Source: Desulfogranum japonicum DSM 18378 (GTDB lineage Bacteria; Desulfobacterota; Desulfobulbia; Desulfobulbales; Desulfobulbaceae). Taken from it: a stretch of DNA of 64,000 nt. The translations under genes were made by a program, and so were the position numbers. The notes under the pieces are model-generated. The model saw only the letters and a program-made list of their open reading frames with translations, was not told the origin of the DNA and made no database searches. Where the stretch lies: positions 133,943-197,942 of the forward strand of contig NZ_KE386993.1 of NCBI RefSeq assembly GCF_000429945.1. Direction: 5' to 3'. Positions 1-64,000 of this stretch are shown here, in pieces (position 1 is the first letter of the stretch; the number at the start of each line of letters is the position of its first letter).

Positions 1-225
1 CCTGAAAGTGAACAATTCTCTTCAAGAAAACTTGTTGAGGATATGCAGCGTCAAGGGCAGGATGCCATGTATTTCCCGGATACTGAGGCTATTTTGGCAG
101 CACTGCATGAAATATCACGTTCAGGTGACGTTATTGTAATTCTCTCCAATGGTGGATTTGATAATATTCATGAACGATTATTGACTCAACTTGGCAGTAT
201 TTCTGAGCATATTGACAAAAGGTAA
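1..225 (+). CDS. mpl: Mpl / Mur-ligase C-terminal end (partial)
   Basis: The frame is open from the first base and stops at 223-225, so the 5' end lies outside the window. The visible 74 residues end in a stretch around SNGGFDNIHERLL, typical of the C-terminal tail of the Mpl/MurC ligases. Mpl (UDP-N-acetylmuramate:L-Ala-gamma-D-Glu-meso-DAP ligase) reattaches recycled murein tripeptide to UDP-MurNAc in the cytoplasm. MurC proper is the alternative, but the SNGGF-x-x-IH pattern fits Mpl better. The gene is followed after 31 bases by pntAA, with no terminator between them. Confidence 0.7.
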   Translation, partial: PESEQFSSRKLVEDMQRQGQDAMYFPDTEAILAALHEISRSGDVIVILSNGGFDNIHERLLTQLGSISEHIDKR

Positions 226-256
226 TCTTTTTCCATTCCAGCTAGAGGAGTTTTAT

Positions 257-1393
257 ATGAGGTTAGTGGTGATGAAAGAAGTCCATCCTGGGGAAACCCG
301 TGTTCCTCTTGTACCAACGTCAGTAGCCAAACTGGTAAAACTTGGCGCTGATGTGGTTGTCGAAAGCGGAACAGGAGCAACCCTGGGCATTGAGGACTCA
401 GAATACGCAGAGACCGGAGCTACTATCGGTACGAATAGAGAAGAAATGCTACAGACAGCCGATATCATTCTTCGGTTGCGCAAGCCACCAGCAGACGAAA
501 TCAAGTTGATGAAGCGTGGCGCAATTCACGTAAGCTATCTTGATCCGTTTAATGAAAAACAACTTGTTGATGAGTTAGCTCAGGCAGGCGTCAATGCTTT
601 TAGTCTCGAAATGCTTCCCAGAACGACCATTGCACAAAAAATGGATGTCCTCAGTTCCCAGGCTAATCTCGGCGGGTATGTTGCGGTAATTATAGCCGCA
701 GAACAACTTGATCGCATTTTACCCATGATGACCACCCCGGCTGGAACAATAAAACCTGCCAGGGTTTTTATTATTGGTGTTGGCGTTGCCGGGCTGCAGG
801 CAATAGCCACTGCAAAACGGCTGGGTGCCAGAGTTGAAGCCTTTGATACAAGGCCTGTGGTTGAAGAGCAGGTAAAGTCGTTGGGAGCCAAATTTGTCAA
901 AGTGGATCTGGGTGAAACGGGACAAACCAAAGATGGATACGCGGTTCAACTCACGCCGGAACAATTGGAATTGCAAAAACAGGGGATGGCAAAAGCCTGT
1001 GCCCAGGCTGATATTGTTATTACTACAGCCCAGCTTTTTGGTCGACCTGCCCCTAGAATTATTGATCAGTCCATTCTTGACCAGATGCAACCTGGATCAA
1101 TCGTAGTGGATATGGCTGTGGAAACCGGAGGCAATGTTGAAGGTTCCGAGCTTGACAAAGTCATTAACAGCAATGGCGTAACCATCATGGGCATGGGCAA
1201 CCTTCCTGGACGAGTGGCACGCACAGCCAGTGAGATGTATTCTTCCAATATCTATAATTTTGTGGAACATTTTTGGGATAAAGAAGCTCAACGTTTTACG
1301 TTGAAACTCGAGGATGATCTTGTGAAAGGTGCATTGATCACCCATGAAGGTGAGATCTTCAGCACAATGTACAAATCCATAATGAACAAGTGA
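257..1393 (+). CDS. pntAA: NAD(P) transhydrogenase subunit alpha 1 (PntAA)
   Basis: Soluble NAD(H)-binding domain I of the proton-translocating (Re/Si-specific) transhydrogenase, which couples hydride transfer between NADH and NADP+ to proton movement. The first ~130 residues form the alanine-dehydrogenase-like N-terminal half (MKEVHPGETRVPLVP). A Rossmann segment with GVGVAGLQAIATAKRLGA follows near residue 180, and the protein ends before any membrane segment. Translation could begin at 191, but the ATG at 257 has a GAGGAG ribosome site (245-250) and gives the usual N-terminus, so I use 257 (378 residues). pntAB follows at once, so this is the split three-subunit form rather than the fused E. 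coli PntA. Confidence 0.95.
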   Translation: MRLVVMKEVHPGETRVPLVPTSVAKLVKLGADVVVESGTGATLGIEDSEYAETGATIGTNREEMLQTADIILRLRKPPADEIKLMKRGAIHVSYLDPFNEKQLVDELAQAGVNAFSLEMLPRTTIAQKMDVLSSQANLGGYVAVIIAAEQLDRILPMMTTPAGTIKPARVFIIGVGVAGLQAIATAKRLGARVEAFDTRPVVEEQVKSLGAKFVKVDLGETGQTKDGYAVQLTPEQLELQKQGMAKACAQADIVITTAQLFGRPAPRIIDQSILDQMQPGSIVVDMAVETGGNVEGSELDKVINSNGVTIMGMGNLPGRVARTASEMYSSNIYNFVEHFWDKEAQRFTLKLEDDLVKGALITHEGEIFSTMYKSIMNK

Positions 1394-1401
1394 GGAATCC
1401 G

Positions 1402-1695
1402 ATGGAAGCTGTATATTTAACCTTTGTTTTCGTCCTGGCAATATTTCTTGGATTTGAACTGATCTCCAAGGTTCCTTCAACATTGCATACCCCGTTGATG
1501 TCCGGTTCAAATGCCATTTCCGGCATCACCTTGATTGGCGCCCTGGCTTCTTTGAAAATGGAAAATCCTGGTTTTGCCACTGTTCTTGGTACTCTTGCGG
1601 TCATATTTGCCACCATTAACGTGGTTGGCGGGTACGCCGTGACAAACAGGATGCTTGAGATGTTCAAGAAAAAAGACCAGGGGGAGGGTAAATAG
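1402..1695 (+). CDS. pntAB: NAD(P) transhydrogenase subunit alpha 2 (PntAB)
   Basis: A 97-residue membrane subunit that supplies part of domain II, the proton channel. It has three hydrophobic segments (about residues 2-18, 32-50 and 57-77) and the family pattern STLHTPLMSGSNAISGI. A GTG at 1390, overlapping the pntAA stop, is also in frame, but GAGGA at 1392-1396 lies correctly ahead of the ATG at 1402. It is separated from pntB by two bases. Together with PntAA and PntB it should assemble in the inner membrane. Confidence 0.93.
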   Translation: MEAVYLTFVFVLAIFLGFELISKVPSTLHTPLMSGSNAISGITLIGALASLKMENPGFATVLGTLAVIFATINVVGGYAVTNRMLEMFKKKDQGEGK

Positions 1696-1697
1696 AA

Positions 1698-3083
1698 ATG
1701 GGTGCGCTTGGTATAAATTTTTCCTATGTCATTTCTGCCGGATTATTCATTTTCGGCTTAAAAATGCTGAGTTCTCCTGCAACTGCGCGCAAGGGGAATT
1801 TGTTATCAGCATTGGGAATGTTGATAGCTATAGTTGCAACCCTGCTTGCAACTGGTCTTGATTACAGATGGATTCTTCTGGGAATAGTTATTGGTACTGC
1901 CATCGGGTTATTTGCAGCCTATAAGGTTGAGATGACTTCTATGCCTGAGATGGTCGCGCTCTTTAATGGCTTTGGCGGGATTTCGAGCTTATTGCTGGCG
2001 TGGAGTGAGTATCACCAGCAAGGAGAAATATCCTCTTTTTTAGCGGGCGTTACCTTTCTATCCGCCTTTATAGGAGGCGTGACGTTTACTGGTTCAATGG
2101 TGGCTTTTGGTAAACTCAGCGGAAAGGTACCGCAAAAGGCTGTGGTTTTTTCCGGACAACATCTCATCAATGGAGCCATATTACTTTCGGCACTGATTGC
2201 AGCAGCCCTGTTCTGTGTTTTTCCCGGTTCATGGTTGGGGTATGTATTCTTTATCATTATTGTTCTGGTTGCCCTGGGATTTGGTGTTACTTCAACCATA
2301 CCCATCGGTGGCGCCGATATGCCTGTTGTCATTTCGCTGCTGAACAGCTACTCCGGTCTTGCAGCCTGTGCCGCTGGTTTTGTCATCTCAAATAATATTC
2401 TTATTGTTGCAGGAGCACTCGTTGGTGCCAGCGGAATCATCTTGACCAATATTATGTGTAAAGCAATGAACCGTTCGTTGGCTAATGTGCTTTTTTCAGG
2501 ATTTGGGACCAAGACAGCATCAAGTGGTGCTGAAGATGGACCACAGGGTGAAGTCAGGCCAGCGACGGCTGAAGATGTATACTATATTCTTGAAGCCGCT
2601 GATAGCGTTGCGATTGTTCCTGGGTACGGGTTGGCTGTTGCCCAGGCTCAGCATGTAGTGCGGGAACTCGGAGATTTGCTGGAGGCAAATGATACAGAGG
2701 TGATGTATGCTATTCATCCCGTTGCCGGACGTATGCCCGGCCATATGAACGTATTGTTAGCCGAGGCAAATGTGCCATACGATCAACTGGTTGAAATGGA
2801 CGATATCAACCCACGCATGGACTCGGTGGATGTCTGCGTAGTCATAGGTGCCAACGATGTCGTCAATCCTGCGGCTGCGGAAGATGAGAATAGCCCCATT
2901 TATGGAATGCCCATCATCGAAACGTTCAGGGCCAAGACGGTCATCGTCCTGAAACGGTCATTAAATCCAGGTTTTGCCGGAATACAAAACGCCCTGTTTT
3001 TCAGGGAAAATACCCGTATGTATTTTGGTGATGCCAAAGTGGCTATCCAGGCTTTGATTGCCGAGTTTAAAGAGGCCAAGTAA
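1698..3083 (+). CDS. pntB: NAD(P) transhydrogenase subunit beta (PntB)
   Basis: A 461-residue subunit. The N-terminal ~270 residues are strongly hydrophobic, with many membrane helices of domain II. The C-terminal ~180 residues are the NADP(H)-binding domain III, with the fingerprint GYGLAVAQAQH, the segment HPVAGRMPGHMNVLLAEA and GANDVVNPAA. Length and domain order match PntB. A strong GGGGGAGGG ribosome site (1680-1688) precedes the ATG. It is the last gene of a tight three-gene operon. Confidence 0.96.
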   Translation: MGALGINFSYVISAGLFIFGLKMLSSPATARKGNLLSALGMLIAIVATLLATGLDYRWILLGIVIGTAIGLFAAYKVEMTSMPEMVALFNGFGGISSLLLAWSEYHQQGEISSFLAGVTFLSAFIGGVTFTGSMVAFGKLSGKVPQKAVVFSGQHLINGAILLSALIAAALFCVFPGSWLGYVFFIIIVLVALGFGVTSTIPIGGADMPVVISLLNSYSGLAACAAGFVISNNILIVAGALVGASGIILTNIMCKAMNRSLANVLFSGFGTKTASSGAEDGPQGEVRPATAEDVYYILEAADSVAIVPGYGLAVAQAQHVVRELGDLLEANDTEVMYAIHPVAGRMPGHMNVLLAEANVPYDQLVEMDDINPRMDSVDVCVVIGANDVVNPAAAEDENSPIYGMPIIETFRAKTVIVLKRSLNPGFAGIQNALFFRENTRMYFGDAKVAIQALIAEFKEAK

Positions 3084-3154
3084 TAAACAATAATACTTGT
3101 CGTATCTCCACGCTGTAAGGCGTGAGGAATACATGAGAACTCTTGTTCAGGAAG

Positions 3155-3185
3155 GGTGCTGGAAGAGATTTTTTCATCCAGCACC
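3155..3185 (+). terminator. 9-bp hairpin downstream of pntB
   Basis: GGTGCTGGA (3155-3163) pairs perfectly with TCCAGCACC (3177-3185) across a 13-base loop, 72 bases after the pntB stop. The T-rich stretch (TTTTTCTTT) comes only eight bases later, so this may be a weak terminator or just a structured spacer before the next small gene. Confidence 0.35.
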
Positions 3186-3242
3186 GCCGAGATGTTTTTC
3201 TTTGGCGTACTTATAACAAGAGCACAATTCAGGAAATGAATA

Positions 3243-3449
3243 ATGGCAAAAAAAGGAAAAATACGGACTTATTTTTCAGCAGGGGTTGCCTTGCTTGTTT
3301 TTTGTGTGTGGCTGGTAATAAACATTCGTGTGGAAGCTGGATTTGCCGGTCCGCTAGAACGGGCCTTTGATGGGTTGGTTGCGGGAATTTTTTTGCTAGT
3401 GATCGTTTTTACCGGCTTATGTTATTTTACATTGCCTCCACGATCGTAA
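3243..3449 (+). CDS. Small two-helix membrane protein, unknown
   Basis: A 68-residue protein with a basic start (MAKKGKIRTYF), a first hydrophobic segment at about residues 11-28, a short linker and a second at about 43-62. It ends PPRS. An AGGA ribosome site lies just upstream of the ATG. I recognise no family. Similar small membrane proteins of the DUF502 or FtsX type are longer, so I assign no function. It is the only gene between the pnt operon and the leftward HPt gene. Confidence 0.55.
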   Translation: MAKKGKIRTYFSAGVALLVFCVWLVINIRVEAGFAGPLERAFDGLVAGIFLLVIVFTGLCYFTLPPRS

Positions 3450-3663
3450 CCGTTCATCGCTATGTAATAATGCCTGCAAAATCCCAAATCAGTAAACGCT
3501 TTCATTGCATATATTCAAAGTTGGCGACCGGATTAGTCTAAACCTGTCCATGAAGCACAGCTGTCTACCTGTGTTCACAGATGTATGACTGCGGGGCCGG
3601 ATGCCGTGGGATGGTGAAAGAGTATCAACTCATCTCTGGCAAAGGGAAATAATACATTTTATA

Positions 3664-3993
3664 TCAGGTGAAAAGCAGAATCGTCTGGGTTAGTTCTTCA
3701 ATGGTTTCCTGGTAGTTATATTCATGGTTTCCTGATTTACTGTTCTGTTCGATTGTGTACGCAACATCTGCCAGGTCTGTAAGCCCGAGATTCAGCAATG
3801 CACCTTTGACCTTATGGCTGCTTTTGCCAAGAGTTTGCAGGTCTCCTCGGGAATGGATCGGCTGTAGTTCTAGCACCTGGTTGCGAAGAGAACTGAGAAA
3901 ATTAGGCATGAGTTGTTCTGATTTCTCTTCACTTAGCATATAGGCGGTCCGTATATGCTGCATTATGCGATCTTGGTATGCTGATTTGTCCAT
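3664..3993 (-). CDS. HPt (histidine phosphotransfer) domain protein
   Basis: A stand-alone HPt domain of 109 residues. The phospho-accepting histidine is His60 in KSSHKVKGALLNLGL, the usual H-x-(K/R)-G-x-(A/S) pattern of a four-helix HPt bundle. Such proteins shuttle phosphate between hybrid kinases and response regulators in the cytoplasm. The frame is open further upstream (to 4083), but the extra residues look unlike a domain, and the start at 3993 begins directly before the first helix. Neither start has a convincing ribosome site. No kinase or regulator lies nearby, so the partner is unknown. Confidence 0.75.
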   Translation of the reverse strand: MDKSAYQDRIMQHIRTAYMLSEEKSEQLMPNFLSSLRNQVLELQPIHSRGDLQTLGKSSHKVKGALLNLGLTDLADVAYTIEQNSKSGNHEYNYQETIEELTQTILLFT

Positions 3994-4083
3994 TATTAAT
4001 GGGATGGGATGTAGGGTTCTTGTAAGCCAGCGCCTGTCAGGGAATCGGGAGGGCATATGAAGAATTGTTTTTTTACTATGCAT

Positions 4084-4458
4084 ATGCCGTTGCAGGACCA
4101 GCTCTGTTTCTATCTAGGGGCCTATCTGTAACTAACTGTTTTTGTTCAGGTTTAAAGCGTGTGGTGAGCTTTGCCACAGCCATATACTTGATATTTGAGA
4201 ACAAAATTTTGAGTATAAAGCAAAAATTGCGCAAAAAGACCATTTACCGACAGGCACTATCTAGGCGCCTTCATTGTTCTTGTAAATATTTGAGAAAAAT
4301 TCGAGTCAGCATTTCTTGTTGTCAGCATATCCTATTTTTATAAACGAAGCAAATTTGCCTTTATATTACCTCAGGTGGCTAAGCAGTTGCCTAGTAATTC
4401 CTGAAAAATTCGGAGTCATGAGCTGATTTGATGTTATTCCTCATCTGGTGTTATATAT
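4084..4458. other. Intergenic region between HPt gene and tilS
   Basis: This 375-base, AT-rich stretch separates the leftward HPt gene from the rightward tilS and so should hold both promoters. I see no RNA gene, strong hairpin or clear -35/-10 pair. An open frame at 4065-4343 has no ribosome site and codes for nothing recognisable. Confidence 0.4.
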
Positions 4459-5496
4459 ATGCATCCTTTGGAACGGAACATAGGACAATTTTTTCATAGA
4501 CAAGGTCTCCCCGCCGTGGGTGACGGAATTGTTGTTGGGGTATCAGCCGGTTCAGATTCAATAGCCCTTTTAAGTGTACTGGCAGCGTTGGTCGGGCAAA
4601 TGGAATTGCGTTTATTGGCGGTTTATGTTGACCATGGTCTGCGACCGAAAGAGACTGCAGCAGAATGGTTACATGTTTTTCAGGTTGCCAGCCGGTTTGG
4701 AGTTCCTGCAGAACGAGTGTGTGTACAGACAAAAGAGTATGCTGCAGCAAAAAAATATTCTCTTGAGAAAGCTGCCAGACTTTTAAGATATCAGGCTTTT
4801 GATGAATGCAGATGTTCTTTTCAGGGGCGGTGGATCGCTGTTGCCCATACAGCGGATGACCAGGCAGAAGAGGTCTTGATACGTCTTTTACGCGGCAGTA
4901 GCCGAAAAGCGCTTTCCGGCATGCGATGGAAAAAGGACAATATTATACGTCCGTTTCTGAGTTTGACAAAAAAAGACCTGCAGATATACCTGAATGAAAA
5001 AGGAATCTCCTGGTGTCACGATTCCAGTAATGATGATACCTATTTTTTACGTAATCGCATCCGACACGAACTGTTACCCCAATTGGAACGTGAATATGAT
5101 TCCGGTATACGCAGGGCTTTATGTAAGACGGCCGAAAATCTTGCTGAGGATGAAGCTCTCTTGGAAGAACTCACCAGTGATATGTGGCATGTGCTCCTTC
5201 CCATGAATCAAGGGCAAAAAGAGGTGTCTTTACCCTTAACGATTGAACGAAAAATTTTTCTTCAGTATCATTTGTCACTCCAACGGAGATTTATTGAACA
5301 GCTTCTTTGGGCACTTGGTACTACCGCCAAATATGAATATATTGTAAAAATTGTAGATGCTTTTCGCCATGGCAGGTCTGGCTCGGAATTACATTTCCAA
5401 AAAGGGTTGAGGCTCCAGGTAACCCGTGAGGTTATACTATTTTTATATCCTAAAGGTAGAGTTTCCTGGAGAGGAAGTATCCGCAATAAAGAATAA
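4459..5496 (+). CDS. tilS: tRNA(Ile)-lysidine synthase TilS
   Basis: Modifies C34 of tRNA-Ile(CAU) to lysidine with ATP and lysine, changing both codon reading and charging identity; essential in most bacteria. The 345-residue protein has the PP-loop motif SAGSDS (residues 29-34, the SGGxDS variant), then YVDHGLRP, AHTADDQAEEVLIRLLRGS and FLRNRIRHELLP, all in the canonical order. The C-terminal ~110 residues are the less conserved substrate-binding part. It stands alone, with a hairpin after its stop. Confidence 0.93.
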   Translation: MHPLERNIGQFFHRQGLPAVGDGIVVGVSAGSDSIALLSVLAALVGQMELRLLAVYVDHGLRPKETAAEWLHVFQVASRFGVPAERVCVQTKEYAAAKKYSLEKAARLLRYQAFDECRCSFQGRWIAVAHTADDQAEEVLIRLLRGSSRKALSGMRWKKDNIIRPFLSLTKKDLQIYLNEKGISWCHDSSNDDTYFLRNRIRHELLPQLEREYDSGIRRALCKTAENLAEDEALLEELTSDMWHVLLPMNQGQKEVSLPLTIERKIFLQYHLSLQRRFIEQLLWALGTTAKYEYIVKIVDAFRHGRSGSELHFQKGLRLQVTREVILFLYPKGRVSWRGSIRNKE

Positions 5497-5513
5497 CCGG
5501 CATTTTTATCCGC

Positions 5514-5547
5514 AGAGCGTGCCGATGATAGTTTACCTGCACGCTCT
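5514..5547. terminator. Hairpin between convergent tilS and DUF4405-type gene
   Basis: AGAGCGTGC (5514-5522) and GCACGCTCT (5539-5547) form a perfect 9-bp stem with a 16-base loop, between the stops of two convergent genes. A T-rich stretch follows on the plus side. The position suggests a terminator serving both strands. Confidence 0.5.
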
Positions 5548-5556
5548 ACAATAGTT

Positions 5557-6399
5557 TTACATTTGAGGGTAAGCAACTCCATGGATAATTTCAAAAAGTG
5601 CGTGGGGATCTGAGTTGTTGGCAGCCGCGATTTCTTTCAGGGTCTGAGCAGGAACTACAGTGATATGTTGTTGTTCAAATGCCCGGAGCACATCTTCCTG
5701 ATTCAAGCCGTAGGTCTGACAAAGATCAGCTAAAACTGTACGGCCCAGTCCGGGAAAGGGTGCTTCCGGAAAAGTGAGCGTCTCACCCGGGGCAAGCTTT
5801 GGTGCTTCAGGCTTTATGGTATCGTATACTTGCCTGGGAGTGAGATTGTTCGCCTGGGCAATGTCAAGCAAGGTTTGTTTGGTGTCACTGTAGTTAATGT
5901 GTGCCTGGTTGAGTTTGTCTTGAACTTTTTGCAGATCGTACCCCATACGCTTACAGAACATGGTCAAAGAGGAAAGTTCAGCGTGCCCGTAGGGCGGTTC
6001 TCCGTATTTAATGGAGGCAGCATCTTTAAAGCCTTCACCAAATTCTAAAATGGTGCTGAATGGCTGAACGTTCAGTAGGGTGCCCACTGTAACAGCCAGT
6101 GTGATAATTATGGCCAGGTTGAAGCTGGCAGTGAAAATTTTTAATTCCCTGGCTTTATTTTTGAGATAGGCAAGGATTTGTTTCCAATTGAGAAAAATGT
6201 GCAGCAGGCTCGCAAAGAGAAAGAGAAAACCAATATTGATGTGCACATTTCCCCACTGGCGTTTATTAAGCCACATGAGGTGCCAGTCAGACCAGTAGGC
6301 GACTCGGCCTTCAGGCTCAATGTACAGGATAACACTGGTCAGCGTCAGGACCAAGAAGGAAAGCAACATGGTTAAAGATGTTATTTTGCGCAGACTCAT
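5557..6399 (-). CDS. DUF4405-like membrane protein with C-terminal helical repeats
   Basis: A 280-residue protein. The first ~110 residues hold three membrane helices with histidines in them (SDWHLMWL, NVHINIGFLFL, SLLHIFLNWK), as in DUF4405 and cytochrome-b-like four-helix domains that may bind haem. The rest is probably periplasmic and contains four degenerate helical units of about 25 residues, such as TLLDIAQANNLTPRQVYDTI and TLKEIAAANNSDPHALFEII, joined by Pro-rich linkers. AAGGAG stands well placed before the ATG. A redox or membrane-anchored sensing role is possible, but the function is unknown. It is transcribed alone. Confidence 0.65.
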   Translation of the reverse strand: MSLRKITSLTMLLSFLVLTLTSVILYIEPEGRVAYWSDWHLMWLNKRQWGNVHINIGFLFLFASLLHIFLNWKQILAYLKNKARELKIFTASFNLAIIITLAVTVGTLLNVQPFSTILEFGEGFKDAASIKYGEPPYGHAELSSLTMFCKRMGYDLQKVQDKLNQAHINYSDTKQTLLDIAQANNLTPRQVYDTIKPEAPKLAPGETLTFPEAPFPGLGRTVLADLCQTYGLNQEDVLRAFEQQHITVVPAQTLKEIAAANNSDPHALFEIIHGVAYPQM

Positions 6400-6747
6400 A
6401 GTGAATACTCCTTATGTAGAAATGGAATAACGTAACGTATGCAGGATTTGCGAATGTCATGCAATGGCATTATAACCCGCAGATAACATGTGCATATCTG
6501 AAACAAGGGCGAACCTGTACCATGCCTTGCCTTGTTGAACTGGCGGAGGTAACGCAGGGTATTTAATCTCATTACTCTGAGATAAAAACTTGAAAGCGTT
6601 GTACATCCCTGACTCTACTGAGGATAGTATTCACCTAAAATAGCCAGTGTCGGTATTCATGTCGAGGTCAAAGTTGTAGATAGTATGAAAAGACAGTGAA
6701 AATTGGTATAAGGAAGAAAGAATATTGAAGAATACTTCGAGGTACCT
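6400..6747. other. Intergenic region with divergent promoters
   Basis: These 348 bases separate two divergently transcribed genes. GAGGT at 6739-6743 is the ribosome site of the downstream gene. I see no RNA gene, repeat or clear operator. Confidence 0.4.
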
Positions 6748-7575
6748 ATGGAAAGTGAATTTATTAATCTGTCAGTGCAGCAGACACGCAAATTTATAAA
6801 AGAGCACCTTGAACAGGAGTACTTGCTCATTGATGTGCGCCAGCCACATGAATACACCAAGGGGCATATTCCAGGAGCACTCCTCCTGCCTCTGTCAGAG
6901 TTATCTGCACGTATGGGCGAGCTTGCAGCAGACAGGGACCTCTTGTTTTATTGTCGATCCGGCCACAGATCCCAGGCTGCCGCAATTTTTGCCGCCAATC
7001 AGGCTGGAGCGGAAGGACGCAAAGTCTATAATATGGAAGGGGGAATTCTTGCGTGGGACGGGGTAACTGCAACCAATGTTCCAAATCTGAATGCCTTCGA
7101 TATGATTGGTCCGCCTTCACAACTGCTTTTTCAGGCAATGGAAATGGAACGTGGGGCTGAGCGTTTGTATCAGGAATTGATGAAACGGTTTCAGCAGCCA
7201 ATTCTTCAACAGTTGCTGGATGTTCTCGTGCGAGCTGAAGAAGGGCATGCCCGCGCAGTGTACCGCTATTGGGCTGAACAGGAAGATAGCCCTGCACCTT
7301 TTGAACTCGTTTACAGGCAGCTGAAAGGTGATATTCTCGAAGGTGGTATCGAGGTTTCCCATGCTCTGGATAGTGTGGAGAAGCAGGCTGAGAGTCCCTG
7401 TCGGGTTGTCTTTGAATTGGCATTGGCGGTAGAGTTTGCCGCGTATGACCTTTATCGCAGCCTGGCTCATTATTTTGCAGGGCAAAAGCTTGAAAAAACT
7501 TTTCTTGCCATTGCCCAGGCAGAAAAGGAACATATGAGAATTGTAGCTGAAGCCATTGGAAGTTGCGATAACTGA
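6748..7575 (+). CDS. Rhodanese / ferritin-like fusion protein
   Basis: A 275-residue fusion. Residues ~5-110 form a rhodanese domain, with LLIDVRQPHEYTKGHIPGA and the active-site loop YCRSGHRS (Cys69), which carries persulfide sulfur. Residues ~120-270 resemble a rubrerythrin/ferritin-like four-helix bundle with the metal-ligand pattern E-x-x-x-E/E-x-x-H repeated (MEMERGAERLY, RAEEGHAR, VEFAAYDLY, AEKEHMRI). In anaerobes this suggests sulfur transfer coupled to a di-iron centre, perhaps in sulfur or oxidative-stress metabolism (inference). The acyl-CoA synthetase gene follows after 35 bases and may be co-transcribed. Confidence 0.82.
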   Translation: MESEFINLSVQQTRKFIKEHLEQEYLLIDVRQPHEYTKGHIPGALLLPLSELSARMGELAADRDLLFYCRSGHRSQAAAIFAANQAGAEGRKVYNMEGGILAWDGVTATNVPNLNAFDMIGPPSQLLFQAMEMERGAERLYQELMKRFQQPILQQLLDVLVRAEEGHARAVYRYWAEQEDSPAPFELVYRQLKGDILEGGIEVSHALDSVEKQAESPCRVVFELALAVEFAAYDLYRSLAHYFAGQKLEKTFLAIAQAEKEHMRIVAEAIGSCDN

Positions 7576-7610
7576 CAGCCATTATCCTGTATTGATACAC
7601 AGAAGAGAGC

Positions 7611-10001
7611 ATGCACAGCCGAACGCGTCTGGAACAGATAAAAACACATGTCGATGTTGAGCAACTTGAGCAGATACTGTATCTGGCTGAAGAGGCGGGC
7701 CGCTATTCATTATATGAGCATGAGGCTTACGCTTTTCTCAAAGCATTGGGGTCGGAAACTGTTCCCCGGAGCCTGTTTTTGCCAGTTACTGAAAAACCAA
7801 GCCCTGAGCAGTTACAGAGTTTTTCCGGTGAAAAAGTTGTCTTGAAGATTGTTTCACCAACCATTTTTCACAAAACAGAACTCAAGGGAGTTCGTATTGT
7901 TGAAAATACCCCCGAGAGTATTCTTGCAACCTGGAGACGTATGATCTATCAGGTTCCTGAAGAATATGCCAGGAATCTGGAAGCTGACATTCTGCCCAGA
8001 CCCCATGAGTATGAGGGACTGCATGGGGACAGGCTGCTTGAGCAGATATCGGCAGATATTCGGGGGATACTCCTGGTTGAATTCATGCCCCCTGACTCAG
8101 AGGCTTTTGGAAATGAATTGATTGTCGGCCTGCGTAATACAAGGGAGTTCGGTATGGTTTTGAGCGCCGGCCTCGGCGGAACCGACACCGAGCTTTATGC
8201 TAAATTTTTTCGTAAAAATAGGGCCATAGTTACTGCTGCAACAGCCATGACAAGTGGTTTGGAATTTTTTGATCTCTTTCGTCGGACTGTTTCCTATACA
8301 AAGCTTATAGGCCTTTCCCGAGGACAAAAAAGGATTGTTACCGATGAGCAGCTTGTTGAGTGCTTTGCTGCTTTAATAGAAGTCGGCAATCATTTTTCCC
8401 ATAATAACCCCAGCGCCTGTCTACATATTCAGGAATTTGAAGTCAATCCCTTCGCTTTTACAGATTTTCGTATGGTGCCACTTGATGGTCTGTTACATTT
8501 TTGCAGGCCAAAAGTGCTGGTCCCAAATCGCCCGATAGAGAAACTTGATAATTTGTTGCATCCTGATACCATCGGTATTGTCGGTGTGTCTCCGCATCGT
8601 ATGAATTTTGGCAGAATTATTGTTCGAAATATCCTGCGGCAGGGATTTCCCAAAGACAATCTTCTGATAATCAGGAGAGGGGTACAGGAAATAGACGGTA
8701 TACGTTGCCTTGACACTCTGGCGGATCTGCGACATCCCCTGGACCTTTTTGTTGTGGCTGTCGGATCTGAAAGTGTCCCAACGCTCATGGACGACGTCTT
8801 GCAAAATGGGCATGCAAAAACCATCCTGCTTATTCCTGGCGGACTCGGAGAAACTGATGACAGTCATGAGCGAGCTGAGCTGCTTAAAGAGGCCATTCAT
8901 GCCTCACGATCACAGGCAAACAGAGGTCCTTTGATCCTTGGCGCCAATTCAATGGGAGTGGTCTCCCGACCCGGGCGCTATGATACCTGGTTTCTGCCAG
9001 AGGAAAAGCTCCCAATGCACTCAACCAACCGGCCTTTGCGACGGATTGCCTTCGTAAGCCAGAGTGGAGGATTCATGGGGACCAGATTAAGTAGATTTCC
9101 TGATCTTAATCCGCTTTATCTTGTTTCCATCGGCAACCAGACCGATTTGACCCTTGGTGATTTCCTTCATTACTTCAGCAGATCCTCGCAGGTAGATGTT
9201 ATTGGCGTGTATGCAGAGGGGTTTAATGACCTGGATGGAGCAGCCTTTGCCGAGGCTGTTCAACATGCTGTGTCAGCAGGCAAGGAGGTGGTTTTATATA
9301 AGGCAGGAAGAACCCCGGAGGGCCAGGCTGCGACTTCGGGTCATACCGCCTCCCTTGCAGGGGATTATGCTGTATGCGAGGCCTGTATGAGGCAGTCCGG
9401 TGCTATTGTGGCCCAAACCTTTGAACAGTTTACTGATTTACTGAAATTGACCTCTATGCTGCATGACGTGCCTGTCCAAGGGAAAAGGATTGGTGGTTTT
9501 TCCAGCGCAGGATTTGAGACCGTTGGCTTGGCCGACTATATTCACACAGACGATTACTCCATGGAGCTGGCGCAGTTATCAGAGGAAACAGTACGTAAGC
9601 TGGATGCTTTGATGGCCCGTCATGGACTAAGCAATTTAGTAACTGTACAAAATCCGCTGGATATCAATCCTGGAGCTGATGATTCAGTTTTCGCAGAAGT
9701 AGCCCGCCTTATGGCAGAAGACGATAATATTGATGGACTTATAGCAGGGCTCATACCCATAACCCCTGCTATGCATAGCCTGCCCGATGGCAGTGAAGCC
9801 TACAAAACGGGAATATATCATCATATAGGCTCATTGCGGTCACATCTCACTAAACCTTTGGTTCTTGTGGTGGACGGGGGGACCGAGTTTGATCCTTTTG
9901 TTGATGACCTGCAGGGCATCGGGTTTCCGGTTTTTCGAAGCATGGACAGGGCTGTTACGGCCTTGTCTCTGTATCTGGAAATTACATTGAGCCATGGCTG
10001 A
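7611..10001 (+). CDS. Fused ADP-forming acyl-CoA synthetase (ATP-grasp + CoA-binding)
   Basis: A 796-residue protein of the NDP-forming acyl-CoA synthetase superfamily, which interconverts acyl-CoA + ADP + Pi with acid + CoA + ATP. The ATP-grasp part comes first (residues ~15-290, VVLKIVSPTIFHKTELKGV). The CoA-binding Rossmann domain follows (~300-430, IGIVGVSPHRMNFG), then the ligase/flavodoxin-like domains, with the phosphohistidine loop SGHTASLAGDYAV. The more familiar fused forms place the CoA-binding half first, so the order is reversed here. The substrate cannot be read from sequence. It overlaps the next gene by eight bases. Confidence 0.85.
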   Translation: MHSRTRLEQIKTHVDVEQLEQILYLAEEAGRYSLYEHEAYAFLKALGSETVPRSLFLPVTEKPSPEQLQSFSGEKVVLKIVSPTIFHKTELKGVRIVENTPESILATWRRMIYQVPEEYARNLEADILPRPHEYEGLHGDRLLEQISADIRGILLVEFMPPDSEAFGNELIVGLRNTREFGMVLSAGLGGTDTELYAKFFRKNRAIVTAATAMTSGLEFFDLFRRTVSYTKLIGLSRGQKRIVTDEQLVECFAALIEVGNHFSHNNPSACLHIQEFEVNPFAFTDFRMVPLDGLLHFCRPKVLVPNRPIEKLDNLLHPDTIGIVGVSPHRMNFGRIIVRNILRQGFPKDNLLIIRRGVQEIDGIRCLDTLADLRHPLDLFVVAVGSESVPTLMDDVLQNGHAKTILLIPGGLGETDDSHERAELLKEAIHASRSQANRGPLILGANSMGVVSRPGRYDTWFLPEEKLPMHSTNRPLRRIAFVSQSGGFMGTRLSRFPDLNPLYLVSIGNQTDLTLGDFLHYFSRSSQVDVIGVYAEGFNDLDGAAFAEAVQHAVSAGKEVVLYKAGRTPEGQAATSGHTASLAGDYAVCEACMRQSGAIVAQTFEQFTDLLKLTSMLHDVPVQGKRIGGFSSAGFETVGLADYIHTDDYSMELAQLSEETVRKLDALMARHGLSNLVTVQNPLDINPGADDSVFAEVARLMAEDDNIDGLIAGLIPITPAMHSLPDGSEAYKTGIYHHIGSLRSHLTKPLVLVVDGGTEFDPFVDDLQGIGFPVFRSMDRAVTALSLYLEITLSHG

Positions 10002-10677
10002 GAACAATGCCTGTGGCAGGCATGGTCAGCGTGAGGGAGTTCTCCTTTTGCATGGGTTGATGCGAACCTCGCTTTCCATGTATCCTGTTGCCAGACATCT
10101 GCAAAAATCTGGCTATGTGGTTGCAAATATTAATTACCCATCAAGAACTGCACCAATTGAAGAACTGGCTAGAAAAGCGATTTCCCCTGCGCTTAACAGG
10201 CTCAGGGAGCAACGCGTCAGCAAGATTCACGCTGTCACCCATTCCATGGGTGGTATTCTCCTTCGTAGCTATATGGAAATGGAGGATATTCAGGACTTTG
10301 GCAGGGCAGTTATGCTGTGTCCGCCCAACCGCGGAAGCGAATTGATGGATGTTTTCGGGCGATTTTTCTGGTTTCGCAAAGTGTTTGGACCGGCCAGCCT
10401 GGAATTGAGCACCAGGGAATGGAGTTTTGTCAACAGACTGCCCAGCCTCGACTATCCTGTGGGCGTTCTTACCGGTAATAGGCCGGCCACCCCTTTGTTC
10501 TCAAGGTATTTCAGTGGTGAGAATGATGGTAAAGTGGCTGTAGACCGGGCATATGTTCGAGGTGTGAAAGCATTTCTCATACTTCCCTATGGGCATTCTT
10601 TTATTATGTTTCACAGGTCTGTGCATAATCAGGTCAGACATTATTTACAGAACGGATGCTTTTTTCCTGTTTCCTGA
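9994..10677 (+). CDS. Alpha/beta hydrolase (lipase/esterase-like)
   Basis: A 227-residue serine hydrolase. LLLHGLMRT (residues ~17-25) supplies the oxyanion-hole HG motif, and THSMGG (82-87, Ser84) is the nucleophile elbow. A late histidine in PYGHSFIMF probably completes the triad. It has no signal peptide, so it is cytoplasmic. The ATG lies inside the end of the acyl-CoA synthetase gene, so the two are translationally coupled. A thioesterase or lipid-ester role beside a CoA enzyme is plausible but unproven. Confidence 0.82.
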   Translation: MAENNACGRHGQREGVLLLHGLMRTSLSMYPVARHLQKSGYVVANINYPSRTAPIEELARKAISPALNRLREQRVSKIHAVTHSMGGILLRSYMEMEDIQDFGRAVMLCPPNRGSELMDVFGRFFWFRKVFGPASLELSTREWSFVNRLPSLDYPVGVLTGNRPATPLFSRYFSGENDGKVAVDRAYVRGVKAFLILPYGHSFIMFHRSVHNQVRHYLQNGCFFPVS

Positions 10678-10700
10678 ATGCGTGATCGCCTGGGGGGAAG

Positions 10701-12626
10701 CTATCTTTTTCGCAGTTGTCGTTTATCCCCAACGCGAATGGTAAGCTTGATTTTATCAAAGTACTCCAGCAGTGGAATCGAAAATTTACGTGTTAATCCT
10801 GTGAGGTCTTTGAACTGCGGAGGGGCGATCTCTCTTTCTTTCAGTAGGAAAGCTTCCAGTTGGTTGTGCAGTTTTGTAATAACTTGTTGATGGTAATACA
10901 GCGATTCTGTGATTTTGATCAGGATCTCCTTTTGCAGTAAAAGAGAGATGATCTGCATGATTTGTTGTTCTTTGAAATCTGTAAACTCAGCAAGCACATC
11001 TTTCAGGTTTGGCGGCGTAAGACCGGCTGTGAGATACAGTTCAGATATTCTTTCCTGCATATCCTGCTCGTCGACCTGAAGGGTAATGGAATACCCAGCC
11101 AGTTTGACCTCGGCTCCGCTCTGCTCTATTTTGCTTTTTTTCTCCAACCCGTTCAGTGCGTATTGGAATAACTTCGCATCTACGAGTGGCTTCAGCTGTG
11201 AGCGAAGTTCTTCCTTGGCAGCTGTTTCCTTTAAAGGGTTATCTTTGTGAAACGTCTGGAGATAAGCGAGGATTTGTTCCTGTAATCGAGTCATCACCGG
11301 TGCAGCGAGCATGCGTCTGCTTTCAGAATCGACCACTGTGATATCGCCTGCTGAAATGGGTTGCTGGAGCAGTTTGGTCATTTTTTTGCCAAAAATTCCC
11401 ATGCGTGCATGTAGTTCGGCGCCGGTCAGCCCTTTATATCCGCTTTCCTTAAGAATATGTAAAATCGTACCTGCCGGATCTTCTTGCCTGAACAGGGAAA
11501 AAATTTCCGCATTGTGAGCCTGAATCTCAGATGTAGCGCGCTTTCTTTTTGGAGGGGCAACATTAAAAACAACACCTCCCCCAATGGTCGTGACCGGTGA
11601 ATAGCTTCGCAGGACGTATCGGTCACCTGGCCAGGCGACAACCGGTTCCTGAAGTAAAATCTGGACATCTGTTTCTTCACCAGGAGCCACTTCATCGCTC
11701 CGCATGAGCAATACCGTACCAAAGATTTCCCTGGTGCCGATGTGTACGCGTACCCTGGTCCTGTTTTTCAGATTTTTATTGCGGGTGTCAAGATAGGTAA
11801 GGCTGCAGTCAAGCAGGGTGGTAACAATCATACTGCCTGGTGAGGCAATCACATCGCCGCGCTGAATATCATCTTTTTCAATACCCTGCAGGTTTATGGC
11901 TGTTCGGTGCCCGGCTTCGACAAGTTCGACATCCTTACCATGTACCTGGATACCACGTATCCTTGCGTTGATGGACCGTGGGTAAGCCATAACCTCGGCA
12001 CCGACTTCAATTCTTCCGGACAGGGATGTTCCGGTGATGACAGTGCCAAAGCCTTTCATAGTAAATACACGGTCAACGGCCAGGCGAAAGGGGCCAAATT
12101 CTTCCTGGAATTGAATTGCTTTTACCTTATTATCCAACTCTGATATGACCTGGTCAATTCCCTCTCCTGTTGTTGAAGAGACAGCAAGCACAGGAGCATC
12201 TTCAAGGAAACTGTCACTGAAATATTCCCGAACTTCTTCTTCAACCATCTCAAGCCAGTCAGGCTCCACCATGTCTTTTTTCGTGAGAATAATGAGACCA
12301 TCCTGAACGCCAAGCAGCCTGCAGATATCAAAATGCTCTTTTGTTTGAGGCATGATACCTTCGTCTGCGGCAATAATAAAGGCAACCAGGTCCATTCCCG
12401 CTGCTCCGGCAACCATGTTTCGGATGAATTTTTCATGACCGGGCACATCAATAATACCCAGCCTGTGCCCACAGGGCAAATCCAGGTGGGCAAAGCCAAG
12501 GACTATGGTTATACCTCGTTGCTTTTCTTCTTTAAGGCGATCAGTATCAACACCTGTTAAGGCTCGGATGAAACTGGTTTTACCATGGTCAACATGACCG
12601 GCTGTGCCAAGGATAATTTCACGCAT
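10701..12626 (-). CDS. selB: Selenocysteine-specific elongation factor SelB
   Basis: A GTPase that carries Sec-tRNA(Sec) to UGA codons marked by a SECIS hairpin. The G1 motif GHVDHGKT is at residues 10-17, followed by DVPGHEKFIRNMVAG and the TKKD base-recognition motif. EF-Tu-like beta-barrel domains come next, then a C-terminal part of winged-helix repeats that binds the SECIS. The frame extends to 12665, but MREIILGTAGHVDHGKT at 12626 is the normal N-terminus (641 residues). Its presence predicts selenoproteins in this genome. No selA, selC or selenoprotein is seen in the window. Confidence 0.95.
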   Translation of the reverse strand: MREIILGTAGHVDHGKTSFIRALTGVDTDRLKEEKQRGITIVLGFAHLDLPCGHRLGIIDVPGHEKFIRNMVAGAAGMDLVAFIIAADEGIMPQTKEHFDICRLLGVQDGLIILTKKDMVEPDWLEMVEEEVREYFSDSFLEDAPVLAVSSTTGEGIDQVISELDNKVKAIQFQEEFGPFRLAVDRVFTMKGFGTVITGTSLSGRIEVGAEVMAYPRSINARIRGIQVHGKDVELVEAGHRTAINLQGIEKDDIQRGDVIASPGSMIVTTLLDCSLTYLDTRNKNLKNRTRVRVHIGTREIFGTVLLMRSDEVAPGEETDVQILLQEPVVAWPGDRYVLRSYSPVTTIGGGVVFNVAPPKRKRATSEIQAHNAEIFSLFRQEDPAGTILHILKESGYKGLTGAELHARMGIFGKKMTKLLQQPISAGDITVVDSESRRMLAAPVMTRLQEQILAYLQTFHKDNPLKETAAKEELRSQLKPLVDAKLFQYALNGLEKKSKIEQSGAEVKLAGYSITLQVDEQDMQERISELYLTAGLTPPNLKDVLAEFTDFKEQQIMQIISLLLQKEILIKITESLYYHQQVITKLHNQLEAFLLKEREIAPPQFKDLTGLTRKFSIPLLEYFDKIKLTIRVGDKRQLRKR

Positions 12627-12701
12627 GATCAGAACGATGGATGGAAGAAGAGGTAAACGCCCCACAAAGGAGGCGTTTGGACTTGGAAATAAAAAAATGC
12701 A

Positions 12702-13328
12702 TCAAAAGTAGGGGTTGGTCCGTTTTTCTCTGTCAAGAGTTGACTGGGATCCACCATATCCATGTCCTGGCCAGACAATGGTTTCACCGGGAAGTTGCAG
12801 TATTTTATTTTGAATTGACTGGGTTAGCTCAGCCATGGAGCATTGCGGAAAGTCTGTTCGGCCCACAGCTCCGACAAACAGAGTGTCTCCGGTAAACAGA
12901 TTTGGTGCGCTGTAATAACAGACCCCGCCTGGAGAATGTCCAGGGGTATGAATGACCTCAAGGGTTTCCTCTCCAATGGTTATGGTGTCTCCATCTTCAA
13001 TGATGATATCTGCGGGAGGGGATTCCGGTAGGCCAAGAGCGCTGAAGTACTGCTTGAGTTGCGGATCACTGAAATATTCCACATCAGCCCTGTGCATAAC
13101 TATCTGGGCACCCGTAGCATCTTTTATCGGGCCATTTCCACACACATGATCAGGGTGTCCGTGGGTGTTGAGGATATATTTGACTTGAAGTTCCTCTTGT
13201 TTACAGTAATCCAGAATACGGTCTTCATCACCACCTGGATCAATGATTGCTGCGTGTCTGCTTTTTTCACAAAAAATGATATACGTGCAGACACCCATCA
13301 TGCCGACAGTGAGTTGGTGCACATGCAT
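12702..13328 (-). CDS. MBL-fold hydrolase, glyoxalase II-like
   Basis: A 208-residue metallo-beta-lactamase-fold protein. It has the metal motif THGHPDH, then HTPGHSPGG, GDTLF and a final PGHG, giving the full set of zinc or iron ligands. It is shorter than true glyoxalase II and lacks the C-terminal substrate-binding helices, so it belongs to the short hydroxyacylglutathione-hydrolase-like group. The substrate is unknown. An AGGGGGAA ribosome site precedes the ATG. It ends 75 bases before the selB start on the same strand, so the two may share a transcript. Confidence 0.88.
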   Translation of the reverse strand: MHVHQLTVGMMGVCTYIIFCEKSRHAAIIDPGGDEDRILDYCKQEELQVKYILNTHGHPDHVCGNGPIKDATGAQIVMHRADVEYFSDPQLKQYFSALGLPESPPADIIIEDGDTITIGEETLEVIHTPGHSPGGVCYYSAPNLFTGDTLFVGAVGRTDFPQCSMAELTQSIQNKILQLPGETIVWPGHGYGGSQSTLDREKRTNPYF

Positions 13329-13530
13329 AGTTGACTTCCCCCTGATGCTGAGCTGTTTTCATGCAAGAGTTCAAAGACGTTCGTTTGGGTACAGGTGTGG
13401 TTGCCTCGCATTGGAGACTGTTTCCACCGGCCTGTAAAAGATTTTCCGTCAAAATCTATTAATGCCACTGCTTGAAAAGGCGGTTTTTCGATGATTCCCA
13501 GCCTGCATGGCAGCTGCTATTAGATTCAGG

Positions 13531-13563
13531 CGTCAGCCGGAGAAAGCTGTTTTCCGACTGACG
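13531..13563. terminator. 11-bp hairpin after the Mrp-type ATPase gene
   Basis: CGTCAGCCGGA (13531-13541) pairs with TCCGACTGACG (13553-13563) with a single G-T wobble and an 11-base loop. It begins 24 bases beyond the Mrp stop on the minus strand. No T-run follows, so termination is only suggested. Confidence 0.4.
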
Positions 13564-13587
13564 TCTTGGGTAAAGCAGGACAACCTG

Positions 13588-14535
13588 TTATTTTTGGCTT
13601 CCACATCCGCCGGAACTGCAGGCACAACCCCCTGTATTCAGGGTGTTCAGGGTAACACCTTTTGCGGGCAGACGATTTTCAACGGCTGTAACAACCTTGT
13701 CAAAAGCCTCGGTGGCCGGTGTTTTTTCGTCACCGGAAAGATATGGGGTGCCACTGTCACCTGCTGTAACTACTCTGGGATCCATTGGAACCTTGCCAAG
13801 GAAAGGCAGATCAAAATCACGGGCAGTCTGTTCCCCTCCACCAGAACTGAATATGTCAACGGTCTGCTCACAATGCGGGCAGATAAACCCTGACATGTTT
13901 TCTACAACACCCACAATGGGCATTTTCATGGTTTTACAGAAGTTAATCGATTTGCGTACATCGGCCAGAGCTACTGCCTGGGGTGTTGTTACGACTACAG
14001 CATGTACATTGGGAATGGTTTGAGCCACAGACAGAGGCTCATCACCCGTACCTGGAGGGGCATCAACCACCAGATAGTCAAGCTCTCCCCAGTCCATATC
14101 GGCAACAAACTGACGGATGGCCTGAATTTTCAACGGACCTCGCCAGATGATCGCCTCATCCCTGTCTTTCATCATGTACTCGAGGGAAACGACTTTCAGG
14201 TTGTCGTTATAGCTCAGAGGAGGAATGAGACCGTTGGGATCCTCGGGGGCGGTCAGAGAGCCTGTAAGATTGAGCATGCGGCAGATATCAGGTCCGTGCA
14301 GATCCACGTCCATGAGACCGACCTTGTACCCTTTTTTGGCAAGGCTCAAGGCGAGGTTGACGGCCACTGTAGATTTGCCGACTCCTCCCTTGCCACTCAT
14401 GACCAGGATTTTGTTTTTGATTCTTCCAAGAGATTTGTTAATTGCAATATCCTGTTGCGCGAGATGGGCATCTGCTGAATTGCAGCTGCCAGTTTGTTCT
14501 CCACTTCCACAGGATCCTCCACAGGAACTACTCAT
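13588..14535 (-). CDS. mrp: Mrp/NBP35-type Fe-S scaffold ATPase
   Basis: A P-loop ATPase of the Mrp/ApbC/NBP35 family that holds and transfers [4Fe-4S] clusters. The deviant Walker A KGGVGKST is near residue 50. There are Cys-rich ends: CGGSCGSGEQTGSC at the N-terminus, a CPHC pair late in the protein and CACSSGGCG at the very end. I choose the ATG at 14535 because GGAGG lies five bases upstream; a GTG at 14547 is the alternative. The two terminal cysteine clusters are more than in E. coli ApbC and are typical of anaerobes. Confidence 0.9.
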   Translation of the reverse strand: MSSSCGGSCGSGEQTGSCNSADAHLAQQDIAINKSLGRIKNKILVMSGKGGVGKSTVAVNLALSLAKKGYKVGLMDVDLHGPDICRMLNLTGSLTAPEDPNGLIPPLSYNDNLKVVSLEYMMKDRDEAIIWRGPLKIQAIRQFVADMDWGELDYLVVDAPPGTGDEPLSVAQTIPNVHAVVVTTPQAVALADVRKSINFCKTMKMPIVGVVENMSGFICPHCEQTVDIFSSGGGEQTARDFDLPFLGKVPMDPRVVTAGDSGTPYLSGDEKTPATEAFDKVVTAVENRLPAKGVTLNTLNTGGCACSSGGCGSQK

Positions 14536-15277
14536 ATTTGCCTCCACTTAGGTTCAAAACAAAAAAATCAGAGTCTCTCTATCTCTTTCGGGCATGTTAT
14601 CCGTGATGACATACCGATGAATTGTCATTGTTAACAACGCTTTTCCTTTCGTCACAGATAGAACACGATACGAATGGAGAATTGTGTTTCTAGACAAGAA
14701 TATGCTATATACTCACTTCCCTGCAAACTTCCAGGAATTTTTGGAATAACTCTTTCATTAGAAGGGAAAGGGAGCACTGCATTTCTTTCAAACGCTATAA
14801 CCTGTACGGATTTCACGTCACCAAATGTTGTGCATTTTAATCTGCTAATGTAATGCCGGAAGCATGAAAAGCAATGAAAAACGCTAACCTTTCGAACTGG
14901 TATTCCGGGTGGCTGTTTGAAAAAATATGTCGGTGGTGTACCTGTCGGTTTATCGGGAGCGTGTAGCTGTTACCGCCACTCGAACTGGCAAAAATGATCT
15001 TTTCAGAAAACAATATGAAAAACGAGGTTGCGGGTATGACAGCGTTTTTCTTGATTTCTAATTGTCAGAATAGTTATAGTGATTACTTATTGTTCAATTC
15101 CTGGTTTGCTTTAGGGAAAGCTTGAATAGCGTATAATCGGTGAATGATGGTTCATATTTTTTAGTTAAGCTATCTTTACTTGCGCACTATACCACTTGTC
15201 TCTAGGGAAGCCTCCCGGGAGGCTGTCAGAGAATGCCAGGTAAGACTAGCTTCAGAAGCGATGAGTGTGGAGGAATT
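14536..15277. other. Long intergenic region before hsp20 with 16-bp palindrome
   Basis: This 740-base gap lies between divergent genes. A perfect 16-bp palindrome, AGCCTCCCGGGAGGCT, lies at 15209-15224, about 55 bases upstream of the hsp20 start; it could be an operator or a hairpin in the leader. A TATAAT at about 15133-15138 may be a -10 box, but its -35 partner is poor. I see no RNA gene or coding frame. Confidence 0.4.
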
Positions 15278-15721
15278 ATGGATCCGTTGAAAAAGAAACT
15301 CCTGAAAGAAATGGGGTTCATGCAGGAGCAGACCGGGCGCATGTTGCGTAACATGTCTATTGCGCGCATGATGCCGATGTCGTCGGCACGGTGGCAGCCG
15401 CCCGTTGATATTTACGAGGCTGAGCAATTTGTATATGTATATGTTGATGTTGCTGGTGTTGAGCAGACAGACCTCCAGGTAACGGTCGACGACAGGCGCG
15501 TTTATATATGGGGCAAGCGCCAATTACCTTTTCTTGGAACCATTGCCTGCGTTCATCAATTGGAAATTGAACTGGGTGACTTTGAATTGAGCGTTGATTT
15601 GCCTGTAGTGGTTGATGTTGACAAGGTGGAATCCAGGTACAGCAACGGTATTCTTATCGTCACCTTGCCTAAACGTCAGAAAGCTGGGAAAGTGAACATA
15701 GCAATTACACCTGGAGCGTAA
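15278..15721 (+). CDS. Small heat-shock protein, Hsp20 family
   Basis: A 147-residue alpha-crystallin-domain chaperone that holds unfolded proteins as an oligomer. The domain begins at WQPPVDIYEAEQFVYVYVDV (about residue 46) and ends at SRYSNGILIVTLPK, the family's closing strand. GGAGG four bases before the ATG at 15278 supports this start; the frame is open 15 codons further. It stops one base before lon, so the chaperone and protease are co-transcribed. Confidence 0.9.
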   Translation: MDPLKKKLLKEMGFMQEQTGRMLRNMSIARMMPMSSARWQPPVDIYEAEQFVYVYVDVAGVEQTDLQVTVDDRRVYIWGKRQLPFLGTIACVHQLEIELGDFELSVDLPVVVDVDKVESRYSNGILIVTLPKRQKAGKVNIAITPGA

Positions 15722-15722
15722 T

Positions 15723-18101
15723 ATGGATAATGAGCAAAAGCATGAGCACGTCCTGGACAAAAAAGTAGATCCGACACAACTTGCGGTGCCAGAGATCCTT
15801 CCTATTCTTCCGCTGCAGGGATTTGTATTTTATCCTGGTATGGGATTTCCTCTGCAGGTAGCCAGTGAATCTTCTAAACAACTTATCGACGACGTCCTTC
15901 TCGGAGACAGGATGTTCGGAATGGTTCCCAGCAAAAGCGAAAATCCCGAACAGGCTGGAAATCCTGAAGGCAGCGACTTATACAAAGTCGGAGTTATCGG
16001 GTACCTGCACAAGCTTACCAAGTCACCCCAGGGCTATTATCAGGTGCTGATCAGTGGTACCAGAAAAATCAGAATTAATGAGTATACAGCACATGAACCC
16101 TACCTGCAGGCCAGGGTCAGTGAAATTCCCATGGAGTTGACACAGGGAAAAACCATCGAAGCCCTGCTGTTCAATATCCGGGGCCAGTTTCAAAAGCTTG
16201 TATCAGCGGCTTCATTGCCTCAGGAACTTGTAGCAACGGTAAATACGTTGGAGAATCCATTTTACGTAGCTTATCTGGTGACCTCTCAACTGAGTTTGAA
16301 GATCGAGCAGGAGCAGGAAATCCTTGAGATTGAACCCATGGATGAACTGTTGCACAGGGTTGCCAAGGAACTCAGCGATAGAATGGAAACCGTTGAAATG
16401 AGCAATCAGTTGCAGCAGTCCATGAAAAAAGATATGGACGAGCGGCAACGTGAGTTTTTTCTGCGGCAGCAGTTGCAGGCTATTCGTAAAGAACTCGGGG
16501 AAGGAGATGAAGATAAGGTCGAAATCAAGGAACTGAAGCAAAGGGTTGAAGAAAAACAGTTAAGTGAAGCTGCACGGGGAGTGGCTGATAAGGAAATCAA
16601 CCGACTGGAACGGATCTCCCCTTCATCACCTGAGTACACTGTTTCCCGGAATTATATCGATTGGATACTGGATTTGCCCTGGATGGACTCCACCGATGAT
16701 ACCCTGGACCTGGACAAGGCTGAACAAGATCTGGAGCGGGATCATTATGGGTTGAAAAAAATTAAAAAGCGGATCCTGGAATTTCTTGCCGTACGTAAAC
16801 TCAAAGAAGACATCCATGGGCCTATTCTTTGCCTCAGTGGGCCTCCGGGTGTTGGTAAAACATCTTTGGGACAGTCCATTGCACGTACCATGGGCCGGAA
16901 ATTTGTTCGCATTGCACTTGGCGGTGTCAGGGATGAGGCGGAGATACGTGGGCATCGTCGTACCTACATTGGAGCCCTGCCTGGTCGTATCATACAAAGT
17001 TTAAAAAGAGCAGAGGCCAACAATCCTGTCTTTTTGCTGGATGAGATTGATAAACTGGGCAATGATTTTCGCGGCGACCCATCGTCAGCACTTTTGGAAG
17101 TCTTGGATCCTGAACAGAATTCAACTTTTACAGATCATTACCTGGATATTGAGTTTGATTTGTCCAAGGTGTTTTTCATTGCCACCGCAAATGTTTTGGA
17201 TACCATTCCTGGTCCTTTGCGGGATCGCATGGAGGTTGTAGAGCTTTCAGGGTACACCCAACAGGAAAAAACAGCTATTGCCATCCGGCATCTGATTCCA
17301 AAGCAACTGGAAGCCCATGCCTTGACGTCGGATAATCTGGAAATCCCGGAAAGTACTGTAGAGCAATTGATATCGTCATACACACGTGAGGCTGGTGTCC
17401 GTAATCTTGAGAGGGAGATAGCTTCTATTTGCCGAGGAGTTGCTGCACGTATCGCTCGTGGACAATTAGAGAAAGTTGTTATTGGCCCGGATGACCTTTA
17501 TGTATATCTTGGCCCTCTGCGTTTTTTTCCTGAAATGAAGGCAAGAACCTGGGGACCAGGGCTCGCCACAGGTTTGGCGTGGACTCCGGTAGGAGGGCAG
17601 ATTCTGTTTATTGAAACCTCAAAAATGAAAGGGCGAGGTGGCCTGACACTTACCGGCAAGCTTGGAGATGTGATGAAAGAGTCTGCTACAGCTGCCCTGA
17701 CCTATATTAAATCCCATGCTGATTCATTGGGGATTGAAGAAGAGCTATTCGCTGAAATTGATCTGCATGTCCACGTCCCTGAAGGCGCTATTCCAAAAGA
17801 TGGTCCTTCTGCTGGTGTGGCCATGGTCTCTGCATTGGTTTCAGTGTTAACAGACAAGCCGACCCGTCCGGATATTGCAATGACCGGGGAGATTACGCTT
17901 CGTGGTGATGTCCTGCCGGTTGGCGGCATACAGGAAAAGGTTTTGGCCGCATTGCGAGCAGGAATCAGGGAATTGATTCTGCCTGTGCTGAATGAAAAAG
18001 ATGTTTTGGAAATTCCTGAAGATATCAGGGAAGGGGTGATCTTTCATTATCCCAATACTATTAGCGAGGTACTTGCAATAGCCTTAGAGCAAGGAAAATA
18101 A
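15723..18101 (+). CDS. lon: ATP-dependent protease Lon
   Basis: A 792-residue cytoplasmic protease that degrades damaged and regulatory proteins. It has the N-terminal substrate-recognition domain (LPILPLQGFVFYPGMGFPL), a coiled-coil region, and an AAA+ module with Walker A GPPGVGKT near residue 375 and FLLDEIDKLG. The C-terminal serine protease has the catalytic Ser in PKDGPSAGV (about residue 695) and the lysine near 738. It directly follows hsp20 and precedes ftsY by five bases, an operon that joins proteostasis with membrane targeting. Confidence 0.97.
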   Translation: MDNEQKHEHVLDKKVDPTQLAVPEILPILPLQGFVFYPGMGFPLQVASESSKQLIDDVLLGDRMFGMVPSKSENPEQAGNPEGSDLYKVGVIGYLHKLTKSPQGYYQVLISGTRKIRINEYTAHEPYLQARVSEIPMELTQGKTIEALLFNIRGQFQKLVSAASLPQELVATVNTLENPFYVAYLVTSQLSLKIEQEQEILEIEPMDELLHRVAKELSDRMETVEMSNQLQQSMKKDMDERQREFFLRQQLQAIRKELGEGDEDKVEIKELKQRVEEKQLSEAARGVADKEINRLERISPSSPEYTVSRNYIDWILDLPWMDSTDDTLDLDKAEQDLERDHYGLKKIKKRILEFLAVRKLKEDIHGPILCLSGPPGVGKTSLGQSIARTMGRKFVRIALGGVRDEAEIRGHRRTYIGALPGRIIQSLKRAEANNPVFLLDEIDKLGNDFRGDPSSALLEVLDPEQNSTFTDHYLDIEFDLSKVFFIATANVLDTIPGPLRDRMEVVELSGYTQQEKTAIAIRHLIPKQLEAHALTSDNLEIPESTVEQLISSYTREAGVRNLEREIASICRGVAARIARGQLEKVVIGPDDLYVYLGPLRFFPEMKARTWGPGLATGLAWTPVGGQILFIETSKMKGRGGLTLTGKLGDVMKESATAALTYIKSHADSLGIEEELFAEIDLHVHVPEGAIPKDGPSAGVAMVSALVSVLTDKPTRPDIAMTGEITLRGDVLPVGGIQEKVLAALRAGIRELILPVLNEKDVLEIPEDIREGVIFHYPNTISEVLAIALEQGK

Positions 18102-18106
18102 TACGT

Positions 18107-19693
<1,587 letters not shown>

Positions 19694-19744
19694 GCGCAAG
19701 CTGTTCGTTTATGCGTAATATTTTAGAAAAAAAGCTACGTTTCA

Positions 19745-20581
19745 ATGGAATATCGACAACATAATCAGCCAGGTTGTGGCGGCTGTCTGCTCATAATTGC
19801 GCTGGTGGCTCTTGTAACCGGTGGTGCACCTGCACTGCTTAATTTTTTAGGATTTCTCTTTTTTTCAGGAATATTAAGCGTTCTGGTCCTGGTAGCTTTA
19901 TTTTGGGGATTTACCTATTATATCCAGCGCAAGGTTTCGACTTACGAAGCTTCGCAAACCGAAACGCATAAACGCTTTGTGTATTTGCTGGTGCATATTC
20001 TGGTAAAAATAGCCCAGTCAGATGGGCATTTCACCAGAGCTGAGTTAAATACCATCCTCAATTTTTTCCAGTACAATCTCCGTTATAATCAGGATCAGAT
20101 GTACTGGGTCAAACAGCTTATCAAAGATGCTCGCGATGCAGACGTGAGCATGGAACAGCTGCTTGAAGAATTCCGCACGTCCTTTGCCTATGAACCTCGG
20201 CTGATTTTGCTGGAACTGATTTATCAGATCATATACACAAAACAGCCTCCAGATCAAAGTGAACTGCAGCAAGCCAGAAATATTGCGGAATTCCTGCAAA
20301 TTTCCAGCTATGACCAGCGTACCTTTGAAGCCAAATACACGTATCGGCAGAACAGGAGTACTGCAAACGGTACGGCAGATGAAGCACAATACTATGGCGT
20401 GCTCGGTCTTGAGCCTGGAGCTGAATTTTCCGAGATTAAAAAGGCATACCGTAAGCTGTCTATGCAATATCATCCTGATAAAGTATCCCACCTCGGAGAT
20501 GAATTCAAAGCTGTGGCAGAAGAGAAAATGAAAGAAATCAACGTGGCATATGATTATTTTCGTAAAAAATTCGGACAATAA
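19745..20581 (+). CDS. Membrane-anchored TerB / J-domain protein (DjlA-like)
   Basis: A 278-residue DnaJ-family co-chaperone. Two hydrophobic segments near the N-terminus (about residues 13-30 and 35-60) anchor it. A TerB-like helical domain follows (about 78-185, [19 protein letters not shown]). The C-terminal J-domain starts at [11 protein letters not shown] and carries the HPD tripeptide in QYHPDKVSH. The layout matches DjlA, which stimulates DnaK at the inner membrane. Its start lies 51 bases after ftsY, so it may belong to the same transcript. Confidence 0.87.
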
Positions 20582-20647
20582 GCAGATGCGCACCATAATG
20601 AAACCGTGCCTGTCTGGAAAGAGTTCTTTATCATGCAGACTTTCCGG

Positions 20648-20682
20648 GCAAAAACTACATTGACCGTAGTTTTTGCATTTTT
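20648..20682 (+). terminator. Intrinsic terminator after the J-domain gene
   Basis: GCAAAAACTAC (20648-20658) pairs with GTAGTTTTTGC (20666-20676) around a 7-base loop and is followed by ATTTTT. It probably ends the hsp20-lon-ftsY transcription unit. Confidence 0.75.
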
Positions 20683-20745
20683 CTCAATTGATAAAAGCTA
20701 TATTGCTGGATAGACACCAACCAATGAAAAGAGGCAAAGGGTCAC

Positions 20746-21927
20746 ATGACGATATCTAAAAAGATGAGAGGGTTTGCGGAAAATTCTTCCTGGATTCGCA
20801 AAATGTTTGAAGAGGGAGCCAAAATGAAGGCCGAATTTGGCGAAGACCAGGTCTGTGATTTCAGTATTGGCAATCCAGATGTACCGCCTCCAGCCAAATT
20901 TTCCGCAGTATTGAAAGAACTCATCAACGATGAACAGCCAGGCATGCATGGGTATATGCCCAATGGTGGTTATCCCTTTGTACGAGAAGCCCTGGCTGAG
21001 AGGCTTTCCCAAGAGCAGGAAGTGAATCTTGAACAGGGAGACATCATCATGACCTGCGGTGCTGCAGGCGCCCTGAATGTTATTTTCAAAGCATTATTGG
21101 ACCCGGGTGATGAGGTTATTGTCCTACGACCTTTCTTTGTGGATTATCATTTTTATGTAGATAACCATGGCGGCGTAGTAAAAGTAGTGGATACAGACGA
21201 GCATTTTAACCTTGACCTCAAGGCCATTGAAGAGGCTCTAACAGAAAAGACCAAGGTTATTCTCATAAACAGTCCACACAATCCAACAGGACAGATTTAT
21301 TCCGCAGAGTCTTTACAGAAATTGGGTACCCTGCTTGATGAGACAAGTGCAAAATACCTTTCCTCCATTTACCTTGTATCAGATGAACCATACCGCAATA
21401 TAGTGTTTGATGGTCATAAGGTACCGGCATTAATGACAGCCACAACCAATTCCATTGTTGCCAGTTCATACTCCAAGGAACTTTCGGTTCCTGGTGAACG
21501 TATAGGCTATATTGCAGTAAACCCTGATATGGCAGAGAAAGGAGAAATGCTCAATGCCATGACCATGGCTAACCGTATCCTTGGTTTTATAAACGCTCCG
21601 GCAATGATGCAGCGTGCAGTTGCTCAATTACAGGATCAATCGGTAGATAGCTCTATCTATGCTCGTAGGCTTGATGCTTTCTGCAAAGTGCTTGATAATG
21701 CAGGGTTGGAGTATGAAAGGCCAAAAGGTGCGTTTTATCTTTTCCCAAAATCACCCATTGATGATGTCGAGTTCTGCAGCCTTCTTCAGCAGGAAAAAAT
21801 TCTTGCCGTTCCTGGTCGTGGGTTTGGCATACCCAACTATATTCGACTTGCATTTTGTGTTGATGAGCAGGTCATTAATAAATCAGCCGAAGGATTTAAA
21901 CGGGCAGTGGAAGCTGCAAAAAAGTAG
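20746..21927 (+). CDS. Class I/II PLP-dependent aminotransferase
   Basis: A 393-residue fold-type I aminotransferase. It has NSPHNPTGQIY, the SDEPYRNIVFDG segment and the PLP lysine in SSYSKELSVPGERIGY. The C-terminal RLAFCVDE arginine binds the substrate carboxylate. The family includes aspartate, alanine and aromatic aminotransferases; the sequence alone does not decide the substrate. It is a single-gene unit between two terminators. Confidence 0.88.
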   Translation: MTISKKMRGFAENSSWIRKMFEEGAKMKAEFGEDQVCDFSIGNPDVPPPAKFSAVLKELINDEQPGMHGYMPNGGYPFVREALAERLSQEQEVNLEQGDIIMTCGAAGALNVIFKALLDPGDEVIVLRPFFVDYHFYVDNHGGVVKVVDTDEHFNLDLKAIEEALTEKTKVILINSPHNPTGQIYSAESLQKLGTLLDETSAKYLSSIYLVSDEPYRNIVFDGHKVPALMTATTNSIVASSYSKELSVPGERIGYIAVNPDMAEKGEMLNAMTMANRILGFINAPAMMQRAVAQLQDQSVDSSIYARRLDAFCKVLDNAGLEYERPKGAFYLFPKSPIDDVEFCSLLQQEKILAVPGRGFGIPNYIRLAFCVDEQVINKSAEGFKRAVEAAKK

Positions 21928-21986
21928 ATCTTCCGGTGTAAACGCTCACCGCGAATTCGGTTTTTATCCGCAAGCCTGGTTATCTG

Positions 21987-22023
21987 AAAAGCCACTGCAG
22001 ACTGTTGACTGGAGTGGCTTTTT
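21987..22023 (+). terminator. Intrinsic terminator after the aminotransferase gene
   Basis: AAAAGCCACT (21987-21996) pairs with AGTGGCTTTT (22013-22022), with a 16-base loop and a T-run inside the right arm. It lies about 60 bases past the stop. Confidence 0.7.
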
Positions 22024-22113
22024 GCAGTTGTAGACTTCTACTCGTTCATCCGGGCTAATGCTTCCCCCTGGTATCTCTTACAGAACATAATTGTTCGAAA
22101 TCCGGGTTGCCGG

Positions 22114-23466
22114 CTATATCCTGTCAGCTCTGCGAATTACATCGCACAGTTCCAGTGCAAGTTGTTGAATCATATTTTCATCTTCGCCCTCAGCCATAAC
22201 CCGGATAACAGGTTCCGTACCTGACGGGCGTACAAGAATGCGTCCCGCGTTGCCTAACTGCTGCTCAGCCTCCTGCAGCGCCTCAGGAAATCCGGGGATA
22301 TCATCGGGCGCAACTTTGGAGGACATACGGACATTTTCGAGAATTTGCGGATAAGAGGTCATAAACCCGGCAAGTTCTGAAAGAGGCTTTTTCTTTTTAA
22401 TCATAATGGAAAGAAGTTGGAGGCCCGCTAGGATACCGTCACCAGTTGTATTATGATCTAGAAAAACCAGATGTCCGGACTGTTCTCCGCCAAAGTTGTA
22501 GCCCTTTGCACGCATGCTTTCAACTACATATCGGTCACCTACCTGGCATCGGACCATGTGTCCGCCCATATCTTTCATGGCGTGTTCAAGGCCCATGTTA
22601 CTCATGACTGTAGCCACCAGTGTTTTTTTCTTCAATTTACGGCGTGCCATGAGTTCTTGAGCACATATGGCCATGATGTGGTCGCCATCAACAATAGTAC
22701 CTTTTTCGTCACAGACAATCAGGCGATCTCCGTCACCGTCAAGGGCAAGACCTATATCAGCACCAAGTTGCTTTACCTTTTCTGCCATAAGTTCCGGATG
22801 AAGAGCTCCACATTTGTGATTGATGTTTTTTCCATCTGGAGCTATTCCCAATGTGGTGACACGTGCACCGAGTTCCTCAAAAACGTATGGTGCAACTTTA
22901 TATGTGGCACCATTGGCGCAATCCAATACAATGTGAAAATCATCGAGCGTGTATTGTTTTGGAAAGGTATTTTTCAGATAGACGATATATCTGCCCGCTG
23001 CATCATCAATGCGAGAAGCCTTGCCCACTTCATCTGCAACAGGACGGAGAGCTGCCATTTTCTGTGAAAAAATGAGATCCTCAATATCTGCTTCCAGTTC
23101 ATCGGGTAGTTTATACCCGTCGCTGGAAAAGATTTTGATTCCATTATCCTGAAATGGATTATGGGATGCCGATATAACCACACCGGCATCAGCACGCATT
23201 GAAGTCGTGATGAAGGCGATTCCGGGCGTAGGCAGAGGACCGACAAGTTGTACATTAACCCCCATACTACAGATACCTGCTGCCAGTGCGTTTTCAAGCA
23301 TATAGCCAGACAGACGGGTATCCTTTCCTATTACGATGCTATTTCCCTTGTTTTTGCTTTTGACCAGAAAGGCTATTGCACGTCCGATCTGCATGGCTAT
23401 TTCAGATGTCATGGGGTAGACATTGGCGACCCCGCGTACGCCATCGGTTCCAAATAGTTTTCTCAT
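22114..23466 (-). CDS. glmM: Phosphoglucosamine mutase GlmM
   Basis: Converts glucosamine-6-phosphate to glucosamine-1-phosphate for peptidoglycan and LPS synthesis. The 450-residue protein starts with FGTDGVRG. It carries the phosphoserine loop ISASHNP (Ser101), the metal loop DGDGDR and the sugar loop GGEQSGH, and ends with [15 protein letters not shown], which binds the phosphate. It is the last gene of cdaA-cdaR-glmM, an arrangement well known in Firmicutes, where CdaR and GlmM control the cyclase. Confidence 0.96.
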
Positions 23467-23565
23467 GATATGTGTATTAGATTTTATAATTTAATTATCA
23501 GGTAGTTAAACGTATGATGGGAGTTGTTCAACTAGCAGGAGAAGGTTTGCTCAGTATTACTATTT

Positions 23566-24531
23566 CTATTCATCATGAGCAAGGGGTTCTTCGGATGATA
23601 CAAGGCGAACTTTATCCGGAATAACGTTGAGTACAGTTATTGGGGCATGCCCGGGAACCTCTATTCCGGTGACTTTTACTGAAATCAGGCCAAAAGGGGT
23701 TTGTTCATCTGCCGCATCGACTGAAGCTCTGAATAACATTGCCAGTTCAGGTGTATCTCTTATGAGGTCCTCAGGGATTCCTGCCTCCACACTGACCATG
23801 GCAGGTTCCGTATGCACGGTTCTAACAGTATTGCGAACGTTAATGGGGATACCACGTACGGTTTTATTAAGGATGTTTTCCCGAATTTCGATGTGAGCGG
23901 TAACCACGACTTCACCGATCAGCTTCAACATATGTTCATCAAGATCCAGGTGAACCTGTTTCTTGATTGATGTTTTTAGATTATCCAGAGAGATTATTGA
24001 GGTCCTCAATGCCGGTTGATTCCCCAGCAGTGATTTGGGCCCATTAACGGACAGGGTATTCGGTTCCAGTACGATATTTTCCAGTGTATAGCCGATATTT
24101 GGGACTCCCTCCGTCACTGGATTAATAGGTAGATCTTTTTGAACCAGTTCGTCAACCAACAGTGTTATATTTGTCGGCTGCAGTCTCAGTACGGTAATAC
24201 CATCCGGAAATGGGATGGAGTCGGAGTTATTGGTAATAACCACTGCACCGGGCTCGACCCGCGCAAGATCAATAGGCCGGGAAACATTTTGTTGACGAAC
24301 TTCCTGAATAATGCGTCGCGGCGCTCTGATGGAGGCCTCTATATCCTTCTTATACTGATTGGCAATAACCAGGTTGGCTGGTAAATTATGCACTTCAATG
24401 GGTACTGTGATGGTTGTGTCTATCTGATCTTCTCCGACAACGAAGTACCAGAGACTTACACCGATAACCAGGGAAAGCAATTTAAGCATCCAGTGTTTGG
24501 TAACTATATCGAATGGAGAGGATGTGGTCAT
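23566..24531 (-). CDS. cdaR: YbbR-domain protein, CdaR-like regulator
   Basis: A 321-residue protein with one N-terminal membrane helix (LLSLVIGVSLWYFVVG) followed by several extracytoplasmic YbbR repeats (units around TVPIEVHNLPANLV, LPINPVTEGVPNIGYTLE and GIPINVRNTV). CdaR proteins bind and modulate the membrane diadenylate cyclase CdaA. The ATG at 24531 overlaps the cdaA stop as ATGA, which fixes the start; the frame is open 11 codons further. The tight coupling supports a CdaA partner role. Confidence 0.88.
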   Translation of the reverse strand: MTTSSPFDIVTKHWMLKLLSLVIGVSLWYFVVGEDQIDTTITVPIEVHNLPANLVIANQYKKDIEASIRAPRRIIQEVRQQNVSRPIDLARVEPGAVVITNNSDSIPFPDGITVLRLQPTNITLLVDELVQKDLPINPVTEGVPNIGYTLENIVLEPNTLSVNGPKSLLGNQPALRTSIISLDNLKTSIKKQVHLDLDEHMLKLIGEVVVTAHIEIRENILNKTVRGIPINVRNTVRTVHTEPAMVSVEAGIPEDLIRDTPELAMLFRASVDAADEQTPFGLISVKVTGIEVPGHAPITVLNVIPDKVRLVSSEEPLAHDE

Positions 24532-25337
24532 TTGGCTACCGGTGGTTTCTGGCTTGAAAACCATCTTCTCCAGGTACTGGCGGCAGGTGGTTTTCTACGC
24601 AAAATAGATTGAAGTGCTGAGTGCAGAGCCTTTTCGTCGTGTAAAGTGGCAATTCGTCCCTGGCGAACCAGGGAGATTTCCTGCGTTTCTTCTGAAACCA
24701 CAATGATAACAGCATCGGTTTCTTCTGAGAGTCCCAGCGCTGCTCTATGCCGCGTTCCATATTTCTTGTCAATGCGTGTGTTGCGCGAGAGTGGCAGTAA
24801 GCAGCCTGCTGAATGGATTCGTCCTTTGTGGATAATGACTCCGCCATCATGCATGGGGGAGGAGGGGAGAAAGATGGCAACCAGGAGTTCGTTACGAAGT
24901 TGGGCATCAACACGCTGACCCGATTCGATATAATCGCGTAGCCCTGTTTCGCGCTCAATCACCATAAGGGCTCCGATTCGTCGTTTAGCCATGTATGTCG
25001 AGGCGCGAACAATTTCTTCAATATCCTGATGAGCCACATCTCCTGATTTTTGAAATGGCGTCCTACCCATTTGAATCAGGGCTCTTCGGATATCCGCTTG
25101 AAAAACAATGATGATGACGATAAGAATCGAGCTGAGAAAATTTTTCAGCAACCAGTGAAGTGTAAGGAGATCCAGTTTTCCGGAAATAAAATATATAACA
25201 ATTATCACCGCGATACCGGCAAGCATCTGGACCGCTCGCGTACCGCGGATGAGCAGCATCACTCTATAAATAATGAATGAGACAATGAGTATGTCTACAA
25301 TATCCTGCCAGCGCAGTGATATGGGCGTATCGAACAT
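24528..25337 (-). CDS. cdaA: Diadenylate cyclase CdaA (c-di-AMP synthase)
   Basis: A 269-residue membrane enzyme that makes the second messenger c-di-AMP from two ATP. Three membrane helices fill the first ~80 residues and a DAC domain follows. The ATP-binding RHR motif is intact (residues 196-198, GTRHRAALG). The usual DGA motif reads DGG here (164-166, PMHDGGVIIH). c-di-AMP usually governs potassium and osmotic homeostasis. It heads the cdaA-cdaR-glmM operon, with the promoter probably in 25338-25587. Confidence 0.93.
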   Translation of the reverse strand: MFDTPISLRWQDIVDILIVSFIIYRVMLLIRGTRAVQMLAGIAVIIVIYFISGKLDLLTLHWLLKNFLSSILIVIIIVFQADIRRALIQMGRTPFQKSGDVAHQDIEEIVRASTYMAKRRIGALMVIERETGLRDYIESGQRVDAQLRNELLVAIFLPSSPMHDGGVIIHKGRIHSAGCLLPLSRNTRIDKKYGTRHRAALGLSEETDAVIIVVSEETQEISLVRQGRIATLHDEKALHSALQSILRRKPPAASTWRRWFSSQKPPVAK

Positions 25338-25587
25338 GTATGTAACAAAGAATCTGATTTTACTTGGATTATAAAAAATTTATCATGTTGGTCTTCGAAT
25401 GAACAGGAAAAACAAGGTAACTGAACAAATAGTCTGTGAAAAATACCATTGGTCCGATCATTCAATATACAGGGTACCAGATAAAACGGTTTCCATGTAC
25501 AAGCAGAGGGTAGGTGGCATTTTCGAAATCTGACGACAATTACCCTGGTTTTGTCATATAAAAGGAGTTACGAGCACATCTTTACTT

Positions 25588-26001
25588 ATGAATGTTTATA
25601 ATTATATTGAAATATTAGCTGCTTTTTCCCTTTGTACCTTTGTAGGCAGTCTCGTTGCGATTCCCTTGCTTGTAAATAGAATGCCTGTGAATTATTTTGT
25701 TCGTCACTGGCAGGATAAAGAAACCAAAAGACAGCAACATCCCCTGGTAACTGCTGTTATCTATGCGGTGCGCAATATTGTGGGCATAGTGTTAGCTGTT
25801 GCTGGAATTGCCATGCTTCTTCTTCCCGGTCAGGGAATTGTGACAATCATTATAGGACTCTGTGTAATGGATTTTCCTTCAAAAACACGATTTATCAGGA
25901 TGTTGGTCGGTAATGAGCGTGTACAACGTACCCTGAACTGGATAAGGCGAAAAGGTAAAAAATCTCCATTTATTTTCATGAATGACGGAAAAACGATTTG
26001 A
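25588..26001 (+). CDS. PGPGW-like small membrane protein
   Basis: A 137-residue inner-membrane protein with an N-terminal helix (about residues 8-28), then two more around GIVLAVAGIAMLLLPGQG and IVTIIIGLCVM. The glycine/proline turn LLLPGQG followed by the basic tail WIRRKGKK resembles the PGPGW family of small membrane proteins, whose function is unknown. AAAGGAG lies about 20 bases upstream of the ATG, further than usual, so the start is not certain. It is divergent from cdaA. Confidence 0.6.
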   Translation: MNVYNYIEILAAFSLCTFVGSLVAIPLLVNRMPVNYFVRHWQDKETKRQQHPLVTAVIYAVRNIVGIVLAVAGIAMLLLPGQGIVTIIIGLCVMDFPSKTRFIRMLVGNERVQRTLNWIRRKGKKSPFIFMNDGKTI

Positions 26002-26002
26002 G

Positions 26003-27244
26003 TCAGTTTTTCCGTGAAAAAGGTCTGTATAACGGATCACCAATTAAAACCATTTGCCAGGAAAGATAAGGAAGGCTGATCAAGTACGTTTCAGCCAGGC
26101 TGAGATGGCCTTCGTGTAAGACGGGAAAGAATATTTCCGGCATCGGGAAAGCCTGGACATAGGGTTCATATACAGGGCCAATGGTGGCGGCAACTCCTTT
26201 TTCAAGCATTTTTTTGCACCACCCCTCAAAATGAGAATGTTTGAGCGTTGCGCATTCACCACTGGCTATGTGATATCCTATAGCTCCTTTTTGCCAGTGA
26301 AATGCATCTATGTACTGGGATAAGCTGTACCAGCCGCAGTACAGAGCTGCAGAGAAGCAACTGTCGACCGGAAACAAATTGCTTTGTTCATCCAGAATAA
26401 CAGGCAGTTTTTGTTCTTTGAGGCTTTGTGCTGCCTTATGAAGAGAAGCATCGTAGAGTGCGTAACCACTGAGTTGCTTCAATGTGTCTGGCCGTTTCCA
26501 GCGGGCATCAAAATAGGCTGTTCCTGTCAACCCTGTCTGTTCTATCGCAATGCTGTCATTTATGATTCGACGGACGATGGATGGTGTTGGCGCATCAAGG
26601 CGGCTTACCATGAGAACATTATCTTTATCGATATGACTCTTTTTTCTTTGAAACCCGATGAAATATGGGTTAGGTACCCAGCCATCCAAGGGGTAATCCG
26701 GGATGAGAACCAGCGAAAGTTCAGAATCTACCGCAGCCCTGGTATTGGACTTTTTCAATGCTTGGATTTTGTTTTGAATACGCGAAATTTCTTTTTGGAG
26801 GGCAGCTTTATGCTGTTTTTGTGCAGTCTTCAGTTCATCTTGTATGATGTCAATTTTTTCTTCCAGTAAATTCAGCTCTTGCGTTTCACTGGTTGTAAGC
26901 GGTGGAGCATCTATTTTTAACGGTACACCATAAACAGTCACCAGGCATCGAACTCTCTTTTTTTGAAGAAGTTGTTTTACAGCTGTTGCGACAGGTTTTT
27001 CTATTTCTTCGGTATACACGGAACGTGAGCACTTTTCTTCCCAGGTCGTTGCGATAACTATTAGATTTTCTTTTGGAATACTACGTTGCTGCATATAGTA
27101 TTCAGCTAGATCAAGGCTGTGGTCGGCTTTTCTATTCGCAATGACAACAGTCTCGTCAGCGGTTAGTGCAAAAGCTGCAGGTGTTGACAAAACGAGGCAG
27201 GTAAGCAGGATATGCCTGAAAATATGTGACATGAGATGTAGCAT
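26003..27244 (-). CDS. TIGR03790-type exported protein
   Basis: A 413-residue protein with a signal peptide (LLTCLVLSTPAAFA). It then has the pattern VVIANRKADHSLDLAEYYMQQRSIP, LVTVYGVPLKI and late VAATIGPVYEPYVQAFP, which I recognise as the TIGR03790 family found in many Gram-negative bacteria. The family has no established biochemical function. A coiled stretch (residues ~125-170) interrupts it. The ATG at 27232 is an alternative start; neither has a strong ribosome site. It is divergent from mutY. Confidence 0.7.
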   Translation of the reverse strand: MLHLMSHIFRHILLTCLVLSTPAAFALTADETVVIANRKADHSLDLAEYYMQQRSIPKENLIVIATTWEEKCSRSVYTEEIEKPVATAVKQLLQKKRVRCLVTVYGVPLKIDAPPLTTSETQELNLLEEKIDIIQDELKTAQKQHKAALQKEISRIQNKIQALKKSNTRAAVDSELSLVLIPDYPLDGWVPNPYFIGFQRKKSHIDKDNVLMVSRLDAPTPSIVRRIINDSIAIEQTGLTGTAYFDARWKRPDTLKQLSGYALYDASLHKAAQSLKEQKLPVILDEQSNLFPVDSCFSAALYCGWYSLSQYIDAFHWQKGAIGYHIASGECATLKHSHFEGWCKKMLEKGVAATIGPVYEPYVQAFPMPEIFFPVLHEGHLSLAETYLISLPYLSWQMVLIGDPLYRPFSRKN

Positions 27245-27285
27245 TGGTTTGTATTTGGTTATAGGTTGGTAGCGAGGTGATATAC

Positions 27286-28380
27286 ATGCACTGTACTTGG
27301 GATAGCGCTGAAGTTCAAATTATCCAGGAAATACTTCTAGGTTGGTTTGCAGATGAACAACGGGAGTTGCCCTGGCGAAAAGAGTATGATCCATATCATG
27401 TCTGGATTTCGGAAATTATGGGCCAGCAAACCCAGATGGAGAGAGTGGTTCAGTACTTTAATCGTTGGATCGACGTATTTCCAGATGTTTATGCTGTGGC
27501 TGATGCCAATGAACAGCAAATTCTCAAAGCCTGGGAAGGTCTGGGGTACTATTCCCGCGCGCGTAATTTACACAAAACCGCTAAAATATTAGTTGAACAA
27601 TTTGACGGATTGGTTCCTGATGACAGGCAGACACTGCTTCGCTTGCCAGGAATCGGTCCATACACAAGTGCAGCAATCCTGTCCATCGGCTATAATCAAA
27701 AAGTTACATTGATTGATGCCAACGTGGAAAGAGTATTTGCCCGGTTATTTGACCTTGATCAACCCGTAAAAGAGAGCAGAAGCAGGAAAAAACTGCAGGA
27801 AATGGCAGACCGGTTTTTTTTGACCCATACCCCCCGTATGTGGAATCAGGCACTGATGGAGTTCGGGGCTCTTCAATGCCTGCCGAAGAATCCAGGATGT
27901 CTGGATTGCTGTCTGGCCGAACATTGTCGTGCGTTGCAGAATGGCACTGTGGATCAGCGGCCTATAACCGTACCAGGCAAAAAACAAATTCACATCGAAA
28001 TGGCTTGTGCTATATTACGCAGAGGGAATCTGTATTTTTTGCAGCAGCGCCTGAAAGATGATATCTGGGGGGGGCTTTGGGAATTTCCAGGGGGAAGTCT
28101 CGAGCCTGGAGAATCGCCAGACCAGGCTGCAGTCCGAGAAGTGTATGAAGAGTTGGAGTGGAAGGTTTCTGATCCTGTGTTCTTTTCCCAGGTAACTCAT
28201 TATTATACCCGTTACAAAGTGTCATTGTCTGCGTTTTTCTGTACCCTTGTCGAAAAAACTCGGCCTCCTGTCCTGCATGCTGCCAGCACGTATGCCTGGG
28301 TGCCGAAGGAAAACCTACTGGACTACCCTTTCCCGGCAGGACATAGGCAACTTGTCAGAATTATTCTTGAAAAATCTTGA
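27286..28380 (+). CDS. mutY: A/G-specific adenine DNA glycosylase MutY
   Basis: Removes adenine mispaired with 8-oxoguanine. The 364-residue protein has the N-terminal HhH glycosylase domain (WISEIMGQQTQMERV, LPGIGPYTSAAIL, catalytic Asp in LIDANVERV). It also has the iron-sulfur cluster loop C-x6-C-x2-C-x5-C and a C-terminal NUDIX-like domain (GLWEFPGGSLEPGES with REVYEELEWK) that recognises 8-oxoG. GAGGTG precedes the ATG at 27286 with good spacing, which favours it over the in-frame GTG at 27277. Confidence 0.95.
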   Translation: MHCTWDSAEVQIIQEILLGWFADEQRELPWRKEYDPYHVWISEIMGQQTQMERVVQYFNRWIDVFPDVYAVADANEQQILKAWEGLGYYSRARNLHKTAKILVEQFDGLVPDDRQTLLRLPGIGPYTSAAILSIGYNQKVTLIDANVERVFARLFDLDQPVKESRSRKKLQEMADRFFLTHTPRMWNQALMEFGALQCLPKNPGCLDCCLAEHCRALQNGTVDQRPITVPGKKQIHIEMACAILRRGNLYFLQQRLKDDIWGGLWEFPGGSLEPGESPDQAAVREVYEELEWKVSDPVFFSQVTHYYTRYKVSLSAFFCTLVEKTRPPVLHAASTYAWVPKENLLDYPFPAGHRQLVRIILEKS

Positions 28381-28549
28381 TAAGTACGGTCAATACCTGT
28401 AGGCTTTTCAACTTTTGTTATGAGCACGGTTCGTTAAAGAATACTTTTTTTCGATAATTCGGAAAAAAAATTGTGAAAACTGAAAAACAATGCTACTTTT
28501 TTTTAACTTCGTTTCCAAGATCTTATTGCTTCTTTGCAAGGGGTGACGT

Positions 28550-30058
28550 TTGTCCAAACAAAATTTGAACATTGAGAATTTTCAGGGAGAAATTGATCGC
28601 CTCTCCACCAACTGGCGCACTCTACTTGATGCCATGCCGGAGATGGTCTTTCTTTTAGGAGATCAGAACCGCGTTGAATACATGAATCAAAGCGCTGTGC
28701 TTTTTTTTGGTAAAAAGTGTTCTCCGCAAGTTGCTTCGGACCTCAAAGCCATTGGCGAAAAGACAGGTATGCAGCGTGAAGGAGAGGCTGATCAGGGAAA
28801 CAGCAAAGTCTGCGAGGCTGTGGTTGGTGGTACACCTGTAGAGTACTCCTCTGTCCCCTTTGTCGGATACACCGGTGAACAACTGCTCATGCTGGTGATG
28901 CGAAACATTACCACGCGAAAAGCCCATGAACAGGAACTGCATCTTTTCAATACGAATATAGAAGTCATTCTGCAGCAGAAGATTACCGAGCTGAAAGAAA
29001 GTGAAGAAACGCGCAAACGTCTCTCTCGCCAGGTAAACAGCTTGAAAAGTCAGCTAGGGCACCACCATGAGGCTGACAAAATGGTGGGCTCCAGCAGGAA
29101 AATGCGAGAGCTGAGGGAAATGGTGCACCAGGTCGCTCATTCCGATGCCACTATCCTCATTACCGGAGAGTCTGGTACTGGCAAGGAACTGGTTGCAAAC
29201 CTCATCAAAGCAACCAGCAGTCGTGATGATCAGGCCTTTTTGAAAATCAATTGCAACGCAATTAATGATTCCATATTGGAATCTGATCTGTTCGGTTATG
29301 AAAAAGGGGCGTTTACTGGTGCTGCAGCTCGTAAAATCGGTAAATTTGAGGTGGTTGACGGTGGAACCATTTTTCTCGATGAGATTGGTGATATCAGTCC
29401 ACGGATGCAAGCCTCACTTCTCCGTGTTCTGCAAAACGGAGAAATAGTCCGGGTTGGCGGAACTGAACCTGTTAAGGTAGACGTACGTGTAATTGCCGCC
29501 ACCAATGTCGACCTTGCTAAAGCTGTAAAAGAGAAAAAATTTCGGCTGGATCTTTATTACCGGCTCAATATAATCAACATAGAAATGCCGCCATTACGGG
29601 AACGCAAAGAAGATATCGTCGAGTTGGTATCTCATTTTGTTAATCATTACCGAAAGGCTTTTAAAAAGGATATAGACTTTGTCCCCAAATCCATCATCAG
29701 TAAGCTGTTGATGCATGATTGGCCGGGCAACGTCCGTGAACTTGAAAATCTCATTCAGCGTGCCGTTCTCATGGCTAAAGGCCGGATGATAGTTGATAAA
29801 GACTTGTTGTTTGATCAAAATTTGAGTGATGAGCAACCTGTTGGAACTGGCGGGATTAATGTGGCTGAAAAATTCGGGCACTCCTCGTTAAAGCAAATAC
29901 TTGCCGAATTCGAAAGTGACATTATTGTACAGGCCCTGAAGAAGTATGACGGCAATGTGGCTGACGCTGCAACAAAGCTCAAAGTGGGCAAGACAGCACT
30001 GTATGACAAAATGAAACGGTATAATATTTCCGCAAAACAGATAAAAAAGGGCGGATGA
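28550..30058 (+). CDS. PAS-domain sigma-54-dependent activator
   Basis: A 502-residue bacterial enhancer-binding protein. An N-terminal PAS-like sensor (residues ~15-130, DAMPEMVFLLGDQNRVEYMN) is joined by a coiled coil (~130-175) to the AAA+ domain. That domain has Walker A GESGTGKE near 205, the sigma-54 contact loop GAFTGA near 253 and FLDEIGD. A Fis-type helix-turn-helix ends it (ATKLKVGKTALYDKMKRY). The start is a TTG with AAGGGGTG upstream. It has no receiver domain, so it likely senses a ligand or redox state directly. No kinase adjoins it. Confidence 0.9.
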   Translation: MSKQNLNIENFQGEIDRLSTNWRTLLDAMPEMVFLLGDQNRVEYMNQSAVLFFGKKCSPQVASDLKAIGEKTGMQREGEADQGNSKVCEAVVGGTPVEYSSVPFVGYTGEQLLMLVMRNITTRKAHEQELHLFNTNIEVILQQKITELKESEETRKRLSRQVNSLKSQLGHHHEADKMVGSSRKMRELREMVHQVAHSDATILITGESGTGKELVANLIKATSSRDDQAFLKINCNAINDSILESDLFGYEKGAFTGAAARKIGKFEVVDGGTIFLDEIGDISPRMQASLLRVLQNGEIVRVGGTEPVKVDVRVIAATNVDLAKAVKEKKFRLDLYYRLNIINIEMPPLRERKEDIVELVSHFVNHYRKAFKKDIDFVPKSIISKLLMHDWPGNVRELENLIQRAVLMAKGRMIVDKDLLFDQNLSDEQPVGTGGINVAEKFGHSSLKQILAEFESDIIVQALKKYDGNVADAATKLKVGKTALYDKMKRYNISAKQIKKGG

Positions 30059-30212
30059 ACTGCAAACTGTAGAAAACGGGCAACATTGTCTTTGTGGTGA
30101 GAAACTTTTGCCCTAAACACATGGTATCTGATTATTGAAGTCTTGTCTGCATGTTATCAGTGGTGGCATACGCGTATCACTGGGTGTGTAAATTAAGGGA
30201 AGGTACATAGGT

Positions 30213-30521
30213 ATGTGGTGCAAAATTTGCATTACTACAACTATGAGTACCAAAGATTTTAATAAACAAAATTTTCCCAGACGGGAAAATCATCAAAAGT
30301 GCGAAACTGACAGTTGTCCGTTTTTCTCCGTTGACAGTCCCTGTTGTCCGGTCGTGCATGATGGATTGTTTATCCCTGGCGATGATCACCGGATTCATTA
30401 TTGCCAGACCTGTTTTCATACGTCATGTAGTCACTACAGACGACATCTTCAGCAGTTCCATCTCAACGAATATCCTTCTTCTTTTTCCACCCCTTTGATC
30501 AAAAAGAAAAGCAAAGAGTAA
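30213..30521 (+). CDS. Small Cys-rich protein, unknown
   Basis: A 102-residue protein with nine cysteines, several in pairs (CKICI, CPFF, CCPVV, CQTCFHTSC), and histidines between them, suggesting metal binding. GGAAGG lies about nine bases upstream of the ATG at 30213; an in-frame ATG at 30243 has no ribosome site. The C-terminus is basic. I recognise no family. It lies alone after the PAS activator. Confidence 0.45.
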   Translation: MWCKICITTTMSTKDFNKQNFPRRENHQKCETDSCPFFSVDSPCCPVVHDGLFIPGDDHRIHYCQTCFHTSCSHYRRHLQQFHLNEYPSSFSTPLIKKKSKE

Positions 30522-30715
30522 GAGTTGGTTATACTACTCGTGTCTTTGCTCTAATGCTCTTTCCGTATTGGTGAGAAAGTTTGTTTTCGTCGCATTTTTG
30601 CGAACAAATTGTCGGCGTTTGCCTATCCGATTTTTCTCGCATTCCTAATGAATGTGTAAAAATATGATTACATGTGTTTATCGGAGTGGCCGTAACTGAT
30701 GCGTTTTGCTCAAGT

Positions 30716-30883
30716 TTAGGGTCGCGGAAAATAATAAATATCCAACAACTGCGTAGGATATCGATTTGCTAACGTCGTAGCGTCAATGGTCCCATACTGT
30801 TCGTATTGAGCCATTTGCGCAACGACGTTAGCGAGTTGAAAGACAAGCAGGATTGAATAATTTATTGTTTCCGTAATCCTTAG
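30716..30883 (-). repeat. MITE-like repeat, copy 1
   Basis: A 168-base copy, inverted relative to copy 2 at 33912-34073. It has imperfect terminal inverted repeats (TTAGGGTCGCGGAAAATAAT at the left end against CTAAGGATTACGGAAACAAT from the right). An internal 65-base palindrome runs from GCTAACGTCG (30768) to CGACGTTAGC (30832). No transposase is inside. I see no clear target duplication. Confidence 0.75.
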
Positions 30884-30889
30884 GTAAGG

Positions 30890-30906
30890 GCCCCCTCTGA
30901 GGGGGC
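30890..30906. other. Perfect GC hairpin beside the MITE-like copy
   Basis: GCCCCCT (30890-30896) pairs with AGGGGGC (30900-30906) around a 3-base loop, seven bases outside the repeat end. No T-run follows. It might be a structured RNA tip or a boundary signal. Confidence 0.4.
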
Positions 30907-31759
30907 GTGCGATACATTGTACCGCAGATATAATGTTCGATATCGGAGTCTTCGCTTACCTTCGAGGAATAAATATTAAGCATCACCGCATTTACCAATT
31001 CACCAGTTCCCAGGGCACAAGAGGAAATCATTGGCCGATTATGTAAGTGTATTACCACTGGAGATTTTCATTTCCTGTGAGAGCCCGTTCGCATTTGATC
31101 TTTCCTGATTCTCGTTCCTTGCTTACCTTTCTAATTGTCGCGTGATGACTCTTAATGTACGGGCAAGGGAGCTGGCGAAATGACACATGGTGGTAATCGC
31201 CCAAAGCTGCATAACATGCTCATGATCTTTGAGTGCAATAAATATGAGGAAGATAAGCGGTACATTTTTCCTGTTTTAAGGAAAAACGAGTTGTTTCCGT
31301 AGAAATGAAAGGTGATAGTTACTACCTAACTATTTTTCTCCAGATTATCGCCACAAGAAAAGGTGTTGTGGTATCAACATCTTCAATGTGGCGAAATAAT
31401 CATTGGGACAGAGTCCTTTTCAGTCAGCATTGACTTCGCATGATGCAAATTTTTCAATATCCTCAGTATGTTTTCCAACCTCAGATTATTGCAGAAAGAG
31501 AATTTGCCCCTGGTAAGTTTATCGATTAACGAGCAGCTTTTCCGGAAACAAGGAAGTTTTGTTTGTTCTTAAATGCTTGTTTTTAATGTATTTTTTTCTA
31601 TTTTCTGCGAAAATTCTGAATATGTGAATGGGAAAGAGAGGTTTGAATACGCTATAGACGTGGAAACCTCTCTATGGTGCAGACTTTTTAGATATAAAAA
31701 AATACTAATTATCAAGTAGTTGTGCGGTGATTGATTATTTTACGCTCGTTTATTTTGTT

Positions 31760-31776
31760 TTGGCACGAAAGATGTA
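31760..31776 (+). promoter_or_regulatory. Sigma-54-like promoter of the PEP-CTERM gene
   Basis: TTGGCACGAAAGATGTA has a perfect -24 element (TGGCACG). The -12 element has the correct spacing but reads GT in place of GC. It lies about 65 bases before the ATG. Sigma-54 control through PrsK/PrsR is known for some PEP-CTERM genes. Confidence 0.5.
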
Positions 31777-31840
31777 TAGTGATGTATGTGTGAAGAAAAG
31801 TTTGTTGTTATACAACACGCAAATACATTAGGAGGGTAAG

Positions 31841-32530
31841 ATGAAAAAGAGTTTAATAAAAAGTTCAGTTATGGCTTTAGTTGGTGTAGGGTTGATGTGT
31901 TCAGCAAGTTATGCTAGTTCATTTAACTTTGCAGGTCCTGATTACACCATTTCTCAAAGCGGTGGTCAATATTCATTGACGTTCAACTCCAATTTGTTAG
32001 TAGGTTCTGCAGTTGGTGATGCTTCTTTGGATAGTCTGTTCAACGATGCTGGTGCAGAGTACGTAACTGTCGCTACTCTTGAGTTTGATGAGACTGATGC
32101 AACAAATCCATTCAGTTTTTCACCCACTCTGTATACAGACGGTTTTACTCTGTATGATGATGATGGCAGTGTATTGTTCTCTGCAGATATGGAGGTTAAA
32201 GAGTTTACTGTTGGTAACAGTACAGCAACAATTAACGACGCTCTGTCTGTGAACCTGTTGAATGCGACTGCGGGTGCTGGCTATACACTCGGTACATCTA
32301 CTATCGTTGATAATTTTTTGGCGTGGCCAGGTGTAGTAAACTTCTCATTCAATTCAAACACAGGTAGCATCGCTGATGCGATTAATGCATTAATCAACGG
32401 TGGACCATCTGTGACCGGTTCCGTTTCCGGTTCAGCATCTACTGTACCTGAGCCAACCACCATGCTGCTTTTTGGTGCTGGACTTGCTGGTTTAGCTGGT
32501 GTTGCACGACGGAAAAAAGCTGACAAATAA
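31841..32530 (+). CDS. PEP-CTERM sorted exported protein
   Basis: A 229-residue exported protein. An N-terminal signal peptide (ALVGVGLMCSASYA) is followed by a Ser/Thr/Asn-rich beta-type body and a C-terminal sorting signal: VPEPTTMLLFGAGLAGLAGV and the basic tail ARRKKADK. The exosortase system recognises such signals, usually for surface or exopolysaccharide-associated proteins. No exosortase is seen in the window. AGGAGGG precedes the ATG. It is a single-gene unit closed by a strong terminator. Confidence 0.9.
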   Translation: MKKSLIKSSVMALVGVGLMCSASYASSFNFAGPDYTISQSGGQYSLTFNSNLLVGSAVGDASLDSLFNDAGAEYVTVATLEFDETDATNPFSFSPTLYTDGFTLYDDDGSVLFSADMEVKEFTVGNSTATINDALSVNLLNATAGAGYTLGTSTIVDNFLAWPGVVNFSFNSNTGSIADAINALINGGPSVTGSVSGSASTVPEPTTMLLFGAGLAGLAGVARRKKADK

Positions 32531-32556
32531 TTCAGCCTATTGATGTTTCGTTGTTT

Positions 32557-32592
32557 AAACCCGTCGACTTGTGTCGACGGGTTTTTTTTTTA
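32557..32592 (+). terminator. Strong intrinsic terminator after the PEP-CTERM gene
   Basis: AAACCCGTCGAC (32557-32568) and GTCGACGGGTTT (32573-32584) form a perfect 12-bp stem with loop TTGT, followed by a long T-run. Confidence 0.92.
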
Positions 32593-32640
32593 TTTTTTTT
32601 AAAAAATTGGGTAAGGTAGGAGAAAAATCAAATCTTACCC

Positions 32641-33858
32641 ATGCAGAAAACCACTCTTCAATATATCTTTTCTCCCCGCATGCTCACCGCCTTTCTCATG
32701 GGGTTTGCGTGTGGTGTCCCCCTGTTACTCACCCTTTCGGTACTCCAGGCCTGGATGAGTGAAGAGGGTGTTGACCTTGGAACCATAGGGCTGTTTGCTC
32801 TGGTCGGGTTACCTTATACCCTTAAATTTCTCTGGGCCCCTCTATTTGATCGATTCATCCCTTCTTTTCTTGGCCGAAGAAGAGGGTGGCTGATTATAAT
32901 GCAGCTGGCATTAATGGTTGCTCTATTTCTTCTGGGTTGTAGTGAACCACAACAAAATCCTTTTGGCGTTGCTTTGGCTGCCCTGCTGGTAACATTTTTT
33001 TCAGCCTCCCAGGATATAGTTGTTGATGCCTACCGTCGTGAAGATCTGTCTGATATAGAATTAGGGCTTGGTAGTTCTCTTTATGTGAACGGATACAGGG
33101 TAGGTATGTTACTTGCCGGCAGCGGTGGACTGATACTGGCCGATCATATTGCTTTTGGTAAAGTATATTGGATTATGGCTCTGTGTATGTGTGTTGGTCT
33201 CATTACAACACTTTTGGCAAGGGAGCCAGATATTGAGGCAGGAACGCCAGAGAATTTTGATGAGGCAATAATTGATCCGTTTGTTGAATATTTTCAAAGA
33301 CACGGTGCTGTACTTATTCTTCTTTTTATATTGTTTTATAAAGTCGGTGACCAGATGGCTTCCACTATGACCATGCCTTTTTATCTGGATCTGGGATTTA
33401 CCAACACAGAAGTAGCTTTAGTATCCAAGTTTTTCGGTTTTTGGGCAACCATTTTAGGGGGACTTGCTGGCGGTATTATTATTCTGCATATCGGCATTAT
33501 GCGCAGTCTTTGGATTTTCGGAATTTTACAGGCCGTATCCACTGCCGGATTTTCTCTTTTGGCATGGTGGGGAAAGATCTTATCTGTTCTCGCTGTGGTA
33601 ATAGGATTTGAAAACTTAGCCGGTGGCATGGGAACAGCAGCGTATGTCGCTTATATGGCATCTTTGACAAATAAAAAGTTTACAGCTACCCAATATGCAT
33701 TACTTTCAAGTTTAATGGGTGTGCCCAGGGTTTTTATGGCTGCCCCGACAGGATACATGGCCCAAGGAATGGGATGGTTTAATTTTTATCTTTTTTGCAC
33801 CATAATTGCGCTCCCAGGACTTTTCTTGTTATATTGGGTTGGCAGATTGAAAAAGTAA
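32641..33858 (+). CDS. MFS transporter, AmpG-like muropeptide permease
   Basis: A 405-residue inner-membrane transporter with about 12 hydrophobic segments. The early motifs GFACGVPLLLTLSVLQAWM, LKFLWAPLFDRF and SASQDIVVDAYRRED are those of the AmpG group, which imports anhydromuropeptides for cell-wall recycling. This fits the mpl gene at the start of the window, which acts on the same pathway. The ribosome site (GGTAGGAG) lies 18 or more bases upstream, further than usual, but no other in-frame start is available. Confidence 0.85.
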   Translation: MQKTTLQYIFSPRMLTAFLMGFACGVPLLLTLSVLQAWMSEEGVDLGTIGLFALVGLPYTLKFLWAPLFDRFIPSFLGRRRGWLIIMQLALMVALFLLGCSEPQQNPFGVALAALLVTFFSASQDIVVDAYRREDLSDIELGLGSSLYVNGYRVGMLLAGSGGLILADHIAFGKVYWIMALCMCVGLITTLLAREPDIEAGTPENFDEAIIDPFVEYFQRHGAVLILLFILFYKVGDQMASTMTMPFYLDLGFTNTEVALVSKFFGFWATILGGLAGGIIILHIGIMRSLWIFGILQAVSTAGFSLLAWWGKILSVLAVVIGFENLAGGMGTAAYVAYMASLTNKKFTATQYALLSSLMGVPRVFMAAPTGYMAQGMGWFNFYLFCTIIALPGLFLLYWVGRLKK

Positions 33859-33911
33859 CTGCCTCTGGAGCACATGAAATCGTTTGCAGTCTCTATATGA
33901 GAGCGCGTGAC

Positions 33912-34073
33912 TTAGGGTTACTAAAAAAAATATCCAATCTTGCCTGTCTCTCAACTCGGTAACGTCGTCGCGTCAATGGCTCAATACGGCCAATATGAAA
34001 CCATTGACGCGACAATGTTACCAGACCGATATCTAGGCAATTTTTGGACATGTATTATTTTCCGCGACCCTTA
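33912..34073 (+). repeat. MITE-like repeat, copy 2
   Basis: A 162-base homologue of copy 1 in opposite orientation, roughly three-quarters identical. It begins TTAGGGTTACT and ends CCGCGACCCTTA, giving the same imperfect terminal inverted repeats. It has a 65-base internal palindrome from GGTAACGTCG (33958) to TTACC (34022), in which CGTCAATGG faces CCATTGACG. Confidence 0.75.
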
Positions 34074-34148
34074 TATTTCGTGTAAACCCTGAGTTGCATC
34101 GACGTATACAAACATTCCAGCATTACAACATCATACGAAACGTTTTTT

Positions 34149-35612
34149 ATGACTGTTCAAATATATAACACACTTACTAGAAAGAAAGAGCCATTACGCC
34201 CTCTTGAAGAGAATCACGTCAAACTGTACGTGTGCGGCATAACCTCATATGATTACTGCCATATAGGGCACGCCAGATCCTCTTTAGTGTTTGATATGGT
34301 GGTTCGTTATTTGCGTTACCGGGGATATAAAGTTACCTTTGTTCGGAATTTTACTGACATTGATGATAAAATAATCGCCCGGGCCAATGAACGTGGTGAA
34401 GATCCCTCTGCTCTTGCTCTGCGTTTTATCGATGAATTCTATACAGACATGGATGCACTTGGTACGCTTCGGCCGGATATTGAACCCAAGGCAACTGAGC
34501 ATATCCAGGAGATGATAGCCCTCATTCAGAACCTGGTGGATAAGGGCCTTGCTTATCCTGCTCATGGCGATGTCTATTTTCGTGTAACTGGTTTGGATAA
34601 TTATGGTCGCTTATCTGGTCGCAGTCTTGATGATATGCAGGCGGGCGCCAGAATTGAAGTCAATGCCGCCAAAGAAAATCCCATGGATTTTGTACTTTGG
34701 AAAGGGGCAAAACCTGGAGAACCAAAGTGGGAGAGTCCCTGGGGCGAGGGCAGGCCAGGATGGCATATTGAATGTTCTGCAATGAGTAAAAAGTATCTTG
34801 GCGATACTTTTGATATCCATGGAGGAGGTAAAGATTTAATTTTTCCCCACCATGAAAATGAGATCGCTCAAAGTTGCGGAGCAAGCGGTAAAGAATTTGC
34901 CAATGTATGGATGCACCATGGTTTTGTCACCATTAAAGACGAAAAGATGTCCAAATCCTTGGGGAATTTTCTTACCATTCGAGATGTGTTGAATACCTAT
35001 GATGCTGAAACCCTGCGACTGTTCATTTTTTCTACGCAGTACAGAAACCCTTTGGATTTTTCTGAAGAAGCGTTGCGGGATGCGGGTTCAGGATTAGATA
35101 GAATCTATACAACCCTGGCAGAGATTGAGGCCTTATCGCCAACCGCTGAAACAGAGAGCAAAATTGGGAAAAAAGACAGGGCTAAATTAGAATCCCTGCA
35201 AGAACGCTTTCAGCAGGGTATGGATAATGATTTCAATACTGCCCAGGCCATTGGCGTGCTTTTTGATTGTGTGAAAGTGTTGAGTAAGCTGGTACGGGTG
35301 CATGGAGCCAACCTACCCCAACCAGACTATGATCTGTTGAACCATGTTGCAGGCATCATGAAGGAACTCGGCAATATTCTTGGCGTGTTGACAAGAAATC
35401 CTTCGACTGTGGTGGCTGAGAAACAGCAGAGACTTCGTGCTCAGTTGACTATCACTGAGCAGGAAATTGAAGAGTTGATCTCCAGGCGAAATACAGCAAG
35501 GGCTGAAAAAAACTGGGCTACCAGTGACGAAGTGCGAGATACCTTGCTTGAGCATAATATTGTTTTGCAGGACGGTCCTGAAGGCACAACCTGGAACATC
35601 GTTGACAGGTAA
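34149..35612 (+). CDS. cysS: Cysteinyl-tRNA synthetase CysS
   Basis: Charges tRNA-Cys with cysteine. The 487-residue class I synthetase has the HIGH signature at residues 38-41 (CHIGHARS), the KMSKS loop in DEKMSKSLGN near residue 270, and the zinc ligands of the family (Cys29, GWHIECSAM, HHENEIAQS). The C-terminal DALR and anticodon-binding part follows. It has no strong ribosome site. It follows MITE-like copy 2 by 75 bases. Confidence 0.97.
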   Translation: MTVQIYNTLTRKKEPLRPLEENHVKLYVCGITSYDYCHIGHARSSLVFDMVVRYLRYRGYKVTFVRNFTDIDDKIIARANERGEDPSALALRFIDEFYTDMDALGTLRPDIEPKATEHIQEMIALIQNLVDKGLAYPAHGDVYFRVTGLDNYGRLSGRSLDDMQAGARIEVNAAKENPMDFVLWKGAKPGEPKWESPWGEGRPGWHIECSAMSKKYLGDTFDIHGGGKDLIFPHHENEIAQSCGASGKEFANVWMHHGFVTIKDEKMSKSLGNFLTIRDVLNTYDAETLRLFIFSTQYRNPLDFSEEALRDAGSGLDRIYTTLAEIEALSPTAETESKIGKKDRAKLESLQERFQQGMDNDFNTAQAIGVLFDCVKVLSKLVRVHGANLPQPDYDLLNHVAGIMKELGNILGVLTRNPSTVVAEKQQRLRAQLTITEQEIEELISRRNTARAEKNWATSDEVRDTLLEHNIVLQDGPEGTTWNIVDR

Positions 35613-35635
35613 GAGCAGGCCATCCTTGAAGGCGA

Positions 35636-35745
35636 ACAAATTGGGTGCTGTTTATCATTCCATACATGTGGGGTAATGGGATATACTGAAACCAGTACAG
35701 GAGTGTGATTCTGTTGTGACAAGTATATCGAGCACCCAATTTTGT
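35636..35745 (+). ncRNA. Candidate three-way-junction RNA leader of the MEMO1-family gene
   Basis: ACAAATTGGGTGCT (35636-35649) pairs with AGCACCCAATTTTGT (35731-35745, one bulge) to close a 110-base segment. Inside, GATATACT (35680-35687) pairs with AGTATATC (35722-35729). A smaller hairpin, CATT-CC against GGTAATG, fits at about 35658-35678. The segment ends three bases before the ribosome site (GGGAGG) of the downstream gene. I recognise no known riboswitch class; a small mobile repeat is the alternative. Confidence 0.45.
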
Positions 35746-35758
35746 CAGGGAGGTAACG

Positions 35759-36565
35759 ATGCAACGTCAACCCGTAGCTGCAGGTCGTTTTTATCCCGGA
35801 ACTCAGACCGGAATTAATGACACGCTGAACCTTTTTCAGCAAAGTGTTCCATCGGTAACACCTCATAAAGCTGTTGCTGTCATCGTCCCCCATGCCGGTT
35901 ATATATATTCAGGTGCCACGGCATTTAAAACCCTTGGCCAGGTCACCATACCCGATACCGTTGTACTCATCGGTCCCAATCATCACGGCCAGGGTGCCAG
36001 GGTAGCTGTTGCTGCAAAGGACTGGCAAATGCCCTGGGGTACTGTTACCCTCAACACCCCACTTGTAGAGGCTCTGCCGCAGACATCGCCTTTATTTGAA
36101 CTCAACGATCTTGCCCATGAGTTCGAACATTCTCTTGAGGTGCAATTACCACTACTGCATCATTTCAGGCCCGATGTAGAAATCGTTCCTATAGCTGTAT
36201 TCCCCCTTTCTTTTGCGGAATGTGAACAGGCCGCCAACACATTGGCCGATGTCATTACACAGCAGCAGGAACAGGTACTACTTCTTGCATCAACAGACAT
36301 GACCCATTACAAATCACGTGCAGATGCTACAAAATCTGATATCCAGGCCATTGAGCAGATGCTGGCATTTAACCCCAAAGGGCTTTATGATGTGGTAAAA
36401 AAGAAGAATATCAGTATGTGTGGCATGGTTCCCACGGTGATAATCATGTTGACCGCCAGACAACTTGGTGCAGATTCTGTTGAACTGGTGGAATATACTG
36501 ATTCTGGTGAAGCCAGTGGGGATACTTCCCAGGTGGTGGGATATGCAGGATTAGTTGTTTCTTGA
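35759..36565 (+). CDS. MEMO1-family protein (AmmeMemoRadiSam system protein B)
   Basis: A 268-residue protein of the MEMO family, starting RQPVAAGRFYPG. The conserved histidines and acids appear in VPHAGYIYSGATAFKTL, IGPNHHGQGARVAV, EFEHSLEVQLPLLHHF and STDMTHYKSR. They form the metal-binding dioxygenase-like site of human MEMO1 and LigB-type enzymes. In prokaryotes it often works with AMMECR1 and a radical SAM protein; neither is seen nearby. The GGGAGG ribosome site before the ATG is strong. Confidence 0.88.
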   Translation: MQRQPVAAGRFYPGTQTGINDTLNLFQQSVPSVTPHKAVAVIVPHAGYIYSGATAFKTLGQVTIPDTVVLIGPNHHGQGARVAVAAKDWQMPWGTVTLNTPLVEALPQTSPLFELNDLAHEFEHSLEVQLPLLHHFRPDVEIVPIAVFPLSFAECEQAANTLADVITQQQEQVLLLASTDMTHYKSRADATKSDIQAIEQMLAFNPKGLYDVVKKKNISMCGMVPTVIIMLTARQLGADSVELVEYTDSGEASGDTSQVVGYAGLVVS

Positions 36566-36593
36566 AAAAAGTTATATTCCAAATTAATTATTC

Positions 36594-36622
36594 TTGACGA
36601 GCTACTAAGATTCAATTATAAT
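36594..36622 (+). promoter_or_regulatory. Sigma-70 promoter of tRNA-Gln
   Basis: TTGACG (36594-36599), a 17-base spacer and a perfect TATAAT (36617-36622). It lies 18 bases before the tRNA and so should start transcription about 10 bases upstream of it. Confidence 0.8.
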
Positions 36623-36640
36623 TGCGCCACCTTATCTTGC

Positions 36641-36714
36641 TGGGGGATGGTCTAACGGCAAGACAGCGGACTCTGACTCCGCTTATCGGGGTTCGAATCC
36701 CTGTCCCCCAGCCA
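36641..36714 (+). tRNA. tRNA-Gln (CUG anticodon)
   Basis: The acceptor arms TGGGGGA (36641-36647) and TCCCCCA (36704-36710) pair fully, followed by G and an encoded CCA (36712-36714). The anticodon stem GCGGA/TCCGC holds loop CTCTGAC, with anticodon CTG. The T arm is GGGTTCGAATCCC. Its 3' end is the attachment site of the integrative element that follows. Confidence 0.97.
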
Positions 36715-36910
36715 TCTTGTTGTAATCTCTAAATATTTTTCGACCTTAACGATTTTATAGCGCGCAGGATTTCAATAGTGTCACACAGAGGTGTCACACA
36801 AAATGAAATCGCATGTGCCTTCCTACGTTTTCAAGAACCGTTTTGGCGTCTTCCATTTTCGTGCTAGAATTCCCAAAGATATTCGCGAAAAATATCACAT
36901 CAAAAAAGAA
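36698..36910 (+). repeat. attL and integrase leader (left copy of 213-base direct repeat)
   Basis: Seven mismatches in 213 bases, with no indels, separate this from 55503-55715. The first 17 bases are the tRNA 3' end (TCCCTGTCCCCCAGCCA), the likely crossover core. The rest is integrase promoter and the first 36 codons of the integrase. Confidence 0.9.
36778..36800 (+). promoter_or_regulatory. Paired GTGTCACACA sites, left end
   Basis: Two direct copies of GTGTCACACA start 13 bases apart (36778 and 36791), just before the integrase start. The same pair with the same spacing lies near the right end (55421 and 55434), so these look like integrase arm sites. Confidence 0.6.
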
Positions 36911-38332
36911 GTAATTCAAAAATCACTCCGTACAAAAGATCAACGCACTGCTATGAATTTGGCAAGGGTGCTGTGGGTAAAAATGAGCGAAAATAATTGG
37001 CTTGATGAAATTGAGGATAAGTGCGCCCAAGACGAACAGGAGCTTGCTAAAGGGCGTCGTTTATATCATGAGTTGAACAAGATCGCGAACCGTACTGATT
37101 CGCTCCAGAGCGATGTCGAGGAGTATATGAACACTCTGGCCAGTTCAGAGGAGCAATCTCTCAAGAAGTTTGCGGAATACGCTAATGAGCGGGAAGTTGA
37201 AAAAGAGACTCAAGAAACATGCAGACCTGTTCAGCAAGTGACTCCTGCCGTTGTCGAACCTGTAGAAACTCCCCAAGAAACAATAATTCTATCGAAAGCA
37301 TATGAGCAGTTTGTAGATTGGAAAAAGAACGACTGGAGACCTGAGACGACCAAGAAATCTGCTGCCGCAGTTGAGCAACTCATTACCATTGTTGGCGATA
37401 TTCCTTGCAACAGGCTGACTCTGGACCATATGAAAACGTTCAGGGATATGTTGATGAAACTGCCTTCAAGGGTCGATTTACCACCCTACAAAGGTAAGAC
37501 GTACGATGAAATCTTGAAAATGGAGATTCCTGATACGAAAAAGCCTGCTGACAAGACCTTGAAAAATAAGTTCGGTTATGTGCTTTCCTTCTTAGATTAT
37601 TGCTCAAGTGACGGTTATTCCGTTATTGATCATAGGAAAGTGTTCGAGCAGTTCAAAAAGAAAAAGAAGGTGTCTAAAGTTCGAATGCCTTTCGCTCCTG
37701 ATGAACTGAAACGACTTTTTGAGAGCAAGGAATATCAAACTTGCACTCACAATACGATAGCACATCACTGGATACCGTTGATTGCGCTATTTACAGGGGC
37801 AAGGCTGAATGAGATTTGTCAGTTGGCGAAGAGCAATATCAAGCGGGATGAAGAGTCGTCAATCTGGTATTTCGATATTAATGCAGAAGAAGGGAGAAGT
37901 CTCAAGACTGCGGCAGCTATCAGGTATGTGCCTATTCATGATCAGTTGATAGAGCTTGGTTTCTTGGAATATGTCGATTCTGTGAGTGATGGTGGGCGAT
38001 TGTTCCCAATGCTGAGTAAAAACAGTAAAGGAGAGTATGGTGCCCAAATATCGAAGTGGTTTAACCGAACGTACAAGAGTGAAAAACACTGCAATATTGA
38101 GATAGGGCAGGGCGAAATGAAAGATTTTCACTCATTCCGTAATACCTTGATAAACACTCTCAAGCAAAAAGGGGTGCCAGTTGCATCAGCTAAAGAGATT
38201 GTCGGTCATGAGGACGATGATATTACGTTTGGTAGATATGCTAATCCTCTCGATTTGCCGAACAAAAAGAAGATTCTCGATATGGTAGAGTATCCAAGTA
38301 TTGATTTTGGGAAAATCAAATATAATATATGA
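36803..38332 (+). CDS. int: Tyrosine site-specific integrase
   Basis: A 509-residue recombinase that should insert and, with help, excise the element at tRNA-Gln. The N-terminal part (MKSHVPSYVFKNRFGVFHFR) is of the DUF6538 type, followed by a SAM-like core-binding domain (residues ~165-260). The catalytic domain has Arg in FTGARLNEICQL (near 333), HSFRNT (near 443), VGHEDD and Tyr in FGRYAN (near 479). A GTG at 36791 is also in frame, but the ATG is conserved in the relic copy at 55608. It lies in the usual place, beside the tRNA. Confidence 0.95.
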   Translation: MKSHVPSYVFKNRFGVFHFRARIPKDIREKYHIKKEVIQKSLRTKDQRTAMNLARVLWVKMSENNWLDEIEDKCAQDEQELAKGRRLYHELNKIANRTDSLQSDVEEYMNTLASSEEQSLKKFAEYANEREVEKETQETCRPVQQVTPAVVEPVETPQETIILSKAYEQFVDWKKNDWRPETTKKSAAAVEQLITIVGDIPCNRLTLDHMKTFRDMLMKLPSRVDLPPYKGKTYDEILKMEIPDTKKPADKTLKNKFGYVLSFLDYCSSDGYSVIDHRKVFEQFKKKKKVSKVRMPFAPDELKRLFESKEYQTCTHNTIAHHWIPLIALFTGARLNEICQLAKSNIKRDEESSIWYFDINAEEGRSLKTAAAIRYVPIHDQLIELGFLEYVDSVSDGGRLFPMLSKNSKGEYGAQISKWFNRTYKSEKHCNIEIGQGEMKDFHSFRNTLINTLKQKGVPVASAKEIVGHEDDDITFGRYANPLDLPNKKKILDMVEYPSIDFGKIKYNI

Positions 38333-38354
38333 TTTCAAACTGTTATCTGGTATT

Positions 38355-38753
38355 ATGAAGTTTGAAAAAATCAAGTACGAAGACCTGAACGCTAAAGCGA
38401 AAGAGATGTACAATTTCCAGAAAGTCTCTGCTCGATTAGCTGATTACGGCTATACTACGTTGTGGCTTAATAATGACTGGAAAGGGGCTGACTTTATAGC
38501 TGTACACGTTGATGGTGTTACAGATATAAAGGTTCAGCTAAAAGCCCGATTGACGTTTGATAAGAAATATATCGGGAAAAATGTCTATATCTGTTTTCGG
38601 GATGGTGATGATTACTACCTGTATCCTCACGATGAAATATTGGAACAAATTGAGTATAGGATTTCAGATAAAAAGTGGGTCGATTCAGGGAATTATAGTT
38701 CAGGTAAATTGTCAAAAAATAATAAAGAATTATTAAAGGCTTATAAGATCTGA
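38355..38753 (+). CDS. PD-(D/E)xK-nuclease-like protein next to integrase
   Basis: A 132-residue protein. The segment LADYGYTTLWLNNDWKGADFIAVHVDG followed by KVQLKARLTF resembles the D...(E/Q)xK core of small nuclease-fold proteins, often found directly downstream of island integrases. The catalytic role is inferred from this pattern only. It follows the integrase by 22 bases and its product may act in recombination or defence. The frame opens at 38301, but the ATG at 38355 starts the conserved part. Confidence 0.6.
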   Translation: MKFEKIKYEDLNAKAKEMYNFQKVSARLADYGYTTLWLNNDWKGADFIAVHVDGVTDIKVQLKARLTFDKKYIGKNVYICFRDGDDYYLYPHDEILEQIEYRISDKKWVDSGNYSSGKLSKNNKELLKAYKI

Positions 38754-38755
38754 AT

Positions 38756-39352
38756 ATGAAATATTACAAATATTGGGATGAATTGCTAGATATATATCGA
38801 CAGACAACTAGAGTTAACATTATGCGGTGTAATGATGATATAATATTTTTTTATGTATCTTTTTCAATTTATCTTGTTGTTTGTTTGTTAGTATTATTTT
38901 TATGCATTTTGAATCAAAAGGTTTTCTATGTAGTGCTTCCTGTTATTCCTATAGCAGCTACGAGGATCAGTAATATGTTATCTCGAAGAATAATAGGATA
39001 TTACGATGTTGGGTTTAATTTTTTTGGTCAAAATAGAGGAGAAGCTGCTGTTAGGTATCACTTTTTTAAAAAACTCTATGAGAAAAATGAATTATTGCAT
39101 AAAATCGATTTAAAAAAGATGATACAATGGATTGAAGTTAACGAAAAAAAGAAGGATAGTAATAGACTTAAGGAAAGTTCTATGTTTAAAATATTTGTTC
39201 CTGCGTTGTTTGGTATATTTGCAAATATTTTTATTTATAAGCATAATATAGATAATGTGAATTTTAATCAATTTAATATATATGTTATAAATTTTTTTAT
39301 ATTTGTTACAGTTTTGCTTGTCATTTGGGTTTTCTATAATGCATTTGATTAA
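38756..39352 (+). CDS. Membrane protein with four predicted helices, unknown
   Basis: A 198-residue, very AT-rich protein with hydrophobic segments at about residues 28-50, 55-72, 145-162 and 172-193. A charged cytoplasmic loop lies between the second and third. It starts two bases after the nuclease-like gene stop, so the two are co-transcribed. Base composition differs from the neighbours, a sign of separate acquisition. I recognise no family; small membrane proteins beside nuclease genes sometimes serve in phage exclusion, but nothing here proves it. Confidence 0.6.
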   Translation: MKYYKYWDELLDIYRQTTRVNIMRCNDDIIFFYVSFSIYLVVCLLVLFLCILNQKVFYVVLPVIPIAATRISNMLSRRIIGYYDVGFNFFGQNRGEAAVRYHFFKKLYEKNELLHKIDLKKMIQWIEVNEKKKDSNRLKESSMFKIFVPALFGIFANIFIYKHNIDNVNFNQFNIYVINFFIFVTVLLVIWVFYNAFD

Positions 39353-39437
39353 ATTTATGGTAGAGATAGCAGGGAAAATTTTGAAATTATTAAATATCTG
39401 GAAATGCTATCGTTTGAATAATTCTATTGGTGTATTT

Positions 39438-39463
39438 AGGGCTATCGATTGCTCGATAGCCCT
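39438..39463. terminator. Bidirectional hairpin between convergent element genes
   Basis: AGGGCTATCGA (39438-39448) and TCGATAGCCCT (39453-39463) form a perfect 11-bp stem with loop TTGC, between convergent gene ends. Short T/A runs flank both sides. Confidence 0.7.
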
Positions 39464-39487
39464 ATTTGGAGCCTATGAAGGATTGAG

Positions 39488-39829
39488 TCAGTTACGTTTG
39501 CTTAACGACTCAATTATATTTATAAGGGCTTTTGTGAGGTCGAATTCTTTTATCACATCGCCTATTTTTACCAAAATGAGCTTGGCTAATATCGTGATTC
39601 CGTTCAAGCCGATGTAGCCTACGAAACTTGCCCCTAGCATTTTATATGTGTCTGACCAGTTCTTTTCTTGAACAAGGCAAAAATAATTAATCCCGATAAA
39701 GATTGATACAGAGAGTACAATCAGAAATTCTCGTCTTGTCTTTATCTTGTTAAATTCACTCGCAAAACCACCGAAAACACAAAAGAAGATATAGGTCAGG
39801 GCTTTTTTTAGTAATGCAAAGTTTTCCAT
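39488..39829 (-). CDS. Holin-like small membrane protein
   Basis: A 113-residue protein with hydrophobic segments near residues 8-24, 35-53 and 65-88, and a charged C-terminal tail. The layout FGGFASEFNKIKTRREFL then LGASFVGYIGLNGITIL resembles LydA-type phage holins, which make inner-membrane holes for endolysin release. No endolysin is seen beside it. It is the last gene of the leftward operon with the prohead protease. A non-lytic membrane protein cannot be excluded. Confidence 0.5.
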   Translation of the reverse strand: MENFALLKKALTYIFFCVFGGFASEFNKIKTRREFLIVLSVSIFIGINYFCLVQEKNWSDTYKMLGASFVGYIGLNGITILAKLILVKIGDVIKEFDLTKALINIIESLSKRN

Positions 39830-39844
39830 TCTCTACACATGGTC

Positions 39845-40198
39845 TCAGCGTATCAGATCAGCTAATTCTTTGATCATTTGCCTTTTGTAATTGTTTATTT
39901 CTCCGAGCGTTGCTTCGTCTGCTTCATCAAGGTCAACTTGGAGCACCCCTATCTTTCGATAGAGGGTTAGTGTGTCTTCTAAGTCTTTGAGCAATACTCG
40001 GCAATCTGCCGATTCGTCATCGTATGGATTGGTAACGGAGATAGACGAGTCGTGATTGCCGGTATATGCATAGAAAGCGTCAAGCATTCTGAGGCAGTAA
40101 AATCTGACTATCGATTCCGCTGTCTCTGGCTCTAAGGAATAATGCACAAGGACCGTAATCAGACTGCTTGGTAAATTGACATCTTCCTTAGTGATCAT
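39845..40198 (-). CDS. Small acidic helical protein, prohead operon
   Basis: A 117-residue, mostly helical, acidic protein (TLTLYRKIGVLQVDLDEADEATLGEI). I recognise no family. Its start overlaps the end of the prohead protease gene by 11 bases, so they are translated together. By position, a head-scaffold or chaperone partner of the protease is possible, but this is guesswork from context. Confidence 0.6.
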   Translation of the reverse strand: MITKEDVNLPSSLITVLVHYSLEPETAESIVRFYCLRMLDAFYAYTGNHDSSISVTNPYDDESADCRVLLKDLEDTLTLYRKIGVLQVDLDEADEATLGEINNYKRQMIKELADLIR

Positions 40199-40901
40199 GA
40201 ATGCTCCCCCTCAGAATGTTCGCAATGACATCAGATATGGGGTCATGTTTCTGGTATCTCTGCTTGTGCTCTTGCTGGAGGAGCAAATCTTGTCTGCGTA
40301 TTTCTGCGAATGCTTCAGCGATCGTCGGCTTCTTGATCTCTTTTTTTGCTTCTTCGATCACTTGCACCCATTCATCATTCTGACAGATCCACTCAGCGCC
40401 TTCGTAGATGCCATTTACAAATGCTTCTGGTGCTGAAGGGTCGGTAACAATATCAATTGTGCGGAGCTGATAATCTTCATCAACCATGTATGCACTTTCA
40501 GTCTTTGTCATTGAGCCGACGCCTCTTGAAGAGACAGCAAGCTGAACGCCATCGTTGATTAGTCCTTTGACGATTGTTCCCATAGGTGTTGAAAGTATTT
40601 TTGCACATCCATACCAGTTGTCTCCTTCGCGTTGCAGATCAGTAATGAGGTGCGATGCTCTCTCTGGATTGATTGCAGGTGTATCTGGGTGATTCAATTC
40701 ACCTAGGGAACGTTTCGTTTTAACATACGTGCTGACGTATTCATTAACGGCTTTGTCGAGAACAGAGGCAGGGTAAAATCTGCCATTTCTGTTCTTGATG
40801 TTGCCTTGTAAGAATATGCCGTGAATGCAAAGATCGCCGTCTTGTTCGTCGATTGTTGATTCTGTAAATAGGTCTTGGTGTTTATCTATTAATAACTTCA
40901 T
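40188..40901 (-). CDS. T4 gp21-like prohead core protease
   Basis: A 237-residue protein resembling the T4 gp21 scaffold/protease family (peptidase U9 type), which matures phage proheads by cleaving core proteins. The blocks are in family order: HGIFLQGNIKNRNGRFYPASVLD; LGELNHPDTPAINPERASH, with probable catalytic His71; AKILSTPMGTIVKGLINDG; and VSSRGVGSM, with probable catalytic Ser125. A C-terminal Gln/Lys-rich tail follows. T4 encodes this between portal and capsid genes; here none of those is recognised, which is the oddest feature of the element. Confidence 0.8.
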   Translation of the reverse strand: MKLLIDKHQDLFTESTIDEQDGDLCIHGIFLQGNIKNRNGRFYPASVLDKAVNEYVSTYVKTKRSLGELNHPDTPAINPERASHLITDLQREGDNWYGCAKILSTPMGTIVKGLINDGVQLAVSSRGVGSMTKTESAYMVDEDYQLRTIDIVTDPSAPEAFVNGIYEGAEWICQNDEWVQVIEEAKKEIKKPTIAEAFAEIRRQDLLLQQEHKQRYQKHDPISDVIANILRGSIHDH

Positions 40902-40907
40902 GGTTGT

Positions 40908-42038
40908 CTACTTCTCTTTTTTGTTTCTTTTATCAGGTAGATAGGGTGATAGTCTGAGTCGCGAGCAGTTGTATTCATATTGTGCTAACGCGACTTGCTG
41001 GAAACAGAATGACATCAACTCTCTCCACATTTCTTCCCTTGAAATAACAGCATATCCGGCTGTTGCAGTCTTCCATCGATCTATGATGCCTTTGTCCATG
41101 AAATAGCGCTCTTTGACAGACATTCCTGGGAAGAAGTCTTCTGTCTCTGGATGATTCAAAGACCATTCAGGGGTCCAGCTTCTAGGGCGATCAATATGCT
41201 TGAGCACGTATTTCCATGTTTCTATGGTCTTCTTTATATTTTTCAGGTCGTTAGGATATGTAAAGCAATTCGGCTCTCGCTCAACAGCGGCAAACTTATT
41301 GATTGCTTGGTAAATTATCGAATACAAAAGCGAGATACGATCTTCGAGTATTGCACCTTGTTCACGTGTGAGCGCTGAACGTACGGCAGTTGTTTTGAAA
41401 AACATATGTACAGGGAAAGAAAACATTCTCTGCTTAATGAATCTGTCGTGCGATCTTCCTAAGGCAGTATCTCTTTCAACGATGTCATGCGCCATAGCCG
41501 CATCGTAATATGCAAGAGCAAGCTGTCTGTAGTAAAGCTGGAGTATTACATTGAAGATCTCTCTTCGCTTTAATACTTGAAGTCGGTGGTTTTTAACTTC
41601 AAACAGGTCGATAATACCGGTCTCAACAAACTTCTGCTCTCCGTCTGTGGCTTTGTTCAGGAACAGGGAGATAGCAGATGCAGAAGCGCCTTTTTGAGAG
41701 TCGAAATATCCTGAAGATTCGATTTTGCCAGGGCGATGACTCGGACTCCACGCTTTCAGGTTATTGATGTTTGACGCGAACATGAACTCGGCTTGCTTGG
41801 CTTGCATCTGTGCTTTGTCGCCGTTACAATCAGCATAGTATTTTTTAGGATTCTGCTCTATCTGGTCAACTCTCTGCATGAGATCAAAGATATCTTGGTA
41901 CAGAATTGCTAGGCGATCTTCGCCGATATATTTTGAAACGCCGGAGCATTTGCTAGACGTTTCAATAAAGGGCTGTGGATCTAATTCTATAATTCTGGTA
42001 GATGCAAATTTTTCTCGGCTATCTGTAATATCAATCAT
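40908..42038 (-). CDS. Unknown 376-residue protein of the prohead operon
   Basis: No family recognised. The protein is mostly helical with a basic C-terminus. It has no signal peptide or membrane segment. It sits between two genes of the same operon: the ATG overlaps the upstream stop (TAATG), and the prohead protease gene begins six bases after its end. A head-related or structural role fits the context only. It is too short and too unlike gp20 to call a portal. Confidence 0.65.
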   Translation of the reverse strand: MIDITDSREKFASTRIIELDPQPFIETSSKCSGVSKYIGEDRLAILYQDIFDLMQRVDQIEQNPKKYYADCNGDKAQMQAKQAEFMFASNINNLKAWSPSHRPGKIESSGYFDSQKGASASAISLFLNKATDGEQKFVETGIIDLFEVKNHRLQVLKRREIFNVILQLYYRQLALAYYDAAMAHDIVERDTALGRSHDRFIKQRMFSFPVHMFFKTTAVRSALTREQGAILEDRISLLYSIIYQAINKFAAVEREPNCFTYPNDLKNIKKTIETWKYVLKHIDRPRSWTPEWSLNHPETEDFFPGMSVKERYFMDKGIIDRWKTATAGYAVISREEMWRELMSFCFQQVALAQYEYNCSRLRLSPYLPDKRNKKEK

Positions 42039-42343
42039 TATTCGCCCTCGCCTTTTGCAGTTATGTACTCGTGAGCGAATTCGATATAATCAGGTCCAGC
42101 AATGAGTTTCAGGAGCTTCATGATATCGAATGCACACTCAAGACAGAAATTGTCAGGTTTAACTTCGGCATTAATAGCATTTAGGTATTTTGCGTAGATA
42201 ACGCCGGAAAGAAACTCCTTGTTTCTGTCATTGAGTAATTCAATCAATTCTTCTATTGTGTTCGAACGGAATGTATCTACAAATTTTGTTTCAAAAATTT
42301 CTTGGTCTAATTCTGCTGATAATTCTTTAAATGTCTTCTTCAT
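42038..42343 (-). CDS. Small acidic protein, first gene of the prohead operon
   Basis: A 101-residue acidic protein starting MKKTFKELSAELDQEIFETK, probably all helical. GAGGAG stands well placed before the ATG. I recognise no family. It leads the five-gene leftward operon, and its promoter must lie in the ~195 bases shared with the divergent regulator gene. Confidence 0.6.
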   Translation of the reverse strand: MKKTFKELSAELDQEIFETKFVDTFRSNTIEELIELLNDRNKEFLSGVIYAKYLNAINAEVKPDNFCLECAFDIMKLLKLIAGPDYIEFAHEYITAKGEGE

Positions 42344-42494
42344 TTTTTCTCCTCTTGGTTTTATTTCTAATATTTATGCCGATTTTTTTCGGTGTGGGTG
42401 GATCGCAGTCGGAATATTCATCAATGAATCTTATATGAATACAGCTTTTTTATCAGTATTTTGATTGCAAAAAAATCCGATTCGAGATCGTTGC

Positions 42495-42516
42495 ATGTAT
42501 AAATATATTTATACAT
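42495..42516. promoter_or_regulatory. 22-bp perfect palindrome, likely operator
   Basis: ATGTATAAATATATTTATAC continues to a perfect 22-bp palindrome. It lies between two divergent operons, 22 bases before the ribbon-helix-helix gene. It overlaps possible -10 boxes (TATAAA, TATATT), so a repressor here could control both directions. Confidence 0.6.
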
Positions 42517-42538
42517 ATAAAAATTAAGGAGAAAGCTA

Positions 42539-42733
42539 ATGGCAGAAAATAGACATAGAATGAAAGGGTGGAGCAAAAGATATGCGAAAGTTATGATTTC
42601 GTCATACATCGATCAATCTACAAAATCAGATATGAAAGAGGTAATTAAAATCTTAGGAATTAGTCAATCTGATTATATCAGGAGTGTTCTTGATAGAGCT
42701 AACAGGAAAGTATTAGACGAAGGGAAGATGTGA
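42539..42733 (+). CDS. Ribbon-helix-helix-like regulator
   Basis: A 64-residue basic protein. The pattern YAKVMISSYIDQSTKSDMKEVIKILGISQSDYIRSVLDRA is a beta-strand followed by two helices, as in Arc/CopG/MetJ repressors. AAGGAG precedes the ATG. The perfect palindrome directly upstream suggests autoregulation and control of the divergent prohead operon. Confidence 0.7.
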   Translation: MAENRHRMKGWSKRYAKVMISSYIDQSTKSDMKEVIKILGISQSDYIRSVLDRANRKVLDEGKM

Positions 42734-42858
42734 AGAAATAAAAGCGAAGTGGACACGGAGAAAGTTAAATGTAACGGTGTGTCCACTTCTTCCCAAAAAG
42801 AGTATGCACTGTAAAAGTTCCGAAACAGTACATAAAATCTAAGAAAACACGAAAACGA

Positions 42859-45633
42859 ATGCAGAATTTTAAAACTCACAAAAAAACTCTACTTTCTGAT
42901 TTCTTATCTCTTGCTAGTATTTATACGGTAATCAGAGATCAGGAATTTGATGAAGCAATACAGAAAATACGATCAACGGAAGACGATAATCAAAGACAGG
43001 AATTGAAATACGAACTTCCCGTATATTATCCATGTATCTCTTTTGACGGCGTTAATGCATCAATTGAAAAGTGCAAAGAGGTACAAAGTACCGGCGTCGT
43101 TCAGTTCGATATTGATAATATCCATGGCGATGAAGCAGAGCAATTCAAGCAAGAGCTAATAGAAAAGGTTCAAGAATTGATATATGCGTTTATTTCTCCT
43201 TCGGGTGGTCTGAAATTTGGTATCAAAACAGATTTCGTTTCATCGGAGAAGAATGTCAACGACGTTTTCAGGTTCGTCTATGATGCTATTGAGGCAAGGC
43301 TACAAAAGAAATTTCCTGAAATGAAAGCAGACAGGCAATGCAGAAGTATTGTTCTTCCGTTTTTCCTGTCATCTGATTCAAAGGCATATTTCAACGATGC
43401 TTGTGAGACTGTAGCAGTCAAAAAGGATGCTGAGGCTCAATATCTGAAATGGAGTGAACAGAAAAAACAGGCTGAAGAAAGCAACAAACAGGTGTCTTCT
43501 GACTACTCAGACACCATGGTCTTGGAAGCTCTGGACGCTATTCCTAGCGTACTTCCGTATCATGATAGGTATTACATCAATGTGGCTCTAATCAACGGTA
43601 TAGGGGCGCATAACGCTATTCCACTACTTGCTGATCACTGGCAACACGAGAAAGGTCGTGATCACATTTTGAGTCAACTCCAAGAGCAGGCAAAAACAGC
43701 TTCGAAATGTAATAATGATCTGAGATACTTTTTCAGCGTTGCAAAAAAGAACGGCTACAAGAGCAGATACGGTGGCAATCGTCGGAGGTTAATCGAGACT
43801 CGAAGTAGTGGTTCATATAGGGGCAACAAGAACTACTCAATTGATGAGGCTGATAAGGCACTGGAACTGAAACTTGATAGGTTCTTCACAGAAAAGCAGG
43901 ATCAGGCGTTAATGATCGAGGCTGGATTCGGCAAAACTACATCTGTTCTGAAGTACATCGTTAAACATGGAGCGCAAAAGAAGAATATTGCTTATTTCGT
44001 ACCGGAAAAGAAGCTCGGCGCTGAACTGAATGACGCAATCAAAGGGCTGAACAAAGGCAAGAAATTCGATATATTCAGAGAGCACTTGTTCAATCAAATT
44101 AGAGGATTGGAAGACACATGCGAAAAGAACAAAGTCAACAAGGCAGGTTTCAAATTCTACAGCAAGGACAGGTGCAAAAACTGCTTTTATCATCCTGGCA
44201 ATGACACAGGCTTTTCATGTGAATATTTTGATCAGTTCAACAGGAGCTGGCGTGGCGTTCGCTTTTATTCTCATGCTCATCTGTTTACTCCGGCAAGCGT
44301 AGACTACGGGTGGAAGGCGGATTTCATTGTCATCGATGAAGATATTTTGAACACGATGATTGAAACTTCATGGGTGCGGAAATGTGAGTTCACAGTCAAA
44401 CTCGCAAGAAGCGTGGCTGGATACATTAAAGCAGGCAAAAGCATCGAATACGGGCTTGCAGATAACAGCGACAAAATACGGGAAGAGCTGAAGAAAGTAG
44501 AAAAGCAACTCAAGTCAGATATTCCAGAAAATGAACGAGCTGTGTTCATGAGATACAAGGATGATCTTGAAAGCATGGTGAAGCGAGAAAACGCTTTTAT
44601 CGAATTGAAAAGTATGGCGGGCAGCAATGAAGATCAGTTCAAGATTACAAAGAAGCGTCAAATAGACGAACGATGGGAAGGAATTCCGATTCTGTTACTC
44701 GATGCTTCGGGAAAGCAGGAAGTCATCGAAAGGCTGTTCGAGCGTGAGTTTGAATTTTCAGAAATAGCAGTCAATTATCAGGATAACGTGGAAGTGATTC
44801 AGGTAAAAGATAAGTGGGCTTCTAAAAAATGGGTCGGTGATAATCTTGAAGCTGTAAACGAGCTGATTGATATTTTTGAAGACGATGACACGGCTGTGAT
44901 CTCTTACAAGGCAATGATTGAAGATAGGCAAGATGCAATGTGGTTCGGGGGTCTTCGTGGCAAAGACGGATTCTCTAATAAAAAGCGTCTTCTTGTAGTT
45001 GGCAGACAGATGATTCCGTCAACTGATCTTCTCGCATATTCTCAGGTTATTTTCGACAGGGATATAGAGCGAACAGGCGATATGGAGCAGGTTGATAAAA
45101 TCGTCACGATGAAAGATGGCAACAATCAGCTTTTCAAAGGGCTGTACGATTACACAGATCACGAATTGAGGCTCTTGAATGAACATGTAAATCTGGCAGA
45201 AACTTATCAAGCGATTCATAGGCTCAGACTGATTCATGGCAATGAGAAAAAACAAGTGGTGCTATTCAGTCGTGAAGTTCTTCCGGTGACAGTGAACAGG
45301 TTGGTAGATTCAAGCGAGATTGGTTTTACAGATATTAGGCTGAAGTTCTTGAAGGCAGTTAAAAGTCAAAGAGTTTTGCCAGTGAAAGACAATAAGCTGA
45401 TTATAGATCTTACTGGCTTGATAGTGAAACAGATTAAAAATTTCAAGGAACGCGAAAGCGGCTGGATAGATGACAATATGCATTTCAAGACTGTTTCGGC
45501 AGTCTGCAAGAAGGGTCGTGGCAGAAAACAAAGTCGCGACTTCTATGTTTGGGGCAATGTTTCAAAGAAAGAATTCATTCAGGTTTTAAATGATCAATAT
45601 GGCTTCACGGTTTATTCCGATGCAAACAACTAG
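42859..45633 (+). CDS. Primase/helicase-like replication protein
   Basis: A 924-residue protein, probably the replicase of the element. The N-terminal ~190 residues resemble the BT4734/VirE-type primase-associated domain (LPVYYPCISFDGVNASIEKC, VVQFDIDNIHG, FISPSGGLKFGIKT). A PriCT-like helical region follows (~220-300). The helicase part has Walker A GFGKTTS (near 356) and a Walker B-like FIVIDEDIL (near 491). A Cys-rich insertion (CKNCFYHPGNDTGFSC) may bind zinc. It lies directly before the iteron cluster. No strong ribosome site is seen. Confidence 0.75.
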   Translation: MQNFKTHKKTLLSDFLSLASIYTVIRDQEFDEAIQKIRSTEDDNQRQELKYELPVYYPCISFDGVNASIEKCKEVQSTGVVQFDIDNIHGDEAEQFKQELIEKVQELIYAFISPSGGLKFGIKTDFVSSEKNVNDVFRFVYDAIEARLQKKFPEMKADRQCRSIVLPFFLSSDSKAYFNDACETVAVKKDAEAQYLKWSEQKKQAEESNKQVSSDYSDTMVLEALDAIPSVLPYHDRYYINVALINGIGAHNAIPLLADHWQHEKGRDHILSQLQEQAKTASKCNNDLRYFFSVAKKNGYKSRYGGNRRRLIETRSSGSYRGNKNYSIDEADKALELKLDRFFTEKQDQALMIEAGFGKTTSVLKYIVKHGAQKKNIAYFVPEKKLGAELNDAIKGLNKGKKFDIFREHLFNQIRGLEDTCEKNKVNKAGFKFYSKDRCKNCFYHPGNDTGFSCEYFDQFNRSWRGVRFYSHAHLFTPASVDYGWKADFIVIDEDILNTMIETSWVRKCEFTVKLARSVAGYIKAGKSIEYGLADNSDKIREELKKVEKQLKSDIPENERAVFMRYKDDLESMVKRENAFIELKSMAGSNEDQFKITKKRQIDERWEGIPILLLDASGKQEVIERLFEREFEFSEIAVNYQDNVEVIQVKDKWASKKWVGDNLEAVNELIDIFEDDDTAVISYKAMIEDRQDAMWFGGLRGKDGFSNKKRLLVVGRQMIPSTDLLAYSQVIFDRDIERTGDMEQVDKIVTMKDGNNQLFKGLYDYTDHELRLLNEHVNLAETYQAIHRLRLIHGNEKKQVVLFSREVLPVTVNRLVDSSEIGFTDIRLKFLKAVKSQRVLPVKDNKLIIDLTGLIVKQIKNFKERESGWIDDNMHFKTVSAVCKKGRGRKQSRDFYVWGNVSKKEFIQVLNDQYGFTVYSDANN

Positions 45634-45642
45634 ATCGTGGCA

Positions 45643-45946
45643 GAGTGCAACAAAACTCGCATTTGGATAAGAGAGTTATTGAAAGAATGAATACTGTACG
45701 ATGCTGGAAGCATCGTGTATGCGATCTCTGGCAAGATCGCAACGATCTATTCGAGGTCTTGGTAATGATTCTTTTTGATAATTTCGTCTGCTGTAAACAT
45801 CTGAATCAGTCCAATGTGCAACAAAAGTCTTTTTTGGATATATAAAATAAGGGCTCTTTATATTATATACGCAAAAGAGACTTTTGTTGCACTCTGTATT
45901 TTATATAAGCAAAAAAGACTTTTGTTGCATTCTATATTTTTCTAAA
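45643..45946. other. Candidate replication origin (iteron cluster)
   Basis: Four copies of a core close to GACTTTTGTTGCA: two inverted (complement strand, at 45645-45657 and 45816-45830) and two direct (45877-45891 and 45916-45929). The direct ones lie in adjacent 38-base units (45871-45908 and 45909-45946), with AT-rich spacers such as TATATAAAATAA. The cluster follows the primase/helicase gene, the usual layout of a phage or satellite origin. Confidence 0.65.
45698..45740 (+). other. Two tandem hairpins within the origin candidate
   Basis: ACGATGC/GCATCGT (45698-45716, 5-base loop) is followed after four bases by GCGATCT/AGATCGC (45721-45740, 6-base loop). No T-run follows either. They may be origin structures or a small RNA. 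Confidence 0.5.
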
Positions 45947-46073
45947 ACTAATTGGGGGGGGGCACTCAGCACAGCAAGCGCGGCAGACGCGGCTGAAATC
46001 GCGTCACGCGCAAATCAGAATCATGCTATCTCACTGATCATATATAAAAATAAAAACTTCAGGAGGAATTTAT

Positions 46074-46346
46074 ATGAACCAACAGTTAAGTGATAGCTTG
46101 ATGAAAAAAATCAATCGGAAATATTCTACAGTAAAGATGAACAGACCACTTGCTTACTTGCTAAGTGAAGCAGTTGAAGAAAAAGGTCTGGATAAGTTCT
46201 ATGTTGTAAACGAGGCAATTGTAATGTGGCTCAAAGCAAATGGTTACGGCAACCTCATCGATTTCCATATTCCTGTAAATAGAACTTTCAAAGATGAAAT
46301 GGAATATTGCAAATATCCTTTCGGTGAAAAGCCTAACATCAAATAA
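46074..46346 (+). CDS. Small ribbon-helix-helix-like protein
   Basis: A 90-residue basic protein with STVKMNRPLAYLLSEAVEEKG followed by FYVVNEAIVMWLKANGY, a strand and two helices like a small DNA-binding regulator. A very strong AGGAGG precedes the ATG. A GC-rich patch with a run of Gs (45952-45961) lies upstream. I cannot name the family; regulation of the large downstream gene is a guess from position. Confidence 0.55.
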   Translation: MNQQLSDSLMKKINRKYSTVKMNRPLAYLLSEAVEEKGLDKFYVVNEAIVMWLKANGYGNLIDFHIPVNRTFKDEMEYCKYPFGEKPNIK

Positions 46347-46418
46347 AAAGGAGCGGCTTTGACCGCTACCCGTTGTTTCTGAGCGCCAGCGATGAAATGA
46401 CGTATTCCCATAGATTTA

Positions 46419-46469
46419 AGACCTCTTTTTGACTGCATAAGTATTATAAAAACAGTCACAAAGGGGTCT
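46419..46469 (+). promoter_or_regulatory. Hairpin masking the ribosome site of the 679-residue gene
   Basis: AGACCTCTTTTTGACTG (46419-46435) and CAGTCACAAAGGGGTCT (46453-46469) match at 14 of 17 paired positions, with a 17-base loop. The right arm contains the AAGGGG ribosome site of the gene that starts at 46473. Confidence 0.55.
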
Positions 46470-46472
46470 CAA

Positions 46473-48512
46473 ATGTCTGCCACAACAACATCACAAATAA
46501 AATCAGAAATCAGCCAGTTTCTTTCAAATGTAATTGACGGAATGGTTGGCTATCAGAATCAGGTGCAATCGGAGATTGAATCTCGTTTCGTTGCACTTCA
46601 AAGCAGATCATTAGACCAGACTTTATCACCTGAATTTCGCGATCAATATGAGCAGTTGAACACATGGCGAAAAGATCATGTGGAACAACAAACTTCTATA
46701 GACAAAGAGCTTCTGAAAGAACTCAAGTCGATCAATAAATCCATCAAGAACAACAACGCGCTGAATCAGGAAGAGAAGAAAATTCTATTATCACTGAACG
46801 ATGCAACACGAGACTCGATAGAGAACAAATCAACGTCTGGAAGTTCAATCACGGAACTGCTCAAGCAGACATGGAATTCAGCTCTCCAGCCGATTTCTGG
46901 CATCACACGTATGCTAGATGTCAAGCAACGGTTTCCTGCTCTCCAGCGGCTATCTGACATGGTCTATGAAGCTGAAAAGATATCACTTTCACTGGTTGAA
47001 GATACCGAGCCGAACAGGATAGACCAAGGGCAAGAATTGGTACGAATCGATGATGAAAAGCCTTCTCTGGTTCGTATGGAGTCTGGAGAAAACCTGCTCA
47101 AGAAAATTGATGAAAACACCAGAGAGACAAATGACCTGTTGTACCGATCCCAGAAAGGCAGTCTTGAGAGATCGCGAGAAGATGCACGAGCAGACAACCG
47201 GAAAGAAAGGGTTCTAAACCAGATCAACACTTCATTGGCATCTTTTTCAAGTTCAACTGGCGAGAGTGGCGATCTACGGGATGAATACAAATCTATCAAG
47301 AAGCGATATGAAAAGACAAAAGAGCGAATCGAGTCGTTTTCTTCATTTGCAAAAAAGGCAGTAAAAACGATGTTGTCAATGGTTCGAAGTTTTGCAAAAG
47401 GTGTGATTCGGATCTCCAAGTCTCTCATGTCAGGTAGCAGACTCACAAGCACAATGAAAATGGGTGAAAAAATTATTCCTCAACTGGCTCGTGCAGGTAA
47501 GTTGCTTGGCAGATTTTCAGTTCCACTGACAATAGCAATTACAACGATTGAAGGGGTTATCGGCTCATTCAAAAACATCAGCAATGCGGATGAAATCTTA
47601 GGTCGAACATCTACACTCACAGATAAAATTATTCTCGGCATCGGTGGCTTTGTTGAAGGGTTAGCGTCAGGTGTCGATTCAATCTTGTCATTGGTAGGCA
47701 TCAGTACGGATCTTTCTGGTTTCATTAAAGAAAAGTTAACTGTTCCTGTTGCCAACTGGTTCAATGATAACTTTTCAGGAGACATGATCGTCAAAGGGCT
47801 TGAATTTGTCTCTCCTATTCATTGGGCAAAGATGCTAGGCACAGAATTGATGGAGTTGAGTCACAACATATTCAGTCAAGAACTGCCTAAACTGGATATC
47901 AAATCTGTTGCTGTCAATCTGGCAAAATCTATTACAAGTTGGTTGCCTGATAGTGTTCGAACTCCGATTCTCAGATCATTGGGAGTAGATCTTTCTGAAG
48001 AAACACGTGTCATGCATAAGGACGATGGAGAAAATCTTGTTAAAAACCTTGAAAAGCAAGGTGTTATTGATCATTATTTCTCTGGAGAATCTGATATCAA
48101 CAATTGGAGAGAAATTGAAAAGCTGCCTCAGTCTGATCTGGCTAATCTAATCGCTTTCTGTGATTGGGATAGCGAGACAATGAACAGGTTGCAGGACATC
48201 TTGAACACGAAGCAAAACGGTTCACCTGGCATCAACTTCTCAGAAACAAGAGGATCGTCTTTGACGTTAATTCCTGCCGATTCACAGCCACTCGCTATTG
48301 CGAAGAATGAACGAATGCAAACCCTCATGGCAGACAAAGTGGAATACGACAAAGCAATGGAACAATGGAATCTCGATAATGCTGTTGTGACAACCGTCAA
48401 CAACAACAGGAGAGTCGTCAATTCTTCTGGTGGTTCATCAAGAGTTAATTTAGTCGTACCGCCTCATGAAACAGATCCAAAGATGGCAGCTCTTGCGATG
48501 TCGTTTTATTGA
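46473..48512 (+). CDS. Phage-structural-like protein, tape-measure-type features
   Basis: A 679-residue protein with a long coiled-coil N-terminus (residues ~1-130 and ~195-290) and a basic helical region. A central hydrophobic, Gly-rich part (about 325-440, IILGIGGFVEGLASGVDSIL) resembles sections of tail tape-measure or internal virion proteins. The C-terminus has the Asn/Val-rich pattern VVTTVNNNRRVVNSSGGSS common in structural proteins of large myophages. Exact role unknown. In a satellite it might be packed in, or alter, helper virions. It is the longest gene after the replicase. Confidence 0.5.
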   Translation: MSATTTSQIKSEISQFLSNVIDGMVGYQNQVQSEIESRFVALQSRSLDQTLSPEFRDQYEQLNTWRKDHVEQQTSIDKELLKELKSINKSIKNNNALNQEEKKILLSLNDATRDSIENKSTSGSSITELLKQTWNSALQPISGITRMLDVKQRFPALQRLSDMVYEAEKISLSLVEDTEPNRIDQGQELVRIDDEKPSLVRMESGENLLKKIDENTRETNDLLYRSQKGSLERSREDARADNRKERVLNQINTSLASFSSSTGESGDLRDEYKSIKKRYEKTKERIESFSSFAKKAVKTMLSMVRSFAKGVIRISKSLMSGSRLTSTMKMGEKIIPQLARAGKLLGRFSVPLTIAITTIEGVIGSFKNISNADEILGRTSTLTDKIILGIGGFVEGLASGVDSILSLVGISTDLSGFIKEKLTVPVANWFNDNFSGDMIVKGLEFVSPIHWAKMLGTELMELSHNIFSQELPKLDIKSVAVNLAKSITSWLPDSVRTPILRSLGVDLSEETRVMHKDDGENLVKNLEKQGVIDHYFSGESDINNWREIEKLPQSDLANLIAFCDWDSETMNRLQDILNTKQNGSPGINFSETRGSSLTLIPADSQPLAIAKNERMQTLMADKVEYDKAMEQWNLDNAVVTTVNNNRRVVNSSGGSSRVNLVVPPHETDPKMAALAMSFY

Positions 48513-48586
48513 TCCAAAGGGCAAGTCCATTTCAAATAATAATTATAATATTACAAAAGTTGTGTATTGAATTATAGAGGGAACAA

Positions 48587-49396
48587 ATGTATATAATTAA
48601 ATTACTATTTGTAACAATTGTTATTTCAATATTGACGCCAATTTATACCATTGAAAACAATATTGGCAACGACGCAGGCGCAAATAATGAATCATTAAAC
48701 CAATTGATTGATGAAAATTTAGATATAAAGATAAGTAATAATGCTGTAGATAATAAAAATATACCTAACAATAAAGAGCATGAAGAACATTTTTGGAAAA
48801 ATTTAAAGTTCATCGCTGATTTCTGTGCAAGTATAGCGGCTATAATAGGTATCTCTTATCCATTAATATCATGGTGGCTAGAAAAAAGAGATGCAATAAA
48901 GATTCATAATGTGACTATAACTAAAAATGATACTACAGGAAAAGGTTCAATTAGACTTACACTTGAAAATATAAAAACTGCACCTGTTACTATCTATCAA
49001 ACAAATTTTTACCTTAAAAGATTTTACTTGGTAACAGATGATGGAGAAAAATCAGTAGCATTTGCTGGACCTGGTTTTATTTCTAGTGATAAAATTATAG
49101 AATACAATACTCATCATACCATCATATCTAAAGGTAGAATTATTTTAACTATTCCATATAATAAAATTGATGAATTCAAAAAAATTTATATTAATATGGA
49201 AACTTCACATGGATACCAAACAGTCAAATGTAAAAAAATTGACTTTAGGATAACTGGAAAGTTCGAAACTTACGATCACATGTTCGATATTGAAAATTAT
49301 ATTAAAGCAAGATTGGTTTATTATGGTTTGAAAATTCCATTTCGCTGGACAAGAGAAAAGACTATAAATTACGCTGAAAAAATTAATAATAAATAA
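48587..49396 (+). CDS. AT-rich membrane-anchored protein, unknown
   Basis: A 269-residue protein with an N-terminal hydrophobic segment (LLFVTIVISILTPIYT), a polar Asn-rich linker, a second membrane helix around residues 84-103 (ASIAAIIGISYPLISWWL), and a beta-rich C-terminal domain. GAGGGAAC precedes the ATG. Base composition is very AT-rich compared with the structural gene before it, suggesting separate acquisition. I recognise no family; cargo with a cell-envelope role is likely. Confidence 0.55.
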   Translation: MYIIKLLFVTIVISILTPIYTIENNIGNDAGANNESLNQLIDENLDIKISNNAVDNKNIPNNKEHEEHFWKNLKFIADFCASIAAIIGISYPLISWWLEKRDAIKIHNVTITKNDTTGKGSIRLTLENIKTAPVTIYQTNFYLKRFYLVTDDGEKSVAFAGPGFISSDKIIEYNTHHTIISKGRIILTIPYNKIDEFKKIYINMETSHGYQTVKCKKIDFRITGKFETYDHMFDIENYIKARLVYYGLKIPFRWTREKTINYAEKINNK

Positions 49397-49444
49397 ACAT
49401 TCAACTGCGAGGTTGTTCCGAGTTTATCAGCCAGTATTGTCTCA

Positions 49445-49816
49445 TTACGGCTTTACCTGAAAAGTTTCTATAGGCAACTTGTTGTACTCAATCACTGAGT
49501 TCAGCCGTATCCAGTATTTGTAGTCAGGCGGTTTCTCCATGATCAAACCGATCGCTGCCTTCTTGTTCGTCTGCAAAGCGTAGTATAGCGCTTGAAAACC
49601 AGACTCAGCCCACTTCTGGGCAAAATCAAACTCAACAGCATAGTTGTCTGTCAGGCAATCAACTCGTGATCGATCTGGCAAAACAAATTCAATCTGTCCA
49701 TTTCTGGCGTTGCACCACCTCTCTTGATACCAAGACTCTTTGTGCAGATGCTTTGCGTAGGATAAGGAAGGGAGAAAGGTTAAGGCTAATGGAAATATTA
49801 ATAATGCTTGCTTCAC
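49445..49816 (-). CDS. Exported nuclease-fold-like protein
   Basis: A 123-residue protein with a signal peptide (IFPLALTFLPSLSYA). The body WCNARNGQIEFVLPDRSRVDCL then YAVEFDFAQKWAESGFQALYY resembles small phage- and island-borne proteins with a PD-(D/E)xK-like core. Asp in VDCL and Glu/Asp in VEFDFA would be the metal ligands. An exported nuclease-like protein is unusual. Its start overlaps the stop of the upstream membrane-protein gene by four bases, so the two form an operon. Confidence 0.6.
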   Translation of the reverse strand: MKQALLIFPLALTFLPSLSYAKHLHKESWYQERWCNARNGQIEFVLPDRSRVDCLTDNYAVEFDFAQKWAESGFQALYYALQTNKKAAIGLIMEKPPDYKYWIRLNSVIEYNKLPIETFQVKP

Positions 49817-50577
49817 TTTAAGTCGTCATTTAATTTTTGAGATGTTTTCAACTCATCTTCTATAAGTTGGCGTAAATGTATGCCTGTATCGCTATTCAAA
49901 AAATCTTCGGTTTCTTTTAATTGTTCAATTAATAGCTTTTTGTAATCAGAGTCGTTCAGCTTGTTCAGTTCAGATAAAGCTATACCTACTGCTTCAGGGT
50001 TATCAAACTTGCGTAGTTCTTTTAACCCTATAGTATCATCAATACTGGCTCTAAGGTTACCAGATATATTTGGCAAAACTCCATTAAGCGTTCCTCTAAT
50101 ACCTTCAACCTCCTTTTTTAAATTACTTTTAATAGCTTCATCACTTATACCTTCTATTTCTTGATCGCTTTTTGCTCTATCGATTAATTCTTGTTCTAAA
50201 ATCCTATTTTTTTCTATGCGCAATTTATTTTCTTTATTTCTTTCATCTTCTAACTCGTTACTTCTTTTTTGTACCAAGTGCTCAGCTTCTATTTGCATCT
50301 TATTTTTGAGAACAGTTGGTAAGGTGCATAACTTGATAAACAATAAATTTACCCAAGGATAAGCTAATGTCCAGCCTATAGAAAAAGATACCGGAACAGC
50401 AAAGAATGTAACCCACGAAGTATGTAAATGAAAATATTCAATCCTAAACATAACTTTATCGTTTGACCAAAAGAGAAAATATAAAGGTTCCCAATTACAA
50501 GCAACGAATGCAAGCAAGAAGTAACCGCATAGGGGGCTTCTAATTCTAAGGGCAAGAGCTTCAAAAATTTCTTTCAT
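49813..50577 (-). CDS. Membrane protein with cytoplasmic coiled coil, unknown
   Basis: A 254-residue protein. Two or three hydrophobic segments fill residues ~15-95 (CGYFLLAFVACNWEPLYFLF, VTFFAVPVSFSIGWTLAYP). A charged coiled coil (~105-165) and a helical acidic tail follow. The start RIRSPLCGYFLLAF resembles membrane effectors in which a Ser-Pro turn opens the first helix, but I cannot name a family. It is the first gene of a two-gene leftward operon with the exported nuclease-like protein. Confidence 0.55.
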   Translation of the reverse strand: MKEIFEALALRIRSPLCGYFLLAFVACNWEPLYFLFWSNDKVMFRIEYFHLHTSWVTFFAVPVSFSIGWTLAYPWVNLLFIKLCTLPTVLKNKMQIEAEHLVQKRSNELEDERNKENKLRIEKNRILEQELIDRAKSDQEIEGISDEAIKSNLKKEVEGIRGTLNGVLPNISGNLRASIDDTIGLKELRKFDNPEAVGIALSELNKLNDSDYKKLLIEQLKETEDFLNSDTGIHLRQLIEDELKTSQKLNDDLK

Positions 50578-50736
50578 GGTATCTTACCTGTATTATCGAG
50601 GGCAAGAGGCTATGGGTTTGAATGGTTAGGATATAATTGGATAAAACCATTGTAAAGATAGCCTAAATTCAGATTGATGTCACTCCCTCTGCAATCTATT
50701 TTGACAAGTAAAACACCGTCACAAAAGTATACGTTC

Positions 50737-50785
50737 GTGACACTCTGGAAAACAGTGTCACAAAGGTCTATATTGAATGTGACAC
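50737..50785 (+). promoter_or_regulatory. GTGTCAC-type inverted repeat before the resolvase gene
   Basis: GTGACACT (50737-50744) and AGTGTCAC (50754-50761) form a perfect inverted repeat with a 9-base spacer. A further GTGACAC lies at 50779-50785. The core matches the paired sites at both ends of the element. It may be a resolvase or regulator binding site. Confidence 0.55.
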
Positions 50786-50820
50786 TTCAATTACATTCAT
50801 TCACGGCACTCAGAGGGCAG

Positions 50821-51378
50821 ATGATGGCACCAAACGTAGGATACATTCGAGTCAGTACAAGCGAACAGAACACCGATAGACAGCTCGACGGGATTAATAT
50901 TGATAAGATGTTTGAGGAAAAGGTTTCTGGCAAGGATATGAAGCGTCCGCAACTTCAAGATTTGCTGAATTATGTTCGGGAAGGTGATCATGTTCATGTC
51001 CACGAGTTATCACGGTTAGGACGCTCTGTGATCGACCTACACAAGATCGTGAACGAATTGTTGGATAGAGGCGTCACCGTAACCTTTCACAAAGAGAATA
51101 TGACTTTTGTTCCTGGCAAACAAGCAGATCCGATTCAGGAACTCATGTTCGGAATGTTGGCAAACTTTGCTCAGTTTGAGCGGTCACTGATCAAGCAACG
51201 GCAAAGAGAAGGCATAGAGGCTGCAAAAGCTCGTGGCAAACATCTTGGTCGTCCACGTTCAATGACCAAAGAGCAAGAAGCAGAAATCAAACAGAAGAAA
51301 TCAGAAGGTGCAACGCCGACGCAACTTGCGAAAGAATATGGATGCAGTCGAGCACTGATTTATAAAATCATAAAATAA
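50821..51378 (+). CDS. Serine resolvase/invertase
   Basis: A 185-residue small serine recombinase of the Tn3-resolvase/Hin type. The catalytic Ser lies in VGYIRVSTSEQNTDRQL. LSRLGRSVIDL, GMLANFAQFERSLIKQRQREGI and a C-terminal helix-turn-helix (TPTQLAKEYGCSRALIYKI) follow. Two ATGs in a row (50821, 50824) follow GAGGG. A second recombinase beside a tyrosine integrase is unusual; it could resolve multimers after replication or invert a segment. The inverted repeats upstream may be its sites. Confidence 0.92.
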   Translation: MMAPNVGYIRVSTSEQNTDRQLDGINIDKMFEEKVSGKDMKRPQLQDLLNYVREGDHVHVHELSRLGRSVIDLHKIVNELLDRGVTVTFHKENMTFVPGKQADPIQELMFGMLANFAQFERSLIKQRQREGIEAAKARGKHLGRPRSMTKEQEAEIKQKKSEGATPTQLAKEYGCSRALIYKIIK

Positions 51379-51616
51379 TTAAGTAGTAGAGCACAGAAGA
51401 CGCCACCACTTCCCGTCAGAATCGGTAGGCGTTGATTCCAGCGCATTTTACCAGGTATGAGTAGGTAGCTTCGCACCTCCACAAAACCAGCTCCAATATG
51501 CTTCTGAAACTCCCTTTTTTCTTTCTTTTTTTCTGAAAATCACGTTTCCCCTCTGCACGACCTTTTTCTCCCAATATAAATAATTCGTAAGAACAACTAG
51601 AATAGGGAGAGGTTTT

Positions 51617-51898
51617 ATGGATCGATGGAAAGACAAAAACAATATGGTAATGGTCAATTTTTATCTGCCACAAGAATCGTTTGAACAGCTACTCAGTATT
51701 TCTGAGATGCTAGGATATTCACGTTCTCATGTGCTCAGAACAGCAACAATGAATGAGCTTGACCGACTGGCAACAACCTATAATGAACGAGCAGAGAAAC
51801 GAAAAGAGATGATGGCAAATATTGACCGATGCATTGAGCAGTCAGAGCCTATGCCGGGGTTTGGTGACGATGAAGACGGCGAAGAATGGGAGTGGTGA
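51617..51898 (+). CDS. Ribbon-helix-helix-like protein with acidic tail
   Basis: A 93-residue protein starting with VMVNFYLPQESFEQLLSISEM then YSRSHVLRTATMNELDRL, a strand and two helices like CopG-type regulators. The end is very acidic (FGDDEDGEEWEW). GGGAGAGG stands before the ATG. It is followed by one base and a small membrane gene. It may control the resolvase or defence genes. Confidence 0.6.
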   Translation: MDRWKDKNNMVMVNFYLPQESFEQLLSISEMLGYSRSHVLRTATMNELDRLATTYNERAEKRKEMMANIDRCIEQSEPMPGFGDDEDGEEWEW

Positions 51899-51899
51899 A

Positions 51900-52058
51900 A
51901 TGCTGAATATCTTCAAAGCTATCCTGACAGTCCTTTTATACATCGTATTTTTTTGGGGAGAGATAGCGCCTCTGGTGTTTACGGTGACTGTGGTTGCTGG
52001 CGCGGTGATCGGGGCAAAGGTGGGCTTTAAAGAGCACCTGCAACTGATAAAAGATTAA
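51900..52058 (+). CDS. Small membrane protein, unknown
   Basis: A 52-residue protein with hydrophobic residues ~8-22 and 24-40 (VFTVTVVAGAVIGAKVG). It starts one base after the stop of the regulator gene, so it is translated with it. The frame is open 26 codons upstream, but those overlap the regulator. No family recognised. Confidence 0.5.
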   Translation: MLNIFKAILTVLLYIVFFWGEIAPLVFTVTVVAGAVIGAKVGFKEHLQLIKD

Positions 52059-52159
52059 TTACTGATACTATGTCCAGAGGCTAGACAGAAGTGTGCTCGG
52101 TGGTGCGGAGAGCTTCAGCGAGTCTAGTCTTTGTTCTTTTCACTTAAATCATAAAAAAG

Positions 52160-53692
52160 TTATGTGATTCTCCCTGCCTGTTCAATAAGCTTTGGATAAT
52201 GTGACAGGTGGTGATTTAGAGTTGTGTCTGATGGATAAGAATTTGGCATTTCACCTCGAAGAGATGACTCTATGGAACGAATTATATCTCTTTTGAGATC
52301 TCCGCGATTCCAACTTTCAAAAATCGCATTTAGGCTTGTTCCAGAAAGTCTGATATATTCATTTATTACCTCAGAAACCCTAATCGTTGAGAGAGTGCTG
52401 CCGTGACGATCTTTAGGCGCATATGTAGCTATTGTCTTGCTTAAACTTGGGTTAAGTTTAGGAATCTCATCCTTAGAAATACCTACCCCTCCTGCAATCA
52501 AATCATATAAATCTTTTCTGGTATCTTTTAGCCATGTGAGAAAAATTAGGTAAACAAGGTGAACAGGAGCTTCGGTAAAGGTTAAACATACTGAATCGAT
52601 TATGACACAATATTGAATCATATCTCTAAGACCAATATTCAAAGCGTCTGACATGATGGCAAACGCCTCTACCTTTATATTTTTCCCTTCAAACAATTTC
52701 TGGTCAAGAGGGCTAAAAAGGTTTTGTCTTGTATCTAACTTGTACTGATAAAATAAATATTCAGCAAATTTTTTTCTATCTGGTTCCTTTAAGCTGTATG
52801 TCTGGTCAAAAAATCTTTTAATATATCTAGAACTATCAAAGTCTTGACCATAAATCTTTTTTATTGAATGGCAAAGCTGTTCTGACGCAGTTGCTACAAT
52901 GAAATATACTCCAGGTACACCAAATAGGTGTTTTATATTTTCTAATAATTCAATAGCATAATTTGGGCGACAACGGTCTAGTTCATCGACAAATATAAAT
53001 ATTGGTATATTGATTGATTTTAAAGTATTTAAATGATGTGTTAAATTCTCTAAGCTTACTTTGAAATCTGCAATAGTTTTCTTTGTAGAATTGTGTGAAG
53101 CTAAGAGACTCGCAGCAGCCTTAGAAACGACAGTTGATACTGTATTTTCTACTTCCTTTTTTAGCTCTTTATTCTCCTTATCTAGTTCAGTGGAAGTTTC
53201 TTCGTCTATTTCTTCATCAAAAAGCTCACCTATTTGCTCAATAGACATTCCTGCTAATTTTTTCGCTGCAATGCTCCAGAGGAAAGGTGAAGATGGGCTT
53301 GCAAGTTTTTTACCTTTATTATACCACTCTGACAATAAATGCTTGACTTTCGTAGCTCTTTTTTTACCAATTTTTTTATTGAAATAAGGGTCAAGTTGAG
53401 CGTTGATTGTCGAAATAAAAGCTATCAATGGCTCTTTTGAGAAATCATTTTGCCATGCATCAAAATAGACTACAGGATGTCCCTTTGCAGAAAGCTCGTC
53501 TGCCCAATTTGTCAGGAAGTATGTTTTTCCAAAACCCCATTCAGCATTAACATTTAATACAAATGAACCATCGTTTAATTCACTGTGTCCTAGTTTGCTT
53601 TTTCCGATTAAATACTCAGACAAGAAAGCGGCTTCTTCCTCTCTTTCTAGTTTATCTATTTCCCAATTATCGCCGAAGATAGTTTTAGACAC
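52160..53692 (-). CDS. KAP-family P-loop NTPase, likely anti-phage
   Basis: A 510-residue NTPase of the KAP/STAND-related group. Walker A NAEWGFGKTYF (residues ~49-59), FDAWQND, and a Walker B site FVDELDRCRP near 236 are in family order. A long helical insertion lies between them. In many bacteria KAP NTPases are defence genes or phage-exclusion factors in mobile elements; that role is inferred. The GTG start at 53692 follows AAAGGAT. The AbiC-like gene upstream on the same strand forms a defence cluster with it. Confidence 0.85.
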   Translation of the reverse strand: MSKTIFGDNWEIDKLEREEEAAFLSEYLIGKSKLGHSELNDGSFVLNVNAEWGFGKTYFLTNWADELSAKGHPVVYFDAWQNDFSKEPLIAFISTINAQLDPYFNKKIGKKRATKVKHLLSEWYNKGKKLASPSSPFLWSIAAKKLAGMSIEQIGELFDEEIDEETSTELDKENKELKKEVENTVSTVVSKAAASLLASHNSTKKTIADFKVSLENLTHHLNTLKSINIPIFIFVDELDRCRPNYAIELLENIKHLFGVPGVYFIVATASEQLCHSIKKIYGQDFDSSRYIKRFFDQTYSLKEPDRKKFAEYLFYQYKLDTRQNLFSPLDQKLFEGKNIKVEAFAIMSDALNIGLRDMIQYCVIIDSVCLTFTEAPVHLVYLIFLTWLKDTRKDLYDLIAGGVGISKDEIPKLNPSLSKTIATYAPKDRHGSTLSTIRVSEVINEYIRLSGTSLNAIFESWNRGDLKRDIIRSIESSLRGEMPNSYPSDTTLNHHLSHYPKLIEQAGRIT

Positions 53693-53695
53693 TAT

Positions 53696-53917
53696 TTATC
53701 CTTTAATTTTAAGGGGTTTGATAACGTGTAAATTGATAAGATCTCTAAGGTCTGTATATTCGCCCAGTTTGTGCATGATTCTATGTACTTCCGAACCCCC
53801 GCATAAGCAGTCTACTGGGCTATTTTTACTAAAAACATTGTAATCTAGCAATATTTGGTGAAATTCTCCAAAGATCGATATAAAATGGCAACTCAAATAA
53901 CTCTGAAGGCTTGACAC
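53696..53917 (-). CDS. Possible 73-residue protein upstream of the KAP gene
   Basis: Open frame with a GTG start; it stops three bases before the KAP start. The sequence has no recognised domain and no good ribosome site. It may be a leader-coupled small gene or chance. The rest of the gap (53918-54024) is AT-rich, and I see nothing else in it. Confidence 0.25.
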   Translation of the reverse strand: MSSLQSYLSCHFISIFGEFHQILLDYNVFSKNSPVDCLCGGSEVHRIMHKLGEYTDLRDLINLHVIKPLKIKG

Positions 53918-54024
53918 GTATTACCCTAGGACTGATAGAATGCTAAACATTGTCAAAGAGCTCCTAATAACCATTTTGTAAATTTTTTTATTTGACTGAT
54001 AATAACAATGATAATTAATAAATT

Positions 54025-55227
54025 TTATTTTTTCAAATATTCTTTTTTTGTTTTTTCATTATTACCATACGCATCTATTTCATATTCGCATATATTACTA
54101 TGAATATCGTCTAAATCAAGTGGCAGATGTTCAAATAATTTGTATCTTTCAATTAATTTTTTAAATTTTTTTACTCCTATACTTCCAAGACCATGAAAAA
54201 ATAATAGTTCTAATTCGTTTCTTGTTAGCATTGATCTTATAATTTTAGAGTAAACTTTAGAGTAATTTCCATTTAATTCTTCATTCTCTTTTATTAAATT
54301 TATTATTTGGTACAATATTTTGTGATAATGTTCGAATGAAGGTGCTATATGATCATAGCATTTACTGTATCTTGTTATTGGATTATCATATGAATTAACT
54401 ATATTTAAAATAGGTGTTGTTTCATTGTTATCTACTTTAAACCCAAAATAATAAAGAGCATATTTAAATGATTCTCTTCCTGTGTATGTAGTATTTACCT
54501 CCTTGTAAAATCCCATTTCGTCTTTTTTGTATTTGTTATATTGACCTCTAGTCGAAACTCCGCCATATAAATAGGGTTCATCCCCGACATATTCCTTTTT
54601 GGTTTGTTCGAAAACAATAGAGTTAACGATTTCGTTATACATTTCTATTAGTCTAAAAAAGGTATTCTCAAATCTTTGTTTAGATAATACATTGTTTTGA
54701 CTTATAAATTCTATTCTGTTAAGTTCTATTTGTTCTATATTGTTTCTTAATTCTTTTTGCTGTATGTGTATTGAAATTATAAGTGCAGCGAATGCTATAC
54801 CAGAGAATAAGGTGTTTATCGCGCCAAAACTATCACCGATTGATCCAAAAATTGATCCGTCAGGTTTAGACGATGTTGCATTTGGCTCAGAAGGAATTCC
54901 TTTCGGTGGGTATTCTGCAAAGAAAAATATAATGTATAGTGTTATGATAAACAAACATATCCCAATAAATACCCATTTGTAAGAACGAAAGCTTTCCCAT
55001 AACGATAGATAAGGCGCCTTTCTTTCGTTTATTTCAAACTCCTTTATTATTTTGCAGCCATAATTTTCGTAAGTGCCATCATTGCCAAGCAAAACATGAA
55101 GAATCTTAAGAAAGTCGCTTTCCGATTCGAATTTGAGTCCAATTAATCGTTCTAAATTTGTGAGGTTATTTTCCTTTAATATTTTCTTGAGATTATCTAT
55201 CCCATCCTTGGTAATTTTATAGTGCAT
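54025..55227 (-). CDS. AbiC-like putative phage abortive infection protein
   Basis: A 400-residue, AT-rich protein resembling the putative abortive-infection family (PF16872 type). Two membrane helices (about residues 82-105 and 132-155, with NTLFSGIAFAALIISIHI) are followed by the signature stretches FENTFFRLIEMYNEIVNSI, YHKILYQIINLI and YSKIIRSMLTRNELELLFFH. The family is thought to kill or arrest infected cells. It lies at the right end of the element beside the KAP NTPase, the usual place for satellite-borne defence cargo. Confidence 0.75.
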   Translation of the reverse strand: MHYKITKDGIDNLKKILKENNLTNLERLIGLKFESESDFLKILHVLLGNDGTYENYGCKIIKEFEINERKAPYLSLWESFRSYKWVFIGICLFIITLYIIFFFAEYPPKGIPSEPNATSSKPDGSIFGSIGDSFGAINTLFSGIAFAALIISIHIQQKELRNNIEQIELNRIEFISQNNVLSKQRFENTFFRLIEMYNEIVNSIVFEQTKKEYVGDEPYLYGGVSTRGQYNKYKKDEMGFYKEVNTTYTGRESFKYALYYFGFKVDNNETTPILNIVNSYDNPITRYSKCYDHIAPSFEHYHKILYQIINLIKENEELNGNYSKVYSKIIRSMLTRNELELLFFHGLGSIGVKKFKKLIERYKLFEHLPLDLDDIHSNICEYEIDAYGNNEKTKKEYLKK

Positions 55228-55420
55228 AAGTAATATTCCTTGTAACTCAGGTAATAAAAGTTTTTACGGAATAATTCGATCGTAAGATCAACCCACTATA
55301 GCGCGATCATAATGAATGGCAAATAAATCTGTCTTGGAAATAGGGTAGGGCGATGATCAGAAATTCCTAATTCGCGGAATTTTCTTTGAGGCGAAGCGAG
55401 AATGTGTTATCTATTTAAGA

Positions 55421-55440
55421 GTGTCACACAGGGGTGTCAC
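55421..55440 (+). promoter_or_regulatory. Paired GTGTCAC sites, right end
   Basis: GTGTCACACA at 55421 and GTGTCAC at 55434, starting 13 bases apart as at the left end, about 63 bases inside the right att core. Likely integrase arm sites. Confidence 0.6.
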
Positions 55441-55502
55441 GCGAAAGGGGGGCTAAAGGTCTTGACTTATTGCATTCTTGCGTGCTGATTTCAGAGATTC
55501 CG

Positions 55503-55715
55503 TCCCTGTCCCCCAGCCATCTTGTTGTAATCTCTAAATATTTCTCGAGCTTAACGATTTTGTAGCGCGCAAGATTTCAACAGTGTCACACAGAGGTGTC
55601 ACACAAAATGAAATCGCATGTGCCTTCCTACGTTTTCAAGAACCGTTTTGGCGTCTTTCATTTTCGTGCTAGAATTCCCAAAGATATTCGCGGAAAATAT
55701 CACATCAAAAAAGAA
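55503..55715 (+). repeat. attR and relic of a second integrase leader
   Basis: This is the right copy of the 213-base direct repeat (seven mismatches). It contains the tRNA 3' core TCCCTGTCCCCCAGCCA. The sequence after the core is not chromosomal flank but the left end of another copy of the element, including its own GTGTCACACA pair (about 55583 and 55596). Confidence 0.85.
55608..55715 (+). pseudogene. Truncated second integrase gene
   Basis: The ATG and 35 further codons match the element integrase almost exactly (KSHVPSYVFKNRFGVFHFR, one change to RGKYH). The match then ends abruptly at an IS1595-like remnant. It shows that a related element once lay downstream in tandem and was cut down by IS activity. 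Confidence 0.9.
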
Positions 55716-55924
55716 ATGTGGCTCTAAAAAGTTCAGTACGATTGCTCGAGGCAACTCTATCAATGTTCGAAGTGCCGCCTCAGGTTTTTGTTACTGCTGA
55801 CACCTTGTTCCATGCCACTAAAGTGCCACTTGTGAAATGGTTTTGGGCAATTTACCTTGGGGTATCTGATAAGGGAGGGATGTCTGCTCTGCGACTTTCC
55901 AAGCATATTGGAATGGTCAAGTAA
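55716..55924 (+). pseudogene. IS1595-family transposase N-terminal remnant
   Basis: Two frames together rebuild the zinc-ribbon start of an ISXO2/IS1595-like transposase: CGSKKFSTIARGNSI in one frame, then TADTLFHATKVPLVKWFWAI and SALRLSKHIG in another. A frameshift and a missing C-terminal catalytic part show decay. Confidence 0.75.
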
Positions 55925-55939
55925 AAGTAGACAGTTTTT

Positions 55940-56158
55940 TCATGCAACCATTTTCAGTTTCATCCAATTGTTCAAGAATTTTTTTGGACATAAATTGCCA
56001 AGGAAACTGTGACGTCTGAAGCTGTTGTAATACATTTCAATGTAGTCAATTATGTCACTCTTGGCTTGCTCCCAGGTTTTATAGGAAGCAGAGTGAATCC
56101 GTTCCTTTTTTCAATGAAGCAAAAAAGCTTTCAGCAACTGCGTTGTCCCAACAATCTC
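55940..56158 (-). pseudogene. IS3-family transposase (OrfB) C-terminal remnant
   Basis: On the minus strand the reading CWDNAVAESFFASLKK, then after a frameshift YKTWEQAKSDIIDYIEMYYN and RRHSFLGNLCPKKF, is the end of an IS3-type DDE transposase, including the final catalytic Glu in VAESFF. Its stop is at 55940-55942. The rest of the gene is missing. Confidence 0.75.
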
Positions 56159-56159
56159 T

Positions 56160-56273
56160 ATCCAATATTAGCCGATGCTATATTGGATAGACTGGCCCAC
56201 AATGTGCACACTATTAAATTTAAAAAGAGGTTCGATGAGAAAAAGAAAGCAAGCTGGACAGACTAAGACCTGA
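56160..56273 (+). pseudogene. IS21-family IstB C-terminal remnant
   Basis: YPILADAILDRLAHNVHTIKF and, one frame over, RGSMRKRKQAGQTKT form the end of an IS21 helper ATPase IstB. A single-base frameshift separates the two parts. The next ~110 bases resemble the IS21 right end. No istA or TIR is complete. Confidence 0.65.
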
Positions 56274-56677
56274 GAAAGTGGGTAAATGATACGCGTCGCT
56301 GCGCTCTGACCAAGGGGGCCGCCTTCAACTGGATTGTGTGTCCAAAATCACTGGAATACGCACGCACCCAGCTCAAGAAGTATTCTTGAAGAGACTTGGC
56401 ATTTATACAGAATAATACCCGTCGAAAAGTTGGTAAAAAAATAATTAATAGAGATATTGTTGTTTTCGTTTCATCATATTAAGCGTACGTATCATTCTAT
56501 TGGGTGATTGAACGTGTCATCGGTGACACAATTTGTCACTACCAGACAGTGAACGTCACCAGAGAACATCTAAATTTTGCAGGCACGGGTTATGTTCAAA
56601 TTGTTTGAAAAAAAGTATGTAGTGTAACCTTTTGACTTATTATGATAATTTTTTTTTTTCAAAGAAAAGAATCAGTG
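56274..56677. other. Gap between IS remnants and pilin promoter
   Basis: No gene is visible. It holds the rest of the IS21-like end and AT-rich sequence. A GTGTCA/TGACAC inverted repeat (56514-56529, 4-base spacer) resembles the element's GTGTCAC sites and might be a leftover from the relic element or an activator site for the pilin. Confidence 0.4.
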
Positions 56678-56693
56678 TGGCACGTAATCTGCT
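56678..56693 (+). promoter_or_regulatory. Sigma-54 promoter of the pilin gene
   Basis: TGGCACGTAATCTGCT matches the -24/-12 consensus, with GG and GC spaced by ten bases. It ends 77 bases before the ATG. The nearby NtrC-family regulator gene supports it. Confidence 0.85.
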
Positions 56694-56769
56694 TTAATTG
56701 AGCCATGAAAGGTAAACATTATTTGTTAACTAAAAACTTTTCCCCCCTCATCATTTTAAGGAGACACAC

Positions 56770-57447
56770 ATGAACATGAAAGCTTTTCGCAAAATGAAAG
56801 CCGAATCTGGTTTTACCCTGGTCGAGTTGATGATCGTAGTTGCCATCATCGGTATTCTTGCAGCCATTGCTGTTCCTCAGTTTATGAGTTATCGATTGAG
56901 AAGTTACAACACTGCAGCAAAAGCTGTGGCACATAACCTGAAGGCCGATCAAGCCAACTTGAATTCAGAACTGGGAGTGTACGGTCATACAGAAGTAGCA
57001 AACTTAGATCTGACACAACCTGATAGCGGTGCGGCTGCTGCTGATACTGTCGTGGACGTGGCTCTGGCAAGTTCTGCCACTGCCGGTGCAGGTGGAGCGC
57101 GCCTTGTCGGTACAACAATCACCGCAACACCAAGGACACTGGCTATCGGTGTCTCCCTTGGTACAAATATGATTGCCCAAGCAATTGACATCAACGATGC
57201 TAACCTGAACTCGCACTATACCCTTTTTACCCGTCATTTTAGAGGTGACACTGCATACGGAATAGACAGCGATCTTGACAACACCATGTTTTCTGTATCC
57301 AATCCGAACTGGCCAAGCGCTGCTGGTCTGCAAGCTACCCCTCACAACCCTGGTGCTAATACAGGTGGTTTAGCAACCAGCGTGGGTGACGACATCGGTG
57401 GTCAAGGCGGTAATGGTCTTCCAACACCGACCTGGGCGCAGATGTAA
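56770..57447 (+). CDS. pilA: Type IV pilin, PilA-like major subunit
   Basis: A 225-residue prepilin. The leader MNMKAFRKMKAESG ends at the prepilin peptidase site G|FTLVELMIVVAIIGILAAIAV, followed by the hydrophobic alpha-1 helix with the usual Glu5. The C-terminal globular part is Ala/Gly/Thr/Asn-rich with no cysteine, so it lacks the disulfide of many pilins. It should be processed by PilD and assembled by the T4P machinery, which is not in this window. AAGGAG precedes the ATG, and the sigma-54 promoter is 77 bases upstream. Confidence 0.93.
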   Translation: MNMKAFRKMKAESGFTLVELMIVVAIIGILAAIAVPQFMSYRLRSYNTAAKAVAHNLKADQANLNSELGVYGHTEVANLDLTQPDSGAAAADTVVDVALASSATAGAGGARLVGTTITATPRTLAIGVSLGTNMIAQAIDINDANLNSHYTLFTRHFRGDTAYGIDSDLDNTMFSVSNPNWPSAAGLQATPHNPGANTGGLATSVGDDIGGQGGNGLPTPTWAQM

Positions 57448-57469
57448 GACCCAACTTTCAGATGTTCGT

Positions 57470-57506
57470 AAAAAACCTCTCCAGTATACTCTGGGGAGGT
57501 TTTTTT
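57470..57506 (+). terminator. Intrinsic terminator after the pilin gene
   Basis: AAAAACCTCTCCAG pairs with CTGGGGAGGTTTTT with one wobble, around a 6-base loop (TATACT), followed by a T-run. It separates pilin transcription from the ABC operon. Confidence 0.88.
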
Positions 57507-57630
57507 GTTGCCCTTTCTCCACATCCTGTAATAATTATACATATAGTGTTCTAATTCCGTCAGTTGAGATGTCTGATAAATATCGTATCTTTCATCGAGA
57601 ATGACTTAAACTCAACAAGTATCCAGTTGC

Positions 57631-58353
57631 ATGCAAGCCATTCAATTTCAATCGGTCAGTAAAAGCTTCCGAAGTAACCTAAAAAAAATTCCAGTTTTGC
57701 ATGAGCTTACCCTTGAGATCATGCCCGGTGAAATATTTGGTTTCATAGGTCCTAATGGTGCTGGAAAAAGTACATCGATAAAAATGCTCCTGAATTTCCT
57801 GCGACCTGATTCGGGTAAATTGTATATACTGGGTCAGGAAATTGGGAAGGTTCAGACTCAACAATCAATAGGTTACCTTCCTGAAAGCCCGTGTTTTTAT
57901 GAAAATTTAACTGGCAGAGAAATTGTAACTTTTGCAGGGAAAGCATCTGGGCTTTCCGTTAATGCAGTTGCAAAGAAAGTAAATGCGATTTTACAAAAGG
58001 TAAACCTTGCAAACGCAGCTGACAAAAAAGTCAAAAAATTTTCAAAAGGCATGAAACAACGCCTTGGACTCGCATCCGCCCTGATTCATGATCCGCAAAT
58101 TTTCATCTTCGATGAACCTATGAGCGGCTTGGATCCCATGGGACGACATCTTGTTGCGGAAATAATAAAAGAATTAAAAGCCCAGAATAAAACCGTTTTT
58201 TTCTGCACCCACATCCTTAATGACGTTGAAGCCATTTGCGATAGGATAGGAATTCTTCATCAGGGAAGGCTCCTTTTTTGTGGACCGATCCATGATTTTA
58301 CCAAAGAAGATCAGCTTGAAAAAGCTTTTATAAATCTTGTTCAAAGGCACTGA
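57631..58353 (+). CDS. ABC transporter ATPase
   Basis: A 240-residue ATP-binding subunit of an ABC-2-type exporter. Walker A GPNGAGKST, the signature FSKGMKQRLGLA and Walker B FIFDEPMSGLD are intact, followed by the H-loop HILND. The permease start follows directly. Such pairs lie beside pilin genes in some Geobacter-like genomes, but whether this one serves pilus assembly is unknown. Confidence 0.92.
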   Translation: MQAIQFQSVSKSFRSNLKKIPVLHELTLEIMPGEIFGFIGPNGAGKSTSIKMLLNFLRPDSGKLYILGQEIGKVQTQQSIGYLPESPCFYENLTGREIVTFAGKASGLSVNAVAKKVNAILQKVNLANAADKKVKKFSKGMKQRLGLASALIHDPQIFIFDEPMSGLDPMGRHLVAEIIKELKAQNKTVFFCTHILNDVEAICDRIGILHQGRLLFCGPIHDFTKEDQLEKAFINLVQRH

Positions 58354-58363
58354 TATTATTGTT

Positions 58364-59173
58364 ATGAGTAAAATTTTATTAATTACCCATATAACGTTTA
58401 AAGACACTATTCGTAACAAAGGGTTACATGGTATATTGTTCGCTGGTCTCGCGCTTTTTCTTGTTAATATAGGCATTTCAGGGTTCTTTAATTGGGAACT
58501 CGGTAAAGTGACTGTTGATGTTTCCTTATCAATCATCTCCCTGGCAGGATTACTGTTTATCTTTTTTTTGGGTATCCAGATTCTGGGGGCTGATATTTCC
58601 AATAAGAATATATATTTTATCCTGTCTAAGCCAGTTGCCCGATGGCAATATATTATAGGTAAATACTTGGGATTATGTGCTATAGTTTTTATATCTAGTC
58701 TTTTTCTCGGGGCTTGCTCCTGGCTTTCCATAACTCTAGTGATGCATAATTATCCAAGCGCATCTCCTCTAAACTTCTCATGGCCAACCTTTTTTCTTTC
58801 GTGGTGTTTTATTAACCTTACGCTTTTCATAGTAATGGCATTAAGTTTTTTTTGGGTGCTTGTTACAACGCACCCCTATACTGCCATGCTATTTTCCAGT
58901 GGAACCTATTTCATTGGTAACATGCTGGAAACAACAAAATATCTGATTTTGAATGATCCTAATTTCGAGAATAATCCCTTTCTTGTTTGGGTTCTTCATG
59001 GAGTCACCTGGATTTTTCCGAATTTAAAAGCCTTTGACTTAAAAACTACTGCTGCCTACGGTTTACATGTTGATTATATGTATTGTCTAATGATTGCGAT
59101 TTATGGAATATCCTATATTGGTTTGATATTACTTATATCGACTTATATATTTAACAAAAAAGAAATTGGATGA
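58364..59173 (+). CDS. ABC-2-type permease
   Basis: A 269-residue membrane protein with six predicted helices (for example GLALFLVNIGISGFF, SLAGLLFIFFLGIQIL and VFISSLFLGACSWLSI). It is probably the membrane partner of the ATPase just before it. The frame is open to 58337, inside the ATPase gene, but the ATG at 58364 starts at the usual MSKILLI. It overlaps the next gene by four bases. Confidence 0.85.
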   Translation: MSKILLITHITFKDTIRNKGLHGILFAGLALFLVNIGISGFFNWELGKVTVDVSLSIISLAGLLFIFFLGIQILGADISNKNIYFILSKPVARWQYIIGKYLGLCAIVFISSLFLGACSWLSITLVMHNYPSASPLNFSWPTFFLSWCFINLTLFIVMALSFFWVLVTTHPYTAMLFSSGTYFIGNMLETTKYLILNDPNFENNPFLVWVLHGVTWIFPNLKAFDLKTTAAYGLHVDYMYCLMIAIYGISYIGLILLISTYIFNKKEIG

Positions 59174-60054
59174 AGATTATTAACAAAATACTTCTGTCTG
59201 CAATCTGTCTTTTGATGCTTGGCGGTTTTGCGGCAAGTAACCTATATCTTTTACGTCAACGAACAAAATTTTCCTTTCAAAGCTCTTCGTTAGTCCTGGC
59301 ACTACCGCCATCACTCTTAAAAATATTCTCAGGAGAATTCAGCGGCTTAATAGCAGATAAAATCATTCTTGATATAAGTGCATTTGTTGGAAGTAAGCAA
59401 AAGAAAACAGAACAAGATTGGGATAATATCGAAGCACTTTTTAAGCAAACTTTGAACCTTGATCCTTTTTTTCAACAGAGCTACATGCTCGTACAGGGAA
59501 TACTTCCATGGAGAGCTCACAGGCCTCAAAAAGCAAATAAATTGCTTGCAATTTCGCGAGATGCTCGCCCCTATGACTGGCGACCTGGCTATTACATGGG
59601 ATTTAATTCGTATTACTTTCTGAATGATTATGAAAATGCAGGTATGCAATTGTTGCATGCCGCTAAAATTAAAGACGCCCCTGTATTACTTGCAGTTCTT
59701 GGTTCTCGCTTATCTTCTAAATCAGGATTAGATTCAACCCTTGCGGCCACAGCGTTGCTACAAAGTATACGAAACGAACTACTTAATAATACTGATATAA
59801 CCAATGATGCAGATAAAAAAAATAGGTTAAAAGAAATCAATGACCGTATTGAAGCCTTAAACGGTTTAGTTGTAATTAAAGAAAAAATACTTGAATACAA
59901 AAAGAAGAATGGATTTTTTCCTTTTTCGTTAAATTACTTAGTCTATAAAAAGTACCTATGGAAGATTCCAGATAACCCTTACGCGGAAAAATTTTATTAT
60001 AATAATAGGAATGGTGAAATTGCCTTTGACGAAATTAACATAAAAAATAACTGA
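59170..60054 (+). CDS. Membrane-anchored protein of the ABC operon, TPR-like
   Basis: A 294-residue protein with one N-terminal membrane helix (LLSAICLLMLGGFAASNLYL) and a helical periplasmic body that looks like tetratricopeptide-type repeats (NIEALFKQTLNLDPFFQQSY, DYENAGMQLLHAAKIKDAP). The end is a small domain, FFPFSLNYLVYKKYLWKIP. It overlaps the permease stop as ATGA, so it belongs to the same exporter. The function is unknown; a substrate-binding or docking role is likely. Confidence 0.7.
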   Translation: MKIINKILLSAICLLMLGGFAASNLYLLRQRTKFSFQSSSLVLALPPSLLKIFSGEFSGLIADKIILDISAFVGSKQKKTEQDWDNIEALFKQTLNLDPFFQQSYMLVQGILPWRAHRPQKANKLLAISRDARPYDWRPGYYMGFNSYYFLNDYENAGMQLLHAAKIKDAPVLLAVLGSRLSSKSGLDSTLAATALLQSIRNELLNNTDITNDADKKNRLKEINDRIEALNGLVVIKEKILEYKKKNGFFPFSLNYLVYKKYLWKIPDNPYAEKFYYNNRNGEIAFDEINIKNN

Positions 60055-60257
60055 TTTCTGAATCAGTTAAGCCAGTTTTGACAATTGAAGCATAAACATG
60101 TATTCGATTTTTTTTGCTTGTCATTTGAGCAAAGTACCAACCTGGTCCACACTATCGTACGGTCCAGGCGGTTCGATCTTCGAAAGTCTGACTATAATTG
60201 CATCATAAGGACGCATCTCTCCCATTGAGTGGTAAATTGTAGGTAGCCTTGAAGCAG

Positions 60258-60969
60258 TCAGGCAAGTAACCGTTCATGCACACTCTTGAAGGCATCAAAT
60301 GCAGAACAGTGGTAATTGAACCGTCGTCGTAACCGATTTCCACTTCGTACCAGTCTTGCTGCCAGTTTACATCAACTCCTGGATAACAGTTTTTAAGCGT
60401 CGTCTTTTGGCCGGGTGTCTAACTGGAGACTTATCTCCAAGAAGACCGAGTTGCCCTATGTATCGTAAAATATTATCGGCGAAGACTCCCTGCGATATCA
60501 CCAGGGCGTTGGTAGTATACTTTCCGCTGGGCAATCGCTCCAAATCTAAATCTGTTTTAAACTCGCTGTGAAACTGCTCACTTAAACCATGATTTTTAAA
60601 GAGTGAAATAATTTTGGATTCTGGAAGAGTCAAGTTCGTCCACCATCCTTCAAGAGTAACCTGGTGAAGCCGTAGCTTTGAACGATGTTTATCAATTGTC
60701 CCTTCAATAACACGGACCAACTTGGTAAAACGATACTTTATCTCTTTGTGCTCTTGAATTATGCAAGTGGTTAAAAGAGCTACTTTTTTTTTCTCGAGAC
60801 TCATCCGCAATGCCATGTTCAAAGGCACGTTTCCGCAATTCTCTGGTATCCCCACTTCTCGGGTTCCATTTGATAATGTAGGAAACCTTGTCGGCCTTCC
60901 TGAGTAAAACGCGAGTCTCAGTAGCATCATGACTGGAATTAAGTCGCTGCGGCTGAATCTTTTTTTCAC
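60258..60969 (-). pseudogene. IS1380-family transposase remnant
   Basis: On the minus strand, EQFHSEFKTDLDLERLPSGK and IGQLGLLGDKSPVRHPAKRR, then in another frame KLAARLVRSGNRLRRRF and AFKSVHERLLA, give the C-terminal part of an IS1380-type DDE transposase. A stop interrupts after IQELM, and the N-terminal half (KWNPRSGDTREL) is in yet another frame. It is clearly inactive. Confidence 0.75.
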
Positions 60970-61276
60970 TTATTAAAAAGTCAACTCGTCAATCATGTCA
61001 GATTCCAGAGCCCAGAGGAAGCAGAACGCTCACTCTTTAATTATATCGATGTCTATTATAATTGATGGAGAAAGCATTCAACAAATGCGTGCAAAAGAAG
61101 TGGAGCATCAAAAAACTCTCCTGGCTTTTTCTGGATAATGATTTTATGTTCACTCATGACTGTATTGTTTGTGTTGGAGTTGTTCTTCGCGGTTTGATCC
61201 CAACAGAATACCTCATTTCTTTTTTATGTCTTATTCAACTACCATTTTGAATCATAATTTGTGATATAAGGATGAT
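60970..61276. other. Gap between IS1380 remnant and kinase gene
   Basis: These ~307 bases are AT-rich and hold further IS debris at the left side. The kinase promoter must lie here, but I see no clear -35/-10 or sigma-54 site. An open frame at 61062-61250 has no ribosome site. Confidence 0.35.
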
Positions 61277-62785
61277 ATGAGTAGTCTGAAATTTTCACTA
61301 AGCACTTCTATTTTTGTATTACTAAGTATTGGTATGATATTGGCCAATTTGGTCACTCTGGTGTTTTGGCACGCAATAGATATTCGTAAAGGTGTCCGTC
61401 AGGCCCAACAGTCGGTGAAGATGGTGCATGAGATCCTTGATATAGATCAGCAGGACAATTACAGGCTCAATAAAGGGCGCTTGCTTAGTGTTAGCCTTGA
61501 GTTTGGAGGAGCTGTATGTGCTGTCATGCAATATCGTGGTGCAACTTATAAAACTGGAGATCAGCAATGCCTGGTATATTTTTCCGATATGCTGAGGGGC
61601 GGCCTTCTTTACAAGGAAAATAAAGAGTCTTCGGTTGTGTTTACTCATAACCCATTTTTTGCATTTCTTGCTCCTGATTCCTATGTCTATGTCTGGTTGA
61701 AATTTTCATCTCGAGAGAAGCCTTTCAATGGTATTGGTTTAGCGATTCCCCTTTCCAGGTATTGGACGAACCTTTTCCTGCAGGAAAAAGTCATCCTGGT
61801 ATATGTTTTGTTTAATGCCATGGTTTTTTCCGTTCTGATTTTTTTCCGCATGCGGCGACTTATAATGCGGCCTCTTGATCGTTTGGTTGACCTGGTCTCC
61901 CATCATACGTTATCTGAAAAAGATATTTTTCTTTCTTATTCTGGAACCAGCGAGTTTTCACAACTTTCTAATGCATTGTATAGCATGGTCGACCGCATAC
62001 ACAGTGATCACCAAAAGCTTACCCGTACAGTTCAAGAGTTGGAAAATAGAAATAAAGAATTGCAGGAAACCCGTAATGACATGATTAAAGCCGAGCGGTT
62101 GGCAGCTACAGGTCAGTTAACTGCCGGCCTTGCACATGAAATTGGTAATCCATTAGGGATTGTATTGGGGTATGTGGGGCTGCTAAAGCGAAAAGATCTC
62201 CAGCCAGATGAACAAGAGGAGTACCTGAACAGGGTTGAAGGAGAGTTGGAGCGTATTCATCGTCTTATCCAGCAATTACTGTGTTATTGTCGTCAAGTAC
62301 AGATGGAGCAACAACGAACAGAGTTTTCTCTGCAAAATATGATTAGAGAGATTGTGGAGTTGCTTCAGGTAAAATGTGGGCAGAGTATTCGTTTTATTAC
62401 CCAGTTCGATTGTCAGGACATTATATATTCGTCCGAAAACGAAATTCGGCAAACCATGCTTAATTGTTTGCTCAATGCTGTTGATTCTTTTGACAAAGTA
62501 ACCGATGTCCAAGATAAATATGTATATATATCAACTCGATGTGAGAATGACGATTCAGGTAAATTGGTCATGGTGATAATACGAGATAATGGTGTGGGGA
62601 TTGAGCCTGAAATGCTCTCCAAGGTAACTGAACCTTTTTTTACAACTAAGGTCATCGGCAAAGGAACAGGACTAGGATTATCTGTGTCATCTGCTATACT
62701 TGAAAGCGAAGGCGGATCACTGGATATCCAAAGTTACCCTGGCAAAGGGACTACGGTTACGATCAGGTTACCCATATATAAATAG
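61277..62785 (+). CDS. PilS/NtrB-like membrane histidine kinase
   Basis: A 502-residue sensor kinase. Two membrane helices (about residues 10-30 and 175-190) enclose a periplasmic sensor domain. A HAMP-like linker follows, then a coiled coil, a HisKA domain with His287 in GLAHEIGNPLGIV, and an HATPase domain with DNGVGIEPEM and KGTGLGLSVSSAIL. The next gene is an NtrC-type regulator. The position close to the pilin gene and its sigma-54 promoter suggests PilS/PilR-like control of pilin expression (inference). Confidence 0.9.
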   Translation: MSSLKFSLSTSIFVLLSIGMILANLVTLVFWHAIDIRKGVRQAQQSVKMVHEILDIDQQDNYRLNKGRLLSVSLEFGGAVCAVMQYRGATYKTGDQQCLVYFSDMLRGGLLYKENKESSVVFTHNPFFAFLAPDSYVYVWLKFSSREKPFNGIGLAIPLSRYWTNLFLQEKVILVYVLFNAMVFSVLIFFRMRRLIMRPLDRLVDLVSHHTLSEKDIFLSYSGTSEFSQLSNALYSMVDRIHSDHQKLTRTVQELENRNKELQETRNDMIKAERLAATGQLTAGLAHEIGNPLGIVLGYVGLLKRKDLQPDEQEEYLNRVEGELERIHRLIQQLLCYCRQVQMEQQRTEFSLQNMIREIVELLQVKCGQSIRFITQFDCQDIIYSSENEIRQTMLNCLLNAVDSFDKVTDVQDKYVYISTRCENDDSGKLVMVIIRDNGVGIEPEMLSKVTEPFFTTKVIGKGTGLGLSVSSAILESEGGSLDIQSYPGKGTTVTIRLPIYK

Positions 62786-62995
62786 ATTATAAGCGTTCGT
62801 CGGTCAAAGTTATCGTGAATTCTTTCACTTTTTCTGCGAGACGTTACTGGGCAAAGTAACATTTTTGAACGCTGATACTTTCGTAAAATTTTCTGTACTA
62901 GGATCATTAATATTATTTTCCAGCAAATCTTTTGCGCTACACAATACTTGAACGCGCATCACCTGTTTGTTTTGTAATTCTAAGGTAAATATATA

Positions 62996-64000
62996 ATGGC
63001 AGCTAGCTTAGCTATGAAAGTCCTCGTTGTGGATGACGAGGCAAATATGCAACATTTTCTACAGGCTCTTCTGCGCAAAGAAGGGTATGTGGTTGAAACT
63101 GTGGGGTCAGGTATCCAAGCGCTTGAGAGTTTGGCCCGGCAATCCTTTGATTTCATATTGTGTGATATCCGTATGCCAGAAATGGATGGATTAGAATTTC
63201 TCCACCAATTGTCGCAGCAAAGCGCGACACCTTCTGTAATTATGATGTCTGCTTATGGAACAGTGGATATAGCCTTGGAGGCAATGAAACGAGGCGCCTA
63301 TGACTATATTTCCAAACCTTTCAAGGCTGATGAAATATTGCTTGTTCTAAAAAAAGCAGAAGAGCGTCAAAAGTTACGCTTTGAAAATGATCAGTTGCGT
63401 AAGTATGTATCCAAAGAACAGGAATCTTTCCTTTTTGATGGTATGGTGGGGCATTCTGATGAAATGCAGGAGCTAGGTAAACTGGCTCGTAAAATTGCAC
63501 CCTATACTACCACGGTGTTGATCACTGGTGAATCCGGAACAGGCAAGGAGTTGTTTGCTAAGGGAATACATGATGCAAGCCCAAGAAAAATGAAACCCTT
63601 TATTGCCATTAATTGTGGAGGCCTCCCTGAAAATCTGGTGGAAACTGAATTGTTTGGTTATGTGAAAGGTGCATTCACAGGAGCTGATAAAAACAAGAAA
63701 GGCCTTTTTGAAGAGGCTGATGGGGGAACTATTTTTCTTGATGAAATCGGCGAACTCCCATTAGTGATTCAGGTGAATCTGTTGCGTGTGCTGCAGGAAA
63801 GAGAGGTTCGTCCTGTAGGTTCTGCAAGACCCATTTCCATCGATGTTCGGGTCATTGCTGCGACAGCGCGCGATTTGGAGCAGGAAGTTGCGCAAGGGCG
63901 ATTTCGCGAAGATCTTTTGTTTCGGCTGAATGTACTACAGATTAAAATACCGCCTTTGAGAAAACGAAATGAAGATATCAACCAACTGGCACAATATTTT
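62996..64000 (+). CDS. NtrC/PilR-like sigma-54 response regulator (cut by window end)
   Basis: The frame is open to the last base (335 codons seen). A receiver domain comes first, with Asp57 in ILCDIRMPEMDG and the Lys of YISKPFKAD. The AAA+ domain follows, with GESGTGKE, the GAFTGA loop and FLDEIGELP, so it activates sigma-54 RNA polymerase. The DNA-binding tail is outside the window. The ATG at 62996 follows AAGG; an in-frame ATG at 63014 is an alternative. It pairs with the kinase before it and probably acts on the pilin promoter at 56678. Confidence 0.93.
   Translation, partial: MAASLAMKVLVVDDEANMQHFLQALLRKEGYVVETVGSGIQALESLARQSFDFILCDIRMPEMDGLEFLHQLSQQSATPSVIMMSAYGTVDIALEAMKRGAYDYISKPFKADEILLVLKKAEERQKLRFENDQLRKYVSKEQESFLFDGMVGHSDEMQELGKLARKIAPYTTTVLITGESGTGKELFAKGIHDASPRKMKPFIAINCGGLPENLVETELFGYVKGAFTGADKNKKGLFEEADGGTIFLDEIGELPLVIQVNLLRVLQEREVRPVGSARPISIDVRVIAATARDLEQEVAQGRFREDLLFRLNVLQIKIPPLRKRNEDINQLAQYF

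Follow-up and report, generated by a model that had tools for sequence, protein, structure and literature searches.

A cluster of repeats lying directly 3' of a replicase gene in Desulfogranum japonicum DSM 18378 is probably the replication origin of the integrated element that carries this gene, a reading to which we give a probability of about 0.6 on sequence evidence. The DNA analysed, called the window throughout, is a stretch of 64 kb (NZ_KE386993.1, positions 133,943-197,942, forward strand), and the cluster occupies positions 45646-45929 of it. We favour an origin because of the position directly behind a primase/helicase-type replicase, because of the anatomy of the repeats and because analogous inverted repeats are found in two of three relatives; moreover, all four boxes of the window fall within 284 bp, and the top inverted repeat and the strongest fold of the element are found here.

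The element is about 18.8 kb long and is integrated at a tRNA-Gln gene; two identical 41-nt copies of the 3' end of this gene, at 36698 and 55503, form its boundaries. Its features outside the repeat cluster are the following.

36641-36714, plus strand: tRNA-Gln (CTG), the integration target (ARAGORN, Rfam tRNA)
36698-36910, no strand: left att copy, from the tRNA 3' end into the integrase start (41-nt exact repeat with 55503; 213 bp at 96.7% identity)
36791-38332, plus strand: tyrosine integrase (PF00589, E 2.1e-11; phrog_1, E 2.2e-32)
39488-39829, minus strand: holin-like protein (Pfam E 1.1e-5, below the cut-off; PHROGs holin, E 3.9e-6)
40188-40901, minus strand: T4-type prohead core protease, gp21-like (PF03420, E 2.7e-38)
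42539-42733, plus strand: small ribbon-helix-helix-like protein, upstream of the replicase (RelB, E 0.0059, weak and below the cut-off; phrog_876 transcriptional repressor, E 4.6e-4)
42859-45633, plus strand: replicase of 924 aa, PrimPol-type N-terminus and SF2-like helicase motifs
50674-51378: serine recombinase (Pfam resolvase; best PHROG 'DNA invertase', E 2.7e-64)
52160-53692, minus strand: KAP NTPase (PADLOC PDC-S20, E 1.9e-92)
54025-55227, minus strand: abortive-infection-like protein
55503-55715, no strand: right att copy and second integrase start remnant, first 41 codons (41-nt repeat; 213 bp, 96.7%)

The prohead protease cluster (39488-42343) is on the minus strand, and the element thus has genes on both strands. 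Pfam and PHROGs scans of 20 of its ORFs gave no match to a capsid, portal or terminase protein, and Pfam found no ParA-type ATPase among them. Since the right att copy (55503-55715) runs on into the remnant of a second integrase start, 213 bp in all at 96.7% identity to the left one, another tandem element, now decayed, may formerly have lain alongside. The KAP NTPase (PDC-S20) and the abortive-infection-like gene (52160-55227, minus strand) are probably phage-defence cargo. Just upstream of the ribbon-helix-helix-like gene at 42539 lies a perfect 20-nt palindrome, TGTATAAATATATTTATACA, at 42496-42515, which is probably an operator.

Residues 49-178 of the replicase match BT4734-like_N (PF08800, E 2e-10) and the PADLOC PrimPol profile (E 9.7e-14). 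In the rest of the protein a P-loop (GFGKT), a DExD-like motif (IDED) and QAIxRxR-type columns are conserved in four relatives; the evidence for the SF2 family is weak, with E 0.11 to DEAD for the window protein, E 2.2e-4 to ResIII for the relative L010, just below the cut-off, and E 4 to ResIII for that of L015. Fusion of primase domains of this superfamily to remote SF2-like helicases, with homologues in T4-like phages, is described in the available part of PMC5862659. A profile search of solved structures returned no match, and an AlphaFold model of the replicase from the single sequence had a mean pLDDT of 33, which gives no basis to judge DNA binding and was counted against the origin. 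A UL9-like initiator (PF02399) was considered and rejected, as neither the window replicase nor that of any relative matched; the best PF02399 match in the same genome is on another contig and under the cut-off (E 0.28).

Exactly four copies of the 10-mer TTTTGTTGCA, referred to as the box, are present in the 64 kb window, all at 45646-45929 (284 bp) and two on each strand; shuffled sequences contain 0.48 copies on average and none of 100 reached four. The original prediction had described four cores, two per orientation, and these are all present, one of them with a single mismatch. The 13-nt core GACTTTTGTTGCA is exact at 45817-45829 (minus), 45879-45891 (plus) and 45917-45929 (plus); with up to two mismatches it has seven matches in the window against 2.9 expected (2 of 100 shuffles reach seven), and the three remaining ones are dispersed (12698, 29968 and 51102). 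The parts of the cluster are listed here.

45646-45658, minus strand: core copy D, with one mismatch to GACTTTTGTTGCA
45690-45760, plus strand: two small tandem hairpins (RNA fold z = -3.4)
45816-45930, no strand: candidate origin core, paired inverted cores with an AT-rich centre (strongest fold, top inverted repeat)
45817-45849, minus strand: unit A, 33 nt with core, left arm of the long inverted repeat
45859-45891, plus strand: unit B, 33 nt with core, right arm of the long inverted repeat
45897-45929, plus strand: unit C, 33 nt with core, direct repeat of B with a 38-nt period
45954-45962, plus strand: run of nine G directly after the repeats

When the 33-nt units were aligned, A (minus) and B and C (plus) had the whole core and an AT-rich tail in common, and D (minus) the core only. 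Two minus-strand boxes, 171 bp apart, stand to the left of the AT-rich centre and two plus-strand boxes to its right. The two adjacent 38-base direct repeats noticed earlier were recovered at 45854-45891 and 45892-45929 (38 nt, 89%). A also pairs with B in an inverted repeat of 35 nt (45816-45850/45858-45892, 89%, 7 nt between the arms) and with C in one of 33 nt (45817-45849/45897-45929, 94%). No inverted repeat in the 18.8 kb element is stronger than that of the cores, and the four best ones all lie directly 3' of the replicase. The region 45816-45930 is likewise the strongest fold among 468 windows of the element; folded as RNA it gives z = -8.5 (none of 200 shuffles as good), and the single-stranded DNA of 45634-45960 gives z = -7.3 (none of 100). 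The two tandem hairpins of the original prediction do exist at 45690-45760, but it had missed the long inverted repeat of the cores, and the dominant structure is this single AT-centred inverted repeat and not the two small hairpins.

The site was also correctly placed directly after the primase/helicase gene (stop codon at 45633, first box at 45646) and outside coding sequence, only mechanical ORFs of 66 and 69 aa overlapping it. The AT-rich spacers are there but are not special: 3.3% of the element's 60-bp windows are less stable as duplex than the repeat site, an unexceptional AT-richness. No match to the DnaA box (TTWTNCACA) was found in or near the repeat region. When set against iteron-type origins, the site thus has clustered, locally unique repeats of initiator size beside the initiator gene (four boxes, none elsewhere in 64 kb) and has neither a DnaA box nor an unusual AT-rich melting region. 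Typical iteron arrays contain more than two direct repeats, and only two tight ones are seen here. The ordinary AT-richness, the missing DnaA-box-like match and the small number of direct repeats were all counted against an origin.

A GC-skew switch at this point had been suggested as a check. Third-position GC skew is positive to the left of the site for genes on either strand, but the host genes on that side of the element share this bias, so that GC skew cannot decide on the origin; it was dropped as evidence, and the lack of a switch distinguishable from host bias was entered on the negative side.

In the host genome the repeat region is single-copy, the other match there being only its own inverted repeat. 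Searches of phage and plasmid collections by blastn gave short weak matches (E >= 0.04), none spanning the box cluster, and exact box-pair patterns had no match in viral contigs. The run of nine G has a counterpart in L010, where a G7 lies at 11791-11797, in the same sense and 3' of the replicase; neither the element nor the 20 kb locus of L010 has another run of seven or more G or C.

We then looked at the relatives of the replicase. Including its own genome, it was found in 4 of 257 genomes of the class by protein search and in 5 by profile, and in 3 and 4, respectively, of 395 genomes spread over the phylum. Back-translated patterns of the replicase and the prohead protease yielded no confirmed relative in genome or viral contigs. 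Three relatives with a full-length replicase and a 3' flank could be counted, namely L010, L012 and L015/L026, whose replicases are 30%, 27% and 23% identical to that of the window by alignment. Left out of the count were L014 (G148:C187), in which the replicase reaches the contig end, L027 (G148:C44), a weak C-terminal fragment of 106 aa, L023 (G002), a short fragment, and three weak partial matches to other proteins, G281 (L029), G577 (L030) and G606 (L028). What the window and all three relatives have in common is the replicase gene and that of the serine recombinase. The relatives (L010/L011, L012/L013 and L015) adjoin the same host genes, which we take to be of the comEC, pilT and selA types, and would therefore share an integration site.

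The box sequence of the window is absent from the three full-length relatives, and the repeats differ between them. In two of the three (L012 and L026), however, the strongest inverted repeat lies directly 3' of the replicase, unrelated in sequence to that of the window, so that of the conservation expected in the original prediction the architecture is retained in two relatives and the sequence in none. L012 has its two top inverted repeats there (61 nt, 77%; 53 nt, 85%), together with three exact copies of AAGAGCCATA in both orientations, two more lying elsewhere in its 19.9 kb. In L026 the top inverted repeat is a 29-nt AT-centred palindrome (79%) directly 3' of the replicase, with a margin of one base pair (23 pairs, versus 22 in a poorer 31-nt palindrome elsewhere). 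The full-length relative with the highest identity, L010, lacks such an inverted repeat 3' of its replicase. When places were ranked by fold, the 3' region came first in the window (468 windows) and in L012 (494 windows), it was the second separate place in L015/L026 (222 windows) after one inside the replicase gene, and the strongest place of L010 lay upstream of its replicase. Among the loci left out, L027 has no repeat within about 1.1 kb, and in L028 the 3' end of the ORF contains an inverted repeat. Under random intergenic placement, the chance of finding the top inverted repeat 3' of the replicase in at least three of the four loci is about 0.004, and in at least two of the three relatives about 0.024. 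The shared placement is thus suggestive, though not strong, support for an origin.

The repeats are unique and lie 3' of the replicase, whose N-terminus has a domain match, and two of three relatives have analogous repeats; from this we infer the following course. After excision of the element, its own replicase would bind the four TTTTGTTGCA boxes, of which A and B face each other across the AT-rich, self-complementary centre, C is a direct repeat and D an outlying copy. Binding would open the centre, possibly through hairpin extrusion, and the same protein would then unwind and prime for replication. Also counted against this origin were L010 and L027 without a repeat, the narrow margin and second fold rank in L026, the lack of a repeat sequence in common, and the ribbon-helix-helix-like gene that follows the repeats in L012, which fits an operator too. 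The origin claimed in the original prediction is accordingly kept as the probable reading for its position, repeat anatomy and recurrence in two of three relatives, with L010 as the exception.

Paired inverted boxes are typical of dimeric regulators, and the cluster could instead be an operator or a centromere at which a small DNA-binding protein, for instance the 90-aa product at 46074 or a ribbon-helix-helix protein of the element, controls the downstream operon or partition. A small gene does begin 144 bp beyond the last box, and in L012 the repeats are followed by a gene whose C-terminus matches RHH_1 slightly below the cut-off (E 8.3e-4), which makes an operator for the 46074 product more possible. 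That product, however, matches nothing in Pfam or PHROGs, the gene that follows the palindrome in L026 has no RHH match, and the ribbon-helix-helix-like gene at 42539 is preceded by the different palindrome described above. As promoter-like matches are at chance level and a ParA-type ATPase is missing from the 20 scanned ORFs, we hold this explanation to be rather unlikely.

We find it improbable that the repeats act in the replicase transcript, as 3' end hairpins, an attenuator or a small RNA. An RNA fold of high stability (z -8.5) immediately behind the stop codon and the two further small hairpins would suit such a role, but there is no plus-strand terminator-like site in 45500-46500, the single one being at 46367-46352 on the minus strand; no Rfam match other than tRNA was obtained in the window; and the long stem is AT-rich, with a B/C direct repeat that a simple hairpin would not need. 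It is very improbable that the cluster is a res or invertase site of the serine recombinase (50674-51378), even if this enzyme accompanies the replicase in all four full-length loci and paired inverted repeats would suit serine recombinases. The recombinase gene has its own upstream TGTCA/TGACA repeats in the window (50710-50770), in L010 (17183-17229) and in L026, less clearly in L012, which makes a res site at 45.8 kb unlikely; these repeats have no motif in common with the boxes and lie about 5 kb away. Those of the window, inverted and direct copies of TGTCAC/GTGACA, are probably the site of the serine recombinase.

The element is probably a satellite of T4-like phages. The original prediction had spoken of a satellite, and this is plausible for an 18.8 kb element at tRNA-Gln: it encodes a T4-type prohead protease as well as a tyrosine integrase, and the 20 ORFs scanned gave no match to capsid, portal or terminase proteins. 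The protease matches 2,485 of 50,697 phage records, those listed being cyanophage gp21 with 42-52% identity, and within the 257 genomes of the class it is found in its own genome only. Six phage records match the 679-aa protein after the repeat site weakly and in part, four of them annotated as a 'putative tail protein' of Rhizobium phages of about 193 kb; among 4 genomes this protein too is confined to its own. Taken with the gp21-like protease, these matches make a T4-like helper plausible. The protease adjoins proteins of 376 and 101 aa without matches (40188-42343, minus strand), the former limited to its own genome among 59 of the family, and this stretch may be a module with which a T4-phage satellite takes over heads. 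In the L026 locus, positions 14138-14794 (minus strand) encode a T4-type clamp loader (phrog_168, E 4.9e-36). TATAAATA, the T4 late-promoter octamer, has 10 copies in the window against 2.9 expected (reached in none of 100 shuffles), 8 of them inside the element, a count confounded by the element's AT-richness. In the open literature we found no phage satellite with a prohead protease or a T4-like helper; the one paper with both terms, 'phage satellites' and 'prohead protease' (PMC12324425), has them in another context in the part available.

A bolder and doubtful version would assign the cluster, as origin, to a family of T4-phage satellites not described before. The fused PrimPol/SF2-type replicase would itself serve as initiator and bind paired inverted boxes on either side of an AT-rich palindrome, an arrangement convergent with herpesvirus UL9 and its origin; each lineage would have private boxes co-evolving with its replicase, and the satellite of the window would bring a gp21-like protease of its own for takeover of T4-like heads. 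If the origin is confirmed, it would add an origin type for the BT4734-like PrimPol/SF2-like replicase family, for which none is described in the parts of the literature examined, and provide a small replicon open to testing. Confirmation would also anchor a family of satellites with an unusual gene content, namely a T4-type prohead protease or, in one relative, a clamp loader of T4 type, and help to ask how satellites exploit large lytic phages.

Among known systems, the herpesvirus origin has inverted boxes around an AT-rich palindrome and is served by UL9, an origin-binding SF2 helicase. The cluster is similar in having such boxes beside an SF2-type helicase system, and differs in that PF02399 does not match the replicase, so that any likeness would be convergent; UL9-like phage helicases are mentioned in PMC5862659. 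PLE, the ICP1 satellite, has origin iterons that contain inverted sub-repeats (PMC7145576, in the text available); the non-coding site, this type of iteron and the link to a large lytic phage would be shared, whereas the RepA_N initiator of PLE was not found in our element. This report and that of the PICI layout (PMC6092414) were both taken as support for the origin.

The P4-type origin is made up of ori1/crr and works with the alpha protein. A satellite-encoded primase-helicase and repeats near its gene are common to P4 and to our element, which differs in its primase family and in having a single cluster. The P4-like marker set given in the accessible text of PMC8628076 (alpha, psu, sid, delta, alpA and epsilon) had no Pfam or PHROGs match among the 20 ORFs. 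The 'P4-like' of the original prediction was therefore given up: the replicase is BT4734-like/PrimPol, and the layout matches that reported for PICIs (PMC6092414). In these, as far as that source was available, a primase-initiator gene, sometimes fused, is immediately followed by iterons around an AT-rich stretch; likewise, the replicase gene, fused here, ends at 45633 and a non-coding stretch follows with box sets (45646-45929) flanking an AT-rich centre. The differences are a BT4734-like PrimPol N-terminus with SF2-like motifs, only two direct units, the absence of identified PICI genes, and genes on both strands, whereas Gram-negative PICIs are transcribed unidirectionally (PMC6092414). Altogether, the PICI layout is the nearest one, and that of the element resembles PICIs more than P4; it is known from other phage satellites, and what is new is a different replicase with boxes private to it.
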